DNA of 64,000 nucleotides from a virus, in the IMG/VR virus record IMGVR_UViG_3300005264_000830, positions 1 to 64,000 of that record; one strand, written 5' to 3'. The notes beneath the pieces are model-generated. The model was given only the letters and a program-made list of their open reading frames with translations, was not told the DNA's origin and ran no database searches. The translations under genes and the position numbers were made by a program. Shown here one piece after another: positions 1 through 64,000 of this stretch; position 1 is the stretch's first letter; the number at the start of each line of letters is the position of its first letter.

Positions 1-27
1 AATAATAATGATAGGAGGATTTAAAAT

Positions 28-137
28 ATGGCACGTAATAGAATAATTTATGCCAGTCAATCAGTTTGGGTTGATGGCGAAGTTCTATACAGAGTACAAT
101 CACTAGGAACAACTACATCGTTTACAAGCGAGGACAT
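28..137 (+). CDS. Tail-tube-like structural protein, exon 1
   Basis: This is the N-terminal exon of the gene that resumes at 1696. Translation starts at ATG 28 behind an AGGAGG at 13-18. The exon encodes 36 residues plus two bases of codon 37 and begins MARNRIIYASQSVWV. An N-terminus of the form N-[RK]-[IL]-IYASQ-x(n)-L-x-RVQS is, from memory, typical of major tail-tube proteins of large phages. Read straight through, the frame stops at 142-144. The last exon bases GGACAT (132-137) can pair with GTGTCC (147-152), giving a group I P1 helix with the required U-G wobble at the splice site. Joining T137 to C1696 makes ATC and restores an open frame of 521 residues. The splice is inferred, but phase and structure agree. 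Confidence 0.72.
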
Positions 138-187
138 AAATTAAATGTGTCCCTTATTCAGTAATGAGTAAGAGAAAAAACTTGGCT

Positions 188-268
188 ATATGCTGGAAAC
201 ACTTGATAAGCTTTAGATACTACCGAAATCGGAGTGATAATTCTAAAGATAGAGTCAATCAGCAGGGA
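188..268 (+). repeat. 81-bp intron repeat, copy A (P4-P5 domain)
   Basis: First of three identical 81-bp copies. It folds as a P4-P5 domain: outer TGCTG/CAGCA, TTGA/TCAA, CTTTAGA/TCTAAAG and a terminal CCG/CGG hairpin. It lies directly after the P2 hairpin, but the bases before it (CTTGGCT) have no visible P3 partner. It therefore looks like an extra, non-core copy. It is followed by a 26-base T/A-rich linker and then copy B. Confidence 0.85.
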
Positions 269-294
269 AGTTCTTTTTAGAAAAAAATTTCACG

Positions 295-375
295 ATATGC
301 TGGAAACACTTGATAAGCTTTAGATACTACCGAAATCGGAGTGATAATTCTAAAGATAGAGTCAATCAGCAGGGA
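295..375 (+). repeat. 81-bp intron repeat, copy B (P4-P5, probable core copy)
   Basis: Second identical copy. It is preceded by TTTCAC (288-293), which pairs with GTGAAA downstream of P7. This is the only copy with a proper P3 5' strand, and so the likely catalytic-core copy. Its 3' end supplies the AGGGAG Shine-Dalgarno of the endonuclease gene. Confidence 0.85.
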
Positions 376-388
376 GTATTTATGATAA
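371..388 (+). promoter_or_regulatory. Endonuclease ribosome-binding site and start codon buried in the P6 stem
   Basis: AGGGAG (371-376) is the Shine-Dalgarno for ATG 382. The bases TATTTATGATAA (377-388) are perfectly complementary to TTATCATAAATA (1450-1461), so start and stop codons of the endonuclease lie in one 12-bp stem that closes the P6 extension. In the folded intron the start codon would be hidden. In other phage introns such pairing represses endonuclease translation. Repression here is inferred from the pairing. Confidence 0.65.
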
Positions 389-1458
389 AAATTAGTAAAG
401 AAAGATTAGAGGATTTATATAAACAATATGGTTCTATACGAGCTGTAGGAAAATTTTTAAATATACCTAAAAGTACTATCGCTTATCAGTTTAAGAAATA
501 TAATATTAAAACTGTAAAAAATAGTATTAAAAAGGTAGATATACTTAGGTTATTAAAAGAACTAGGTTCTGTTTATAAAGTAGCGGGAAGATTAGATGTG
601 TCTCCAGGATTATTATATTATTTTATTAATAAGTATGAAATAGACATAACTAAAGAACGTTTTCCATATAATAAACAAGAATTAATTAAATTACATGAAG
701 AATGTGGTTCTATAACAAATGTAGCATCTAAATTAAATAGAAATTATTCAACAGTTAGACATTGGTATAAAGAGTTCAACATCATACTTAATAAATCAGG
801 TATGACAGTGTTTCATAAACTTAGGAACACCCCAATGTCAGATGTACATAAATCAGCTTTAATAGGTAGTATGTTGGGTGATGGGGGTATGTGGTTAGCT
901 CCTCATAGTAAAAATGCTCGATTATATGTTTGTCATTGTGAAAAACAATTAGGGTATTTAAAATGGCTCAATGAATTATTTCAACCATTTTCTAGACCTA
1001 TCAAACAAACCGAAAAAGCATCGAAAAAATTTATATGTGGAAACGAAGTTAATGGAAGTAATTTTTATAGATTTTACACTATTGCTCATCCAGATATAAC
1101 TTCTATATATAAAACTTATTATAGGAAAAATATTAAGGGAATTGATAAGTCATTAATAAATAAAGTAGATTTATTAGCAATGGCAATTTGGTTCGCTGAT
1201 GATGGGAGTATTCAACGTAATAAGAAAAAAGAACCTGTTTGTTGCAGTATTGCTACTTGTAGTTTTACATATAAAGAACATTTAATTATTGTAGACATTG
1301 TGCGTAAATTTTTTAATGGTACAATAAAAATAAGTAAACATGGTAATAAATTAAGAGAAGATTATGTACTTAATATGTACGGAAAACAACATGTAAATGA
1401 TTTTCTAAATATGATTAAGTTAATATTACCAGAATGTATTCATTATAAATTATCATAA
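382..1458 (+). CDS. LAGLIDADG homing endonuclease, intron-encoded
   Basis: A 358-residue site-specific DNA endonuclease expected to cut intronless alleles and spread the intron. The C-terminal half has two LAGLIDADG-type helices: ALIGSMLGDGGM (about 159-170) and LAMAIWFADDGS (about 265-276). The acidic catalytic residues D167 and D273/D274 lie near the helix ends, as in the LAGLIDADG_2-type family. The N-terminal third has three tandem helix-turn-helix-like units of about 45 residues (about 4-42, 51-88, 96-134), each with a 'GS-[IV]-x-x-[VA]' turn. These probably add DNA specificity. I chose ATG 382 because AGGGAG lies five bases upstream. An earlier in-frame TTG at 310 would translate intron core RNA and is unlikely. 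No frameshift is seen, so the enzyme is probably intact. Confidence 0.9.
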   Translation: MIKISKERLEDLYKQYGSIRAVGKFLNIPKSTIAYQFKKYNIKTVKNSIKKVDILRLLKELGSVYKVAGRLDVSPGLLYYFINKYEIDITKERFPYNKQELIKLHEECGSITNVASKLNRNYSTVRHWYKEFNIILNKSGMTVFHKLRNTPMSDVHKSALIGSMLGDGGMWLAPHSKNARLYVCHCEKQLGYLKWLNELFQPFSRPIKQTEKASKKFICGNEVNGSNFYRFYTIAHPDITSIYKTYYRKNIKGIDKSLINKVDLLAMAIWFADDGSIQRNKKKEPVCCSIATCSFTYKEHLIIVDIVRKFFNGTIKISKHGNKLREDYVLNMYGKQHVNDFLNMIKLILPECIHYKLS

Positions 1459-1470
1459 ATAACCTTCAGA

Positions 1471-1495
1471 GACTGGGTGTGAAACTCCTACATTA
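1471..1495 (+). repeat. 25-bp direct repeat, P7-P3'-P8 5' segment, copy 1
   Basis: Identical to 1604-1628. It contains the P7 5' strand GACTG, the P3 3' strand GTGAAA and the P8 5' strand TCCTAC. It runs straight into repeat copy C, so its P8 3' strand and P7 3' strand are missing locally. It could only complete a core by using the downstream strands, with copy C lying in the P8 loop. Confidence 0.8.
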
Positions 1496-1575
1496 TATGC
1501 TGGAAACACTTGATAAGCTTTAGATACTACCGAAATCGGAGTGATAATTCTAAAGATAGAGTCAATCAGCAGGGA
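1495..1575 (+). repeat. 81-bp intron repeat, copy C (P4-P5 domain)
   Basis: Third identical copy. It is followed by a compact endonuclease-free P6 (CTGATTT 1577-1583 with AAATCAG 1588-1594) and then the complete P7-P3'-P8-P7' module. Recombination between copies B and C would remove the endonuclease and leave a compact, foldable intron. Confidence 0.85.
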
Positions 1576-1603
1576 GCTGATTTAATAAAATCAGGCCCCC
1601 AAC

Positions 1604-1628
1604 GACTGGGTGTGAAACTCCTACATTA
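1604..1628 (+). repeat. 25-bp direct repeat, P7-P3'-P8 5' segment, copy 2
   Basis: Second copy of the 25-bp segment. Here it is followed directly by the P8 loop, the P8 3' strand (1630-1635) and the P7 3' strand (1644-1648). This copy therefore sits in an intact half-core. Confidence 0.8.
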
Positions 1629-1695
1629 AGTAGGATGATGGTACAGTCTGAACTCATAGGAGACTATGAGAGGGAGAATCGAAGAATTTTCCCCG

Positions 1696-3151
1696 CCTAA
1701 CAGGTAAAGCTGAGGTCACTAAAGTAACAGAATGTCCTGCTGTGACAGTAACTCTGAATACCAATGATTTTGGTGATGTAAGGACCTTTGCTTCTTTAGC
1801 TCAGGTTGCTTCTGCAAAGAAAGCTATGAATGCTTCTGCTACTTCTACTAATGCAAACTTAGTGGCTGGTGGTACGTATCTTCATGGTGTAGCTCTTGCA
1901 GATTTTGCCGTAACTTGCGGTAATTTAACTGGTGTTACTTTATGGGCACCTGTTCAAGATGAGTGTTCTATCGGTACGTTGGCTAACAACATCGATCAGA
2001 CATTATTTTTGGACGAAGTATATGTTAACAGTTTGGAATATAGCTATACTACAGGAGCTAATGCTACTGAAAATTATGGCGCTGAAACTGATAATAAGAT
2101 GTGGCTGTTGAATGACGGTAGGTTTGTTAATTTTGAGGAAGCAACTATTTCTGGTGGAAATATAACTGATGGTTATGTTGATCTTAGTTTAGCAGCATCC
2201 GCTGAAATAGCGACACTTACTGCCGGTTTAGGCTTTCTAAGAAAAGATAATGATGGAGCCCCAGCAGTTACTTGGTTTGATGAGAGTAGAAATGTAATGG
2301 AGAATGTAGAAATTGTTGCCGGGGCATCTTCCTCAGTGGATACATATGTATATGAAGATACTGGATCGGAACATAGAATTTATTTGCCAACTGGAGCAAA
2401 AACTCCAGCTATTGGTGACATTCTTACATTTGTTTATTCTGCAGATGCTTATTCTGCACCGATGAATACTTACTTCACACCTCTAACAGAGGCAACTACT
2501 CGTCCTGACGGTGTAGGGGCTTTAAGACAGGGACAAGTTGAAGTATATGTTGTTGATGCTGCTTCTGCCGCTACAGATTTTGATAATGCTTGGCGTTTAA
2601 CAGGTTGTACTATTAGTACTGACTTGACTCGTGAACCATTAACAGAGCTAGGACATCTTGGTCCTTATGATAGACCACTTACTTTGCCTATTCCGATTAC
2701 AATGACTGTAGATTCTACAGCCGGTGATCTTGAAAACTGGGCAAAATTTGCTGGAAAATTAACAGACTTTGATGCTGATACAATGACAGATATAGATCTT
2801 ACTGACCTTATGGTTAAAGATGATCTTACATTAGTTGTTAAAGTATTTGAACAAACTGACGAAGAGGCTGGTGGAACTGGTTCTAATAGAACTGTTTTGG
2901 CTACTAGTGACATGGTCGGTGATGAATATTTTGACGATGGTGTTATGTCAGTATATGCGGGTGGTGAGCGAGAAAGAGCTCTTAAAACTATTGTAGTTAA
3001 AAACCTTAAAATTACTGATGAGGGTATGACTCTCGATGTAGGTTCTAATGCTACCCAGACATTTGGTTTTAAATCATCAAATGACCTGTATGCAATTAAG
3101 GGTGACGTTTCTTACGCTACAGTAAACACTACTATAGCTCGTAATGCTTAA
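1696..3151 (+). CDS. Tail-tube-like structural protein, exon 2
   Basis: Main exon of the split gene. Joined to 28-137 it gives a 521-residue protein continuing ...TSEDI-LTGKAEVTKV...PAVTVTLNTND. Read alone, the first usable start is GTG 1742, inside the conserved N-terminal region and without a Shine-Dalgarno, so it is not a real start. The pattern 'V-x-[EP]-x-PAV-x-[VL]-x-L' after the SEDI segment resembles the start of tail-tube/major structural proteins of large phages (family knowledge, from memory). The product is acidic, Gly/Thr/Ala-rich and has no signal peptide, as expected for a tube subunit. The position just before chaperone-like genes and the tape measure supports the call. No sheath gene lies in the window, so tail type is open. 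Confidence 0.6.
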
Positions 3152-3173
3152 TAAGAAATAATTAAATAAACTT

Positions 3174-3207
3174 TAAGAAGAGGAGGTTTGGTCATCTCCT
3201 CTTCTTA
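3174..3207 (+). terminator. Strong hairpin after the tube-like gene (possible terminator or attenuator)
   Basis: An 11-bp perfect inverted repeat, AAGAAGAGGAG (3175-3185) with CTCCTCTTCTT (3196-3206), is extended by T3174-A3207. It begins 22 bases past the stop codon. No uninterrupted U tract follows, so it may be an mRNA-processing or stabilising structure, or a partial terminator that lowers expression of downstream genes relative to the abundant tube protein. Confidence 0.5.
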
Positions 3208-3210
3208 GGA

Positions 3211-3227
3211 TTCTCATTCGATGAGAA
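3211..3227 (+). other. Small hairpin before the next gene
   Basis: TTCTCAT (3211-3217) pairs with ATGAGAA (3221-3227) around a TCG loop, just after the large hairpin and before the GGAGGGG ribosome-binding site (3235-3241) of the gene at 3252. Function is not evident. Confidence 0.35.
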
Positions 3228-3251
3228 GAGATATGGAGGGGAATAAAGGAT

Positions 3252-3518
3252 ATGGGAAAAACATTTAATGATAATAGTCGTAAAAGATTAGTGAAAGATA
3301 TGCGGCAAGAAGTTACTAAAATGATGGAAAAGTCATTAGACTTCGCTGATGTAGCATGCCCTAAAGATAATTTTAAGCAATTAAGATCTAAAATTTTGCG
3401 AATTGGAAATAACTGTATGCGTAACTTAACTGATATTTTTGAAAGTTATGACGTAAAATACACAAAAATTAATGAAGAAATAATAGAATTCAGAAATGAA
3501 GGACAAGGAGAAAAATAA
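3252..3518 (+). CDS. Small helical protein of unknown function
   Basis: Predicted 88-residue protein with a clear ribosome-binding site (GGAGGGG 3235-3241). Charged and largely helical in composition, with Lys/Arg-rich N-terminal and central parts and only two Cys, so no zinc site is apparent. Its stop overlaps the next start by one base (TAATG), so the two genes are probably translationally coupled. It lies between the tube gene and the chaperone-like pair, a position often held by small tail-assembly factors. I recognise no family. Confidence 0.75.
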   Translation: MGKTFNDNSRKRLVKDMRQEVTKMMEKSLDFADVACPKDNFKQLRSKILRIGNNCMRNLTDIFESYDVKYTKINEEIIEFRNEGQGEK

Positions 3519-4249
3519 TGGTTGATAACAAAGAAGAAATTAAGGTAGATTTAAGAAGGAGCTTTATTGGCCCAGACGAAGAGACTGTATATTACATTGA
3601 TAACCCTAATGCAGAAGCTATTAGAGGAGCTGATTGGCAATACAGTAAAACCTATACTAGATGTTTGAGTGAAGGTATTACTACTAGTGCTGAGATGATG
3701 GATATACTTAAACGTAGAGGTGTTATAGGGGATGATTTTGATCGTAGAGTAGAAGAACTTACAATTAAGCTTAATGAGTCTATTCAACGATTATCAGAAG
3801 CTGTTACCTCAGAGGATAAAGCAGCCTTAGCGCTTTCAGTATCACAAGATAGAGAATTACTGTTTCAGTGGAATCAAAGACTTAGTGGTCCAATGAGCAA
3901 TACATGTGAACAAATAGCTGATGATGCTAGATTGGAATTTTTGACAGCAAGTATACTGCAGAATGAAGATGGTACTAGAGTTTGGGATCATTATGATGAT
4001 TTTCTTACTACTAGAGATCAAACTCTTTCTATGAAGGCTAGATACGAAGTAATGTTGTTTCTTCAAGGGTATGAGTCAGATTTTCTTGATAGTACTCCTG
4101 AGGCAATGGCAATGCGAGAAGTTGAAGCTGATATTATAAAGGAAGCTGCTAAAGAAGTAGAAGCAAAAAAACCAGTTAAAAAAGTTACTTCAAAAGCTAA
4201 AATAAAACCTAGAACAAAAAGAACTACTAAAAAACCAACTAAAGAATAA
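3518..4249 (+). CDS. Putative tail assembly chaperone-like protein 1
   Basis: A 243-residue protein in the slot between tube and tape measure, where tail assembly chaperones usually lie. It has a segment around residues 38-60 (DWQYSKTYTRCLSEGI), a predicted coiled helix (about 68-95), an aromatic helical region around residues 140-185 (ARLEFLTASILQ, VWDHYDDF), and a very basic Lys/Thr-rich tail from about 208. The layout matches the next gene, so the two look like diverged paralogues. I checked for the classical -1 frameshift joining chaperone genes: the -1 frame has stops at 4210, 4228 and 4240, so no fusion product is expected. Function is inferred from position only. Confidence 0.5.
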   Translation: MVDNKEEIKVDLRRSFIGPDEETVYYIDNPNAEAIRGADWQYSKTYTRCLSEGITTSAEMMDILKRRGVIGDDFDRRVEELTIKLNESIQRLSEAVTSEDKAALALSVSQDRELLFQWNQRLSGPMSNTCEQIADDARLEFLTASILQNEDGTRVWDHYDDFLTTRDQTLSMKARYEVMLFLQGYESDFLDSTPEAMAMREVEADIIKEAAKEVEAKKPVKKVTSKAKIKPRTKRTTKKPTKE

Positions 4250-4251
4250 TT

Positions 4252-5271
4252 ATGGGAGTAGAATTATTATCTGATGATGAAGTAGAGAAATATATTATTA
4301 AAATATCTACTGGAACAAAACTAGATATTATTAGTGATGAAATTATTTTATTTAAGTACCCAGATAATAATTTAAAATTAAAAACAGATATTTTTTATGA
4401 TATATCCTACAAGAAGGCTATTAAAGATGGCCTTCTTGATAGGGTAGCTCTTGAAAATTTAATAAAGAAAAGAAGTTTATTTTCTGCTGAGGAGCAAAAA
4501 CAATTAGACAAATTAAATTCAAGACTAGAAGGGCAACAAATCCTTCTAGGAAAAACAACAAGAGTAAAAGCCAATCAAGATAGAATTAAAAAAGTTATTG
4601 AAGAATTGAATACAGAAATACTTCAATTAACTTATAAGAAAAAATCTAAATTAATGATGTCAGCAGAAGTAAAAGCCAACGAAGAAAGATCCCTCTATTT
4701 GTGTTGGGCAAGCACATTTAATGAAGAAAACTCAGAGTTATATTGGAAAACTTATCAAGATTTTAATAGAACTACTAAAATAGAATTTAGAGAAAAGGTA
4801 CTATCATCTTTTTTAGATTTTTATTCTGGGATACGTACTGATAAGATTAGATATATAGCTAGACATAATTTATGGAGAATTCGTTATGTAAATAGTCAGA
4901 AGGTGGGAGAACAACTATTCGGTGTTCCTTCTGCAAACTATACTACTGATATGCTAAGTTTAGTATATTGGTCAAATTATTATGATAATATATATCAAAT
5001 GATGCCAGAAGATCGACCTGGGGATTTAATAATAGATGATGATGATGCACTAGACGCATACATGAAATCATTCTATGAGGAAAGGACACGAGAGGATGCT
5101 ACTAGACGTAGTAAACATAAAACCCCTGGAAAATTATCAGCATTTGATTCAGAAGAAGTCATAGTTACAGCTTCAAATGAATTATGGCATGATATTGATT
5201 ATGATAAGCCTAGAGAGGCTCAAAAACTAAAAGATAGAACTGATATAAAGAAACGGACCAAGCGAGGATAG
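4252..5271 (+). CDS. Putative tail assembly chaperone-like protein 2
   Basis: A 339-residue protein starting two bases after the previous stop with no good Shine-Dalgarno, so probably coupled. It repeats the plan of its neighbour: a Y-x-x-A-x-x-x-G-L-L segment (about 49-60), a long coiled coil (about 75-140), an aromatic helical core with YLCWASTF and YWKTYQDF (about 149-175), then an acidic DDDD stretch (about 261-264) and a basic C-terminus. By position it is the second member of a chaperone pair feeding the giant tape measure. An alternative is a minor tail or tail-completion protein. Nothing catalytic is visible. Confidence 0.5.
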   Translation: MGVELLSDDEVEKYIIKISTGTKLDIISDEIILFKYPDNNLKLKTDIFYDISYKKAIKDGLLDRVALENLIKKRSLFSAEEQKQLDKLNSRLEGQQILLGKTTRVKANQDRIKKVIEELNTEILQLTYKKKSKLMMSAEVKANEERSLYLCWASTFNEENSELYWKTYQDFNRTTKIEFREKVLSSFLDFYSGIRTDKIRYIARHNLWRIRYVNSQKVGEQLFGVPSANYTTDMLSLVYWSNYYDNIYQMMPEDRPGDLIIDDDDALDAYMKSFYEERTREDATRRSKHKTPGKLSAFDSEEVIVTASNELWHDIDYDKPREAQKLKDRTDIKKRTKRG

Positions 5272-5316
5272 GAATTAAGTAACTACTATAATTATAAGAG
5301 TTTTTATTTTAATTTT

Positions 5317-5333
5317 AGGAGGAATTCGCCTTG
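5317..5333 (+). promoter_or_regulatory. Strong ribosome-binding site with TTG start for the tape-measure ORF
   Basis: AGGAGG (5317-5322) lies eight bases before TTG 5331, the first possible start of the 4530-codon frame. The next in-frame ATG is far downstream, so TTG is favoured. A rare start on a giant protein may keep its copy number low. Confidence 0.75.
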
Positions 5334-8300
5334 GGCCTATATACAATTGAATTTACTGATAAATCTACCAATAAAGGTGGTGCTGTAACTAGTAAAACTA
5401 GTTCTAAAAGTACTACTGACATATCCAATACACAAAGAGAACTTGCTAAATTTGTTAGCAGTTTTACTAAATCTCTTGAATCTACAATTTCAAAAGCACT
5501 GACTGATGGATTATCCAGATCCTTAAAAGGGTCAGGAGTCCGAAAAACTCAAGCTTCGAATACTACTAATATTTCTAAAGAAGTAAATACTTATACAAAA
5601 AATCTATTTAAAGATTTAGACTCTAAATTATCATCGCTAGGTAAACAGCCATCTGGAGTAGATGTTCAAACTATAGTTAAAGAGATAATTACTGGGTCTG
5701 ATAAAAAAATAGATCAATTAATAAAAGTAATTCAAATCCAGACTGGTGGGTCAATAGATGTATCTACTATAAAAAAGCTTAAAGAATCATTAAATACTAA
5801 CATAAATAAAGCAGCTTCACCTGAAATAGTTAAAGCCTTAACTAATGTACAATCTGCAGTAAATGAATTAAGTGCGGCTAGTAAATCTATAACTGGTGCC
5901 GCTTTAAAATTATCTTCTATAAGAAAAAGCGATTCAAAAATTTCTATGGATGAGTTTACTTCTTACTTCTCTAATATAAAATCATTTGCTTCTAATTCAA
6001 AAGATTCTTATGAAGTTTTAAAATCATTAAAAAATTCAATAGATACTTTAATAAAAGTAGCTTCCAAAAATAATAAGTCTACAAATTTAGGCCCTTTAGG
6101 TGCTTCTTTTGGAAAAGCTGCAGCTAATTCTAGACAACAAATAATAACTAAAACAAAGACTATAAGAGATAATATAAAAGAAGATCCTAAGAAAATAGCT
6201 ACTACAATAGCTAATGCAATATTAAAAGTACTAAAGGATTCGCCATTAACAAATAATTCAAAATTAGTGGATACCCTAACTAACTTTGAAGGAGGAGTTA
6301 AGGATTTAAATAAATTAGCTGGAGAAATTGCTAATGGATTAAAACAGGCTAAGAGTGTTGATACTAAAGGATTACTTACTACACTTAAATCTATTACTAC
6401 TAAACAAGTTCCAATAGATGCAATACAAAGAAATAAAGAATGGAAAGAGTATGCTACTTCAATAAATACTTTAACTAAGATTGCAAATACTATTGTAACA
6501 AAAATAGAACTTGTAGTAGACAAACTTTCTATTAAAAGACAGGTTAAAAAAGCTACTGTAGAAGCGTCTAAAGAAGTAGACCCTATTAAAATTCCTCTTG
6601 ATATAGACACTTCATCATTAGATATAATAGAGAAACAAACAAAGACAATACAGAGTAATTTAGAAGATATACAAAATACCAGGAAGTCTTTTAATGACCC
6701 AAAGCCTGGAACTGTATCTCCTTTTAGTAAAAAAGAAATAACAAATAGTAAAAAAGATTTGGATAAAACTATAGCAGATTTTATGTCTAATTTAACTACT
6801 AGATCAAAATACGCTAAAGGAGCACAGGGGACAAGAGCAGCCAACACTTCATATGCTAAAGGGGAATTAAGACAATTAATAGAAATAAAAGATCTGGATA
6901 AGTTATTTTCTTTTGTTAAAGAGAGACGTTCTAACATTGAAAAACAAGGACCAGATAAATTCTTTTATTCAGGCTGTGATGATGGAAAACAATCATTGGA
7001 ATTATTAAATAAAATATTTAATATATTATCTACCATCTCTCCTGCATATTTAAATGATGCCAAAAATCTTGCTAATAAAGATACTTCTAAAAATATAGAT
7101 TTAAAAGATATAGTTAAAGAATTAAAAACTATTGTAGCATCATTAAAGAATAATGATAGTAGGGGGCTAGAAAATAATACAGTAGATTATTTGGATAGGT
7201 TTACTAAAGCTGTCGAAAAATCTCAAGATAATTATACTGAATTAAAGAAAATTATTGATTATAGTAAAAGTTCGCCAGAACAGGCAAATATTACATTTTC
7301 AGGGTTTGATGAGTTAATTTCACTAGTGACGAAGATTCAAGAGAGTCAGGATATAAAAGCAGACCCAGTAACTGTAAAAGTATCGTCTGTAATTGAATCT
7401 CCTAAAATTAAACCAGCACTTCAACCTACCACAGCTGCTACCAGTAAAGATCCTGCTGCTGGTTCCTCAGGGATAAGAAGAGTGAATCTTGCTAAAGAAA
7501 AACTTGCCCAAAAATCTGTGTATTCTTATAAAGATGCGATTATTCCTCCTTCCAAATCTTTGTCAATGCCAATTATAGGTAGAGGTAAAAAATTAAATCA
7601 AGCTGAGGAGTTACGTAAACTTACTCATGATAATATATCTGAATTGGCCTCTTCGTTAGTAGATTTGAGACAATATATAGTGGATACTTTAAGTAAAGAG
7701 TTAAAAAAATATAATTCTGGTTGGGAAATTGTAAGGGATAGTGAAACACAGCCTATTTCAGAATATTTTAATATGCAAACAGGGTTTAATAAGAAGAAAG
7801 CTGGAAAGCAGTATTCTTTAAAAATCGCAAATATGAAAGAATTAAGATCTCAGACAGGTAATTACAATAAAGATGCTACTCCTACATCTTTAATCTCAGA
7901 TTTTAAAAATATTACTCATAATAAATTAATATCATCTAATAAAGGAGTAATAACCGAAGAGATTGCAAAATGGTTAAAAAGAAATACTGATAAGAATATA
8001 GACGATTGGGATTGGAAAAATGTAGGTAAGTCGGTTGTTGAAAATTTAAAAAGCGCTAAGAAAAATTATGGTGGTAAAGGTTTTGATCCTCCTCAGAAAT
8101 TTATTGATGAATTAAATAAGTTAGGAAGAGCTCAATTAGAGAGTATTTATAAAGATACATTGAGTGAAATACATTCAAATAAATTACTTAATATAGGAAC
8201 TACAAATAAGTATAAGAAAAAAGTATCTCTTACTAGGAATATTAGTGTTCAAGCAGCAAGACGAACCAGTACAGGCGCTGCTACATTTGAAACTGCAACA

Positions 8301-11300
8301 GGCAGCCAACGTGTAATACCAAAATTTGCTACGTATAAATCTGGATTTGAAAATTTATATGAAGATTTAAAAGAAACTAAAGCTTTAAATATGGATAAAG
8401 GGTATGCTACAACTATACAAGGGTTTGGTGTACGTCCAGGTGCTTCTAAATTTAAAGAGGTTAGTAAGACATCTAAAGCCATGTTATTAGACTTGGCCTC
8501 TGTATCTAAAAAAACTAGAGCCGATATAATAGATGATTATAAAGCTGCTACAATAATAAAAGGTAAAGAAATAAAAGATCAGGGAAGAGTAGAATCATCG
8601 GAGCAGTTTACTGGCAAAATTGATAATACTTTAGCTAATGTAGAGCAAGCATTTATAGATGGAAAACTTGCTGCAGAAGACTTCATAAGCACAATGGATG
8701 ATTTAGGACTTACTACAGTTGATGTAGTAAAAAATATGGAATCAGTAGACTTTGAGAATATATATCAAGTTTTTAAACGTATGCTCTCATCTGACACAGG
8801 TACAAAACCACTTACAACTTTAGCTATGAGTCCAGACTTTGATAAAAGCATTCGTGATTATGAAATGAATATGAGAAAATTAATTGGTACTATTCCAATA
8901 GCTGATTCGTCAAGACCAAGACGTTTTTCACATCAAGAAAAGATAGTAAATTTACAAACAATGGCATCAGATGTATATGACGGATCAACTGGCGCAGCAC
9001 AGTTTAATTCTGAGGAACAAAAACAGTATATACGAGATTTAAATTTAGTGCTTAAGGACTTTATAAGTAATTCAGATACATTGAAAGGTACTAAATATGA
9101 AAGAAATATACCAACAAGTGTCTCAAATTTAACTAGTTTAGGTGTACCGGAAGAACAAGCGTCTACATTAAAGGAATTTAGAAATTCTATTAAGTCAGAG
9201 GACTCAAAATATCTAGCCGCTTTAAATGCTACCAATGTAAAAATGTACACAGATACTCTTACTGATTATGCACCATTTGGACAATTCCAGCAGGCTGGTA
9301 GGAATATATCAAGTACTACTAATGCTATGTCTTATAGACCTACAGATTCATCAATAGGTACTGATTTTCCAAGTTTACGTACTACAAAAGAAAATGAAAC
9401 CATAGCTGCAGGTAGATATGGTTCTCAAGGATATGGATTTAATGTAATAGCTGAATTAAGAAATACTGCTAATACTTTTGAGGATCAAATAGTAATAGCT
9501 GGTAAATTGGGAAAAATATTAACTTCAGTGACAAAAACAATAGTACAGCCTTCTGCATTAGGAAGATCTAGTTTGACTGATGCAAGAGGAAGATTGAAAG
9601 ATGTACCTGACAAAGAGCTTGGAGTTAGTACTATTATAGATGGTAAAGAGAGGCAAAACTTAGTAGATGTTAGGAAGAGTATAGATGATCTTAATAGAGT
9701 ATTTCAAAATGTATTAGGGGTGCCGCAAAAATACAGAGGGCGCGCAGATAAAGCGCTAATAAAAGATATAGAACAAGCAGTAACTGTTGTACGTGGTGAA
9801 GATCTAAATATACAAACGGCTAAAATTGCTGAAACATTTTTTAATTACTATGGCAGAAAGTTTACCACCAGATATGGTTCTAAAGGAGTTTCAGTTCAAT
9901 CTACTGCTGGTGTAGTTGACAAGTCTCTTGTCAATAAATTAGGTAATATTAAAAATATCAAAGTTTTGGATGATACCAGTAGAGAGAATACTGGTTTAGG
10001 TTCTGCAATTATGCCTAGAAGTATGGGGGCGTTAATGTCTGATATATTTACTAAGTATAGTAAAGAATTGGTAGCTGGTGGGTATGATGTTACTGAGTTG
10101 AAACGAAGTTTGCAAGAAAGTGGTAATAAGTTTATGATTAGTATATTTTCTAATTCTGATTTAGGAGTAGTTCCTAAATATGAAGCAGAAGCCCAACGAA
10201 TACTTTATACTAAGGTATTTGCAGCTCTTAATAGTTTAGATTTAGGTTTTTCATTAGGTAAAGACATAGAAGGCATTAAGAAATTTAAAAAGGACTACTC
10301 ATCGGAGATTGAAGATGGTAAATTATATGAAGAGAAACCTATAGATATAAGAATAAGCTCATATGGGGCAGGCAAGCGTGGTTTACAGACTGAATTATTG
10401 GAATCCGCTATGGGTAATGTGGTAGGTACTGGGCAACAAGGTTCAACTACTCTTAACACTAATTTTAAACCAGACGTATACAAGAGTATATTAGGTACTG
10501 AAGGTGGGGGTAAGTTTCCTAGTCTAAGTGAGTACAGTAAGGCTCTTGGTTTTACTGTGGTAGACAAAAATACAGGAGAAATGGAAAAAGAAATATTTAA
10601 TATGTTGGCCATACAGAAAGATATTATATCCGAAAAGGAAGCAAGTAGTTTAATATCTAAAAAAGATTCAAAAGAAGGAATTACTATAGAGCAGCAATCT
10701 AAACTAGATGAGAGAATGGCAGTACAAGCGCAAGCCAGATCAATGGCCAAATTAGAGGCATCTTCCAATTTTTATTCTAATACGATAGATGAATTTGGGA
10801 ATGAAAGAAAAAGCATCATCGGGCCAAAATTTGTTGAGATAGTGGAAGATCCAAATGCAAATCCTCCTTGGAGCAAGTCAGATATTTCAAAACAGATAAA
10901 AGGGGAGCGTTTAAATATCCCTGCCTTTGGAGCATACGCTTCAATTTTTGGAAAAGATTCTAATATAATAAGTGAAATGTCAAAGAGTATTCCATTGGAT
11001 GCAAAAAAACATTGGGAATATTTAAAAGCACTACAAGCTATTACTGATGAGACTGGGGTTTTAAAAGATAACCTACTAAAATCTGCTCAAAAAGTGGACG
11101 TAAGCACACTAACTACTTTTACTGAGTCTACTGGTACTTTTATGCCATCAGAGATAGATTCTGGAAGAAGTTTAATTAACACTATATTAGATACTAAAAA
11201 ATTTCCAGGTGCAATAAATCTTCAAATTCCAGACTCAAAAGATCCAAGCAAACGACAAGATTTTTATGTTCCAGGAGCTTTAGCAAGAAGTACTTATCCA

Positions 11301-14300
11301 GAACCAAACATCGCAGGAGAACGCGGATTAGACCTAATTTCTAGAAGACTTACTAGAGTGGTAGATGCTGCTAAAGAAGTAGATAATCTTAGAGCTTCTG
11401 CTGATATAACTAAAGATGGTAGTACTCGTATATCTGATACTAGAGGAAGAATTGTTAATAGACTAACTAATCTTCGTAAAGAGGTTGATACTATAGTAGC
11501 AGCTATAACTAAAAATCCAGAAAAAAGAGAGGATAAACTAGGTAGATTAGAGCAAATATTAGAAAGTTTTAGACCAGCTCTAACTACATTCGGTACTGAT
11601 CCAGATATTAATTTGACTAGGGGAGTACAATATGGAAGTGCAAATGCTACTTCTGCCCAAACATACATAGATGATTTTTTATCCAGACAGAAAGGAAAAA
11701 ATAAACCTATTGAAAAAGCATATCAAACCACTATTAATGAAGCAGTAGACCAACTTATAGGACCAAATCCAAATAATTTAAAAACTGCTCCAGAGCGAAG
11801 AAATGCAGAAAATATAACAAGTAAAGCTTCCTCTTTTGGTGTAGATAGGATTGATAGTTTAGCACGTAGTTTAAATGTAAACCCAGCAAAAGACGATGAT
11901 CGTTTAGGCAAAAAATTAGATGCTTTAGAGCGTGCTAAAATAAATTACTACCATACTCTAGCTAATACCGTACTTGGTAAAACAGGTTCAGTTCAAGAGT
12001 TTTTATTTACAAGAAAAGTTCCTGCTATAATGGCAAAAGCTACTAATGCTGTAGTAGACAAAACTGAAGATTTTAAAAATTTTAAATCTAGTCTAGAATC
12101 TATCATTACAGACACAGAACTAGATACAGGTATACTTAGTACTTTGGAGAGTGCTATCGAAGAAATAGATAGTATTGCTGCTAAACATTCAAAGTCAGTG
12201 TCGGCTCAAAGAAAGAAAGGGTTTGTAGTACTTAAACAGCATCAACTGGGAGTACCTGAAGAGCAGGCAAAGAGATTACCTGCAGAGTTTACTAAAACTT
12301 TTTCGTTTGATTCAAAAGGAAATGTCTCAAGTATGCTAAGTAAAGAAGATCAAACTAAAGGTGAAACTTTGAAAGATCTTTTAGAATACAGAGAGTCGTT
12401 ACAAAAAGGGATAGCAAATTTAGGATCAGATTCTGAATTACGTTCTTCTGTACAAAAAGATTTAGATCAAAGATTAACTCCATATATAGAGAGTGTTCGT
12501 TATCCATTTACTGGAATATCATCAGTACAGCCATATGAAGCAAAGTTGTTAAGTCCTGAAAAAGGAAAAAGACAATTAAGTAAGCATTCTTTAGCGGTTC
12601 CTGGAATACCTGATTTAAATATTGAAGAGTTCGATATGATGAAGAAGTCTATTGATGAGGTCGTTGATAAATTAACCATGAAAAGGGAAATAGAATATGG
12701 TAAAGTTTCCCCAGATACTGAAGAAATTTCAAGATTGACACAAACTATTCATAAATTAAATGAAGCAATTTCTAATGTTATACCAAAGTATGTAGCTCAT
12801 CAACAAAAACTAGATTTTGATGGTGATCAAATAGAAATACATTCTGCAAAAACTGCTGCTTCTAGAAAGGAAATTGAAGCTCATTATAAAAAATTAACCA
12901 CTTATGACACTACAGGGTCGACTACTGCTAAAGCTTATGGGGATCAGTTTACTTATGATGCAGTTAAGGGTGCAAAAATAACAGGTAAGTACACATTAGC
13001 AGAGCAGCAATTAGCTTTTGAAAAGAAATTTCCAAAAGAAGAGGGGTTTGGTTATTTAAAATCTCCCTTTTTAACTAAAGAATTAGAATATCTACAACCA
13101 GAGAAAAAATTAGAGATTTTGTCCAATATTCCAAACGAATTGGGGGTTAAAGGGGATCCACTCTCAATATTAAAAAATGTTGTCGAAGATTCATTTAAGA
13201 ACGATAAGATAAAGCAGAAGCTAAATACTATTTTAGACGCTGTAAAAGGTAAAGATGGGGATCCTTTAAAATATAGTACTGTTTTACTTAAAGCTCTAGA
13301 GAAAAATAGCCCCAGATATGCTAAAATAATTAATAATAGTGTAAGTGACGAATTATATAATAAAAAATATCTTAATACTGTAAATGCACAATTATTTAAA
13401 ACTAATGTAGGCCCTGATACTGAAGCATTAAATCGTATATTAAAAATAGTAGAGCATAATATAGGTTTTGGGCCTGGCATGGCAGAAACTGGAAAATCTG
13501 ATTATAATTTTACAGAATCATTAGAAAAACGTTATCCAAAGGATCTAAAGATTTTTGGAGACGAAATGGGCCAGGAATTAAATTTCCTAATTAATGAAGT
13601 GGTACGGGTTGGAATACAGAAAGGGCTTGATGTTAAACATGCTGGTGAAATTCCAATTGCTGAAGAAATTACTAACTTACTTTCTCAAAGTAAGCCAGGA
13701 ACTGCGAAATTATTACAAAAAATAGAAGAAGGCGGATCCTATAGTGACTTAAAAGAATTACGTGATGCGAATAAAAAAGCATTGATGGCCCGTTTAGGTG
13801 ATTTTTCTACAGAAGATTTATTAATAGATGCTTCTAAAGTTGCTTCTGGAAGAGGGCAACAAAAACTAATTACAGATTGGCAATCAGAACAGGCAGAAGG
13901 AAAAAATATTCGCCCAGCTGTTAAAGATTATTTGGTTAAAGAATTAGGTTTTGAAAGTTTTTTAGGTGATATATCTAGACAATTAGAAGAGGCTACTTAT
14001 AATGGTATTATAAAAGGATTTTCTACTATGGCTCCATCAAAAAGAGCAGAAATACTAAAAGGACAAACTCCTGAAAATTATGCTAGATATAAAATTAAAA
14101 AACAACTAGAAAGTGGTGGTTTAGACATAAAGAATCTGGCAGAAAATCAAAATACTCCTTTATACAAATATAGGTCTTCAGGAGCAGATTTATATAAACA
14201 GCGTGGAATTTACCAAGAAACTATGGGGCATGACGTTACTGTTCCAGAAATAGAAGGGAGGTTTTTGGGACAGGATAAACAGTTTAAAGAATATAGAAAA

Positions 14301-17300
14301 AAATTGGCAGAATCAAAAGCTGTAGCAAAGAATATGCAGTCTAGTTTTGGAGATTTCACACAGTCTGGAATGTTAGGGGATGATAGTTATTCTATATTAT
14401 TAAAGGAGAGTATAGAAAAATTACGTAAAGATGCTAAAGATATAATTTTATTAAATAAGAAAGCAGATAGAGATGCGGATAAGATAGGGCTATCATTAGA
14501 AGAAAAATTAAATGTAGCTTCATTACAGGAGTTGTCTAACGAGGGTAAAAGACCTTTAACTCCTGCAGAAAAGTTGATTGACCCTAAACATGCTGCAAAA
14601 CTAGAGATAAGTAAGCCTATAAAATCTAAATTAGATTCTTTGTCTGCTACTTTAATGCAAGCTACTAATAAAGACGCGTATACTCATTTAGAGACTTTGG
14701 GTAGGAAAGTAGGAGTATTAGGAGTTTCTTCTGAAACTATGGCAACTAGGGATATTGATTATAGACCTATGGCAATGCGTATAGCTAAACAAAAAATGCC
14801 TGACCCTAGTCAACAACAAGGTGAAAAATTTGAAAAATTAGTATCTTCTATAATAGATAAAGCAGTTATTCTTGATCAAGCAAAAACTATTTTGGATGCT
14901 GCGAAAACTAAAAAATCAGAAGGTATATTTTTGGAAGGGCTATTTCCTAGATATGATAAAATGGCCAGTCAAGGAGAATTTTTTGATAGTACAAGAGCGG
15001 AAGTACAGGTTAGTAATAAAGAACAAATGGCAAGAATACCTAGGAGTCGAACTACTGGTGTAGGATTTGATGGTATGGCGGCCGAAAGTAGTGGAATGCT
15101 TTCCCCTGGACAAGGACCGGTACCAGTCTATTTAGTAGGAGTAGCTTCTGATGTAATGACTGCTGCAGAGTCTACTGGGGTTCAATTTAGTCAAGCAAAA
15201 AGTTTTGCTCAAACAACTACTAAAGAAAAAATTCCTTTAGAATTATTTAATCGCATTGAAGAAGCAAAAGAAATTGTAGATAAACTTACTGGTAAACTTA
15301 ATGACGCTGATACTAATGAAAGTAATTTTGGAGAAAAATATAGAGCAAGCCAACTAAAAGGCACTAGTGAAGGGCTTAGAAATAGAAATAATCAAATTGA
15401 AGCAATTAAAGAGGTAATGACTAAATTTTCTACTAAATCAACACCCGGAGAAGACGTAAGGTCCGACATAATGACATCATCTTCGCTTGTTGGTACAGGA
15501 ATGCATGTCAAATTACAAGAAGAGCTATATAAAAATTTAAGTAATGTATCTATTGAAGTACCTGTAAAATTTGAATCTGAGATTGCAGGAGAAGTTTCTG
15601 GTACTATTGATGTACTTCAGAGAGATGATAATGGGACAGTACAGAAAGTTATAGACATTAAAACTCTTTCAGACCCAGCCTTTAAGCATATAGAAAAAGC
15701 CGTTGAAAGATTACAGAAGAAAAAAGGAACCACAGAAGTAGATTGGAAGGATGTAAAAGAAGAGTTGTCTGGTAAAGGGGCCAGTTATAGATTAAAAAAT
15801 GAAAAATTAGATGAAGTGGCTTCTCAGCTAAATTTATATTTAGCTTCAGAGCAAGTAGGAAATAAAGCCGCAAAAGCAGAGGCTCATTTTTATAGCAGAG
15901 CAGTCGGTGGGGAAAAGAAAAAAGCGGTAGTATCGTTTAGTTTTGATCCAAAACGTTTAGAACGAGATATGTCAGCTATTAAAATTGCTAGAGATACTAT
16001 TTTAGCCGAGCAGGGAGAAGGCGCTTTTGCTCCTACTGCTTCTTTTAAACAAGCAGAGGCTATAGCTGCTAAATTAGAAAAAATTAAATATGATGCAGAA
16101 GAAGTAAATAAACTTATTCGAACTGGTAGAGATTATAGTGATGTAACTCAATATAATATGTATAGAGGATCTGCTGCCAGTTCTCATGGTAGGGGTGGCC
16201 CTAAAGCAAGGATGGCCACAGAGGCTAAAAGGGCTGCAGCAAAAAAAGCTTTTGATTTAGACCAAAATTTAACTGCTAAACCTGTAACATCTGGTAAGTT
16301 ACTTTCTGATGTTCATACAAATTTAACCAATTTGCATAAACGATCTAAATTATTGTACGCTACTTTAGAACGAGGATCGGTAGGCACAGAGGGGCCAGAT
16401 TTTGAAATGCTCCATAAAGAAATTAAAAAAGCTATATTAGAAATTACCGATTCAGGCCCTAAAAGAATGGATTTTAGTAAATTAGTAACTGATTTGAGTA
16501 AAAAAGGAGAACTAAAACGACGAGACGTAACTAAAGCTTGGCAAACATACAATATTGCTCAAGGGGATTACTTTGTAGAACTTACTGAACGTATGAAGAA
16601 GAACTTAGAAGAAGACCCATACGATGTAAGTAAATATAGTGATTATGAATCTACTGTCAAAAAATTTCAGAAATTTGTAAGAGGATCTCTAGGAAAACGT
16701 ACAGATATTTATACTTATAATAAACAGTATGTTTCTCCGGAATTAGCAAGAGGAGCCCAAGTTTATTTAGAGCCAGAACAGTTAATGAAGAAAGTCTCTG
16801 GCCCGTTAGGAAATGATGAAGACTTATTAAAAACGTTTAAACAAATGGTAGATGTGCCATATGAAGAGTATCCGTCCCCTAAAGAAGCAGTAAGAACAGC
16901 GTTAAGGCAATTAGTTAAAATAGACGACGAACTATTAAATATATATACTGATGCTGAAAAGGTAGCTAGAGTAGGCGAAGTTATAGAGGGGGCTTGGGAT
17001 TTTAGTAATATAAAAGTAAGTTTAGCTAGAATGAAGGCCGCCTTAAAGTTGTTAAAAGAGAACTCATTTGATGAAGATCCTGAAAAACTTGAATATTATG
17101 ATAAATTATTTAAACGTGTTTCTGGGCTAGACACTATGTACGCTGATATGGATTTTGGTAATGCTCAGACAAAAGACGCTACTACTGGTACTTATGGGGA
17201 TATTGGACTTATAAAAGTTCCTAAAGTTTTTTCTGCTACTGAACAATTAGCATTACATGAAAGAAATGTTAAAAAGATTACTGAGTATTACCAACGTTTA

Positions 17301-18923
17301 CAAGATCTTGGAGGAGCGAAAATAGGAGAAGCTCTCCCTTATGATACTAAAGTGTTTAGTACCTCAGGGCAAGTAATTAAAAATAAACGTACCGTTTTTA
17401 ATAAGTATGGAGAGTCAATAAATTCTGCCGGTGAAAAGGTGAGTAACTTTACACAGAAAGAAGCAGATCTCATGGAGATGATGCAAGGCTCTAATAAAAC
17501 TTTTAAATTAGCAATAGGTAGAGTTGTAAGATGGGGAGCAGCAGCTACTTTAGTATATGGCGGTTTTGGAGCATTAAAATCAGCCGTTAATGAGATCTCT
17601 GATGTAGAAATGGCAATCGCAAATCTACGTATGGTAATGAATCCACTACAAACTGATTTCAATAAATTACAAAATTCTGCAGTAGGATTTGCTAAGAAGT
17701 ATGGTGTAGAAACTACTGGAGTATTAAGAGGTATGAAGATATTTGCCCAGCAAGGTTTGGGACAAGAAGAGGTTATAGATAGAACTGAGACCGCTACTTT
17801 AGCATCTAATGTTACTACACTTAATTCTGTAGAAGCCACAGAAGCTCTTACCGCATCAATGAAAATATTTGGCACAGAAGGCGAAAAATCTATGCGCTTT
17901 TTAGACGCGTGGAGCGAGGTAGAGTCTAAGGCTGCTATTACTGCCGGTGATTTAGCTGATGCTATTAAAAAAGCAGCTTCTGCAGGTAAAAATGCAGGTT
18001 TCACTTTTGACGAGTTGAATGGCATGATTGCTGCTATAGGCTCTGTAACCAGACAAACAGGGAAGGAAGTAGGTACTTCCTTAAGATTTATTTTTAGAAG
18101 ATTAAGTGCAGAAAAAGGCCCTAGAGAATTAGCTAAACAAAATATTCCAACTATAGGACCAGAAGGACAATTAAGGGACGGTTTTGACATTCTATCAGAT
18201 CTTGCAGGTAGTTGGGATGAATTAGGCAATTCTCAAAAATTATCAGTAGCTCAAGCTATTGGTGGTACTAGACAATATAATCAAGTACTTGTACTGATGG
18301 ATAATTGGGATGAGGTATTAAGAAGTTTAACTAATAGTATGAATTCTAAGGGATCTGCAGAACGAAGAAATTTAGAGTTGATGAAAACATATGCAAAACA
18401 ATTAGAACAAACAAAAGCTTCAGCTTCCGAATTGAAAATAGAATTGGGTAAGGTTATTCTTCCTACATTTAAAGCAGGTTTAAAAGGAATGAAGTTATTT
18501 TTAGACACTGTTAATGCTATTCCTACTTCTATAAAAGCAGCAGGCGCAGGTTTAGCTACATTATTTGCTTTTACTTCTAAAGGAGCTCCTATACTAAAGA
18601 ATTTATTTGCAGTATTAGATAGAGGAAGTATTATGGCAAAGGATTTTTCTGCAGATTTTAAAAAAGGATTAGAGATAGGTGGTTTCGAGGCACTCGGTAT
18701 TGGAGATCCTAAAAAGAACGATGCTTTATATGGATTAACTACTATAGGTGGTGAAGCTGCAAAAGGAATGGATAAGTTTCATTCTTCTATTGGAAAGACC
18801 GGGTATTTACTTACTGAAATAGCAAAATCTTATAATAGTTTTTTGGGCACTGCTTTAAAGAAACCCGCAGATTTATCTGCAACAGTTGCGGGCAATGTCA
18901 AGGATATAGTGCTGGTAAATTAA
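5331..18923 (+). CDS. Giant tape-measure protein with embedded RNA polymerase and nuclease-like domains
   Basis: A 4530-residue protein. Residues 1-700 are Lys/Ser/Thr-rich and coiled. Residues about 1315-2504 hold multisubunit-type RNA polymerase signatures in order: PF...A..R fork-like motif (1315-1324), FED (1383-1385), G-x-K-x4-R-x-G-x-K-G (1508-1519, lysines 1510 and 1518), K-x-G-x-V segment (2217-2230), QLGVP (2305-2309), R-x-P (2390-2392) and DFDGDQ (2495-2500). Residues about 3388-3504 look like a PD-(D/E)XK nuclease: H3392, D3427, D3442-x-K3444, Q3499 and Y3503. Residues about 4060-4410 are a TP901-type tape-measure core with a hydrophobic stretch around 4068-4080. The tape measure sets tail length and is ejected with DNA, so these domains probably enter the host. 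The stop overlaps the next start by one base. The polymerase call rests on motif order and spacing, not a search. Confidence 0.85.
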   Translation: MGLYTIEFTDKSTNKGGAVTSKTSSKSTTDISNTQRELAKFVSSFTKSLESTISKALTDGLSRSLKGSGVRKTQASNTTNISKEVNTYTKNLFKDLDSKLSSLGKQPSGVDVQTIVKEIITGSDKKIDQLIKVIQIQTGGSIDVSTIKKLKESLNTNINKAASPEIVKALTNVQSAVNELSAASKSITGAALKLSSIRKSDSKISMDEFTSYFSNIKSFASNSKDSYEVLKSLKNSIDTLIKVASKNNKSTNLGPLGASFGKAAANSRQQIITKTKTIRDNIKEDPKKIATTIANAILKVLKDSPLTNNSKLVDTLTNFEGGVKDLNKLAGEIANGLKQAKSVDTKGLLTTLKSITTKQVPIDAIQRNKEWKEYATSINTLTKIANTIVTKIELVVDKLSIKRQVKKATVEASKEVDPIKIPLDIDTSSLDIIEKQTKTIQSNLEDIQNTRKSFNDPKPGTVSPFSKKEITNSKKDLDKTIADFMSNLTTRSKYAKGAQGTRAANTSYAKGELRQLIEIKDLDKLFSFVKERRSNIEKQGPDKFFYSGCDDGKQSLELLNKIFNILSTISPAYLNDAKNLANKDTSKNIDLKDIVKELKTIVASLKNNDSRGLENNTVDYLDRFTKAVEKSQDNYTELKKIIDYSKSSPEQANITFSGFDELISLVTKIQESQDIKADPVTVKVSSVIESPKIKPALQPTTAATSKDPAAGSSGIRRVNLAKEKLAQKSVYSYKDAIIPPSKSLSMPIIGRGKKLNQAEELRKLTHDNISELASSLVDLRQYIVDTLSKELKKYNSGWEIVRDSETQPISEYFNMQTGFNKKKAGKQYSLKIANMKELRSQTGNYNKDATPTSLISDFKNITHNKLISSNKGVITEEIAKWLKRNTDKNIDDWDWKNVGKSVVENLKSAKKNYGGKGFDPPQKFIDELNKLGRAQLESIYKDTLSEIHSNKLLNIGTTNKYKKKVSLTRNISVQAARRTSTGAATFETATGSQRVIPKFATYKSGFENLYEDLKETKALNMDKGYATTIQGFGVRPGASKFKEVSKTSKAMLLDLASVSKKTRADIIDDYKAATIIKGKEIKDQGRVESSEQFTGKIDNTLANVEQAFIDGKLAAEDFISTMDDLGLTTVDVVKNMESVDFENIYQVFKRMLSSDTGTKPLTTLAMSPDFDKSIRDYEMNMRKLIGTIPIADSSRPRRFSHQEKIVNLQTMASDVYDGSTGAAQFNSEEQKQYIRDLNLVLKDFISNSDTLKGTKYERNIPTSVSNLTSLGVPEEQASTLKEFRNSIKSEDSKYLAALNATNVKMYTDTLTDYAPFGQFQQAGRNISSTTNAMSYRPTDSSIGTDFPSLRTTKENETIAAGRYGSQGYGFNVIAELRNTANTFEDQIVIAGKLGKILTSVTKTIVQPSALGRSSLTDARGRLKDVPDKELGVSTIIDGKERQNLVDVRKSIDDLNRVFQNVLGVPQKYRGRADKALIKDIEQAVTVVRGEDLNIQTAKIAETFFNYYGRKFTTRYGSKGVSVQSTAGVVDKSLVNKLGNIKNIKVLDDTSRENTGLGSAIMPRSMGALMSDIFTKYSKELVAGGYDVTELKRSLQESGNKFMISIFSNSDLGVVPKYEAEAQRILYTKVFAALNSLDLGFSLGKDIEGIKKFKKDYSSEIEDGKLYEEKPIDIRISSYGAGKRGLQTELLESAMGNVVGTGQQGSTTLNTNFKPDVYKSILGTEGGGKFPSLSEYSKALGFTVVDKNTGEMEKEIFNMLAIQKDIISEKEASSLISKKDSKEGITIEQQSKLDERMAVQAQARSMAKLEASSNFYSNTIDEFGNERKSIIGPKFVEIVEDPNANPPWSKSDISKQIKGERLNIPAFGAYASIFGKDSNIISEMSKSIPLDAKKHWEYLKALQAITDETGVLKDNLLKSAQKVDVSTLTTFTESTGTFMPSEIDSGRSLINTILDTKKFPGAINLQIPDSKDPSKRQDFYVPGALARSTYPEPNIAGERGLDLISRRLTRVVDAAKEVDNLRASADITKDGSTRISDTRGRIVNRLTNLRKEVDTIVAAITKNPEKREDKLGRLEQILESFRPALTTFGTDPDINLTRGVQYGSANATSAQTYIDDFLSRQKGKNKPIEKAYQTTINEAVDQLIGPNPNNLKTAPERRNAENITSKASSFGVDRIDSLARSLNVNPAKDDDRLGKKLDALERAKINYYHTLANTVLGKTGSVQEFLFTRKVPAIMAKATNAVVDKTEDFKNFKSSLESIITDTELDTGILSTLESAIEEIDSIAAKHSKSVSAQRKKGFVVLKQHQLGVPEEQAKRLPAEFTKTFSFDSKGNVSSMLSKEDQTKGETLKDLLEYRESLQKGIANLGSDSELRSSVQKDLDQRLTPYIESVRYPFTGISSVQPYEAKLLSPEKGKRQLSKHSLAVPGIPDLNIEEFDMMKKSIDEVVDKLTMKREIEYGKVSPDTEEISRLTQTIHKLNEAISNVIPKYVAHQQKLDFDGDQIEIHSAKTAASRKEIEAHYKKLTTYDTTGSTTAKAYGDQFTYDAVKGAKITGKYTLAEQQLAFEKKFPKEEGFGYLKSPFLTKELEYLQPEKKLEILSNIPNELGVKGDPLSILKNVVEDSFKNDKIKQKLNTILDAVKGKDGDPLKYSTVLLKALEKNSPRYAKIINNSVSDELYNKKYLNTVNAQLFKTNVGPDTEALNRILKIVEHNIGFGPGMAETGKSDYNFTESLEKRYPKDLKIFGDEMGQELNFLINEVVRVGIQKGLDVKHAGEIPIAEEITNLLSQSKPGTAKLLQKIEEGGSYSDLKELRDANKKALMARLGDFSTEDLLIDASKVASGRGQQKLITDWQSEQAEGKNIRPAVKDYLVKELGFESFLGDISRQLEEATYNGIIKGFSTMAPSKRAEILKGQTPENYARYKIKKQLESGGLDIKNLAENQNTPLYKYRSSGADLYKQRGIYQETMGHDVTVPEIEGRFLGQDKQFKEYRKKLAESKAVAKNMQSSFGDFTQSGMLGDDSYSILLKESIEKLRKDAKDIILLNKKADRDADKIGLSLEEKLNVASLQELSNEGKRPLTPAEKLIDPKHAAKLEISKPIKSKLDSLSATLMQATNKDAYTHLETLGRKVGVLGVSSETMATRDIDYRPMAMRIAKQKMPDPSQQQGEKFEKLVSSIIDKAVILDQAKTILDAAKTKKSEGIFLEGLFPRYDKMASQGEFFDSTRAEVQVSNKEQMARIPRSRTTGVGFDGMAAESSGMLSPGQGPVPVYLVGVASDVMTAAESTGVQFSQAKSFAQTTTKEKIPLELFNRIEEAKEIVDKLTGKLNDADTNESNFGEKYRASQLKGTSEGLRNRNNQIEAIKEVMTKFSTKSTPGEDVRSDIMTSSSLVGTGMHVKLQEELYKNLSNVSIEVPVKFESEIAGEVSGTIDVLQRDDNGTVQKVIDIKTLSDPAFKHIEKAVERLQKKKGTTEVDWKDVKEELSGKGASYRLKNEKLDEVASQLNLYLASEQVGNKAAKAEAHFYSRAVGGEKKKAVVSFSFDPKRLERDMSAIKIARDTILAEQGEGAFAPTASFKQAEAIAAKLEKIKYDAEEVNKLIRTGRDYSDVTQYNMYRGSAASSHGRGGPKARMATEAKRAAAKKAFDLDQNLTAKPVTSGKLLSDVHTNLTNLHKRSKLLYATLERGSVGTEGPDFEMLHKEIKKAILEITDSGPKRMDFSKLVTDLSKKGELKRRDVTKAWQTYNIAQGDYFVELTERMKKNLEEDPYDVSKYSDYESTVKKFQKFVRGSLGKRTDIYTYNKQYVSPELARGAQVYLEPEQLMKKVSGPLGNDEDLLKTFKQMVDVPYEEYPSPKEAVRTALRQLVKIDDELLNIYTDAEKVARVGEVIEGAWDFSNIKVSLARMKAALKLLKENSFDEDPEKLEYYDKLFKRVSGLDTMYADMDFGNAQTKDATTGTYGDIGLIKVPKVFSATEQLALHERNVKKITEYYQRLQDLGGAKIGEALPYDTKVFSTSGQVIKNKRTVFNKYGESINSAGEKVSNFTQKEADLMEMMQGSNKTFKLAIGRVVRWGAAATLVYGGFGALKSAVNEISDVEMAIANLRMVMNPLQTDFNKLQNSAVGFAKKYGVETTGVLRGMKIFAQQGLGQEEVIDRTETATLASNVTTLNSVEATEALTASMKIFGTEGEKSMRFLDAWSEVESKAAITAGDLADAIKKAASAGKNAGFTFDELNGMIAAIGSVTRQTGKEVGTSLRFIFRRLSAEKGPRELAKQNIPTIGPEGQLRDGFDILSDLAGSWDELGNSQKLSVAQAIGGTRQYNQVLVLMDNWDEVLRSLTNSMNSKGSAERRNLELMKTYAKQLEQTKASASELKIELGKVILPTFKAGLKGMKLFLDTVNAIPTSIKAAGAGLATLFAFTSKGAPILKNLFAVLDRGSIMAKDFSADFKKGLEIGGFEALGIGDPKKNDALYGLTTIGGEAAKGMDKFHSSIGKTGYLLTEIAKSYNSFLGTALKKPADLSATVAGNVKDIVLVN
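9273..12842 (+). other. Embedded single-chain RNA polymerase core (beta-like then beta'-like barrels)
   Basis: Catalytic motifs of multisubunit RNA polymerases occur in order within one chain. Beta-like half: a PF-x7-A-x-R type segment as in fork loop 2; NVIA followed by N-x-FED-x-I (E1384, D1385) matching the invariant FED region; and GRKFTTRYGSKGV, which matches the bacterial GDKMAGRHGNKGV position for position at both active-site lysines. Beta'-like half: K-x-G-x-V-x3-L-x3-KV; Q-x-GVP-x3-A; R-x-P followed by a Y-E-x3-L segment; and DFDGDQ-x3-H carrying the three magnesium-binding aspartates (D2495, D2497, D2499). FED-to-lysine spacing (about 126 residues) is compact, as in archaeal or single-chain enzymes. 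All key residues are present, so activity is plausible. Confidence 0.82.
15492..15842 (+). other. Embedded PD-(D/E)XK (RecB/Cas4-like) nuclease domain
   Basis: Residues about 3388-3504 of the tape measure follow the RecB-family order: GTGMHVKLQEEL (H3392), SGTIDVL (D3427), VIDIKT (D3442-x-K3444) and QLNLYL (Q3499, Y3503). These correspond to motif I histidine, the first metal aspartate, the D-x-K motif and the Q-x3-Y helix. All catalytic positions are present. Being in an ejected protein, it could process phage DNA ends, attack host DNA, or have only a structural or DNA-binding role. Confidence 0.75.
17508..18560 (+). other. TP901-type tape-measure core
   Basis: Residues about 4060-4410. The region has a hydrophobic helix (WGAAATLVYGGFGALKSAV) followed by SDVEMAIANLR, FAKKYGVE, GEKSMRFLDAWSEVESK, GFTFDELNGMIAAIG, GKEVGTSLRFIFRRL and an AIGGTRQYNQ segment. 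This order is typical of the PhageMin_Tail/TP901 tape-measure core. It is what identifies the whole ORF as the tape measure. Confidence 0.9.
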
Positions 18924-21900
18924 TGAGTGATTTTTCATCTGAAAATACCAAATTAATAAAAGCAATGGCTCCTTTGGTAGGAACTGGTGTAGGTGTGGCT
19001 TTAGTGGCACCGTCTGCTATTAAAGGGCTTAAGTCACTAGTCACTACGGCAAAAGATTACAGAGATGAGAAATATAAAATAATATCAGCTGATGAAGCTC
19101 ATATACAAGCAATACGAAGTGTGGAATTAGAGTATGATGGTTACGAAAAGAAATTAAAGAAAATAAATAGAATAAGTGATTCTTCAGAATTACAGACTAA
19201 AATGGTTGATTTAGATACGTATAAAAGTCCTATATTAGAATTGATACGTATGCAGAAACAATTACAAGGGTTTAACAATAATTTAATAGACATTAATCCA
19301 AATGTTATAACAGGATATGATACATTTGGAAATGCTATTATTGGAACATCTAGTAGTCTTAAACAGTATTTAGCTATATTAGAACAAACAAAGGTTAAAG
19401 AATTAGCTTTAGAAAAAGTAGATGTTGCTAAAAGATTTATTTCTGATTTAACTAAAACTGGAGGTTCTGAGAAAGTAAAAGAAGAACTTAAATCTTTAGC
19501 GTCTGAGTTCCCTGTTATTGGCAAACTTATTTCTTCTAATATAGTAATAGGCACTAGACAGGCTATAGGCACTGTACAAAAAGAATTAAATAAATTAATT
19601 ACTTCTAGAAATGAAAACCCAATATCAACAGCTTTTGATAGTGATATTAAAAAATTAGAAGATAGCTTATCTAAGCTTAGAGATAATTTTAAAAGTTCTG
19701 TTTCTGATTTAAAAAAGACTCTTTCTGACATTGACTTACAAGGTTTATCAGCCGAAGATATAATAGATGTGTTTAGTTCTCCAGATTTAAAGAAAGGTTA
19801 TGAATTATTACTTGAGTACGATGTAAAATTTAATACCCCATTTACTAAAGGAAAAGCTGATATTGGCGATTTAATAGGTAAACAGGTTCTTGGTGGAATT
19901 AATCCTAGAATAACCCCTGTGTTAGAGGCTATACCGGAATTAACTTTAGAACGTACTAAAGAAGCAGGTATACAGCCACTAGAAGGAAAGAAAGAAGTTT
20001 CTCTACGGTCGGGAGATATAGCAATTTTAAATGATGAATTCTCAAAAGATTATAATGTAGCAGGAAGACAAGCTCTAATAGATGTAAAAGATACAGATAA
20101 CATAATATTAGAATATTTTGATAAAAGACAGAATGAATTAAAAAGAAAAACCTTTGATATAACGGATATAAGTCCTTTTGTCCAAGCAATTCTACCTACT
20201 AAACAGATTATGGATGCTACAGAGGACAAATTACAGCAATTAAATGCTTTTGTGGTAGGAGCTTCAGCAGGTATATCTTCTATGGATAATAGATTATTAC
20301 TAGAACGTAACTTAGATTTAGGTGGTAGATTTTTTAGTGATATTAGTACGGGCACTCTAGTTCAATCAGACAAAGGGTATAATCCTATAACGGAAACGTT
20401 TGGAACACAGTCAGAAAAACAAGGGTATGCTGCAGATTTCAAAAAATATTTTTCGGATCCTATGAATGATTATAGTAAACAAATGAATCAATTAAAGAGT
20501 TTAACATATGAAGGTATTGATACTAGTGAGGTACAATTAGTAGGTGCCCTCAGAGAAGAATTATCTAATATGCAAAGTATACTTAAGAATAATCAAATAG
20601 TATTTCAATATAGAGCGGTACATGAAGATCTTAATAAAACATTGGAAGAAGGTACTAGAGTATTAGAGCAAAATATTAATTTAGAAAAACAAAGGCAAAA
20701 AGTAGATACACATAGTACAGGGTTTTTATCTGGAGTAGCAAAAGAGTTAGATAATTTGGATTTAGGTAATTATGATTTTAGTTCTTTAAATACGCAACAA
20801 AAGCTATTATCAGAATCAGATAGTTACAGACAAACCGCTGGTACAGTAAAAGTACGTGAAATTGCTTTAGAAGGTGTTAAACAACAATTGAACGAAATAG
20901 AAAAAGCAAAATTAGCTATAACATCTATAGATAAACTTAATACTGGTTTTGGAAATAAAATTACCCCAGATCAATTTGAACAGTTTGTAAAGATTACAGA
21001 TACTGGCGGATCCCCTATAGATGCTAAAATGCTTCTTCAAAATGAAGCTATATTGAAAGAAGAAAAACTTACAAATTCTAATTTAGAAGAACTTATTAAT
21101 ATTATGGGAAATGAAGATGACATAGCAGGTAAATTAAGTGCAAGTTTAGAACGCAATGTTAGTTCAAAAACTTCTGTATTACCAATTGCAGCAATAAAAG
21201 ATTTAAGTTCTTTAGGTAATATACGAGAGAAAGCCATCAAAGGGGAAAATTATGAATTTGCTGCAAAAATAGATCAAGTAATGAATACTTTTTCAGCAAA
21301 ACTAATAGGAACAGTAGGAACAGATAAAGTATTTAAAGCGATATCTGCTAATAAAGCATTAAATTTAGTAAACCCGTTTTCTAAACAGATCTCAAAAGAA
21401 GAGTTTATAGGAAGGTCTATTAGGGGCGCTAATTTGTCTCCTGAAAAATTTATTGCCGATCTAGATAAATCTCAGAAAAAGGGGTGGTCGTTATTTAATT
21501 CTTCTATAAAAGATTCTCAAAATTATAAACAGTTTATATCTTTGAGAGAAAACAATTCAAATGAATCGTTTATAAAATCAAAAGATGTAGTTAAGGCTGC
21601 TGCAGCTTTAGCTGTGGCAACACAATTTTCTAAACTTTCCCAGGGTAGTAAATCTTCAGAACTGGCAAAACAGTCACAGAGTTTGGAAGAAAGAATAGAT
21701 TTTGCTACTAAATCAAAAGCAACACCTGCAGTTATATCAGCACTTGAAAAAGAATTAAAAGCTACTAGAATAGCTTATGAAAAATCTGATAAAATGTCAG
21801 CAATATATGGTGTGACTCAGGCAGCAAGTGGTATTGTTGGGGGGTCTACTTTATTAGCTCAAACTTTAGGAGCATCAGAAGGAACGGCTAAAGGAACAGC

Positions 21901-24900
21901 TGCTGTAGCTTTAGGTACTTATGGGTTATTAAAGATGCTTAGTAAATCTGTTGGGCAGGATCTGCCCACTTATGTAAAAGAATTTGGGGATAATGTAAAG
22001 CCTTACATGAAGAAATTTTCTGAAGGAAAGGAAGTAGGTGACTACAAATTTAAGAAGATGACTGAAGATTTTGTTAAAACATATAAAGAAGAATCTAAAA
22101 GAGCAACGGGAACTGAACAGGGGAAAGTTGCAGCACAAACTAAAAAAGAATATGATAGTTTATCATCAAAAGAGCTAAAAGAATTGAATAAAATGTCAAA
22201 AGAATTTTATGAAAAAGCTTCTACAAAGGTGGATGAAAAGTCTTTGACATTATTAAAAACTTTAACTGTAGGTTTAACTGCGGCTTTTGCTGGGTATGCT
22301 GCCAAACAACCAGATACAAGACGTAATACCTTAGTAAATAATGCACAAAGAGAAAGTGAAGCATTCAATAGTTTATTGGCCTCTAACACTAAATATGTAG
22401 ATGATGTATTTAAACGCACAGTAAAACAGCAAGACGATTCAAGCATAATTTCTCAGAAACAAGAGCAGACTACAGAGTCTAAACTAATTAATCCTGATGA
22501 TGAGAAAAAGAAACAATTACAGTTATTAGATAATAAGTCTGAATCTATCAGTAAAGAGTTACAGTCTATTTTAAAAACTCAAGCAAGAGATATAGCTAGT
22601 TTAGATGCTGCGAATTTATTAAGAGAAGCACAATCAAGACTAGAAGATTATGTTTTATCAATTAGAGACAGTTTTGTTGAATTCTCAGTTCAAAAAAGAT
22701 TAGGGGGCCCTTTATCAACAGGAAATAAATTAGAAGGTTATGAAGAAGATGCTGTTTTTCCTTCATTTATTAAAGACATGAGTGCTCAAGCAAGAACATT
22801 CGCAAAGTACAAAGACGAAAAAGTTAGAGGAGGAACTTTTGGTGGTGCAATTAAAGATAGTATAGGTAATGGATTTAATGCTATTATTTCAGGAATAGGA
22901 AATAAGTTTGAACAGTTATTGACTCCTTTTACTAATTTTAATGAATTCATGGCGTCATATAAAGTAGGTGATATGACTTATAGTGATCAAACTGGAGTGT
23001 ATAATAGACTTGGCAAACAACAACAATCATATATTGGACTTGGTTCTGTTATATCTAAGGAAATAATGAAACTAAATACTGTTATAAATACTTCTGGCCA
23101 AAATAAACAAGTTAAAAATGCTGCCGAAGATAGAAAAGATGATTTAGAAGATTTATATCGAAAGCTAATTGAAGAGTCTGATAAGACTAAGGACCATTTA
23201 AATCAGTTAGGTACAGCTTTAAGTAATTTTAATTCTTATACTGAAAGTCTACAAAAATTAAATAACGTTATAAAGGAATTATCAGTAACAAGGGTCGTTA
23301 ACAATCTCAAAGGTATGAAGGAGTATCAAGAAAATATATCTAAAATGGTAGGCGGCTCCCATCCGTCAGCTGCTACAAATATAACATATGAGCAGGAACG
23401 TATGGGTGAAAGAGTAGGCATCGATTTAACTAATAGAAAAAGTACGAAGTATGATGTTGAAGAAGTACAAACATTAAATGCTATACAAAAAGGTGATACT
23501 AGTTTAGAAACTATGATGAAGTATTTAGATATTCGTAAACAGGAAAATAGAGATTCTTCAAATGATACTAAACAGAAGGAAGAAGATATATTTAGAGCAT
23601 CATTACAACCATATGAGGAGTTTATCACGTCTTTACAGCGCCTTAAAGGTATGGAAGGTGTAGGTTCAAAAGAAGGTAAAGATATTACTAGTGTAATGGA
23701 AAGCTTGGCAGATAATATGGCAAGAGCAACAGATATGATTACTGTAAAGCAAGCGAAGATAGAATTAAAAGATTCTTTTGGTTTTTTTGAACGTGGAAAT
23801 AAAACGTATAAAGATGAAATGCAGCGATTAAAAGCTATGGACCCATATGATACTGTGAGAAGAGGTATGCCAGTAAAAGAGATGGAAAAATTTAAAAAAG
23901 GTGGAGAGTATGATGAATTACTTACTAAATCTCTATTAGAGATTCCTTCTTTAGATATGAAAGAAATGACTCTCGCAGTAGCGGATCCTATTACTGAAAA
24001 ATTAGATATTAGTAATAAGTTACTTAGTGCACTAGTTAAAGAATCAGGCGGAATGTCCCGTTTAGATATTAAAGATTTATTTAATCCTGAAAAAAAGGCC
24101 AGCGGTGGTCGTATTTTTGGAGCAGGAGGTCCGAGAGATGATAAAGTTCCTGCATATCTAAGTCCTGGAGAGTTTGTAATTAGACAAAGTGCTGCAGTCG
24201 ACATAGGTTACGCTAATTTAGAGCATATGAATCAAGCCGGTTCTATACCAAAATTTGGAGCAGGCGGAAAATTGACTAAACAGCATATATCCGGGGCAAT
24301 ATCTTATTTTAATGATGAGGATGGTTCTTTACCAGACGTATTTAATCCAGAATCAAAACTGTTTAATAAAGGTATAACGAAACGATATCTTAAATACTAT
24401 AAAGAAACACTACCACAAAAAGTTCAAGAAAGAGACGATATTAAATCTATTAAATCATTAAAAGATCTTTATAATACATTATTAGATGTAAGTGATGGGG
24501 GTATTTATACCCAAAATGATTTATTTTTAGAAGACTACTCCCCTCTGTTTAAAAGACTAAAAGAGGATAATAAGCCAGCCCTAACTAAGTGGGTAGAGAA
24601 AAATCTAAGAGGAACTAAAAGTACTGCTACTAAAGGTACTAGAGGTATTATAGGTATGAATATAGAGGAAGCTTTAAAAGAAAAAGATGGAGGATTAATA
24701 CCTAGATTAGCATCTGGAGGATTTTTAGAATCTATAGCTTCAGGAAAAGGTTTTAGACATGTTTCAGATAAAATGCGCGGGGCTCAAAATTGGTTAGAAA
24801 AGAAGAGATTAGACTCTGTTTATACTGAAAATTTTAGTATAGGGAATTTACTAAAACAAGGAGCTTTTGCCACAGCGGAATTAGGAACTCGTTTAGGTAA

Positions 24901-27900
24901 AATGCCAATGGATATGTTTTCTATGATTGAAGGTACTTCAGATTTAGGAATAAGTGGTCTGAAAGATGTAGGTTCTCAGTTGTATACTGCAGCATCTGGT
25001 AAGATTAAAAATGATGGAGTGGTTGGTACATTAAAAGATATTGGAACTGCTGGAATGGATGCTTTAAAAGACTCTATTTCTAAAGGTGGATTGGGTATTA
25101 CATCAGAGGTTTTAGCTGCTGTTACTGGAATAGGTGTAACTAAACAATTAGCTAAATTAGATAAAGCTTCTATACCAAAATTATTTTTAAACGAGCGTGG
25201 CTCATTAAATTTTCCAGTTCCAAAAATGCTGCAATCAAAAATAGATGGTGTAACAAAATCATCTGGGCATTATTCAAATAAAGATATATTAGATGTGTAT
25301 AGACGTCAAGCAGGTACCCCTAGTGAATTAGTAGATGAAGAGCTTGTTAATATTACAGAGGACAATATAGGTACTTTAATAAATTTAACTAGGCCTAAGA
25401 TAGGATCATCAGTAAAAGAACTTAAAGAGGCAGAATTATTACATAAACAACTAAGAGCTTCTATGGTTAAAGTTAAAACCTATTCAGACTCTGATTTAAT
25501 ATCTATGTTAAGGTCAGAGGCTAAAGAGAAATTATCTAATGAATTATGGCAGAAAAGATTAAATTTAATTACTGATTCACACATAAAAACTAAAAATATA
25601 CAAAAATCTAATATAACTAAAGAGGCTTTAAATTCATTAGAGAATAAAGCCTTTGGAAAATTAAAGAAGATAGAAAAACAACCATTATTAAGTACGAATG
25701 ATTATATTAAACAGGCCGGTTTTCCAGCTGATATGCCAAGCAGTGAGTTAAACGCACTTAAAAATCAAGTCAGACAAGCTAAAAGTTTTGCAAAAGCTAA
25801 TAATGTTCAATTTAATGGTTTACAACGTACTCATAACCCAGACCCAGAAAAAAGCGCAGCTTTTTTCTATACTTTATCTGATAAAGCTGAGTACACTAAA
25901 GGAGTTGATTTAGGACTAACATGGCAAGGGTATGGAGGACAAGATCCAATAAAAGTAATGGAAAAAGCTAAAGTTTTAAATTTACAAAAACTTCAAGATA
26001 TTTCTACTAGTGATATGAAGAAAAAAGTAGAAATGGTAAAACAATCGGAAGTTAAATTGACTCCAGCTCAGGAATTAACAAAGAAATTAGAAGCAAAAGC
26101 TTTTGGTCTTAAAGAAGGGGGTATTGTAAACTGGATTAATAATTTTGGAACCTCAAATGAGATAAGTAAGGGTATTGATACTCTTCAAAATCAAAAAAAT
26201 AAATATGGCAAATTTAATAAAGGTATTACTAAAGATTTAGATACTAAAGATTCTAAATTTAATTGGCAAAAACTTAAAGAGAGATTTTTCGGTGGAGGGA
26301 CTACTGGAGTAGAGTTTCAAGATACTATTGACAAATGGCAAAAAGGCGAATTAAAAAAATCAGATGGCGGTTTAATCCAAAAATTTGAAAATGGAGGTTT
26401 GTTATCAGGCCCAGGGTGGTTAGAATCTTTTAAAAAAGAGTCAGATGAGTTTGAAAAAGTAAGTTACTTAGGTAAAGCTGCTAAAAAACAATCTACTTAT
26501 AAAAGTTTTACCGGAGATAGTTCTGACGCACAAGAGGTTTCAAGCACTGATTATGCTAAATCTATTACGAATAGCCAACTTCCAACTAGTAATGTTGAAG
26601 ATTTACCATTCGAATCAAAGTCACTGGATGAAGCAGTTTCTAGTAGTAATGAGTCATCTAATAAATTAAAATTTTTTGATAGACATAAGAATAATTTTAA
26701 TACTTATAGAGGAATTACCAGTAGTTTAGAAGTTAAAGCAGCACCAACTACGTTTCATGCAGATCAATTAAAATCTACAATTGATATTGCTAAAAAAAGA
26801 AATGATTTTATTCCATATACTAATAGTGAATTAGATAATTTAGTACAATTGGGGAATGTGGATCAATTAAATAAAAGAATAAAAGCTTATGATGGCACAG
26901 ATACTGTAGCTCCTGTAGCTCTTTTTAATTCATTGGCAAAAGCTAGAAGGAAGACTACTAATGTTGATGACCCGTCTTTGACTAATACAGTTGATAAGAC
27001 TATAAAAGATCCATCACAGCCTAATTCTTTTAAGACTATTGAAGATTTCTTGGCAGCAGGATTTTCTGAACAAGAAGCTAACTCTATAATAGTTCCAGAT
27101 TTTAAAAAAGAAGATGGATTATTTGGGTTTAAAGGTACTCATCGTGATTTAATGAAAATAAAATCTGAGTTTAGAGAGGAAAGATTATCAGGTAAGCATG
27201 GTCCTCAAAAAGAAGTAGATTTTTATATGGCTGAACTAGGAACAACATTATTATCTACATTAACAGGCTTAATGGCTATGGCAGAGTCTCCTATAGAGAC
27301 TACAAAAAATTTAAAATCATCTTTGGATAGTATAGCTGGTTTAGCACAGGATAAGATACTGAATGATGGAGTATATCAGACAGGAAAAGATACAGCAAAA
27401 GCAGCAGGAACTATGTTATGGGATGACTTAAAAACAGGTGGAGTAGGTACTTTAGCTACTTTAATAGATCTTTTTGTTGGAAGTAAAGTTAGTACTATTA
27501 GGAAAATCCCAAGTTCTATGGGTACTGCACGCTCTACTGTTCCTAAAATACTTAAGCCTCAAGCAGGAATGTCAAGTAATACTATAAAATATTTTAAAAA
27601 GCCAGTAGATGTCGATACTATGATTACTCCTTCTGAATTAAAAGAATTAGATCGTATGTTAAAACCTCAAGCTGGTGCTTCAACATCTGTAATAAAGGAT
27701 TATTTTAAAAATAAAAAACCATCTATGTTTACTAATATTGGAGATAAATTTTCTAATGTTAAATCTAAAATGAAATCTTATTTACCTTCTTTTTCTAAGA
27801 GTAAGAAGGATTTGTCTTTGAATAATAGAAGAAAAAACCAAATACTCATGGATTTGGAGAATAATCCATCACTTATGTCACGATTACAGGGTAGAGTTAC

Positions 27901-30900
27901 TACAGATAAAAATATATACGATGTGATGGAGCAGTACGCAAGTAATAAAGTAAGATCAGAAGATTTTATGCAAATGGTAGGTTCTGCTGTTAGAAAACCT
28001 AAAGATATTATTAACAAATATTCTCCTATAATGGGTAATAAATTTTCTAATTTTGGTGATATAATAGCGTCTAAATTTTCAAAAACTACACGAGATAAAC
28101 GAAAATTTGAACGAGCAAAGAAAAATGCTAAACGTGGAAAAACTAATATAGATAAGCAGCGAAAATTTGCAAAAGATCAAGCGATATATAATAGAACTAT
28201 TAAACAGCAGCTTCATTCAGAGCCTACTACTTCACGCAATCAATTTTTAGATGGTATTTATAGTTCTTTTGATGATTTGACTTCTGCACCTTCTAGAGTT
28301 ACTAATATTAAGGAAACGCTAGGATTAAAAACAATAAAAGAAAATTTAAATAAATTTAAAAGTTCTAAAATTGATATAAATTCAGCAGATTATTTTGAGC
28401 TACAAAAAATACCTGGGGTTGGGCCAGTTCGTGCAGAAGCTATAATGGATTATAGAGAAAAGATTGGAGCATTTGAAAATATATCAGCTCTAGGAGATGT
28501 TCCTGGAGTTCCTTTAAGTGTTTTTAATAAAAATAAAGATATTATTACATCAGTACAGAGGCCTACTATTGATACTACCCCTATTACAAAACCTATGTAT
28601 TCTGTGTACGATATGTTTGCAAATGTTAAATCAAAAGCTGAGGCGGCAAAACCTTTTGTAGAAGATTTAGTCCCAAATAAGTTATCAAAATCAAGAGTAG
28701 CTGCTGCTGCCACAGGTTCGGAAAAAATAAATAAAAATGAAATAAAAAAAGTATTAAAAAAGATACAAAAGGCAGTAGATAAAGGTAAAATGGAAAAAGC
28801 AAATAAAATACTTAATGCTGCTGAAAAAAAATACGGAGTAGCCTATGAAAAATTCGCACAAGGTGGAACAGTAGGGTTTAAAACACCTCAATACTTTAAT
28901 ACAGGTACGACCGATTTAATAAAAGATCTTGAAAAAGAAAAAGAATTACCACTTTGGGGATATAATACATGGAAAGATGTGTCTACTATTTTTACTGAAG
29001 AGGAACGTAACAAGGCTATTAACAGACAACTATTTGGTGTAGAATTTGGAAAAAAATCAGATGAAGAAGTGAGACTGTTAAAAAATGATCGTTTAGTAGC
29101 TAAAGCAATAACTTCTGGAACGATTAAACAATACTTGGCCTCAGCATCTAGAGTAAGGGATGGAGTAGTAAAACTTCAAGGCAAAGACGGATTTCATGAT
29201 ATAGATATAAATGGCCGTATACTAGCTGGAAAGGTAGGAATAGGAGCATACAGAGCGGATACGCCAGAAGAGCGCAAAAAACTAGAATCATATAAAGTTC
29301 CAAAATCAGAAATATTGGAGCAACAAAAAAATTATTTCGACAAAAAAGAAAAAATAGCTACTTTACGTAATGATTTTTTTAGTTCAAATGATTTTTCTAG
29401 AGAACTTCCTAAAGAACTTAGAGGAACTTCTTCTGCAAAATATTATAATTATTTAAAAAATATACATAATTTAAGGGCTATTAATAAAAAGAAGCACTTA
29501 GATTTAGATGGAAAATTTTTTAAGAAAGATGAACGCGCAGCTTTAGAGAAAGACTCAGAATATATGGATTGGGCAGCTCAATTTACAGGACCTATAATGG
29601 AGAAATTAGCTAAAGGAGAGCGCCCAGAAAGTCTAATAATGAAGATTAAGACCGGTAATAGTTTACGCCCTTATGAAAATTTATCTCTTTCAGAGGCAGT
29701 AAATGCTGCAGGAAGAGTTGCAGGGGCAAAATTACAAGGATTTCAATCGAAAGACTTTGAAGATAAATACGGATTTGATGAAACATCTGCATTTTTTGTA
29801 AGTCCTAGTTTATTAGAAGCTGCTAAAAGTGGAGATGAAGAAGCAGCTAATAGACTAAGATTAATGACCACCGATAAAAAAGAGTATTTAAAATTAATAA
29901 GTAATAAAAAAGAAGATCAAGCTTCGGCTGTTGAATTTTATAAAAAATTCTTTGTAGTTAATAGCGGACAAAAATATTACGGAGAAGGTAGTATTAAAGA
30001 ATTACTTAAACAATTAACTGAAATGAAAGGGTCCGGTATAGCTTCAGTAACACCCCAGAAAGCTGCATGGGGAGGACGTATTTTTGGGGCAGGCGGACCG
30101 ATGGATGATAAAGTGCCTGCTTATGTGAGTCCAGGAGAGTTTGTTGTAAGAGCACCTGCTGCAAAGAAACTAGGTTATGCCACACTTGATTTTATGAATC
30201 AAAGTGGTAATGTGCCTAAATTTAGTACTGGTAGTGAACAAAAAACAGATTTTAGTAACCTTAGTATGAATCCATTAGCTTCAAGTGCTATGAATAAAAC
30301 AACTAATGTAAAAGCCACATTAGAAAATAATATTGTAAAGTTAGAAAATGACGTTGTAAAATTAGACAAAGATACAATAAAAGCAAAACTGGATGGTCCT
30401 ATAGAAGTTAAATTAGAAAATGACACGGTTAAATTAGAAAGTGATACCGTTAAATTAGAAGATAATATTGTTAAATTAGAAAGTAATACTATCACTGCAG
30501 TCATGGACGGTCCAGTAGCTGCTGAACTTAAAGATAACATTGTACAATTAGAGAGTAATATTGTTAGGTTAGAAAATGATTCTATTACAGCTGTTATAGA
30601 TAGTCCAGTGGAAGCAATACTTAGTGATAATGTAGTTAAATTGGATGTATCGGCTTTAGGAAATATAGGAACTGATATTGCGTCTGCAATAACAAGTGCT
30701 TTAAGTAACTTAGATTTAGGAAGTACAGTTGGAGCCGCACAAACTAATTTAGATGATTTTATGAATAAATGGAATGATAGAATACCCACTTTAATTATAG
30801 AAGGTATAGATAAAGAAATTGAAGTTTTAGCTGGTAATACACAACAAGTAGCACCACAATATAATAATGACTTAATTGAAAAAGTTAATTATCTAACTAA

Positions 30901-31009
30901 TGTAATAGATAGTACTCAAGAAGATTTGAGAACACTGAGAATTAGTTATGACCAAAGGATAGGAGATGCAGAATATAATGCTAAAGAAGCAAGAAATATT
31001 AATACTTAA
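18923..31009 (+). CDS. Giant tape-measure companion with ComEA-like HhH domain
   Basis: A 4028-residue protein overlapping the tape-measure stop by one base with no Shine-Dalgarno of its own. It starts with a hydrophobic helix (about 14-34) and has further hydrophobic stretches (around 1110-1130), suggesting membrane contact during DNA entry. A motif usual near tape-measure C-termini, GGRIFGAGGP followed by DDKVPAY and SPGEF, occurs twice (about 1728-1790 and 3717-3780). Between them are unrecognised inserts, two related Gly/Ala-rich hydrophobic helical segments, and a ComEA-like helix-hairpin-helix with DINSAD, IPGVGPVRAEAI and DVPGVP (about 3146-3215). The C-terminus is an octad-type repeat built on 'VKLEND' (about 3790-3920) followed by a coiled coil. 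It is best read as the second half of the tape-measure/ejection machinery. Confidence 0.75.
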   Translation: MSDFSSENTKLIKAMAPLVGTGVGVALVAPSAIKGLKSLVTTAKDYRDEKYKIISADEAHIQAIRSVELEYDGYEKKLKKINRISDSSELQTKMVDLDTYKSPILELIRMQKQLQGFNNNLIDINPNVITGYDTFGNAIIGTSSSLKQYLAILEQTKVKELALEKVDVAKRFISDLTKTGGSEKVKEELKSLASEFPVIGKLISSNIVIGTRQAIGTVQKELNKLITSRNENPISTAFDSDIKKLEDSLSKLRDNFKSSVSDLKKTLSDIDLQGLSAEDIIDVFSSPDLKKGYELLLEYDVKFNTPFTKGKADIGDLIGKQVLGGINPRITPVLEAIPELTLERTKEAGIQPLEGKKEVSLRSGDIAILNDEFSKDYNVAGRQALIDVKDTDNIILEYFDKRQNELKRKTFDITDISPFVQAILPTKQIMDATEDKLQQLNAFVVGASAGISSMDNRLLLERNLDLGGRFFSDISTGTLVQSDKGYNPITETFGTQSEKQGYAADFKKYFSDPMNDYSKQMNQLKSLTYEGIDTSEVQLVGALREELSNMQSILKNNQIVFQYRAVHEDLNKTLEEGTRVLEQNINLEKQRQKVDTHSTGFLSGVAKELDNLDLGNYDFSSLNTQQKLLSESDSYRQTAGTVKVREIALEGVKQQLNEIEKAKLAITSIDKLNTGFGNKITPDQFEQFVKITDTGGSPIDAKMLLQNEAILKEEKLTNSNLEELINIMGNEDDIAGKLSASLERNVSSKTSVLPIAAIKDLSSLGNIREKAIKGENYEFAAKIDQVMNTFSAKLIGTVGTDKVFKAISANKALNLVNPFSKQISKEEFIGRSIRGANLSPEKFIADLDKSQKKGWSLFNSSIKDSQNYKQFISLRENNSNESFIKSKDVVKAAAALAVATQFSKLSQGSKSSELAKQSQSLEERIDFATKSKATPAVISALEKELKATRIAYEKSDKMSAIYGVTQAASGIVGGSTLLAQTLGASEGTAKGTAAVALGTYGLLKMLSKSVGQDLPTYVKEFGDNVKPYMKKFSEGKEVGDYKFKKMTEDFVKTYKEESKRATGTEQGKVAAQTKKEYDSLSSKELKELNKMSKEFYEKASTKVDEKSLTLLKTLTVGLTAAFAGYAAKQPDTRRNTLVNNAQRESEAFNSLLASNTKYVDDVFKRTVKQQDDSSIISQKQEQTTESKLINPDDEKKKQLQLLDNKSESISKELQSILKTQARDIASLDAANLLREAQSRLEDYVLSIRDSFVEFSVQKRLGGPLSTGNKLEGYEEDAVFPSFIKDMSAQARTFAKYKDEKVRGGTFGGAIKDSIGNGFNAIISGIGNKFEQLLTPFTNFNEFMASYKVGDMTYSDQTGVYNRLGKQQQSYIGLGSVISKEIMKLNTVINTSGQNKQVKNAAEDRKDDLEDLYRKLIEESDKTKDHLNQLGTALSNFNSYTESLQKLNNVIKELSVTRVVNNLKGMKEYQENISKMVGGSHPSAATNITYEQERMGERVGIDLTNRKSTKYDVEEVQTLNAIQKGDTSLETMMKYLDIRKQENRDSSNDTKQKEEDIFRASLQPYEEFITSLQRLKGMEGVGSKEGKDITSVMESLADNMARATDMITVKQAKIELKDSFGFFERGNKTYKDEMQRLKAMDPYDTVRRGMPVKEMEKFKKGGEYDELLTKSLLEIPSLDMKEMTLAVADPITEKLDISNKLLSALVKESGGMSRLDIKDLFNPEKKASGGRIFGAGGPRDDKVPAYLSPGEFVIRQSAAVDIGYANLEHMNQAGSIPKFGAGGKLTKQHISGAISYFNDEDGSLPDVFNPESKLFNKGITKRYLKYYKETLPQKVQERDDIKSIKSLKDLYNTLLDVSDGGIYTQNDLFLEDYSPLFKRLKEDNKPALTKWVEKNLRGTKSTATKGTRGIIGMNIEEALKEKDGGLIPRLASGGFLESIASGKGFRHVSDKMRGAQNWLEKKRLDSVYTENFSIGNLLKQGAFATAELGTRLGKMPMDMFSMIEGTSDLGISGLKDVGSQLYTAASGKIKNDGVVGTLKDIGTAGMDALKDSISKGGLGITSEVLAAVTGIGVTKQLAKLDKASIPKLFLNERGSLNFPVPKMLQSKIDGVTKSSGHYSNKDILDVYRRQAGTPSELVDEELVNITEDNIGTLINLTRPKIGSSVKELKEAELLHKQLRASMVKVKTYSDSDLISMLRSEAKEKLSNELWQKRLNLITDSHIKTKNIQKSNITKEALNSLENKAFGKLKKIEKQPLLSTNDYIKQAGFPADMPSSELNALKNQVRQAKSFAKANNVQFNGLQRTHNPDPEKSAAFFYTLSDKAEYTKGVDLGLTWQGYGGQDPIKVMEKAKVLNLQKLQDISTSDMKKKVEMVKQSEVKLTPAQELTKKLEAKAFGLKEGGIVNWINNFGTSNEISKGIDTLQNQKNKYGKFNKGITKDLDTKDSKFNWQKLKERFFGGGTTGVEFQDTIDKWQKGELKKSDGGLIQKFENGGLLSGPGWLESFKKESDEFEKVSYLGKAAKKQSTYKSFTGDSSDAQEVSSTDYAKSITNSQLPTSNVEDLPFESKSLDEAVSSSNESSNKLKFFDRHKNNFNTYRGITSSLEVKAAPTTFHADQLKSTIDIAKKRNDFIPYTNSELDNLVQLGNVDQLNKRIKAYDGTDTVAPVALFNSLAKARRKTTNVDDPSLTNTVDKTIKDPSQPNSFKTIEDFLAAGFSEQEANSIIVPDFKKEDGLFGFKGTHRDLMKIKSEFREERLSGKHGPQKEVDFYMAELGTTLLSTLTGLMAMAESPIETTKNLKSSLDSIAGLAQDKILNDGVYQTGKDTAKAAGTMLWDDLKTGGVGTLATLIDLFVGSKVSTIRKIPSSMGTARSTVPKILKPQAGMSSNTIKYFKKPVDVDTMITPSELKELDRMLKPQAGASTSVIKDYFKNKKPSMFTNIGDKFSNVKSKMKSYLPSFSKSKKDLSLNNRRKNQILMDLENNPSLMSRLQGRVTTDKNIYDVMEQYASNKVRSEDFMQMVGSAVRKPKDIINKYSPIMGNKFSNFGDIIASKFSKTTRDKRKFERAKKNAKRGKTNIDKQRKFAKDQAIYNRTIKQQLHSEPTTSRNQFLDGIYSSFDDLTSAPSRVTNIKETLGLKTIKENLNKFKSSKIDINSADYFELQKIPGVGPVRAEAIMDYREKIGAFENISALGDVPGVPLSVFNKNKDIITSVQRPTIDTTPITKPMYSVYDMFANVKSKAEAAKPFVEDLVPNKLSKSRVAAAATGSEKINKNEIKKVLKKIQKAVDKGKMEKANKILNAAEKKYGVAYEKFAQGGTVGFKTPQYFNTGTTDLIKDLEKEKELPLWGYNTWKDVSTIFTEEERNKAINRQLFGVEFGKKSDEEVRLLKNDRLVAKAITSGTIKQYLASASRVRDGVVKLQGKDGFHDIDINGRILAGKVGIGAYRADTPEERKKLESYKVPKSEILEQQKNYFDKKEKIATLRNDFFSSNDFSRELPKELRGTSSAKYYNYLKNIHNLRAINKKKHLDLDGKFFKKDERAALEKDSEYMDWAAQFTGPIMEKLAKGERPESLIMKIKTGNSLRPYENLSLSEAVNAAGRVAGAKLQGFQSKDFEDKYGFDETSAFFVSPSLLEAAKSGDEEAANRLRLMTTDKKEYLKLISNKKEDQASAVEFYKKFFVVNSGQKYYGEGSIKELLKQLTEMKGSGIASVTPQKAAWGGRIFGAGGPMDDKVPAYVSPGEFVVRAPAAKKLGYATLDFMNQSGNVPKFSTGSEQKTDFSNLSMNPLASSAMNKTTNVKATLENNIVKLENDVVKLDKDTIKAKLDGPIEVKLENDTVKLESDTVKLEDNIVKLESNTITAVMDGPVAAELKDNIVQLESNIVRLENDSITAVIDSPVEAILSDNVVKLDVSALGNIGTDIASAITSALSNLDLGSTVGAAQTNLDDFMNKWNDRIPTLIIEGIDKEIEVLAGNTQQVAPQYNNDLIEKVNYLTNVIDSTQEDLRTLRISYDQRIGDAEYNAKEARNINT
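28358..28567 (+). other. ComEA-like helix-hairpin-helix DNA-binding domain in the second giant protein
   Basis: Residues about 3146-3215 show DINSADYFELQKIPGVG, then VRAEAIMDYREKIGAF and DVPGVP. This is the two-hairpin arrangement of ComEA/UvrC-type domains that bind DNA backbone without sequence specificity. In a tail-lumen protein it could grip the leading DNA end or follow DNA into the host. Confidence 0.85.
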
Positions 31010-31024
31010 AAGGACATTTAAAAT

Positions 31025-32302
31025 ATGGCAGAGTCAATAAATTCACCGGATGGGTTGGAAGATGTGTGGGAAATGTACGGAGATGACTCAGGCTTTGTAG
31101 AAATAGAGTGTGAAGAATCTTCAGATTTAATAGGAGATATTTTAAATACTTATAGTATTCCGTATGATTCTACTACTAGTTTAGGGGGCTCATTAACTAC
31201 GTTAGATATAAAACATATGGACGCCATAACAGTCATTAACTTATCATTACTAGAAGGCTCCATTAAGGCTGGCGGCATATTAGAATATTTTATAAATGAA
31301 GAAGGTGAATTCGAAGTAATGGAAATAGGACATCGTAATGGTAGTTTATCTCCTATCTATTATGAATTACAAACAAGTTCATATAAAGAAATGTGTGCAG
31401 GAGTAATGATTACTGGTGGAAAACCATTGATTAATAGAAAAAACTTAATATGGAAAAATATTTGGGGAAATTCGAAGACAATATATGATTCTACTAATAT
31501 TATAGCTAATTGTTCTTTGGATAACTTCAGTACAAATGCTTTAATAGTTTTTAATGACCCCCATTTGGATTCTGCATATGAAGATGGGATAAATAATTTT
31601 TATGAATTAACACAAGATAACCCATGGGATAGGATAGTTGGCTACGCTACATATATAACTGTGCCAGGATATTCAAAGGATCAGTTATTAGACACAAAAA
31701 TTGCCTATCATAAAACTTCAAAATTACCTATAATATGTGGAGTGGCCGAGGGTACAGAGGATGGTCCGGGATTAGGTACATTATTAGAACGTCCTATATA
31801 CTCTGGCAATGATTCACCATCCTCATCAGTAGATAATTGCTGGAAGAATAATGGAAAAACAGTAGGCTCATATAAAGATGGAATTAAAATCCCATTAGAT
31901 AAAAGTTTTTTTTATGAAAATGTTCGTGGGGAATTAGTAAGTAAGTTTGTAAATGTAGAAGCAGTTTATGTAGTAGGATACAAATTTGATTGGGTACACT
32001 CCATTCCGAAATCAGATGTTTATGCTAGACAAGAGCAGACAGAGGCTACTACTGATTTGATAGCTTCTATTTCGGATACAGTTAAAAATACCTATAAATT
32101 AGAGGAAGGTACACATTATTCTATAATGTTCTCCCCGAAAGATGAGGAAATTTCTAAATTTAAAGAACCTTATATAGTATTTGCTAAGAATACACGACCA
32201 AATGAGCCACAACAATTTAAACCATCACAAGAATACTATTTGGGAGCAGATTATTGCCATGGTAAATATCGACACCCCATCTATTTCAGTGTACGATCCT
32301 GA
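31025..32302 (+). CDS. Baseplate/tail hub-like structural protein, N-terminal ORF
   Basis: A 425-residue protein directly after the tape measure, where distal tail and hub proteins lie. Start ATG 31025 follows an AAAGGA site. Acidic with many beta-prone segments and no catalytic motif recognised. The frame ends 44 bases inside the next ORF. The last residues before the overlap (YYLGADYCHG) would read smoothly into NIDTPSISVYDPELNDDP of the +1 frame, so this ORF and the next may be one gene separated by a programmed or artefactual frameshift. A proline codon followed by A (CCC A, 32276-32279) in the overlap would permit +1 slippage onto CCA. Function is inferred from position. Confidence 0.5.
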   Translation: MAESINSPDGLEDVWEMYGDDSGFVEIECEESSDLIGDILNTYSIPYDSTTSLGGSLTTLDIKHMDAITVINLSLLEGSIKAGGILEYFINEEGEFEVMEIGHRNGSLSPIYYELQTSSYKEMCAGVMITGGKPLINRKNLIWKNIWGNSKTIYDSTNIIANCSLDNFSTNALIVFNDPHLDSAYEDGINNFYELTQDNPWDRIVGYATYITVPGYSKDQLLDTKIAYHKTSKLPIICGVAEGTEDGPGLGTLLERPIYSGNDSPSSSVDNCWKNNGKTVGSYKDGIKIPLDKSFFYENVRGELVSKFVNVEAVYVVGYKFDWVHSIPKSDVYARQEQTEATTDLIASISDTVKNTYKLEEGTHYSIMFSPKDEEISKFKEPYIVFAKNTRPNEPQQFKPSQEYYLGADYCHGKYRHPIYFSVRS

Positions 32303-32999
32303 ATTAAATGATGACCCAGGGGAACCTACTACTAAAGCTATAGATATAGCCAATGTTTTAGAGTATAAGATGGCGCCTATTGTTATAACAGAGCCCCCTG
32401 CTCCGATATCTTTTTGTGAAGGAGGAAGAGCACGTATAATAGATCAATCTTCTACACTTAAAGATAGCGACCCTACTACTAAACAAAACTTTACTGATAC
32501 TGAATTGGAACTAGCTAATGATGTGATGTCTAGTGGGCCTGGTATTAATCTAACCTTATCATTTATAGAGGAAGAAAATGATTTACTTGATTTGGCAGAA
32601 AGTCTTTATGATTATATGAACTCTGCAGGAAATGGTGCTATAGAAAAGACATATATATGTGGTCCTGAGGCGGACCCAAAATTAGGAGCATTAGGGGATG
32701 ATGGTATAATTAACGAAATTACTTATGCTTATTCTGATAGCGGATCTTATACTATTTCAGTAAATGAGGGAGCTTGGTTGGTAGGGAACTTAACTTCTGT
32801 AAATACCAGCACTTCTTTTAAAATTTCAGAGAGTGTATCTGCAAGAGGTACCGTTATAGAAGGTATTGGTGATGGAATATTTTTTAAAGTAAAATTAGAT
32901 GGCTATGGAGAAAGAATTGCTATTAATACAGCTACTTCTATTTTAAGAGTAGGGGATGTTGTAACTTGTACAGTACATAACAACCCAGTGGAGACATAA
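32259..32999 (+). CDS. Baseplate/tail hub-like protein, C-terminal ORF or continuation
   Basis: About 246 residues from ATG 32259, which has a GGGAG (32242-32246) 12 bases upstream. The frame is open further 5' to an ATG at 32181, but that stretch lies inside the previous gene. The segment GIINEITYAYSDSGSY (around residue 162) matches a pattern I associate with late-control/hub-type baseplate proteins, where an 'I-x-[SE]-I-x-Y-x-[YF]-x-D-x2-SY' strand is common. The C-terminal part (VIEGIGDGIFFKVKLDGYGERIAI) looks like an OB-type barrel, also usual in hub proteins. Either an independent overlapping gene or the 3' part of the gene at 31025. Confidence 0.5.
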   Translation: MVNIDTPSISVYDPELNDDPGEPTTKAIDIANVLEYKMAPIVITEPPAPISFCEGGRARIIDQSSTLKDSDPTTKQNFTDTELELANDVMSSGPGINLTLSFIEEENDLLDLAESLYDYMNSAGNGAIEKTYICGPEADPKLGALGDDGIINEITYAYSDSGSYTISVNEGAWLVGNLTSVNTSTSFKISESVSARGTVIEGIGDGIFFKVKLDGYGERIAINTATSILRVGDVVTCTVHNNPVET

Positions 33000-33001
33000 A
33001 T

Positions 33002-33589
33002 ATGGCACAAATTGAAAAAGTTGAGATCAGAGCACAAATAACTATTGGTAATTTAACTGTAAGAACACCTTACATACAATCATTTAATGTGAGAAAGGCT
33101 AGAGGTCAAGTATCTTCTTTTGACGCCTCTTTAAAGGTTGAATATGAAAAAATGCAAGGAAGTGGAGTAGGTGGAGATATAGTAATCAAAGCAGGAACTT
33201 CTTCAACCATAAAAAAAATTTTTACAGGCATAATAAAGAAAGCTACCATATCTCCTTGTTGGAATGACCCAGGATTTGTTTTTCTTAATGTAAATGGTAT
33301 TGATGCTTTAGGTATGTTACAAGGGAAGAAGTATTCTAGAAGATGTAGGGCAACTAAAGGGGTCTGGGTTAGTATTGACAGTGTTGTTAGATCAGGGCTA
33401 AGGGATGGCAAATTTGCATACAATACTGATACCGTAATAGTAGATCCAGCACTATCCCATGATCAAATTAATGAGTTAAATGAAACTAAACAACAGGGAA
33501 AAAACGTAGGAAAAGCGCCTAGGAGTAAAAAAGAAAAAACTCCTTTAGTAGAAATTTCAAGAAATATAGATACAGGGGTAGCTCCATAA
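33002..33589 (+). CDS. Baseplate hub-like protein
   Basis: A 195-residue protein. The N-terminal half has the feel of a hub barrel: alternating strands, 'SFNVRKARGQ', 'IVIKAGT', 'KIFTGII' (about 76-82) and 'FVFLNVNGIDALGMLQGKK' (about 91-109). That order (I-K-A-G, I-F-T-G-I-I, then an aromatic strand and G-x-D) is common in hub proteins related to late control protein D. The C-terminus is Lys-rich and likely disordered. Its stop overlaps the next start (TAATG), so coupling is likely. Assignment is by pattern and context, not by a confirmed family. Confidence 0.5.
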   Translation: MAQIEKVEIRAQITIGNLTVRTPYIQSFNVRKARGQVSSFDASLKVEYEKMQGSGVGGDIVIKAGTSSTIKKIFTGIIKKATISPCWNDPGFVFLNVNGIDALGMLQGKKYSRRCRATKGVWVSIDSVVRSGLRDGKFAYNTDTVIVDPALSHDQINELNETKQQGKNVGKAPRSKKEKTPLVEISRNIDTGVAP

Positions 33590-33978
33590 TGGCAGATATT
33601 ACAAATATACAGATGTCAGGACTATCTCCTGGGAATACATATAAAATTAAAGTACCTATCAAAAAAGATCTTGGAACAGGGTATTCTCCAAAAACAGGTA
33701 ATGTTGAGTTAGATAACAAAACATATGAATTAAAAGTCGGATTTTTATTAGTAAATGAGGAGAGTGGTATAGGTGAACTATTAGATAATTATCCAAACGA
33801 GGTGGCGATAGATTATAAACCGTTATTATATGGGGAGTCAACTATATATTTTTATGCTAGTACAGGAGAAATCATACGTTTTGGAATTATGCCTACAGAA
33901 GTACATGATCATTCTAGTATAGTGACAGGTGGACCAGCATATGGTACATACTTCACTGATTTAACTGAGGAGACTTAA
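33589..33978 (+). CDS. Small baseplate/spike-associated protein
   Basis: A 129-residue protein overlapping the previous stop by one base. Beta-rich, with a conserved-looking C-terminus (MPTEVHDHSSIVTGGPAYG, about 98-116). His/Asp/Gly-rich 'HDHSS' segments of this kind occur in small baseplate or spike proteins of large phages. A single D-H pair is not enough to claim metal binding. It belongs to the hub cluster 31025-33978 and probably assembles with its neighbours. Confidence 0.4.
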   Translation: MADITNIQMSGLSPGNTYKIKVPIKKDLGTGYSPKTGNVELDNKTYELKVGFLLVNEESGIGELLDNYPNEVAIDYKPLLYGESTIYFYASTGEIIRFGIMPTEVHDHSSIVTGGPAYGTYFTDLTEET

Positions 33979-33980
33979 TT

Positions 33981-34580
33981 ATGTCGGAAGTATGTTGTAA
34001 TTTAGTAGGAAATTTTGATGATGTGGGGTTTAATCTTCCAGGAGGTTGTTTTATATCAGTAAATAATAATATAAATACTGAATATGGTAATTTCCAATGT
34101 GATAATTTAGATACTAGTGGTTACACGGTTGGTTCTTTAAATTTGTCAGCCTATATAGACCCACCAGACGTATACTCAGGCTGTGGTGGAAGGGCAGGAG
34201 TACAAATACTTTGGTTACGTAAATATAATTGTAGTATAGATAGGCTTCATTTTATATACGCTGGAGAAGGTCGTTCGTTTAGATCTACAGGTGCGGAAAA
34301 TTTTGTCACACTAAATACAGAGTTTACTAAACGTACTAAGATAATAAATGCATCTTCCCAATCAGGACCAGGTGCTTTATATACTGATAATGAACAAATA
34401 GAAGGATTAGGTATGACCTTCAGTAAAGGACCTATTACATTTGATACTTCTTCATCAGAAGGCTGTACTTTAGCTAATATGGGAATAGGAACAGGGAGTT
34501 ATTATTTACAGAATTTTAATATGGAATTAGTTCCAGGGTCAATTCCAGTAGTTAATTACACTTTTGCGTATTTACCATAA
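33981..34580 (+). CDS. Cys-containing structural protein of unknown function
   Basis: A 199-residue protein with a GAGGAG site at 33967-33972. Beta-rich, with Cys near the N-terminus (VCC), mid-protein (FQCDN, SGCGG, YNCS) and C-terminus, and several Gly/Ser turns. No catalytic motif is seen. The length, the NLSAYIDPP and VNYTFAY strands, and the place among baseplate genes fit a minor tail or tube-initiator protein. I do not recognise the family. Confidence 0.4.
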   Translation: MSEVCCNLVGNFDDVGFNLPGGCFISVNNNINTEYGNFQCDNLDTSGYTVGSLNLSAYIDPPDVYSGCGGRAGVQILWLRKYNCSIDRLHFIYAGEGRSFRSTGAENFVTLNTEFTKRTKIINASSQSGPGALYTDNEQIEGLGMTFSKGPITFDTSSSEGCTLANMGIGTGSYYLQNFNMELVPGSIPVVNYTFAYLP

Positions 34581-34593
34581 GGAGAAAATATAA

Positions 34594-34878
34594 ATGGCAC
34601 ATTATCAAGGTAAAAATTATAAATTAAGAACTAGTAATCCTATGCCTACTTCTACACGAGGTCATTTTGTTTTACATACTTTTATGGCAGCTTTACAGGA
34701 TTCTGATATAGAAACATGTACTGATGAATTACCATCTTCTAGTGATTTTGTTGGACAGGGTGGAAATTTAACTTCTGCTAACTTCTCCAGGCTTCCAATT
34801 GGAGGAGGAGGGTTATTCCAAGGAAAAACATCAGATGTGGAAACATATGATGAAGAAGGTGTGTGGGGGTTTAATTAA
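34594..34878 (+). CDS. Small protein of unknown function
   Basis: Predicted 94-residue protein with an AAGGAGA site just after the previous stop codon. It contains a Gly-rich stretch (PIGGGGLF, about 68-75) and a low-complexity Thr/Ser region. No family recognised. Spacing and direction place it in the same operon as the structural genes, so a minor virion or assembly role is likely. Confidence 0.6.
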   Translation: MAHYQGKNYKLRTSNPMPTSTRGHFVLHTFMAALQDSDIETCTDELPSSSDFVGQGGNLTSANFSRLPIGGGGLFQGKTSDVETYDEEGVWGFN

Positions 34879-34880
34879 TA

Positions 34881-35114
34881 ATGACAGATTTTATTGAATG
34901 TGAATCATTAAGTATTAGTTATAATGAAATGGGTATAGCTACTATTACATACACTGTAGTTTCAGATAATAGCAGTATACCTTCATCGGTTGGAAATAGT
35001 ATCAGTGTGGGGGGTCTTAATTTCAGTGGTTTTATAACAAATTTATATCAGCAACCTATTCCAAACACTGAAAATTGGTATACAACTAATGTAACTATGG
35101 TTGCAGTTTCATAA
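34881..35114 (+). CDS. Small beta-rich protein of unknown function
   Basis: Predicted 77-residue protein starting two bases after the previous stop, with only a weak G-rich site upstream. It contains alternating strands (IATITYTVVS, SISVGGLNFSGFITNLY) typical of a small beta sandwich. NWYTTNVTM near the C-terminus suggests a tail-accessory or tube-capping role, but no family is recognised. Confidence 0.6.
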   Translation: MTDFIECESLSISYNEMGIATITYTVVSDNSSIPSSVGNSISVGGLNFSGFITNLYQQPIPNTENWYTTNVTMVAVS

Positions 35115-35125
35115 GGAGAAATATT

Positions 35126-35350
35126 ATGGCATGTGGTGGATGTGGTAGGAGAAGAGTACCTCCAAATACTAATGTAACTTCGTCAAAAGATTATGATTTG
35201 GCAGGAGGAATGGATATAAGAAGTCTTAATGATAGACAAATAAGAGCTAGATTAGAAGTATTTAAACGCAAGTTTTGTAATGGGTGTAATATTAGGTATG
35301 AATGTGATTATACATCCTATTTAAATTGTAAGGGGTTACATAAAAAATAA
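35126..35350 (+). CDS. Small Cys-rich, probably zinc-binding protein
   Basis: Predicted 74-residue protein with an AAGGAG site. It begins MACGGCGRRR, giving a CxxC at residues 3-6. The C-terminal third carries four more Cys (FCNGCNIRYEC, then LNC). A CxxC plus a C-x2-C-x5-C cluster is consistent with a small zinc-binding fold. It is very basic, so binding to nucleic acid or to an acidic virion protein is possible. No family recognised. Confidence 0.6.
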   Translation: MACGGCGRRRVPPNTNVTSSKDYDLAGGMDIRSLNDRQIRARLEVFKRKFCNGCNIRYECDYTSYLNCKGLHKK

Positions 35351-35385
35351 TAATGTAATCTATTAATAACTAGGAGGAATTTATT

Positions 35386-36069
35386 ATGTCAATGACAGTT
35401 GTTATAGGTGCTGGTACTACAGCATCATTAGATGGAGGTACTGGTTACTGTATATTGTCCGCACAATGGGGCTTCAATCCAGGTAGACAAGACGCTTTCT
35501 GTTTAGGTGAATGGGAACCAAGTCCAGATCATGTAGTGTATAAACCTACACAGACTTTAAGTTTAACTTTATACGCTCCAGGGCCATCAAACAAATCAAT
35601 ACCAGCGACTACTGATTGTAATGATGCAGACACTATTTCTGCTTCGGTTGCCCCAGCTGCTTGTGACGGTGCCATAGATAATATAGCTGGGGATTGGTTT
35701 ATCCAATCATTTAGTTATACAAAAGAAAGTAGAGATCAAGCTGGACAGGAAAGTTGGTCCTTGATAAAATATAAAGGGGATGTTGCAACTTTTTTAACTT
35801 CTCAAGGAGTTCCATCTGAAAGAATTGCAACTCCTACTTTTATTTCTAGGGGAATCACAATGGGTGAAGCTACGGATGAAACACAAGCAGGTATAACTTT
35901 TTCAAGTACATTTGCAAGAGCACAAACTGGAAGTGTGTCTGCTGGAAGTATGGGCAAAGCATCAGAGGTAATATACGGGTCGGTATCTGAAGTAGGAGGA
36001 GGAAGTTCTGATTCTGGGTTTGTCGGAACAGGAAGTGCTTCAATACCTTACACACCTAATTATATTTAA
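35386..36069 (+). CDS. Minor tail-tube-like structural protein
   Basis: A 227-residue protein behind one of the best ribosome-binding sites in the window (TAGGAGGAA), suggesting high expression. It is beta-rich and Gly/Ser/Thr-rich. Features include a segment GTGYCILSAQWGFNPGRQD (about 18-36), an FIQSFSYTKE-like strand near the middle, and a Gly/Ser-rich flexible tail (about 180-227). The order 'QSFSYTKESRDQ...GQESWSL' resembles tube-like or adaptor proteins where a strand precedes a conserved Gln/Glu turn. No definite family. Confidence 0.4.
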   Translation: MSMTVVIGAGTTASLDGGTGYCILSAQWGFNPGRQDAFCLGEWEPSPDHVVYKPTQTLSLTLYAPGPSNKSIPATTDCNDADTISASVAPAACDGAIDNIAGDWFIQSFSYTKESRDQAGQESWSLIKYKGDVATFLTSQGVPSERIATPTFISRGITMGEATDETQAGITFSSTFARAQTGSVSAGSMGKASEVIYGSVSEVGGGSSDSGFVGTGSASIPYTPNYI

Positions 36070-36088
36070 AAAAAAGGGAAAAAAGCAT

Positions 36089-36523
36089 ATGACAGTGTTT
36101 TTATTATCAGAACAATTTAGATTAGAGCTACGATGGCAAGAAGTTTTGTATGAACGAGATGGGGAATGTAAATTAATAAACGCTTTTTTTACTGGACCTG
36201 TAATACAGATAGCTCAAAAGATTAATTCTAATGATTACATGTTATTGGATTTTTATTCACAGTATTTACATTTAGTGAATAATGTATATGTAGCAAATTT
36301 TTCTTGGAAAGAGGTTACTTACAGTGAAGATGGTAAAATAGTATTTTTAAAAAATGCCTTACTGAGTCATAGGAGTGAATTAAATACCGCTCCAAACTTA
36401 AAAAGTGATGATTATTTCGTAATAGATACTAGTGATCATGTAATTGAAAAACATAGTGCTAATTTAGTTTATAAAACTTATCTAATTAATAATGATAATA
36501 TGAGGTATAATTTTAATAAATGA
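36089..36523 (+). CDS. Protein of unknown function
   Basis: Predicted 144-residue protein from ATG 36089. The frame is open to ATG 36020, but that start lies inside the previous gene, while ATG 36089 follows an A/G-rich site. The sequence is beta-rich with two similar halves: RLELRWQEVLYERDGECKL (about 11-29) and a second 'WKEVTYSEDGK' strand-turn (about 73-83), each followed by a hydrophobic segment and a 'N-[SL]-[NK]-x-DDY' turn. That suggests an internal duplication. It overlaps the next gene by four bases (ATGA). No family recognised. Confidence 0.6.
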   Translation: MTVFLLSEQFRLELRWQEVLYERDGECKLINAFFTGPVIQIAQKINSNDYMLLDFYSQYLHLVNNVYVANFSWKEVTYSEDGKIVFLKNALLSHRSELNTAPNLKSDDYFVIDTSDHVIEKHSANLVYKTYLINNDNMRYNFNK

Positions 36524-37011
36524 GTTGTAAAGACAAATATTGTATAACAGTTTCAGGAACTACTAATGAAGAGATCTGGAAAGAAATTAGATCTTTAGTA
36601 GGTGGAACTAATGTAGGTACAGATTCTGAAGTATTAATGAATTCTGAAATAAATGATTATAATTTATGGGTTGCAGATAATTGGCCCGTATCATTTGATA
36701 AATGGTTAATTTGGAGGATTAGAATAGGGACTACTAGTTATGGAAATCTTCCAAGGGACAAAAAACATGATGATAAAGTAGGGCACTGTTACGCCCCATG
36801 TCCTTATAGTATTCAAAGTACTGATTTGAGGACTAGACATTTATTAAACTTAACTGAAATAGAGGCTCTTCCCACTAAAGTAGATCATGAAATTGCAGGA
36901 ACCACTTATTATATGAAAACATCTAGTAGAGGAAGTAAATGGGGATTTGAGTGTACTTATATAGGGTGTACACATTATATATTATATGGCAAAAAGTATT
37001 TTTATACTTAA
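36520..37011 (+). CDS. Protein of unknown function, Cys/Trp-rich
   Basis: Predicted 163-residue protein starting at ATG 36520 inside the previous stop (ATGA), so translationally coupled. Rich in Trp and Cys (for example FDKWLIWRIR about 59-68, HCYAPCPY about 89-96, FECTYIGCTHY near the C-terminus). The CxxxC and CxxxxC pairs could bind metal or form disulphides outside the cell. I recognise no family. Context suggests a small virion protein. Confidence 0.6.
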   Translation: MSCKDKYCITVSGTTNEEIWKEIRSLVGGTNVGTDSEVLMNSEINDYNLWVADNWPVSFDKWLIWRIRIGTTSYGNLPRDKKHDDKVGHCYAPCPYSIQSTDLRTRHLLNLTEIEALPTKVDHEIAGTTYYMKTSSRGSKWGFECTYIGCTHYILYGKKYFYT

Positions 37012-37046
37012 AAGAAATAGATTTTAATTAAAGGAGGAAGTAATAA

Positions 37047-38027
37047 ATGGCAATTAACATAGATACACAAAATTTAGAATTATATCCAGGAACAACAAAA
37101 CGAGTATCAATAGATTTAGATAGTATGGTAATTATTGGTGCTGAAGGCGACGAAACCTTTACATTAAATGTCGCTACTAGTGCTTATAGTGATAATACTA
37201 ATAGAACTAATATACCTGATTTATATATTACTAATATGAAAACAGGATGGATTAAGAGCTCTGGTTTTGCTGGTAGTTCAGGTAAATATTATTTGAATGC
37301 AACACACAACAGTTTAAAAGTAAAATTAGATGCGACTGTTAGTGGTAATGACGGTAATGGTTATTATACAATTAGCCTTACTCCGAATGACGATGATACT
37401 CCAGTACCTGGGGAAGTTGTAGCCGCAGAATTAGAAACAAAAATAAGAGCTCTTGCTCCTATTTTAGCAACTGCAGACACAGGATTTACTACTGCATATA
37501 GAAATGCATCTGTAGAATATAAGAATGGTAAATTTTGGGTGGTTTCTGGCAGTGTTGGAAACTATTATTCAGGTAATTTACGTTCATCTGTTGATATAAT
37601 TCCAGCAACTGTTAATGATTGTTCTACAGAATTAGGTTTTGATTTACCAACATCTAGTCATTTTTTAGCAAACGTTGCAGTAAAAGAAACATTGTTAAAT
37701 TCTAGTTACACTGCTGATACTGATACATTAAGTGTAAATACAGGCACAGGTGCTACTGCAGGAATGGCATTTATGATAACTGATGGAACAAATTCAGACT
37801 ATTTTACAGCGTTGTCTGGAACAACTGATTCTAGTATAACAGTGGCTACAGAATCTACTAATGGGTTTATTGGTATAAATAATTCATATACTGGAGGGGC
37901 TGCTAGAATTCAATTATTGAAAGAACAAGACCCTGAAAGTATTCCTAATAGTTGGTATACTTCTATAGATCAATTAGTACGTTATGGTATTAAAGCAATG
38001 GTAAATCAAATAGATTACAGTAGTTAA
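37047..38027 (+). CDS. Structural protein with hook/sheath-like domain
   Basis: A 326-residue protein behind a strong AAAGGAGG site. Residues about 120-200 have the pattern 'VAAELETKIRAL...VEYKNGKFWVVSG...SSVDIIPA...ELGF': a helix, two strands and a final LGF. I associate this small domain with flagellar hook-associated and tail structural proteins. Versions recur in the products of 49809-51386 and 58215-64000. Residues about 215-290 form a second unit with AGMAFMITDG and SITVATE strands, also recognisable in the protein at 39624. A fibre, decoration or baseplate role is likely. Confidence 0.5.
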   Translation: MAINIDTQNLELYPGTTKRVSIDLDSMVIIGAEGDETFTLNVATSAYSDNTNRTNIPDLYITNMKTGWIKSSGFAGSSGKYYLNATHNSLKVKLDATVSGNDGNGYYTISLTPNDDDTPVPGEVVAAELETKIRALAPILATADTGFTTAYRNASVEYKNGKFWVVSGSVGNYYSGNLRSSVDIIPATVNDCSTELGFDLPTSSHFLANVAVKETLLNSSYTADTDTLSVNTGTGATAGMAFMITDGTNSDYFTALSGTTDSSITVATESTNGFIGINNSYTGGAARIQLLKEQDPESIPNSWYTSIDQLVRYGIKAMVNQIDYSS

Positions 38028-38047
38028 TATGACAAAAAGGATTATGA

Positions 38048-38467
38048 ATGCAAGAAAAAGGGTTTTGGAATATATTATGTACCGAATTTAATTATAGGTT
38101 ATATGCTGGTGTGCCGGTGCTAGGACATGGGAATTTATACGACACTATGGATTCAGAAATCATGCATTTTGTTCCAGCTATAAATGAATCCATAGCATTA
38201 GGAATAGTTACTGGAGGATTTTTATCTGGTTATAAAGGTTGTGTACTAATGGATGCTAATAATTTTGATTTGATATTACATCAATTCAAACAATTTAATA
38301 TTATGTTTAATATACCTGTACTATTTATTGTAACTGGAGGTTATAATCCATTAAATTTACATAAATTCGAATTTAATAATGATTTAACTATTTTAAATAA
38401 AATAGATTTTTATATGAAAAAATATAATAAATCGTCCATTTTAGTGTATAATGAGATTGTATTATGA
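38048..38467 (+). CDS. TPP-enzyme PYR-domain-like protein (sulfopyruvate/phosphonopyruvate decarboxylase-like)
   Basis: A 139-residue protein resembling the N-terminal pyrimidine-binding (PYR) half of sulfopyruvate and phosphonopyruvate decarboxylases. The key segment is HFVPAINESIALGIVTGGFLSGY (written here as key residues: N46, E47, then A-L-G-I, then G-G-F-L-S-G) followed by CVLMDANN. The catalytic Glu that activates thiamine pyrophosphate (TPP) is E47. A PVLFIV strand follows (about 95-100), as in the family. The partner half is the next gene, overlapping by four bases, which mirrors split enzymes such as ComD/ComE. An enzyme pair inside a tail module is odd. It could be an accessory metabolic enzyme or a repurposed structural fold. 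Confidence 0.6.
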   Translation: MQEKGFWNILCTEFNYRLYAGVPVLGHGNLYDTMDSEIMHFVPAINESIALGIVTGGFLSGYKGCVLMDANNFDLILHQFKQFNIMFNIPVLFIVTGGYNPLNLHKFEFNNDLTILNKIDFYMKKYNKSSILVYNEIVL

Positions 38468-39090
38468 AAACAACTTTAAAGAAAGTATTAATGTATTATG
38501 ATTCAATATTAACAGACAATGATATTGTATTTTATATAGGAAAAAATATTTATAATGAAGCGTCTAGCAATAAGTTAGTAGGTAGATATTATGTAGATAA
38601 TGAATCGATAGATTATTTTTCAATAGTGTTGGGGTTGGCTATGACAACTACTAAAAGAGTAATTATTATATTTGAAGATTCTTATTTATTAAGATATTTT
38701 AATACACTTTTACAAGCTGGGGTCAGTAAACTTACAAATTTATTTTTTGTTGTACTTATTACAAATAAATATGTACACTCAATAAAACAATCTACTATAT
38801 TTAGCTTTTTAAAGTCGAGTAAAGGAGTTTTATTTGAGGCTGGATTTTTAATTCATACTTATACAAAATTTTTTAATAATAAAAGTTCTTTGAAACAACT
38901 TAAAGACACTTATAATAGAATTAAAGGACCAGCAATAGGAATAATTTATATAGAGAACAATAAATTAAGTAAAATATCAAACGATCATGAATTTAAGTTT
39001 GATGAATTTATAAAATTTATTAGAACGGATAATGAAATTATTAATAAAATTAATACTGATGTAGTATTAGTATTAAAGGGAGAAAAATAA
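38464..39090 (+). CDS. TPP-enzyme PP-domain-like protein, partner of the preceding gene
   Basis: A 208-residue protein resembling the pyrophosphate-binding (PP) half of the same decarboxylase family. It has a helix 'FSIVLGLAMTTTKRVIIIF' followed by EDSYLLRYFNTLL and LTNLFFVVLITNKY. The family's GDG-x(24-28)-NN metal/TPP motif is degenerate: GDG reads EDS (D72 kept) and NN reads TN (N101 kept). KQSTIFSFLK and an E-A-G-F segment follow, matching the 'Q-x-T ... GF' part of ComE-type proteins. The changed motif suggests weak, altered or lost catalysis, although D72 and N101 could still hold Mg. The ATGA overlap with the PYR-like gene implies a complex. Confidence 0.55.
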   Translation: MKTTLKKVLMYYDSILTDNDIVFYIGKNIYNEASSNKLVGRYYVDNESIDYFSIVLGLAMTTTKRVIIIFEDSYLLRYFNTLLQAGVSKLTNLFFVVLITNKYVHSIKQSTIFSFLKSSKGVLFEAGFLIHTYTKFFNNKSSLKQLKDTYNRIKGPAIGIIYIENNKLSKISNDHEFKFDEFIKFIRTDNEIINKINTDVVLVLKGEK

Positions 39091-39102
39091 TTATTATAAT
39101 CA

Positions 39103-39618
39103 ATGGCACATATATTTGTAAAAAATAGTTTAAATACTTCCAAAGCTGCTAAAGTAGATATAAATTTTCCAATATTTGTCACTACTGATTCGGATGGTGA
39201 TCCTATATGGGTATTGGAAACTGCCACTACTTATCCTTCCGCAAGTGGGTCAGAGATACTACCTACATATATAAATAAAGCTACAGAGTTTGAAAATTTA
39301 GATGAGGCTGTAGCAGAAGCAGTTTCAGAAATTGCAAAACAGATAGATTGGTTACCTTTAGTAGACGACACTGCTCCTCCATATGTAACAGAAGTACGAC
39401 CTACAGTGAGTGGTGTATCAATAGCTTCAAATATTTATATAGATATACAAGAAGATGCCCCATCAGCTGGCATAGATTTATCAGAAATGAAAGTGATACT
39501 TAATAATGGGACTATTGATATAGATATAACAGATGATTGTATTACTACTGGAAATCCTTTTATGTATAATATACATTGGGAACCATCGGAGCGATTAACT
39601 AGACACTATGAGGAGTAA
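39103..39618 (+). CDS. Structural protein with C-terminal Ig-like strand region
   Basis: A 171-residue protein with a weak ribosome-binding site, perhaps depending on upstream translation. N-terminal half acidic and partly helical (AVAEAVSEIAKQIDWL, about 67-82). From about residue 88 the sequence DDTAPPYVTEVRP...SNIYIDIQED...GIDLSEMKVILNNG follows the pattern of a bacterial Ig-like domain, where 'D-x-x-P-P-x-V' starts the domain and 'G-I-D' plus 'V-x-[LV]-N' ends it. A similar segment occurs near the C-terminus of the protein at 42122 (about 780-830). Likely a fibre or adhesin component. Confidence 0.5.
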   Translation: MAHIFVKNSLNTSKAAKVDINFPIFVTTDSDGDPIWVLETATTYPSASGSEILPTYINKATEFENLDEAVAEAVSEIAKQIDWLPLVDDTAPPYVTEVRPTVSGVSIASNIYIDIQEDAPSAGIDLSEMKVILNNGTIDIDITDDCITTGNPFMYNIHWEPSERLTRHYEE

Positions 39619-39623
39619 TTTTT

Positions 39624-40874
39624 ATGGCAGATAAAGACAATTTAAATTTTAGAAAACCACACATGACTTTTGTAGAAGGATATTTTTATATGTTTGACGA
39701 TGATTCAGACATGCTTCTTCAAAAAACGGACGATGGTGTAACATCTTTTTCGTACCCGTTTGACACATTAATGACTGGAGTAGCTTCAAGTATTGAACAT
39801 GACGGTATAAATTTTTGGAGTATGGAAACGGGCGGGACAGCTAATACTAAATTAATTAAACGATGGAGAATTGAGAATTATACATGTAAGTTAAAGGATG
39901 AAATTACCTTAAGTAACCCTGTTCATTATTTTAATGCAAATACATTTACTGTAGAACATTACCATTGTACCATTAGTGGCGGATATTCTGCAGGAGATAC
40001 AATTATAACTACTAATAATGTAGGGATTCTTCCTGGTGAATTGTTGGCCGGTATGGCTGTTACTATTGGTCCAAATTCTTCAGGTGAATTAGAAACAATT
40101 AATGTACAGCATGTAAGCGGAGAAATTATTACAATAGCAGATCCATTAGTTAATAATTATTCTAACGACGATCCATTATTATTTTATAATTATTTATGGG
40201 TATTTAACAATTCACATGGAACTGACTCCTCTACAGGGTGTTTATATAAACTTAATGCTTATTCTGGATCGATAATAGCACAGTACCCTGGCGGGGTATA
40301 CAAAGGAATTATGGCATCAACTTTTGCTGAAATCACACATTTTACATCATTAGGGGTAGTAGATTCGTTGATGTATGTAAAAGCAAGTAACTTACTTTTT
40401 GTGGACATAAACTCTGCATCTTTAGACTACCATGGGTCAATGGCTATGGATACAATAGATGATAATGAAATAGATATTCTAGAAGTGTATGATTTGGCAG
40501 TATATAATAAAAATCTGTATAGATTACAAAGGTCTATGACATATTTTGGAAATACTTATTCTTTTAGTCAGTATAATTATCAAGCTGCAACATTTAATTC
40601 GATGGTGGCATCTATTAGTATGGTCACATCTCCTAATGTTATTGCTGCAAATGAAGTGAGTATATCAGAAATAACTGCTAGAGTAAGAGATCAATTTGCA
40701 TTACCAGTAGTTGGAAGGTTAGTGTACTTTGAGGTAGAGGCTGGATCTGGAGGATCTATTGTTACCGGGCAAACCATTGTTAATACAGATTCTGATGGGA
40801 AAGCGTTATCATCATATAGGGCAGGGGATACAGCAGAACTGGTAGTTATTAAAGCAAGAGTTGACCAAGTGTAA
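39624..40874 (+). CDS. Adhesin-like tail protein, tandem paralogue 1
   Basis: A 416-residue protein, first of three adjacent relatives. Shared plan: an N-terminal 'G-x-x-Y-x-F-D' strand, then 'DGINFWSMETG' (about 59-69), 'KRWRIENYTC' (about 79-88), a G-x-x-I-x-I unit in the middle (about 120-190), a propeller-like region with NLYRLQ (about 300), and a C-terminal Ig/invasin-like domain (about 328-416) with the hallmark 'A-R-V-R-DQF'. Ig-like ends of this type are common on phage proteins facing the cell surface, so host adhesion or decoration is likely. The order N-propeller-Ig repeats in the next two genes, so the cluster grew by duplication. Confidence 0.6.
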   Translation: MADKDNLNFRKPHMTFVEGYFYMFDDDSDMLLQKTDDGVTSFSYPFDTLMTGVASSIEHDGINFWSMETGGTANTKLIKRWRIENYTCKLKDEITLSNPVHYFNANTFTVEHYHCTISGGYSAGDTIITTNNVGILPGELLAGMAVTIGPNSSGELETINVQHVSGEIITIADPLVNNYSNDDPLLFYNYLWVFNNSHGTDSSTGCLYKLNAYSGSIIAQYPGGVYKGIMASTFAEITHFTSLGVVDSLMYVKASNLLFVDINSASLDYHGSMAMDTIDDNEIDILEVYDLAVYNKNLYRLQRSMTYFGNTYSFSQYNYQAATFNSMVASISMVTSPNVIAANEVSISEITARVRDQFALPVVGRLVYFEVEAGSGGSIVTGQTIVNTDSDGKALSSYRAGDTAELVVIKARVDQV

Positions 40875-40892
40875 TAGGAGGAAGGGTTTTGT

Positions 40893-42110
40893 ATGGGCAA
40901 AGAAAATATTAAATTTTCAAGAAAAAATATAGCTATACAGGATGGTTACTATTATTATTTTGATGAACGAAACGATACACTATATAAAAAAGTAAGTAAT
41001 GGTAAAACAGCTTTTACCTACCCACTAGAACCACCGTTAGGGACTAAACAAGTTGAATCCCTTAATTATGATGGATACTATTTTTGGACTCTTCAAGAGG
41101 GAACTACTTCAGAAGATGTTGTTGTAAAAAAATGGAAAATAGAAAATTTTATTTGTATTTTGGCAGACACTTTTGACTTCATTCATGATTCTAGCAATAA
41201 ATATGATTGCCCATCATTCTCGTTAGAATATTATAATACTACATTATCCTACGAGCTACCTTCTCATTCAACAGAATTAACAGTAAGTACTTTTGGGGAT
41301 AAGATTGAATCAGGGACTGTTCTAACTTTAGGCCCGAACGCTGCAAATCAATACGAAGATGTTACTGTCACAGGAACTTTAGGTGTAAATGGCCGTTTTG
41401 GTTTGGATTTTTATACATCTCATTCTTATAATAGTGGCACACCTATTTATTTCTCTAAAAATTTATGGCTTGTTAATCACTTTATTTATACATCTACTGG
41501 AGGTGCTTTATATAAAATTAATTTACCAAATAAACACCAGGAATATGTATTAGAAGATTCTGATTTAGAATTAGCTGAAGCAAGTTGTTTTTATAATACT
41601 GTCGATAATCAGTATATACTTTTTCCAGTAGGAAATGTATTACGATTTTTTAATATTAACACTTTAGTTGTAGAAAAGTCAATGTTAATGGATAACATAA
41701 GAACTAATCAGTCGACTATTATTCCTATATATGCTTTAAAGGTAGTAGATGGATCTTTATATAGGCTACAAGAGGAAGCTACTTATTTTAGTCAGAATAA
41801 TAGTTTTTCATCGTACAATTATCAATTATCGCCTTTACGTCCTTTTGTGGACTCTGTGACCATAGATGTCGCGCCAAAAATTCTACCTTCAAATGGAATG
41901 AATATAGCGGACGTGGTGGCTGTAGCAAGAGATCAATTTGATGACCCAATACAAATTAAACCTATGTTATTTTGGGATACAGATAGTACGGGCTTTATGA
42001 CTATAATAAATACTTATACTAATTTATATGGGGTGGCCAGGTCATATTATAATGCAGGGGTTATACCTAGTACAGTAACTATAGCTGCTAAGGTTACTCA
42101 ATATGATTAA
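40893..42110 (+). CDS. Adhesin-like tail protein, tandem paralogue 2
   Basis: A 405-residue relative of the previous protein behind AGGAGG. Matching landmarks: ENIKFSRKNIAI near the N-terminus, YDGYYFWTLQEG (about 49-60), KKWKIENFIC (about 71-80), LYRLQEEA (about 289-296), and the C-terminal Ig-like domain (about 315-405) with VVAVARDQF. Sequence divergence from its neighbour is large although the landmarks keep their order, so the duplication is old or surface-driven. Probably forms or decorates the same appendage. Homo- or hetero-oligomerisation cannot be decided from sequence. Confidence 0.6.
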   Translation: MGKENIKFSRKNIAIQDGYYYYFDERNDTLYKKVSNGKTAFTYPLEPPLGTKQVESLNYDGYYFWTLQEGTTSEDVVVKKWKIENFICILADTFDFIHDSSNKYDCPSFSLEYYNTTLSYELPSHSTELTVSTFGDKIESGTVLTLGPNAANQYEDVTVTGTLGVNGRFGLDFYTSHSYNSGTPIYFSKNLWLVNHFIYTSTGGALYKINLPNKHQEYVLEDSDLELAEASCFYNTVDNQYILFPVGNVLRFFNINTLVVEKSMLMDNIRTNQSTIIPIYALKVVDGSLYRLQEEATYFSQNNSFSSYNYQLSPLRPFVDSVTIDVAPKILPSNGMNIADVVAVARDQFDDPIQIKPMLFWDTDSTGFMTIINTYTNLYGVARSYYNAGVIPSTVTIAAKVTQYD

Positions 42111-42121
42111 AGGAGTTATTT

Positions 42122-44926
42122 ATGACACTTGAAAATATTAGAGCTACTAGGTCCAATTTTTGTATAGGTCCTCAGTCAGGTACTTTTTGTACTGTGGATG
42201 ATGAGGTATCTCCGGTGGTTATGCATGTTAAAAACGACACTGGGGTAATAATAAGAACTTACACTTTTTTTCCACACGACATACTACATACAGGCCCTGC
42301 ACCAGCTGTAACTAATTACCAAACACTACCTGATCCTACATCTTATTCTTTTCATAAATTTGTGACAATTCAATATGTAGGACCTTATAATCAAACATCT
42401 TACTTTGATGGTGCCGTGTTTTATACACTAGAAAAAAGGGCTTTAGGTAGTCGTAGATACTATACTTATACAAATGAGAATGACCCAGAAGAGTGGAGAA
42501 ATAGAATAGAATATAATAGCAATATTATTAGAAGATGGATACTCGACGCAGCCAATTTTAGATTAGAATTAGATCAAACATTTGTTAAGAATAGTTCTAT
42601 TGATAACTGGTTTGATGCTAATGCTTTTGTAGTACAACATACACTTACTACATTTGATGATCATACTACAACAGGTACTGAGAGTATTGAAATTACTACA
42701 ACATCTGGACTTAAGAAATATGATACATTATTTTTAGGCCCGTCTTCTGATACCAGTAACCAAGGGGAAGTTGAAGAGGTATATGTACATTCTATTACTG
42801 GAACTACAGTAGAAATTAGAACTTATGGTGGTACACTACCTACTAAATGGGAATATATGGCCGGCGATCCGATAACTATGTATCAAGATTTATTTTTATT
42901 TAGTAATCCACGTCCAGCAATTAATGAGCAGGAAATTGCTTATGGGATTAGTACTTTATCAGGTACACTATATAAGATGGATCAGACTAACTATGCATCT
43001 ATAACAGATATAGATTATTCAGGAATGTATAGTGATATAGTTGCTGCCACTTGGAATAATTATTTTTCTACATTAAGTTTTGTAAAAGGAACTAATTTAG
43101 TACATTTAGATATATCTGATTATGAAATAAGTCGTTCGCAAAATATAAACCTAGAGAATCCGAATAGTCAAACTATAATTCCTATATATGACATCGATAT
43201 AAAAGATGCGTCTGTTTATAAATTACAAGAAAGTATATTACAGCATGACGATGATGGGGTTTATTTTGAAGTGACCTGGGACTCATATAATTATCATGTT
43301 GATACATTTATTCCTTATTCAAGCGTCATTACTTTAAGTGTTTCTGAAAGAGTACTAGTTAGGGAAGGTCAATCATTTATAACTGTGGGGGTAAAAGACC
43401 AGTTTGGTGTCGGGTTATTGGCAAAAGATGTATGGTTTACAGCAGAGGGGGATATATACGGGGAATTAACACCGTCTGATGGATATATGGTAACAGATGC
43501 AGACGGCAACGCTACTGTTCAATATGATGCAGGAAATTTTTACACTGGATTTGAGGATATTAAAGTAAGGGTTGGTGGGGGAAATAATGCTCATGGTAGT
43601 GCATTTTTAACAGCTATTACTATTTTAACACAGTATCATGAGCATCTTCAAGAAGCTAAAGTATTTTTAAAAACGTTAGATAAATTTTCTACTTCATTAA
43701 TAACTAATGATGCTATTAATGCTACAGGGTCTGTTTGTGGTAAAGTAGCATATGTTTTTCCAAACAATGATTTGACTGATAATTCTATGGCCGGCTGGCC
43801 CAATAGGACAAGGTCTTCTTCTCCATTGATACGTCAAGTACTTCAGCCTAATTTAAGTGCCTATGTCTCTGGATCAGATGAGTATGATACTCTAGTATCT
43901 GTAAAGGTATTACAGACCGATTTAATGTTAAATAGAGCTGTCAATAATAGTAATCAAGAGTCAGCATCTATTTACAGTAAAAGTGTTATTCAAAATGAGC
44001 AACAAATAAGCTCTAATTATATAAGTAGGCATCTTTTATTCGGCCATATTGACAACGTAACATTAGATCAGTATATTTTTGTTCAAGATGCAAGGCCAGT
44101 TATGTGGTCATTAAAAAATAATATAAATACGGATTATTGGATCAGACTACGTCCATTTGCAGCATCATTAAATCCAGCTACGTTAATAGTTAAATTAAAA
44201 GAAGAGTCTTATGCGGGAGTACCTGAGTGGGAAGATGTTACTTCATTAGGCACTATTACCATGTTTGATGCTGGTGGTGGCATTTTGGGTATAGACTTTC
44301 TGTATGTCCCAGGTAATATTTTTCATCACAATTCGATTGTATACGTAGATATAGAAGTATATGATTCAGCAACAATACCTAATAAAATAGTATTAACTTA
44401 TTGGTTCAAGATAATTCAAGATTATAAAGCCCCTTATTTGGCGAATCAGATACCTATGGTGGAAGCATGCCATGTACCTATAAATTCTTCGATTACTTTT
44501 GATTTGATAGATGAAGGTGAGGGTGTTGATATAGCTACATTAGAAATATTTGTTAATCAAAGGGCTACTGACTTCTCATATGATGAGTATGAGCCTGGAA
44601 ATTATCATGTAATTTGTAATTTAAATCATCAGTTTCATTTTGGAGAAGAAGTATCAGTTGATGTAATAGTGTCTGATCGATCAGATAGTGACAATAAGTT
44701 ATTAGATGGTTGGGTATTTTATTGTAATGATAGTACTGGACCTTGGATTAATTTAGATAATACAGAGCCAGATTTATGTATAGAGGGAGCAAAAAGAACC
44801 CAACCAGTTTCAGCGCAGGTTTATGGAATTAATGATACGGGAATTGAGTATGACAGTATTAGGTTGGAAGCAGGCGGTAAGTATAGAAATTTAAAAATAA
44901 TTCCAATAGTCTACAGATTAAGTTAA
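42122..44926 (+). CDS. Large adhesin-like tail protein, tandem paralogue 3 with extension
   Basis: A 934-residue protein whose first half repeats the two preceding proteins: ENIRATRSNFCI, DGAVFYTLEK (about 98-107), RRWILDAANF (about 139-148), KLQESI (about 365-370) and an Ig/invasin-like domain with VGVKDQFG (about 420-427). It then carries an extra C-terminal half with a Ser/Asn-rich region (about 540-640) and an Ig-like segment (about 770-860: APYLANQIP...INSSITFDLIDEGEGVDIATLEIFV). That segment resembles the one in the protein at 39103. The extension makes this the likely long arm or tip of the group. No enzymatic motif is seen. Confidence 0.6.
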   Translation: MTLENIRATRSNFCIGPQSGTFCTVDDEVSPVVMHVKNDTGVIIRTYTFFPHDILHTGPAPAVTNYQTLPDPTSYSFHKFVTIQYVGPYNQTSYFDGAVFYTLEKRALGSRRYYTYTNENDPEEWRNRIEYNSNIIRRWILDAANFRLELDQTFVKNSSIDNWFDANAFVVQHTLTTFDDHTTTGTESIEITTTSGLKKYDTLFLGPSSDTSNQGEVEEVYVHSITGTTVEIRTYGGTLPTKWEYMAGDPITMYQDLFLFSNPRPAINEQEIAYGISTLSGTLYKMDQTNYASITDIDYSGMYSDIVAATWNNYFSTLSFVKGTNLVHLDISDYEISRSQNINLENPNSQTIIPIYDIDIKDASVYKLQESILQHDDDGVYFEVTWDSYNYHVDTFIPYSSVITLSVSERVLVREGQSFITVGVKDQFGVGLLAKDVWFTAEGDIYGELTPSDGYMVTDADGNATVQYDAGNFYTGFEDIKVRVGGGNNAHGSAFLTAITILTQYHEHLQEAKVFLKTLDKFSTSLITNDAINATGSVCGKVAYVFPNNDLTDNSMAGWPNRTRSSSPLIRQVLQPNLSAYVSGSDEYDTLVSVKVLQTDLMLNRAVNNSNQESASIYSKSVIQNEQQISSNYISRHLLFGHIDNVTLDQYIFVQDARPVMWSLKNNINTDYWIRLRPFAASLNPATLIVKLKEESYAGVPEWEDVTSLGTITMFDAGGGILGIDFLYVPGNIFHHNSIVYVDIEVYDSATIPNKIVLTYWFKIIQDYKAPYLANQIPMVEACHVPINSSITFDLIDEGEGVDIATLEIFVNQRATDFSYDEYEPGNYHVICNLNHQFHFGEEVSVDVIVSDRSDSDNKLLDGWVFYCNDSTGPWINLDNTEPDLCIEGAKRTQPVSAQVYGINDTGIEYDSIRLEAGGKYRNLKIIPIVYRLS

Positions 44927-44967
44927 TAAAGTAACCTAATTATAAGTAGGAGTTAAGGAGAAAAAAC

Positions 44968-45651
44968 ATGTCAGAACCAAATTTAACATTTTTATATAAT
45001 TATTCAGAAGTGGATAGCCCTTATTCTGGCAGTGGAGGGCCTTCTGGAACTTGGAAAGAAATATATTTAGCAACAGGGTCTGGGATTAGTCCAGATAAAA
45101 AAATATATACTGGTGGAGGTATTCATCAATCATTACCTGTACCTATAGCTACATATGGTAGTAGAGAAGCTACTATTAGGCCCGTTACGGGGCAATATCC
45201 AGTACCACAGATTTATATAGAATCAGAATTAAATAATGTAATGTATCATGTCCCACTTGCTAGTGGACAGCCTAATACCAATAGATATGTATTTGGGGTG
45301 TATATTGATGGATTAATAACGAGCGACCTATATTTAGAAATGTGGGACGATTTAACTTTTTCTTCACACTCATTACCTACTTTATCTGGGTCAGAAGAGT
45401 ATCCTTACTCTGTATTTAATGCTATTAGAACTACTAATACAGCACCCTTAACTGGGTGGAATGGTTCAACTGCGTCTGGTATTGCTAATGGAGGGGTTTG
45501 TTTAGCGGGCTATACAAACAGGTTAAGATTAAAGGGTGTAGATAATATACAAAATGAAGCTGTATATTACAGCATGTACGCAACTATTCCATGGGATTTA
45601 GTATTTACCCATGACCAACCGGTAGAAACATATAGGTATTTATATATATAG
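44968..45651 (+). CDS. Tail/fibre-associated protein of unknown function
   Basis: A 227-residue protein with an AAGGAGA site. Gly/Ser/Tyr-rich and beta-rich, with an N-terminal low-complexity segment (YSGSGGPSGTWKE, about 19-31) and strands such as RYVFGVYIDGLIT and YYSMYATIPWDLVF. Composition matches neighbouring structural proteins. It may bind to the adhesin group upstream or to the fibre proteins downstream. No family recognised. Confidence 0.5.
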   Translation: MSEPNLTFLYNYSEVDSPYSGSGGPSGTWKEIYLATGSGISPDKKIYTGGGIHQSLPVPIATYGSREATIRPVTGQYPVPQIYIESELNNVMYHVPLASGQPNTNRYVFGVYIDGLITSDLYLEMWDDLTFSSHSLPTLSGSEEYPYSVFNAIRTTNTAPLTGWNGSTASGIANGGVCLAGYTNRLRLKGVDNIQNEAVYYSMYATIPWDLVFTHDQPVETYRYLYI

Positions 45652-45662
45652 AAAGGATTAAT

Positions 45663-46115
45663 ATGGACAAAAGAATAAAACCAATAAGTAATTTAGACGC
45701 TGTAGATGGCACAATCTATGGTAAGTATAATAAAGTGCACATGGTAAATCCATATAAATCGTACTTTATTGTTCACTACAGTGATGGTACTTTACAGAAA
45801 GGGAACAACTTATTTGATACTGGTTGGTCTGGTGTTAGACAAGGAGTTAGCTTATTACAATATAAACTTTCAACTGGTCATCTAATTACAATACCCAAAT
45901 CTAAAGGATATTTACCAACTATTGAAGTAAGTGAGTCTATTGAGGGGTTTAAATTATTTCATGCTATACATGTAAATTGTATGGGTTTTGATAAGTTAAT
46001 TAAATATAAAATAATATTAAAAGAAGATAATATAAATAGATATAAAATAGGAGATATAATAATTTCAGAAACTGCTAAGAGGATAGAATCTTCACAATGG
46101 AAAATGGCAGCTTAA
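45663..46115 (+). CDS. Protein of unknown function
   Basis: Predicted 150-residue protein with an AAAGGA site. Basic and beta-prone, with SYFIVHYSDGTLQKG (about 33-47) as a strand-turn-strand, then an aliphatic C-terminal half (IKYKIILKEDNINRYKIGDIIISE). The KIGDIIISE end could be a small barrel or a strand pair. No Cys cluster or catalytic motif. It sits between two fibre-like genes in the same operon. Confidence 0.55.
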   Translation: MDKRIKPISNLDAVDGTIYGKYNKVHMVNPYKSYFIVHYSDGTLQKGNNLFDTGWSGVRQGVSLLQYKLSTGHLITIPKSKGYLPTIEVSESIEGFKLFHAIHVNCMGFDKLIKYKIILKEDNINRYKIGDIIISETAKRIESSQWKMAA

Positions 46116-46128
46116 AAGGAGTGAATCG

Positions 46129-47793
46129 ATGGCGGTAACAATAACAAAAAAATTTTGGGAAGGTTCTGAGTATAAAAGTCTTGCAAAAATTGTCTTCACG
46201 AGTCCTAATTTTACAAGTCCAGCAGTAGCTGGAACAAGATCTCATATGCCCCCAGGTGGAATATACATGGGAACATGGTTTGAAGCCGTTGATTGGATGT
46301 ACAGACAAAAACAAAATCAAAACTACACAGAGCTTCCTACAGAAATGGAAAGTTTTTTTGGTAAATTAACTTTAAGTGGCACTTTTGATTTAGATAACGA
46401 CACCTCCGCTTTATTTACTCATGAATATGGAGAAGATTATGATGTAGTAGGGACAGGAATTTATCCTAATATACTATATAAGGATAAAGATAATTACGCC
46501 GTGATAGCTACATGTATTTCTGGAACAATTAGTGGTACATCTCCAATATATACTTCAGCTGTTACTTTTAGTAATGTAGAGGGTACTGGGGTTTTAAATG
46601 GATGGATTGGTTGTACTACTAGTGGTGTGTTAAACACGTTAATAAGCGGAAATGCTAACCCAGTTGGGACTACTACTGTAGTGGATGTTAGTGAGATTAT
46701 AACAACACAAGCTAATAATGAAAATAATACTATTCTCACAGGCACTATTGGAGGAGGTATTACTGGAATTTTAAGTAGTATTGGAACAGAAACTGTCAGT
46801 GGGACACTAACTAGTAACATTTCGGGTAGAGCCTTTAAGAATGTTCCCGGCAAGATAGATGAAATATATAGTAATATTTCTGATAGTGTTTCAGTTATAA
46901 TGACAGGGCATGATTATGGTACTGCAAGTGGGGTCATGCTCACTACTTTTTCTGGTTTTGTAGGGGAAGCTGGTGAAACTCTAGATGTATTTGTGAGTGA
47001 CGAAGTTACAGCGCAAACAGACGATTCTAGAAATGTGACTGTGACTGGTACTGTTGATGGGGTTGTGTCTTGTACTATAAATAGTTCCGGCGGCAACTTT
47101 GTTAATGGTACTCTTACAGGGGTAGTTTCTGGAGAGCTAATTGGAGATGACGATGGGGATCTTGTTAGAAGTACCGTTTCTGGCACCCCTTCAATTTATT
47201 TTTTTGGCACAAAAAATACTATAATAGTTGATACTGATGATACTTGTCAAGTATCAGGACCAGCTACAGGGGTCATACGTGGTACATTAGATAGTAGTTT
47301 TAGTGGTAACTATGTAGAACCGTCAGTGGTAATGAATCATCAATATTCAAATACAGTTGTGGATGCTAGTACATCTAGTCCGAGACCTAGACGGCATCAT
47401 GGTAGTAATTCTATTATTTTTACCGTAACTTTTGGAGAGGCTTATAATTGTAGACTAACTGCCTGGGATGACGACACACACTCTACTACTACAAATAAAG
47501 TAATAGATGAAGAACATTATAGGGTTGACGCTGTAGCTTATAGATCTAATATAATTGACACCGCCCATACACCTATTTTTAGGACAACTAATAATTTAAT
47601 ATATCCTCAAGTATATGATATAGCATTGAAGGGAAACGAAAGATATTATGGAGATTTTGATTTGGTATTTGCTATCGAGACTGATAATTATGGAGAATAT
47701 TTGGCTTTCATCCCACGATTAATTAATATGGATAGTTCTTTTGTAGCAGGAAGTTACGATTTTGTAACTACATTACATTACCAATATACTTAA
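46129..47793 (+). CDS. Structural protein with Gly/Thr/Ser repeat insert
   Basis: A 554-residue protein with an AAAGGAG site. The ends (about 1-118 and 435-554) look like one compact domain, with FWEGSEYKSLAKIVFTSP at the start and DFDLVFAIETDNYGEYLAF near the end. Between them is a long repetitive stretch built of 'G-T-[LVI]-x-G-x-[VI]-S-G' units (about 125-420), for example ILTGTIGGGITG, GTLTSNISG, VTGTVDGVVS and GTLTGVVSG. Such repeats fit a beta-solenoid or extended surface loop. The insert may project from the virion and vary between strains. No catalytic residues are evident. Confidence 0.55.
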   Translation: MAVTITKKFWEGSEYKSLAKIVFTSPNFTSPAVAGTRSHMPPGGIYMGTWFEAVDWMYRQKQNQNYTELPTEMESFFGKLTLSGTFDLDNDTSALFTHEYGEDYDVVGTGIYPNILYKDKDNYAVIATCISGTISGTSPIYTSAVTFSNVEGTGVLNGWIGCTTSGVLNTLISGNANPVGTTTVVDVSEIITTQANNENNTILTGTIGGGITGILSSIGTETVSGTLTSNISGRAFKNVPGKIDEIYSNISDSVSVIMTGHDYGTASGVMLTTFSGFVGEAGETLDVFVSDEVTAQTDDSRNVTVTGTVDGVVSCTINSSGGNFVNGTLTGVVSGELIGDDDGDLVRSTVSGTPSIYFFGTKNTIIVDTDDTCQVSGPATGVIRGTLDSSFSGNYVEPSVVMNHQYSNTVVDASTSSPRPRRHHGSNSIIFTVTFGEAYNCRLTAWDDDTHSTTTNKVIDEEHYRVDAVAYRSNIIDTAHTPIFRTTNNLIYPQVYDIALKGNERYYGDFDLVFAIETDNYGEYLAFIPRLINMDSSFVAGSYDFVTTLHYQYT

Positions 47794-47803
47794 GGGTTAG
47801 TAG

Positions 47804-49783
47804 ATGACACTACAATCACATGAATTACCAACAGTAGTAATTATTAATGATTTAGATGCTTTTGACAAAGATATTTCTACAGGTGCAATATATAATACAA
47901 TTACTAGTAGTGGAGTACAATTATTTACTGATTTGGCTATTTATAATATAGATTACTATGATTTAATTGACTCATTGTTAGAAATAGAAGTATTGGATTT
48001 AGATGATATTATTTTAGATATGATACATGAATTACGTATTAGTTTACTAAACCAATTAGATATTGATACAGCAGTAACGATGTTATTGGCTTTGAAAAAC
48101 GGAACCGCTACTGATGTAGAGATAGAACTATTTTTTAGTTTATACTTACAGCAAGCAGTAAATGATTCAAAAGTAACATTTAGGATCAATATAGGAACCA
48201 TTCCAACAGAGTATGATACGGATGTAGAGATGTATATCTCTGGAATAAAATACTATAATTGTAGTTCTGATATATATTGTAGTACCGCTACTATATCATC
48301 AGGCATTATTACTGATATAGTACAAGATTTTGGTAGGATAGGTTATTTAGATACTGATTTATATAGTAGTGGGCTATTAACTACTAATTTAAGTACATAT
48401 ATTTGTAATTCAGCTTTAGATACTAAAACAGCTCATACTGAATTAACTACTACTTCAGGTAGACTGGTTATAATGGATACAGATATATTTTCTACAGCAT
48501 TAGGTTTGGCTGGCACTACCAGAGTAGATTTGAAAACAAGAAGTATTTTTACTAGTAATTTTTTTATTGAACGTGATAGATTTACTACAGCATCTTCAAT
48601 AGCTTGGGTCGATATTATTGATTATTTATACCCTATAAATACAGAGAATACGTATTTATATGTTGAAGGCGCTGAGGCTAGTGGAATTTATTTTACAGAT
48701 ATAGTTAATGGCAAACGATTACATTATGATCCATTAGATGATTTTTATAACGTAGGGGTGATAACATATAGTTTACATGCTGAGAATAGTATTGGAGAAG
48801 TAGAAGAAAAAGATTTTTATTTATTATATGGGTATGATTTACAGTTAGATGAGGTTATAGATTGGGGTCCTCATAAGAGAGTAATAGTAAGAGTAGAAGC
48901 CAGCAATCTAGTTTTTTGTCCAAATATGGAGTCTATAGCTTATGACTTTATAACTGTGGATTTAAAATCATTTAATTTAAATTGCACTATTTATCCGGTA
49001 GGATTTGTTGATTTACCTGTATCTATATTTCCACAAAGTGCTGCATTTTTCTATGGAAAGACCTATACTGTTAAGTTACAAAATGTAAAGGATTTTGCAG
49101 GGAATATAATGGAAGATATAGAGTATACATTTACTATCGAAGATCCTTTGGTGAAGGATATTATTCCAGAAAAAGAAATTGATATTTATGAACAGACATC
49201 TGTTTTTGATGGTACCTTTCCAGATACTATTTGGAGAGACTACCATAATGGGTTTACTAAAACTATATCTTCAATGTTTCATAATGATGGATTATATCTT
49301 AATTTTTCAGAAGAAGATGCTGGAAGTGTAGTTTTTTTTACGGATTATACTTATGGAAATTGTGAGTGCGCTGTTAAATTTAGTTGTAATAATAATACTT
49401 TATTAGACAGGTTATATATAAAGTTGAAGATACATCTTGAAAATATAGGTACTTTTGATATTAGAAGGCACATGTATAGTTACAGACAGCAATGGGTTTG
49501 TTATAATGGGAAAACGTACACAAATTACGGGTCTGTGTATACTACTGATATAACAGGACTAAAAATTGTGAAATATAATAGCGTAATAACACTTTATTAT
49601 ATGCTTAATTCTGAATGGATAGAGACTGAAACATTTATTATTGAATTATCAGATGATACGTTTGAGTCATTAGATATAAAAACATATTTTGAGTTTAATG
49701 TAGAAAAATCTAAAGCATATCCAGCAATTAATGTGCTCTTAGAGAGTATTAGTCTTAAAAGTAATAAAGAATTTTTTAAATAA
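47804..49783 (+). CDS. Fibre-like protein with C-terminal concanavalin/LamG-like domain
   Basis: A 659-residue protein with a weak site before ATG 47804. The first part (about 1-110) is Asp/Ile/Leu-rich and helical. Residues about 165-260 show coiled or triple-stranded fibre-like periodicity (DTDLYSSGLLTTNLST, DTDIFSTALGL). Ig-like strands follow (about 330-450, ending near FTIEDP). The C-terminal domain (about 470-655) starts DGTFPDTIWRDYHNGF and has the alternating strands of a concanavalin-like sandwich, a fold often used for glycan binding. A similar segment occurs in the last ORF near 61620-62150. A receptor-binding fibre or side-fibre role is reasonable. Confidence 0.5.
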   Translation: MTLQSHELPTVVIINDLDAFDKDISTGAIYNTITSSGVQLFTDLAIYNIDYYDLIDSLLEIEVLDLDDIILDMIHELRISLLNQLDIDTAVTMLLALKNGTATDVEIELFFSLYLQQAVNDSKVTFRINIGTIPTEYDTDVEMYISGIKYYNCSSDIYCSTATISSGIITDIVQDFGRIGYLDTDLYSSGLLTTNLSTYICNSALDTKTAHTELTTTSGRLVIMDTDIFSTALGLAGTTRVDLKTRSIFTSNFFIERDRFTTASSIAWVDIIDYLYPINTENTYLYVEGAEASGIYFTDIVNGKRLHYDPLDDFYNVGVITYSLHAENSIGEVEEKDFYLLYGYDLQLDEVIDWGPHKRVIVRVEASNLVFCPNMESIAYDFITVDLKSFNLNCTIYPVGFVDLPVSIFPQSAAFFYGKTYTVKLQNVKDFAGNIMEDIEYTFTIEDPLVKDIIPEKEIDIYEQTSVFDGTFPDTIWRDYHNGFTKTISSMFHNDGLYLNFSEEDAGSVVFFTDYTYGNCECAVKFSCNNNTLLDRLYIKLKIHLENIGTFDIRRHMYSYRQQWVCYNGKTYTNYGSVYTTDITGLKIVKYNSVITLYYMLNSEWIETETFIIELSDDTFESLDIKTYFEFNVEKSKAYPAINVLLESISLKSNKEFFK

Positions 49784-49808
49784 ACATAGTAATTAAGGAG
49801 GAGTAATA

Positions 49809-51386
49809 ATGGTGGCAATAACAAGATGGGTAAATTATCCAGTTGATGCAGAAGGAGAAGCGACAGATGGAAACGGTAGTGGCTGCAAAGGGGCTGGTGC
49901 TTACGCTAGAGCTACAGCTAGTGTTGGTGATACTTTTACAATAGGTTCAACTACTAATAGACTTTATTTAACAATTGATGGGGATAGTGGTCCTTACATT
50001 ACGATGTATTCAGGTACTAATCTTGACCCTAGATTTTTAGCTAAAGATATAACAGAAAAAATGCATGATTTAGGAAAAAATAATGATAGATGGGACGCTG
50101 CTAGGTGTATATGGACTAATGATGGTAGTCAAGGTAACCATTTTAGGATTTATTCTGGCACTTTAGGATCTTCTGCCAGTGTTACTGTAGATGGTGGAGG
50201 GACTAATAATGGTCGGTCTATTTTAGGTTTTGGTACTCAAACAAATCAGGGCGGAGTAGCCTCTACAAATGGGTTTAGTGGAGATATATCTGTTTCAGGA
50301 ACTTATTATGGTTTTGTAGATGAAAAATATAAAATCGTAATCACAAACGATTCTTACGGAGAAGCTACAGTAGCTCCTAGAGGAATAGGTACTCCTATAA
50401 AAGATGGGTCTAATAGTTATGATGGTATTTTTATAACTGGAGGTACATTCAATGGGGTATCAGATATTACATATGTTATATCTGTTGATGTAACAAATGG
50501 AACAACAATGGGAGGAGGTACTGGTAATGTGCCTAGAATTACTTGGACATCTACTGGAGGGGATTCTTCTACTACAGAAACTGAACTTCTTTTTCCAAAG
50601 TATTGGCAAAAAATAGGTGACTACGGGCTCATGGTAAAATTTTCTGATGCTGTATTTAACCAAGCAAGCCCTGCTTGGACAATTGTATGTAAAAAACCAG
50701 ACTATGTAGGAGGAACAAATGCTACAGGTCCTGTAGGGACTGCAGAGTATGTATGGTCGTCCGAAAGAGGGGAAATGAGCACTGCCCCTGTTGTAACTTC
50801 GTCAGGCACATTTACTCAATTAGGTTCCAGAGGACTATCCATTAGATTCAACCCTTCAGGATCTCCCGACAATTTTGCGGCTGGCGATGAATTTTTTGTT
50901 ATATGTAAAGCCCCAAAACCTGCCAGCTATAATATTACAAGTTTAAATTATGGTAATGTTACTGTCAGTACTGAATCAGATGTTAAGTGTGTTACGTTTG
51001 AAGTAGAGAGTGGCGCGGTCGAAGTTTCCACTATTAAATTTGGTTTACAAAATCATGGTACATTTAATCACCATGAGGCAGGTAACAATGATACTAAATT
51101 TAGATTTGGAACTGTTGGGCCAGAAAATAATGCAGGTATTAATCCAAATAATGGTATAGAATGGTGGCCTAATGTAACGGCAGGAGATATTGATTCAAAT
51201 ACTCCTCCGTCCTACTTGTATAACACTAACGAAAATTTGGCAGTAGTAGGTACTGCTGATGCTAGTGAAGCTATAGGTAATATCGATTTAATGAGCGATC
51301 CTATGTGGGTCAATATACGACTTGGAACAAGTGAGGTTGGAGCTAATAGTACGATTAATATGCGATTATATTTTGATTATAGTTGA
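49809..51386 (+). CDS. Tail/fibre structural protein with hook-like domain
   Basis: A 525-residue protein behind a very strong AAGGAGGAG site, suggesting abundant expression. Residues about 35-150 hold a hook/sheath-like unit: NRLYLTIDGDSG, a helix around KDITEKMHDLG, HFRIYSGTLG, SASVTVDGGG and SILGFGTQ. The middle (about 170-380) has two similar units (KYKIVITNDSYGEAT; TWTIVCKKP; ELLFPKYWQKIGDYGLMVKF and SRGLSIRFNPSG), which suggests internal duplication. The C-terminus is Asn/Gly-rich and beta-like. Its stop codon lies within a promoter-like element. No enzyme motif. Confidence 0.5.
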   Translation: MVAITRWVNYPVDAEGEATDGNGSGCKGAGAYARATASVGDTFTIGSTTNRLYLTIDGDSGPYITMYSGTNLDPRFLAKDITEKMHDLGKNNDRWDAARCIWTNDGSQGNHFRIYSGTLGSSASVTVDGGGTNNGRSILGFGTQTNQGGVASTNGFSGDISVSGTYYGFVDEKYKIVITNDSYGEATVAPRGIGTPIKDGSNSYDGIFITGGTFNGVSDITYVISVDVTNGTTMGGGTGNVPRITWTSTGGDSSTTETELLFPKYWQKIGDYGLMVKFSDAVFNQASPAWTIVCKKPDYVGGTNATGPVGTAEYVWSSERGEMSTAPVVTSSGTFTQLGSRGLSIRFNPSGSPDNFAAGDEFFVICKAPKPASYNITSLNYGNVTVSTESDVKCVTFEVESGAVEVSTIKFGLQNHGTFNHHEAGNNDTKFRFGTVGPENNAGINPNNGIEWWPNVTAGDIDSNTPPSYLYNTNENLAVVGTADASEAIGNIDLMSDPMWVNIRLGTSEVGANSTINMRLYFDYS

Positions 51387-51411
51387 CAATTAGTATTTTA
51401 ATTACTATATT
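51383..51411 (+). promoter_or_regulatory. Sigma-70/sigma-A-type promoter candidate
   Basis: TTGACA (51383-51388) and TATATT (51406-51411) are separated by exactly 17 bases. That is a perfect -35 and a 5/6 -10 with ideal spacing. It overlaps the stop of the preceding gene and lies about 36 bases upstream of ATG 51448. The whole region is AT-rich, which raises the chance of a random -10, but the -35 is not AT-only. It could give the small zinc-ribbon genes and the large downstream genes their own transcript. Confidence 0.5.
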
Positions 51412-51447
51412 ATATTAGATATAGTTTATTTATTATAGGAGAATTAT

Positions 51448-51663
51448 ATGAAATCAAAAATTTATTTAGAAGAGTTAGTAGATAATAAGGATAGAAAATT
51501 TGGCTCAACTTTAGAGTACTACCCTGTTAGAATTGAAAGTAATGATGGGCATATAGTAAATGCTTTATTTACAAATAGTCAATTAGATAAAGCAATTTTT
51601 CGAGCTAATAAAAATCCAGAGGATGTCCCAGAATTAACTATTTGGGAAAGTATCTTTGGTTAG
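51448..51663 (+). CDS. Small protein of unknown function
   Basis: Predicted 71-residue protein with a TAGGAGA site, the first gene after the promoter-like element. Mixed charged and beta-prone, with strands around IYLEELV and YYPVRIESNDG. No metal-binding cluster and no recognised family. It is probably co-transcribed with the zinc-ribbon genes that follow. Confidence 0.6.
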   Translation: MKSKIYLEELVDNKDRKFGSTLEYYPVRIESNDGHIVNALFTNSQLDKAIFRANKNPEDVPELTIWESIFG

Positions 51664-51678
51664 AAAGGGGGCTAGATA

Positions 51679-51879
51679 ATGCCAGTATATGAATTTAATT
51701 GTGAGTGTGGTCAGGAAAATGAGGCTTTAGTTCCAATGGGAACTAAAACAATTAGATGTAAAAAATGCGGAAAAGATATGAAAAAAATAATTTCACAAAG
51801 TACTTTTCATCTAAAAGGGAAAGGTTGGTATGCGACCGATTATGGCGATAAGTCGGAAAAAGTAAAACAAAAAAATTAA
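51679..51879 (+). CDS. FmdB-family zinc ribbon protein
   Basis: Predicted 66-residue protein. It begins MPVYEFNCECG and has a second CKKCGK, giving a C-x-C(G) plus CxxC zinc ribbon (Cys 8, 10, 27, 30). Then come IISQSTFHLKGKGWYATDY and a Lys-rich tail. The 'S-x-F-x-LKG-x-GWY-x-TDY' end is the hallmark of FmdB-like regulators. In phages such proteins are usually of unknown role. A transcription-regulatory or assembly function is possible. A GGGGG site precedes the ATG. The family call is firm, the role is not. Confidence 0.85.
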   Translation: MPVYEFNCECGQENEALVPMGTKTIRCKKCGKDMKKIISQSTFHLKGKGWYATDYGDKSEKVKQKN

Positions 51880-51897
51880 GGTCTAAAGGAGGATAGT

Positions 51898-52209
51898 ATG
51901 CGTAGAGGGTGGGAAGTTACACTTAAAGATGATACAGTATTAAATGAAGACAATACCGAATGGAAAGATGTTCCAAAAGTAAAAATAAAGGTATTGTCTT
52001 TGTTGTATGATGGTAGACGCTGGGATTTATCAGATAAACAAGCTTATTTTATTCGTAATAAAGCTTCTATGGTCCCAGGCATAGCAGAATCTTTTAAAGT
52101 AGAACGTAGATGTATAGGTTATTATGAAGGGGCAAAAAAGATTCATTATACTGTAGAAGAAGATACTGGAAAATTTAATATGGAAGTAATTGATAATGGA
52201 GCTAGTTAA
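51898..52209 (+). CDS. Small protein of unknown function
   Basis: Predicted 103-residue protein behind AAAGGAGG. It begins MRRGWEVTLKDDTVLNED and has DGRRWDLSDKQAYFIRNKA in the middle, followed by strands ERRCIGYYEG and IHYTVEEDTG. The layout resembles small virion or tail-associated proteins that have a short N-terminal strand and a Trp-containing turn. Its stop overlaps the next start (TAATG), so it is coupled to the giant Cys-rich protein and may assist its assembly. Confidence 0.6.
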   Translation: MRRGWEVTLKDDTVLNEDNTEWKDVPKVKIKVLSLLYDGRRWDLSDKQAYFIRNKASMVPGIAESFKVERRCIGYYEGAKKIHYTVEEDTGKFNMEVIDNGAS

Positions 52210-55200
52210 TGAAAGAGGACTCTATAAATAAGTGTCAATATTGGAACCAATACGAGCCTAATATATGTAGATTTTGGGATGTAGAAAATACCATATGTAA
52301 ATACATTGTAATAAGATCAGCGGAAGTTAATGACATAATTAATCAAGCAGAAAAGGGGCCATATTGTAATATATTAGGTACTAGTTTAAGTTGTGGTCAA
52401 TATGAATCAATCACTCCAGGAAAACCTTTAGCTAGGTGTATACTGCCTGACTCTAGGCGTCATGTATGTAATAGAGATTCTGGTAATAAATGGGTAACTG
52501 TGTTAAGTGGAACTGATTCATATGTAGAAGGAATTCCAATATATGATTGGTCTTTTGACGAAATAAATGGGTATAACGAAGGACAATGCGATACTTATGG
52601 AACTACTGTAACTTGTTCTGGTTATTCTCCCTATCATTTAGGGTTTGGTGTACTAAAACCTTCAGATGAAGAGGGGCTATATGATACCTTTATAGAAAAT
52701 AGATATTCTACTGAAGAAGAATTTGGTTATAGACTTCCTACTAATTTTGTTATATATAATATAAGAGCAATTTTATCCAAATGTTACTGGTGGAAAGAGC
52801 CCTATTCAGAATTTGTAGTAGATGACACTGGGCGTGTTGAATTATCAAATATATGGGCATGTTCGTGTACAGAAGATACAAGTGCCTATAGCGAGTTCAC
52901 ACTAGAAAACGGCCCGCCTTGTAATGGTTGTAAACCAGAATGTTCTAATTATACCGGAATTTGCTGGAAATACTGTATTGATGCTAAAATGGAATCTGGC
53001 GATCCCATTCTGGCCGAACAGATTCATGAATTAAGGTATTATCATAGAGAACATAAATGGACTACGGAAGATATACAATCTATTTTTATAGATGACGGAC
53101 ATATTTTTACTTGGCAGGGGGCAAAAACCTCCAATCAGTCCGAGGACATTGAAAATACTGAAGAGGGGCCTACCTATACAAATTCATCCACATTACAAGG
53201 AAACCTTTCTGTCACTATTGGCCCAAACAATTATGTAGAAGAGTACCAAATTCCTGTGGTAGAGGTGTTTATGCCAAAATTTGATAAATTTACATTGGAA
53301 ACAAAACTAGTGCTATTAACCGCTGGAACTGAAGTAACTAGAAAATTAAAAGATTATCCTACCTTAATAAGACATATTCAACAACTTCCCTTGTCTCCTA
53401 TAATAAAAACTAAATTAGCGAAATATAACAGTACCGACGGCAAGAGTATAAATTTTTTTGATACTCCTTATTTAAATAAGAACGTGGATATTCTTATATA
53501 TGGAAAAACTTTTTATACACAGGATACATATGCTGTTAATATTAGTAGTAAAGATATAAATGCTATTCTACCACAAGAAATTTTTTTGTTCGATTCCATT
53601 TATGATGCAGAACAAGCCTTGTCAGAAGATCACTTTATATATTTTAATACTAGATTAGAAGCAGTACTTAATGGTATTAGTAGTATAATGCCAGAAATGG
53701 TCTCTAATAATACATTACCTAATGAAGATCATACTTTTATAATGCCTGTAAAAACTTTGTTTAGTGATAAAACATATAATACTACAAATGAAAATATAAT
53801 ATTAGTATGGCAAAAAGTTAATGGGTATATTACGTATGATAAGATATCTTTTACACTTAGAGTTATAGGTGGAATATTATCTCAAACTGATTTTTCTTTA
53901 TTGGGTGATGAAGGAGATACAGACGCCCCCCAAGATTTTGAAAATGATTATTTTGCACAATTTAATAATAATGGAAATTTTAGTTTTGATTTCATTCCTT
54001 TTATAGTATCAGGAATAAGATCTAAAGCTTCATTTGTTTATAATGCGTCAGTTATGGCTGATTCTGTAAAACTTCTAACATTCAAAGGACACAAGACTTT
54101 TAAATTACTAGCAGAAACATATATTTTATCTGACAATGATCATATTATTACTATTGGGTCTAATGGCTATATGTTAATCGATATTGACCACCCATATTTA
54201 AATAGTGTTTTAAAACCTTGGGAAGTATCTGAAATAAATATAACATACACAATAGATAACCCAAATGCAGACGAAGAAGGAGAATCTAATACAATTTCAA
54301 GAGATTGTGAGATGGAGATTGTATATCACGGCTCTAATTTTCAAATTGGAAGCCAACAACTTATTATTAAACCAAAGAATTTAAATAATTTTAGTTCTAT
54401 ATGTGAGGATAATGTAGTAATAACTCTAAAAAATTTAACATATTGGGAAAAAAGAAGTTACGATCAAACCCCTATTGAGGTAGATTTTGAATCATCTCAA
54501 GAATATGAAGTAGACACGTTTTATACGCTGGATGACGGAGAAATAACATTAGATGGGAACGAAGGCGATATTAGAGGAGTTTCTTTGACTGCTTTTGGAT
54601 CTGCTAATACTCCAACAATTATTATTTTAAACTCTGAAGGAAAACCGTTTACGCAATATAGAACTAAAGCATTAGGCATGATAAAACAACCATCATGCCC
54701 AGATGTTGAAGTATTTTATAATTGGCAAGCAAACTATATAGACTCTCAGAATAAGCCTATATGTAGATGTTGTGGAAAATGGACTCAAATCAATCCAGTA
54801 GAAGGTAAAGGGGATCTTGCCCCGTTCTGTGGGGATCATTTCCAAAGCCCATGGCAAAAAAAAGGACCAATGTGGTGGCCATACAATGCTTGTAGAGAGT
54901 GGGATGTTTATGGTAAATTAACTAATTTAAATAATTACAATATAAATGTGATAGGACTATTTCAATTAAAAAATAATGAAGGGCAATGGGCACATGGATC
55001 TTTTGATATGAGAATGATGGGCCCTTATAATTATTATGGAAGGACTGGGATAGGTTGTAACCCATTAATGCCGTGTTCTTGTGGTATGAGGACATATAAT
55101 TCTAAACGGGTTAGTGATGCTGTTTTTACTGGGTATGCTAAAATACGTGGCGGAATTTCTTCATCTCAAATAGACGCATGGGTAAGTATTGGAGGTACTG

Positions 55201-57800
55201 CTCCGAAATTTGGAAACGCTGTCAGACCTTTACTACGTTCTTATCGTACTCTTGGTATGGTTATGTACCCGGACCCAATGCAAGAGAAGATATTAAGAAA
55301 ATTAATGCCGGCTACAATGGTTTTTTCTAATGCTGATTTTACGTCAGTAGAAGATGAAATGTGGGATTTTCAATGTGACACTTCTAGCACATCCACTATA
55401 AATCCGTTAGGATTTTTACTGGCAGGTTCATTTGATAATGTAGATGTAAATGAAACTATTGACAATGATAATAGATTTACACACGATCAGGTTTTTAGAT
55501 GTAAATGGACGGTAGATATAGCATATCAAAAGACTGTAGGGAAATATGTTAGACCTAGAGGAGAAAAAATAATTGTTCCGTGGTATGAGTTTAAACGATA
55601 CCCATTAGGAGATGGTTTTATACAATGGGCTTGGCAGGAGATATGGAAACCTATTGAGAGAAACTATATAGTGGACGATAATAAGTCCTTATTAGATGAT
55701 TTTATTATGGAATATATTGATGCGGGGAGTACAGGTGTAATTAAGGGCCCCTATATAGATTTACCAGAGGAAGGTCCTTTAGGAAGACATTTATGTTTAG
55801 AGGTGCAGTATCCTTCATATGAGTATGATTGGAAAAATCAAGAATTTAGCTTAGTACTGGCTGAGGGGGAGTATGAGTTAATATTTAAAGCTCCAATTAA
55901 AGATGAGTATACTGGCGAGTACATCAGTTATCCATCTTTTAGTATTGGCAAAGGTCCAAAAAGAGGAATAAATTGGGCAGGTCAATGGCTTACAAAAGAT
56001 AATCAGGATAGTAATTTAGCTGAAGAAGATTTAGATGATTTTAATATTGATTTATATAAAAACTGTATTGGAGATACTAGTAAAACAATAGGAATAGATG
56101 AAAATTTTGGCTATTCAGCGGATTTAATTTGGTCAGAAGAAGTAACTTTGTTTGGCCCTGGGTATGACAATGAAAGTACTAAAGTTGCTCAAGATGATGG
56201 TAGAATGATTACTGTTTATACAGCATCAGATCCAGGCGAAAAGCCTAAGGCTATACAGACTCATTTTCAACGTGGGCTGAATGTACAGATAGGAGATCTT
56301 TCTACTTTACCCTTACGTGTTAGTAGTATTGATCAATTAGATACATTAGGAACTGATGAGGCTTTTGAAGTTATTTGTGGCATTACTGAAACAGTAGTAG
56401 TTAGATATACTTTTGACCAGATTAAACGGACTATCGGAAGGTTTGATTTTTCTGCTAAGTTTGGTCGTGAAATAATTACTGAGGCTACAAAGGGAGTTAC
56501 GGCGGTATATAAATACTATCATATACCTCAAATATCCATTTATAAAACTTCTGACGGATATACAAAAGAAGAATTACTATATCAAACTAACAGTATGGAA
56601 ATGTATAAAGTTCAAGCACAGGATGATGTATCTATTGTAAATAAAGTTTTTGACTGGCGGAATGACTGGGAATATATAAGTAACGGAAGCTATGGAGCTA
56701 TAGTTGAATATAGAGTCAATCCTACATTAGCTGAAATAGAAGCATTTGAGTCTGAAAGTAATGTGATAGGTAGATATAATATGTCCATTAATAGCGTACA
56801 AGTAATAAATTCTACTATTTTTGAAGAAGTTTTAGTAGACGCTATAGAGAATTTGAATGTACATGAACGTAAATATTTTGTTTCCTATGGCGGAACAGGT
56901 GTACTTCCTCCACAAGGAGAGGATGATGACGAGTCAAAAAGGGTTTTAGGAAAACGTAGAGGAAATGATGGATCTACAGTATGGCAAACCGATACATCGG
57001 AAGGAGTTTATGACGTACCAGAGTCATCAGGGGAGATGTCTTTTATGAATAAAGTTAGAGGCAGGCATGTTTTTGATCTTTACGAGGATAATACTTTATT
57101 AACTGATGATTTAATAACAATTGAAGGTAAACAAAAAGAAATGTATGATAAGGCGATAAGTAAGATAGAACGCTCATCGACTATGGAAGGGGTATTACCA
57201 TTATGTACTAAAGAGTTATTAATAAATAAAGGGGTTACTTTTCAAGGTCCGAGAAATTTGAGTTTAACTAATAGCATGGTCACACCATTGGCAGAAATAA
57301 ACCAACCGCCTCCAATGTATCCTGAAGGAAATATGTATAGGCCAGGCCCAGCAGAACAAGAAGAATGTAATGCAGGAAGCGCGTGTAACGATGATGACAG
57401 GTTCCCTTATGTTTATATGTCAATGGATTATAAGTTGGCAGAATACATAGAAATTTTTCAGGTTAGTAATACGGGGGTAGCAGCCGCAGGGTTCAATTAT
57501 CATGAGGTCGATGACTCATTTGTACAGTTTTATGGCGGAGCGGCTTTTCAGGTAGATCGTACTATGGCTTTTGAGGAACTAATGGATTATCATTTTCCAT
57601 TAAAATACGATAGATCCACATCCAGTAGTATTTGGAGAAATAAAAATTCTATTACTAAATTACGATATGTACCTTTAGGTTTAATTTCGTATGGAGGAAC
57701 TATTAACGACAGTTATAAGCCAGGTGGTGGCTACAGTGGGCAGTATTCATTTGCTCCGTCATGGACAACTCCCGTGTTTTGGTTTTTTGGAAGTATATAA
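52209..57800 (+). CDS. Giant Cys-rich structural protein (1863 residues)
   Basis: Large protein with many Cys for a phage structural protein. The N-terminal 270 residues have numerous CxxxC/CxC-type pairs (for example ACSCTED, PCNGCKPECS, ICWKYC). Near residues 850-875 a compact cluster CRCCGKW...FCGDHF looks like a zinc site. The middle (about 340-830) has repeated strands such as FDFIPFIVSG and ILILNSEG. The C-terminal third holds Trp/Tyr-rich strands (for example WDFQCDTSS, WAWQEIWKPIE, QTHFQRGLNVQIGDL). The end is Gly/Ser/Trp-rich (SYGGTIND...SWTTPVFWFFG). Length and position fit a baseplate wedge, long fibre or host-contact protein. No known enzyme motif was found. I do not recognise the family. 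Confidence 0.5.
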   Translation: MKEDSINKCQYWNQYEPNICRFWDVENTICKYIVIRSAEVNDIINQAEKGPYCNILGTSLSCGQYESITPGKPLARCILPDSRRHVCNRDSGNKWVTVLSGTDSYVEGIPIYDWSFDEINGYNEGQCDTYGTTVTCSGYSPYHLGFGVLKPSDEEGLYDTFIENRYSTEEEFGYRLPTNFVIYNIRAILSKCYWWKEPYSEFVVDDTGRVELSNIWACSCTEDTSAYSEFTLENGPPCNGCKPECSNYTGICWKYCIDAKMESGDPILAEQIHELRYYHREHKWTTEDIQSIFIDDGHIFTWQGAKTSNQSEDIENTEEGPTYTNSSTLQGNLSVTIGPNNYVEEYQIPVVEVFMPKFDKFTLETKLVLLTAGTEVTRKLKDYPTLIRHIQQLPLSPIIKTKLAKYNSTDGKSINFFDTPYLNKNVDILIYGKTFYTQDTYAVNISSKDINAILPQEIFLFDSIYDAEQALSEDHFIYFNTRLEAVLNGISSIMPEMVSNNTLPNEDHTFIMPVKTLFSDKTYNTTNENIILVWQKVNGYITYDKISFTLRVIGGILSQTDFSLLGDEGDTDAPQDFENDYFAQFNNNGNFSFDFIPFIVSGIRSKASFVYNASVMADSVKLLTFKGHKTFKLLAETYILSDNDHIITIGSNGYMLIDIDHPYLNSVLKPWEVSEINITYTIDNPNADEEGESNTISRDCEMEIVYHGSNFQIGSQQLIIKPKNLNNFSSICEDNVVITLKNLTYWEKRSYDQTPIEVDFESSQEYEVDTFYTLDDGEITLDGNEGDIRGVSLTAFGSANTPTIIILNSEGKPFTQYRTKALGMIKQPSCPDVEVFYNWQANYIDSQNKPICRCCGKWTQINPVEGKGDLAPFCGDHFQSPWQKKGPMWWPYNACREWDVYGKLTNLNNYNINVIGLFQLKNNEGQWAHGSFDMRMMGPYNYYGRTGIGCNPLMPCSCGMRTYNSKRVSDAVFTGYAKIRGGISSSQIDAWVSIGGTAPKFGNAVRPLLRSYRTLGMVMYPDPMQEKILRKLMPATMVFSNADFTSVEDEMWDFQCDTSSTSTINPLGFLLAGSFDNVDVNETIDNDNRFTHDQVFRCKWTVDIAYQKTVGKYVRPRGEKIIVPWYEFKRYPLGDGFIQWAWQEIWKPIERNYIVDDNKSLLDDFIMEYIDAGSTGVIKGPYIDLPEEGPLGRHLCLEVQYPSYEYDWKNQEFSLVLAEGEYELIFKAPIKDEYTGEYISYPSFSIGKGPKRGINWAGQWLTKDNQDSNLAEEDLDDFNIDLYKNCIGDTSKTIGIDENFGYSADLIWSEEVTLFGPGYDNESTKVAQDDGRMITVYTASDPGEKPKAIQTHFQRGLNVQIGDLSTLPLRVSSIDQLDTLGTDEAFEVICGITETVVVRYTFDQIKRTIGRFDFSAKFGREIITEATKGVTAVYKYYHIPQISIYKTSDGYTKEELLYQTNSMEMYKVQAQDDVSIVNKVFDWRNDWEYISNGSYGAIVEYRVNPTLAEIEAFESESNVIGRYNMSINSVQVINSTIFEEVLVDAIENLNVHERKYFVSYGGTGVLPPQGEDDDESKRVLGKRRGNDGSTVWQTDTSEGVYDVPESSGEMSFMNKVRGRHVFDLYEDNTLLTDDLITIEGKQKEMYDKAISKIERSSTMEGVLPLCTKELLINKGVTFQGPRNLSLTNSMVTPLAEINQPPPMYPEGNMYRPGPAEQEECNAGSACNDDDRFPYVYMSMDYKLAEYIEIFQVSNTGVAAAGFNYHEVDDSFVQFYGGAAFQVDRTMAFEELMDYHFPLKYDRSTSSSIWRNKNSITKLRYVPLGLISYGGTINDSYKPGGGYSGQYSFAPSWTTPVFWFFGSI

Positions 57801-57816
57801 TAGTAAGGAGGTAATG

Positions 57817-58218
57817 ATGATAGAAACTAAATGTAAAAAATGTGGCTTTAGATTAGCTTTAGATATATTCCATACGGCAAAAAAATATAATTTAGATGTC
57901 GATATTCTAATAAATGAAGATGGTAAATTAGCATTGGAAAATTTACCAGATTATTATATATTTGTTTGTGGTAAATGTGGAAATACCAAAAAATACTCTT
58001 TTGAAGAAGTTCAGTTAAAGTTTAAAACAATTGTTATAGAGACAATATTAAATTCTAGACAGCAAGATTCATATATGTATTTGGACAGTTCAAAAATACA
58101 GGAAGAGAATGGAATCAGTTATTGTGGTATGTGTTTAGGTCCGTTTGATGAAAATGGATATTGTTATAACGATATAAAATTACAGTGTTCTGTTAGGAAA
58201 GATTATTTAAAAAAATGA
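57817..58218 (+). CDS. Zinc-ribbon protein of unknown function
   Basis: A 133-residue protein from ATG 57817, five bases after AAGGAGG (57805-57811). The longer frame from 57691 lies inside the previous gene and is rejected. Two CxxC pairs (CKKCGF at residues 6-11, CGKCGN about 52-57) form a likely zinc ribbon. A second cluster (YCGMCLG, then C further on) may bind another metal. Between them is a mixed alpha/beta segment. It overlaps the next ORF by four bases (ATGA). It may be a regulatory or assembly factor for the giant ORF. Confidence 0.7.
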   Translation: MIETKCKKCGFRLALDIFHTAKKYNLDVDILINEDGKLALENLPDYYIFVCGKCGNTKKYSFEEVQLKFKTIVIETILNSRQQDSYMYLDSSKIQEENGISYCGMCLGPFDENGYCYNDIKLQCSVRKDYLKK

Positions 58219-61200
58219 ATACTTTTAATCTTTTAAAAGACGCTTATAGTATAAAAAATACTACTACCTGTAGATATGACTCTTTAAATGGATATACTAG
58301 TTTATTTGAAGTAAATGGTGATGTAGATGGTTGGGATATTTATAGTTCTGTGTGTTTATACGGTGTGTGGAATTCGGTGCTTTTTGGGACTACTACAGAA
58401 AAAAGTTGTTTTATAGGAAGGACTAATCCATTTGTTAGAATACAGGCAGAAAAATATTATATGTTAAAACTGACAATGAAGATAACATTGCCAGATGATA
58501 TAAAAAAACACGAAGTGCCGACTAAAGGTAAGGTAATGTGGCAAACAGTGGCAGATCCTACTTGGTATGATGGCGCTTCAAAAGAATTTGACTTAGTATT
58601 AGCAGACCAGTGGCATACTTATATCATTAATATGGGAGAAGCTAAAGATTGGATAGGGTACATAAATAATTTACGTATTTTTCCAATAATAGATGGTTTT
58701 TCAGGTATCAATTTTATTATAAAATCCATAGTTATTGATTCACTAAGTGATTTTGTATGTAACAATACTCAGTGTTCGTTTTATACACAATATTCTCACC
58801 CTTGTGAGGGTGTAGGTACAAGAGCATCTATTACTTCAGCGCCAACGTCTCAATTTTTTACCACTATTTCAGGGGTATCAGATAAATTAATTGTAAACAT
58901 AGACGGTTACGGTAATGAGCAGGTAGCGTTGGGCAATAATATTAATATAACTGGTCATGAAATGGCAAAAGTTATAGTTGATAGAATAAGTAGAGTGAGT
59001 TACGGTCAATATGCTTATGCAGAAGTTGTTTTTCAAGAAGAGCAGAAAAAATTAACTATCTTTTCAGGTGCCCAGTCACTTGACTCTAATATAACTATTT
59101 CTGGGACTGCTGCAACAGTATTAGGTTTTGTTGACGATTTAGGCAACAATATATCTACTTATAGCAGTGGGAAAATAGCAGCGACAGGTTTTGATTTTGG
59201 GTCATCTAGAAGATTGAAGGGGTTCGAACTAAATGCCTTGGTAGACTCTGATGATGATAAAATTGCGTACTATCATGATCCAAATCAATATAGTGTAGAA
59301 GCAGGAAGAAGAGACTTTTTTGAATCTATGGACTCAGGTCACATAGCTAATGCTGATCATGTTGAGTATTATAAAACCATAGATGGAGCTCAAAAATTAA
59401 TTATAGACGCATCCCATCCAGTAAATGATTCTGGAAGATTATCAGTTATATGGGTAAATGGTGATTACATTGAATATCGAAATAAAAATTCAACTACTAC
59501 AAGTACTTTTATTCCAAAAGTATTTATACTACGTCCTGATAAATATAATAATTTAACTATAATACATGAAGTTGTCATTGACTTAGAAGATATAGATTTA
59601 CGTTATACTGTGGATCATGTTACTTATAAAGTGGAGTGTGATTTATTAGTTAACAAGGGAGATTTAGTAGGGTTTTATAATTTAAATGTTTTGGTTCCCT
59701 GTTCTTCAAAAAATGGAAATCCTAATGCTGTATATTTTCAAGTCATGGGAGGATTAACTGGGCCTTTAACAACTAAATTTGATATGGGTCCTCCAATGGC
59801 ACAAGGGGTGGTAGGAATATCTTTTTACGCACGTAGTAATCGTATCCAAGATAGCATACAATTAGATATCGATATCGGAAAACGTACCAATATCGAATAT
59901 TTATCTGTATATGGAAGAGAGAATAGTGACTCATTTGAGTACAATATAGCTTCTTGTTTAGATGTAAGTTGGACGTGTGATTGTCATAACAATACCCATT
60001 GGCATAGAGCATCTACATCAATTTGCCTGACAGTGGGAGTAGTAGCTTATTTTGAGCATAGGAATAAGTATTATGGTATAGAATGTTTAAGTGATTGTAT
60101 TAGAACGCCAGATGGAGGCAAAGAAGGGGATAGCTACGTTATTGCAACGATAGGCGGGCCACCAACTAGTTTACCTAACTCGTTTAGCCATATATATAAT
60201 TCAGATCCGGATACTTATTCAGGAATAGAAACTGCAGGGGGACACGCTTATTTTTATGTAAATGGAGATGCTGAATGGTTAAATGGCGGATGTAAAAATT
60301 CACCAAATAATCAGTTATTTGAACAAGCGGAATTTAAAGGTCCTTGGGTAGCAACATCTACGTTTAGTTATGAAATGGACCCAATATCTTTTTATTTAAT
60401 TTTCCCGGAAAATATGGAATTATCTGTTTATAGAAGTATTATGTATTTTAAGGAATCTCAAAATTTTAAACGGTACTCGTTATCTTATTTTATGGGAGAA
60501 ACGGGTCCACAAGGTAATGCTGAGGAAAAACACTTTAATTATGTTCCAAAGTATAATAGTATTACGCTCGATGGATTAAAATTAACAAAAGAGAATGTAA
60601 CCTCCGGAGATGATCTTACCCAGGTGTATGATAAAACACTATTTTCGAATCCTACCCCCTGGGCATACCCTGAATATGTAAATGGGAAATGTATTAATTG
60701 GGATATATTTCAGACAGTAATGGCAACTGAAATGAATATTCTACAGCATGATTTTGATGCTATAAAGTGTAGAGGCTTTAAAATACACACTACTTGGCAT
60801 AAAAGTACCAAACTTACCGAATTAGAGTTATATAGTAGTGTTCCAGTGAGGCCTACTTTATTAGATAATGTAAGGATTCAAGCATCAGTATATGGAGAAC
60901 TATGGAATGAGTTATCATTTTTAGAAGATGAAATAAATAGCGAAAAAATAAATTCTCGTGTGGCAGGGAGTCCTAGATATTTTAAATTACAATTACAATC
61001 ACAAGATATTTTTGAATTGAAGGAAATTTCAGCGGTTATTTCTAAACAACCTTTAAAGTCATTAGGCTGCCAAGACGTTGTTTCTGCAATTAATGCCCCA
61101 CGAGGAAAGACCACCGAGGCCCAAAAGATTGAAATAGAAAATACTAGAGATATTAATTTAGATTTGTCTGTAACTATACCAACACAATTATTTAAACAAA

Positions 61201-64000
61201 ATTACTTACTGTCCTGGATCAAATTTGACTCAGAAGCTACTTCTATAAATGGAGAAGTTGGACCTGGCGCACTTATAAAAAAGGCTGATGACTTTCCATT
61301 ATTATTAGATGAAGGTCAAGTAGCTATTAATACTCCAGCCTATTATCTTAAAAATTTAATTGATAATAAACACGCGTATTTTTTTACAAATGAACATTCT
61401 TGGACAGACTTTGGAGTACTTGAACATGGAGTAGATGTTGAATGTACTAATGTTCCTAATGGCAAAGTAACTACTGTTGGTTTTGCTCCTATTTCTAGTA
61501 AGTATTGGAAATTAAATACACATTCTCCAATAAGTTATAGTATATATAATTTAACCCCGTTTTTTAATTCTAATACTACTATAACTCCAGTTTCACCTAA
61601 TGAAATATTTAATTTATATTCAGAAGGTAGCTATTTAAATTCTGATCTTTGGCATCAACAACAAGTAATAGAAAATGGAAAACTAGTTATCAGTGCACAA
61701 GGCGGATATTCATATCAGAGGAGTAAATTTTTTATAGATGGAAATTTTGACATAGAAATTGATTATGACTACAAAACTTTTCCAGGTTCAACAATAAATT
61801 ATTTTAACGCTCCGTTGATTAAAATTTTATCAGCAAATGATACTGGAAAACAGGTTGAATTTAATAGACATATAAATCACCGTTATAGATTACAATATAG
61901 AACAAGCGATGGTACATGGACTATTGTAGAGACAAGGTCAACATCTATTAATGGGGGAAAAATGCGCTTGGTACGTATCGGGGACACATTTACTGCCTCA
62001 TTTAAGAACAGTACTTCTTATTATGAAGTTGCTAGTTATACATATACAGGTTTTGGAAATAAAGTGTATGTTGATCTAGCTGCTTACTCTGGTGGATCGA
62101 CAAATCCATTAGTCGAAGTTTATTTTTACTATTTTTCTTTATTTTCTGGTCTATGTTACATAGGGGATTTAGATTCAGAATTTTTAGTAGTTACCCCTCT
62201 TATACCTCATAAAGTATATATACAAGCACCTCCGGGGCAAAGTAGTGGGGTGTACGAAGCTGCTTTTAATAGTAGTACTAATGACTTAGCACCAGTTACA
62301 TTAATAGATGATTCTTTTTCAAGTTCTGATTGGTATACTAATTGGGAATACAATTTAGGTACTACTGACAGTAATAATACTTTTTTAGAGAAGGATGGGG
62401 AGCTCCACCCATTTATCGGGCCTTGGGAAACGATTTACATTGAAAAACAATTTCCTCCTGGAATTATAAGTTTTGATTTAGAGGTACATTTTAGACTTGA
62501 TTTTCCTAATACTATGGAATATGCAATAGAGTTACTTAATTCTAGTGATGAAGTCGTTTTACAAATGATATTAACAGGGTATGGGAACAACACTGCAAAA
62601 TTAAATATAGAGTCTCCTGTGCCATTAGATCAAGAAATTTTACGTGAAATTGGGTCTGTTAATTATAATGATCTTATTTTTAAAGATGGCACATTTACAA
62701 AAGAGACTAGTAAGTATACAGAGGGGTTTAAGTTTATTGTTAAAAAAAACTATAATACATTAAACACTATTAAATTACAAAATACTAGTGGTAGTACTAA
62801 TTATTATAATAGTACAAATAGAGGAGGTTTTGTTGACAGAGTAAGTAAATTAAAAATTTCTTATACAAACCTATCAAGTGACTCTATTTTTGATCAGAAA
62901 ATGAATTTTAGTACAAACTATGTGGGTCTTACATTACTACCAAAATTTAGTGATAAAGAGTCCATTGTGTTAGAGTTTTTAGATAGTCAACCGGTAGATG
63001 CTATTAAAATAGTACAACCTGTTGGGGATATTACACACATGTCGGTCGCCATAAGCAATTTTAATGATAATGATTTTATTATGTGGGCCAGAAATTTTAT
63101 AAAATCGAGTAATTTAACTATACCTCATTATAAAATATATGCTAATTGTGGGTATTACCAACAATACGCTCTTTATTCTAGACCATGGTATATTTTTGAT
63201 AGTGATTCCACTTTGTTTACTGGAGCTAATGAGACTACAGTACACACAATTTATGATTTTGGTGAAGGAAATCATCGTGTACTTTCAGCAATGAGGTATC
63301 AAATTTATTATTCTAATCCTAGCTACACTGAATATACAACAATGCAGATATACGGATCAAACGAGTATAAGGCTGGCTACGACACAACAGCCTCCTATTT
63401 TTCCACAGTCAGGTTCGATTTTTCTGTCGCTACTTTGTTATCAGAATTTACTGTTCAATATAACTACGATTCTTATATGTATGGCAGAGAAGAAATATTT
63501 AATAATAATAATGCTTATAGATATTATATAATAAATTTTCCGGCAATAGATGATGAAAATCACACAATAAAAATACGTTTTATGCAATTGTATGAGTACT
63601 TACCACGTATTTTCAATGGGCTTATTATTACAAATGAAAATTATATAAATTCTTTAGCTATTGATTTAGAGCAAATACATAATTTAGAATTTTTAAGAAA
63701 TTATGGACCAATTGGTTCTCCAGGTCTATTAGATTTATTAAATGAAAACTATCTACATTATTCTTCAACTGAAACGTCTAATATAAATGATGTAGTTTGG
63801 AAGTCTAACATTCCTACTTTATTATTACATTTTAATAAGTATGAAGATGAAGTTACCGCTACTAGAGAAATAAGTACTGCTGGAGCAGTTAGTTTATATT
63901 CAGGCGGAGGAGTATTTGCCGGACAGGCGGTTTTTGGTAATTTGAATTTAACAACTTTAACCCCCCATATGACTGCTGGACATGGAACCGCTTATAATTA
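58215..64000 (+). CDS. Giant fibre/baseplate-like structural protein, truncated by the window end
   Basis: The frame starts at ATG 58215 (ATGA overlap with the previous gene) and stays open for at least 1928 codons to the window end, so this is a partial gene. The N-terminal 120 residues have strands such as SLFEVNGDVDG and GWDIYSS, reminiscent of a carbohydrate-binding sandwich. Residues about 210-310 contain a hook-like unit (DKLIVNIDG; HEMAKVIVDRI; KLTIFSG; SNITISG; VLGF), matching those at 37047 and 49809. A concanavalin/LamG-like unit occurs near residues 1135-1315 (nt 61620-62150: FDIEIDYDY; RYRLQYRTSDG; YVDLAAY), similar to the end of the protein at 47804. Repeated Asn/Ser/Thr-rich strands dominate the rest. 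Most likely a tail fibre or baseplate wedge/arm. The C-terminus is not visible. Confidence 0.6.
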   Translation, partial: MNTFNLLKDAYSIKNTTTCRYDSLNGYTSLFEVNGDVDGWDIYSSVCLYGVWNSVLFGTTTEKSCFIGRTNPFVRIQAEKYYMLKLTMKITLPDDIKKHEVPTKGKVMWQTVADPTWYDGASKEFDLVLADQWHTYIINMGEAKDWIGYINNLRIFPIIDGFSGINFIIKSIVIDSLSDFVCNNTQCSFYTQYSHPCEGVGTRASITSAPTSQFFTTISGVSDKLIVNIDGYGNEQVALGNNINITGHEMAKVIVDRISRVSYGQYAYAEVVFQEEQKKLTIFSGAQSLDSNITISGTAATVLGFVDDLGNNISTYSSGKIAATGFDFGSSRRLKGFELNALVDSDDDKIAYYHDPNQYSVEAGRRDFFESMDSGHIANADHVEYYKTIDGAQKLIIDASHPVNDSGRLSVIWVNGDYIEYRNKNSTTTSTFIPKVFILRPDKYNNLTIIHEVVIDLEDIDLRYTVDHVTYKVECDLLVNKGDLVGFYNLNVLVPCSSKNGNPNAVYFQVMGGLTGPLTTKFDMGPPMAQGVVGISFYARSNRIQDSIQLDIDIGKRTNIEYLSVYGRENSDSFEYNIASCLDVSWTCDCHNNTHWHRASTSICLTVGVVAYFEHRNKYYGIECLSDCIRTPDGGKEGDSYVIATIGGPPTSLPNSFSHIYNSDPDTYSGIETAGGHAYFYVNGDAEWLNGGCKNSPNNQLFEQAEFKGPWVATSTFSYEMDPISFYLIFPENMELSVYRSIMYFKESQNFKRYSLSYFMGETGPQGNAEEKHFNYVPKYNSITLDGLKLTKENVTSGDDLTQVYDKTLFSNPTPWAYPEYVNGKCINWDIFQTVMATEMNILQHDFDAIKCRGFKIHTTWHKSTKLTELELYSSVPVRPTLLDNVRIQASVYGELWNELSFLEDEINSEKINSRVAGSPRYFKLQLQSQDIFELKEISAVISKQPLKSLGCQDVVSAINAPRGKTTEAQKIEIENTRDINLDLSVTIPTQLFKQNYLLSWIKFDSEATSINGEVGPGALIKKADDFPLLLDEGQVAINTPAYYLKNLIDNKHAYFFTNEHSWTDFGVLEHGVDVECTNVPNGKVTTVGFAPISSKYWKLNTHSPISYSIYNLTPFFNSNTTITPVSPNEIFNLYSEGSYLNSDLWHQQQVIENGKLVISAQGGYSYQRSKFFIDGNFDIEIDYDYKTFPGSTINYFNAPLIKILSANDTGKQVEFNRHINHRYRLQYRTSDGTWTIVETRSTSINGGKMRLVRIGDTFTASFKNSTSYYEVASYTYTGFGNKVYVDLAAYSGGSTNPLVEVYFYYFSLFSGLCYIGDLDSEFLVVTPLIPHKVYIQAPPGQSSGVYEAAFNSSTNDLAPVTLIDDSFSSSDWYTNWEYNLGTTDSNNTFLEKDGELHPFIGPWETIYIEKQFPPGIISFDLEVHFRLDFPNTMEYAIELLNSSDEVVLQMILTGYGNNTAKLNIESPVPLDQEILREIGSVNYNDLIFKDGTFTKETSKYTEGFKFIVKKNYNTLNTIKLQNTSGSTNYYNSTNRGGFVDRVSKLKISYTNLSSDSIFDQKMNFSTNYVGLTLLPKFSDKESIVLEFLDSQPVDAIKIVQPVGDITHMSVAISNFNDNDFIMWARNFIKSSNLTIPHYKIYANCGYYQQYALYSRPWYIFDSDSTLFTGANETTVHTIYDFGEGNHRVLSAMRYQIYYSNPSYTEYTTMQIYGSNEYKAGYDTTASYFSTVRFDFSVATLLSEFTVQYNYDSYMYGREEIFNNNNAYRYYIINFPAIDDENHTIKIRFMQLYEYLPRIFNGLIITNENYINSLAIDLEQIHNLEFLRNYGPIGSPGLLDLLNENYLHYSSTETSNINDVVWKSNIPTLLLHFNKYEDEVTATREISTAGAVSLYSGGGVFAGQAVFGNLNLTTLTPHMTAGHGTAYN

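Follow-up and report, generated by a model that had tools for sequence, protein, structure and literature searches.

Within the window analysed here, a stretch of 64,000 nucleotides covering positions 1 to 64,000 of the viral record IMGVR_UViG_3300005264_000830, two short overlapping genes, named alpha and beta, are found among the genes of a tail module, with the following layout:

5331-18923, + strand: tape-measure protein of 4530 aa, the anchor for reading the region as a tail module (PHROG 4211, 3e-71)
37047-38027, + strand: g326, type 1, a conserved module protein whose type goes with the presence of the pair
38048-38467, + strand: alpha, 139 aa, PYR-domain half of a presumed split ThDP-decarboxylase-like heteromer (phmmer, TIGR03845, AF2, 15 loci)
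38464-39090, + strand: beta, 208 aa, PP-domain half (TIGR03846, RhiF profile match, AF2)
38464-38467, + strand: 4-base ATGA shared by the stop of alpha and the start of beta (ORF coordinates, junction table)
39103-39618, + strand: g171, a conserved module gene placed after the pair in one clade and before it in the other
39624-40874, + strand: g416, whose C-terminus carries an Ig domain of the Big_1/invasin-like kind (Pfam Big_1 at 2e-7, which is under the curated cut-off)

The original prediction had described reading frames of 139 and 208 residues sharing four bases, with an NE47-S-x-ALG stretch in the first (INESIALG in the sequence), and both coordinates and residues were as it gave them. 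The two genes are adjacent in all members with the pair, and among the 12 loci where the junction was measured the 4-base overlap predominates (8/12), with overlaps of 8 or 23 bases in two others and gaps of 16-17 bases in the remaining two. Placement within a tail module was likewise confirmed, an assignment that is well supported because the tape-measure gene lies upstream and the Ig-like, adhesin-type Big_1 domain of g416 lies downstream. The gene at 5331-18923 (4530 aa) adjoins a second very large one at 18923-31009 (4028 aa), and since the first of these giants encodes the tape measure, the tail may be exceptionally long.

Taken alone, neither alpha nor beta finds close relatives in annotated phages or in IMG/VR, and neither of them matches Pfam or PHROGs. 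Alpha is similar to RhiE (PDB 9iz3_A; phmmer, E=3e-9), and reaches 7e-5 with TIGR03845 (22.7 bits, curated cut-off 147.95) and 3e-4 with TIGR03297, for which the window scores 19.8 bits and thus stays below the curated cut-off of 312.5. Its AF2 model, computed from a 12-row alignment with a pLDDT of 92.8, has RhiE 9iz3_A as the top PDB match (TM 0.83), followed by AzcB and then by the PYR domains of 2-oxoacid oxidoreductase, AHAS and POX, and a PYR-domain fold is therefore predicted for the alpha chain. Beta of the window is by itself a weak case (TIGR03846, 0.0019; 18.2 bits, curated cut-off 221.5). Homologues that occupy this locus in related phages give 2e-23 against TIGR03297 and 3e-12 against RhiF (both L025) and 1e-21 against TIGR03846 (L023), and a 12-row beta profile matches RhiF 9iz3_B at 3e-7. 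Since these same-locus relatives match TIGR03297, TIGR03846 and RhiF strongly, the homology of beta is settled, the best score among relatives against the ComDE/PPD models being 82.7 bits, still under the curated cut-offs. The beta model from its 12-row alignment (pLDDT 74, with the last 40 residues poor) has as top PDB matches the RhiF chains 9iz3_B and 9iz4_B, with a TM of 0.75-0.78 by target length, and a PP-domain fold is likewise predicted for this chain. The beta C-termini of L013, L022, L023 and L025 have in common a T[AS][LMF][YF][VI]xP stretch, not present in the cellular references seen, which could be a docking tail. Both halves are homologous to a split ThDP enzyme; the PYR/PP identity and the two-gene layout in the manner of ComD/ComE, both anticipated in the original prediction, are upheld by the RhiE match, by TIGR03845 and TIGR03846 and by the matches of the relatives, and the search for TPP-enzyme matches returned them for both proteins.

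The top sequence and fold match for both phage proteins is RhiE/RhiF, the phosphonopyruvate decarboxylase of the rhizocticin cluster of Bacillus subtilis ATCC 6633 (9iz3, 9iz4), a ThDP-dependent enzyme (PMC12141560) whose PYR and PP halves are likewise encoded by adjacent genes. RhiE has 181 residues against the 139 of alpha, and the phage pair stands among tail genes; moreover, RhiEF has GSMG, GDG, DN and QNSG, whereas the phage pair lacks QNSG and RG throughout, and GDG and Asn in most loci. Among NCBIfam models, those for ComD and ComE, the sulfopyruvate decarboxylase that serves coenzyme M synthesis (TIGR03845 and TIGR03846), score best with the window's alpha and beta, although the pair obtains 18-23 bits against cut-offs of 148 and 222, and no coenzyme M or sulfonate context was found near it. 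The two domains of the single-chain phosphonopyruvate decarboxylase TIGR03297 align with both phage halves, but this enzyme is fused and canonical in cells, while the phage scores fall far under the 312-bit cut-off and the phage record has no PEP mutase. The second-best fold match, AzcB/AzcC, is the alpha-imino acid decarboxylase of Streptomyces (9u8q-9u8s), also a two-chain ThDP decarboxylase; it is less similar, and its beta keeps the ThDP motif.

Relatives of the pair were reached through the neighbour at 39624-40874, and then by scans with alpha and module alignments. The first three contigs found through that neighbour carry the pair at the same place (3/3), and it is present in 16 viral contigs including the window, which amount to 15 distinct loci because L015 and L016 are nearly the same. 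All 15 have it in the same tail-gene neighbourhood. In another 11 related contigs the module occurs but the pair does not. A beta profile search of the rest of these 11 records gave no match; the same query matched 13 of 14 records, the exception being L020, one of the 11. Absence from these contigs is provisional because some of the records are fragments, and the sequence of L045 stops short of the pair's site. The single hit among annotated phages, MT836947.1 (L028, 1-8203), labelled Bacteriophage sp., was rejected as a phage relative since it looks bacterial, and was kept as a reference only; its PEP-mutase fusion, aminotransferase and single-chain PPD resemble a bacterial phosphonate cluster. 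Scanning of genome contigs with alpha found no match, and with beta a single cellular split pair with canonical motifs, L065, whose alpha and beta (3486-4548) belong to an envelope-sugar gene cluster in a UBP3 bacterium, beside an aldehyde dehydrogenase. No paper on such a pair in phages was found in the open-licence literature.

The motif columns were compared over the 15 distinct phage loci, and in the window they correspond to the following codons:

38186-38188, + strand: E47, catalytic-Glu column of the PYR domain (INESIALG in alpha)
38674-38682, + strand: E71-D72-S73, replacing the GDG metal/diphosphate motif (motif columns)
38761-38766, + strand: T100-N101, with T100 in the metal-ligand Asn column (alignments, RhiF profile)

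The catalytic-Glu column keeps Glu in 12/15 loci, with Asp in L006 and L007 and Ile in L054. On the beta side, the exact GDG occurs only in L025 and GEG in L013 and L023, the other loci having EDS, EDY, EDQ, DDS, NDG, SDC, DDF and similar. The metal-ligand Asn is kept in the same three loci (3/15; L013, L023, L025) and replaced by Thr in the window clade, so that the full GDG...N is found only in L025, which also retains the Glu, and the window reads EDS...T. GSxG is kept in just one locus (L023), and a GGxPT stretch following the ligand loop in several members. Alpha has neither the QNSG loop nor the RG-containing substrate loop in any of the 15, whereas the cellular references, L028 as a single chain and L065 as a split pair, keep both loops and the other motifs as well. 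A complete catalytic set is found in none of the 15 phage loci. Regarding the metal motif, the predicted change of GDG to EDS and the persistence of D72 stood, but N101 is not a retained ligand Asn, the ligand column being that of T100. A one-residue shift that would make N101 the metal ligand was tried and rejected, because Y103, aligned in every locus, anchors the register; N101 aligns with the Gly after the ligand Asn whether 12 or 15 members are aligned, and does so too when the profile is aligned to RhiF. As judged from these columns, the metal/diphosphate motif of the PP domain is lost in the window lineage. On the other hand, an acid is found at the GDG Asp column (D72) in 15/15 loci and at the Glu column (E47) in 14/15, a retention that exceeds what would be expected for a site with no role and counts against simple decay.

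In the contigs found, the pair is linked to one version of the tail module. Gene order is g326-alpha-beta-g171-g416 in the window clade and g326-g171-alpha-beta-g416 in the other. The pair is present in 15 of the 17 contigs with type-1 g326 and in none of the 9 with type 2 (Fisher 2e-5, a value that ignores shared ancestry). A tree of g326 places the contigs that have type 2 and no pair in a single, supported group; at the pair's site, type-2 contigs have nothing or a LAGLIDADG-like ORF. L010 contains both types, and there the pair adjoins type 1, with an extra type-2 g326 after beta. The LAGLIDADG-like ORFs at the g326-g171 site of pair-less contigs, assigned by eye, lie at 6963-7889 in L058, 6958-7893 in L059, 4096-5031 in L060 and 7140-7643 in L051. 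A different insertion occupies 2988-5481 of L006, between g164 and g326, and includes a 419-aa putative TnpB-like ORF.

The pair is also under constraint. For L006 against L007, the least saturated comparison, dN/dS is 0.30 for alpha, 0.22 for beta and 0.08 for g326, the other comparisons being saturated at synonymous sites and thus indicative only. Purifying selection thus persists in two loci where the catalytic Glu has become Asp. Mean identity of the pair is 34-36%, in comparison with 42-58% for the three neighbours measured.

Altogether, the reading that we prefer, to which we give an even chance, is that of a ComDE/RhiEF-type split decarboxylase in a tail operon that is now mostly a pseudoenzyme heteromer working with tail proteins. 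An ancestral phage would have taken a ThDP-dependent 2-oxo-acid decarboxylase of this type into its tail operon, with alpha and beta probably produced in matched amounts through translational coupling and assembled, by analogy with RhiEF and from the gene pairing, into an alpha-beta or alpha2-beta2 heteromer. In the window lineage the site has lost its diphosphate/metal side, and in every lineage alpha has lost its substrate loops, so that the complex presumably does not run the parent reaction; loss of catalysis is suggested by the residues themselves. Selection retains the fold and the pairing while the active site changes. Because fold and pairing are under selection and the pair is tied to one g326 type, a protein-protein role with tail proteins is favoured, and from this linkage the complex would most likely be a pseudoenzyme that works alongside the tail-tip proteins, either within the virion or during its assembly, and whose closest partner may be the type-1 g326 protein; a tail function and presence in the virion are both suggested by genomic position. 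More specifically, the two-chain ThDP-decarboxylase fold may have been exapted as a non-catalytic tail part, with the ThDP site eroded on several branches and the complex linked to one tail protein paralogue, a proposal made tentatively and with the odds somewhat against it. Counting against the preferred reading, the pair is dispensable and faster-evolving, acids are retained at both columns, and L025 keeps GDG, Asn and Glu. What makes the system attractive is an enzyme pair fixed in a tail operon over many diverged phages, with an active site wearing away stepwise and L025 still bearing the beta-side motif, that is, a natural series of graded states in which one can ask at what point an enzyme ceases to be one and what takes the place of catalysis.

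Phage metabolic genes are common and are usually interpreted as enzymes working during infection. The pair might form a working but altered enzyme, using ThDP or another cofactor late in infection on a host or phage metabolite such as a sugar-derived 2-oxo acid. The acids kept at the two columns, the beta-side motif largely retained in L025 and L023, the GGxPT stretch of several members and a surface-sugar gene set in the same phage all speak for it. That set, at 4271-14995 of L004 (record 108271-118995), comprises a Gfo/Idh/MocA dehydrogenase, a DegT aminotransferase, two hexapeptide transferases and GT2 and GT4 glycosyltransferases. This reading is nevertheless unlikely, given the QNSG and RG loops missing in every locus, the ligand Asn missing in 12/15, the complete set present in no member, and the additional acidic residue that the window clade has in place of the first Gly of GDG, which should disfavour the diphosphate. 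Moreover, PEP mutase (PF13714) is absent from the 129-kb record, where controls were detected, although the record may be incomplete. The original prediction had weighed an accessory enzyme for phosphonates or sulfonates against a repurposed fold; the former is not supported, in view of the missing loops, the lost PP motif of the window and the record without PEP mutase, which leaves a phosphonate role unsupported although the surface-sugar genes are there, and the latter is the better of the two. Phosphonate or sulfonate metabolism should not be called from a domain match alone. Within the surface-sugar region, the glycosyltransferase ORF at 4271-6463 of L004 also matches intein-splicing and LAGLIDADG models, possibly reflecting an intein within a glycosyltransferase.

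If the pair helped g326-type or fibre proteins to assemble or fold, as a chaperone or partner outside the finished virion, this would account for its position and its linkage with type-1 g326, as well as for an amino-acid composition that differs from that of the S/T/G-rich neighbours. We know of no tail chaperone with this fold, and regard such a role as quite unlikely. The pair might instead be a moron-type accessory in a late operon with its action in the host, where it could serve, for example, as a decoy for ThDP enzymes or metabolites of the host. Fast evolution, low GC and patchy presence are typical of accessory genes, and the pair evolves faster than its neighbours, has a GC of 0.26 (alpha) and 0.22 (beta) against 0.33 for the window, and is missing from 11 related contigs; but morons usually turn over, while this pair has been kept in one neighbourhood over deeply diverged phages and at two fixed positions only, which makes a moron improbable. 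That the genes are pseudogenes or a functionless recent insertion, as motif loss and low GC might suggest, is hardly credible and already contradicted by the intact, paired reading frames of the 15 distinct loci and by dN/dS values well below 1.
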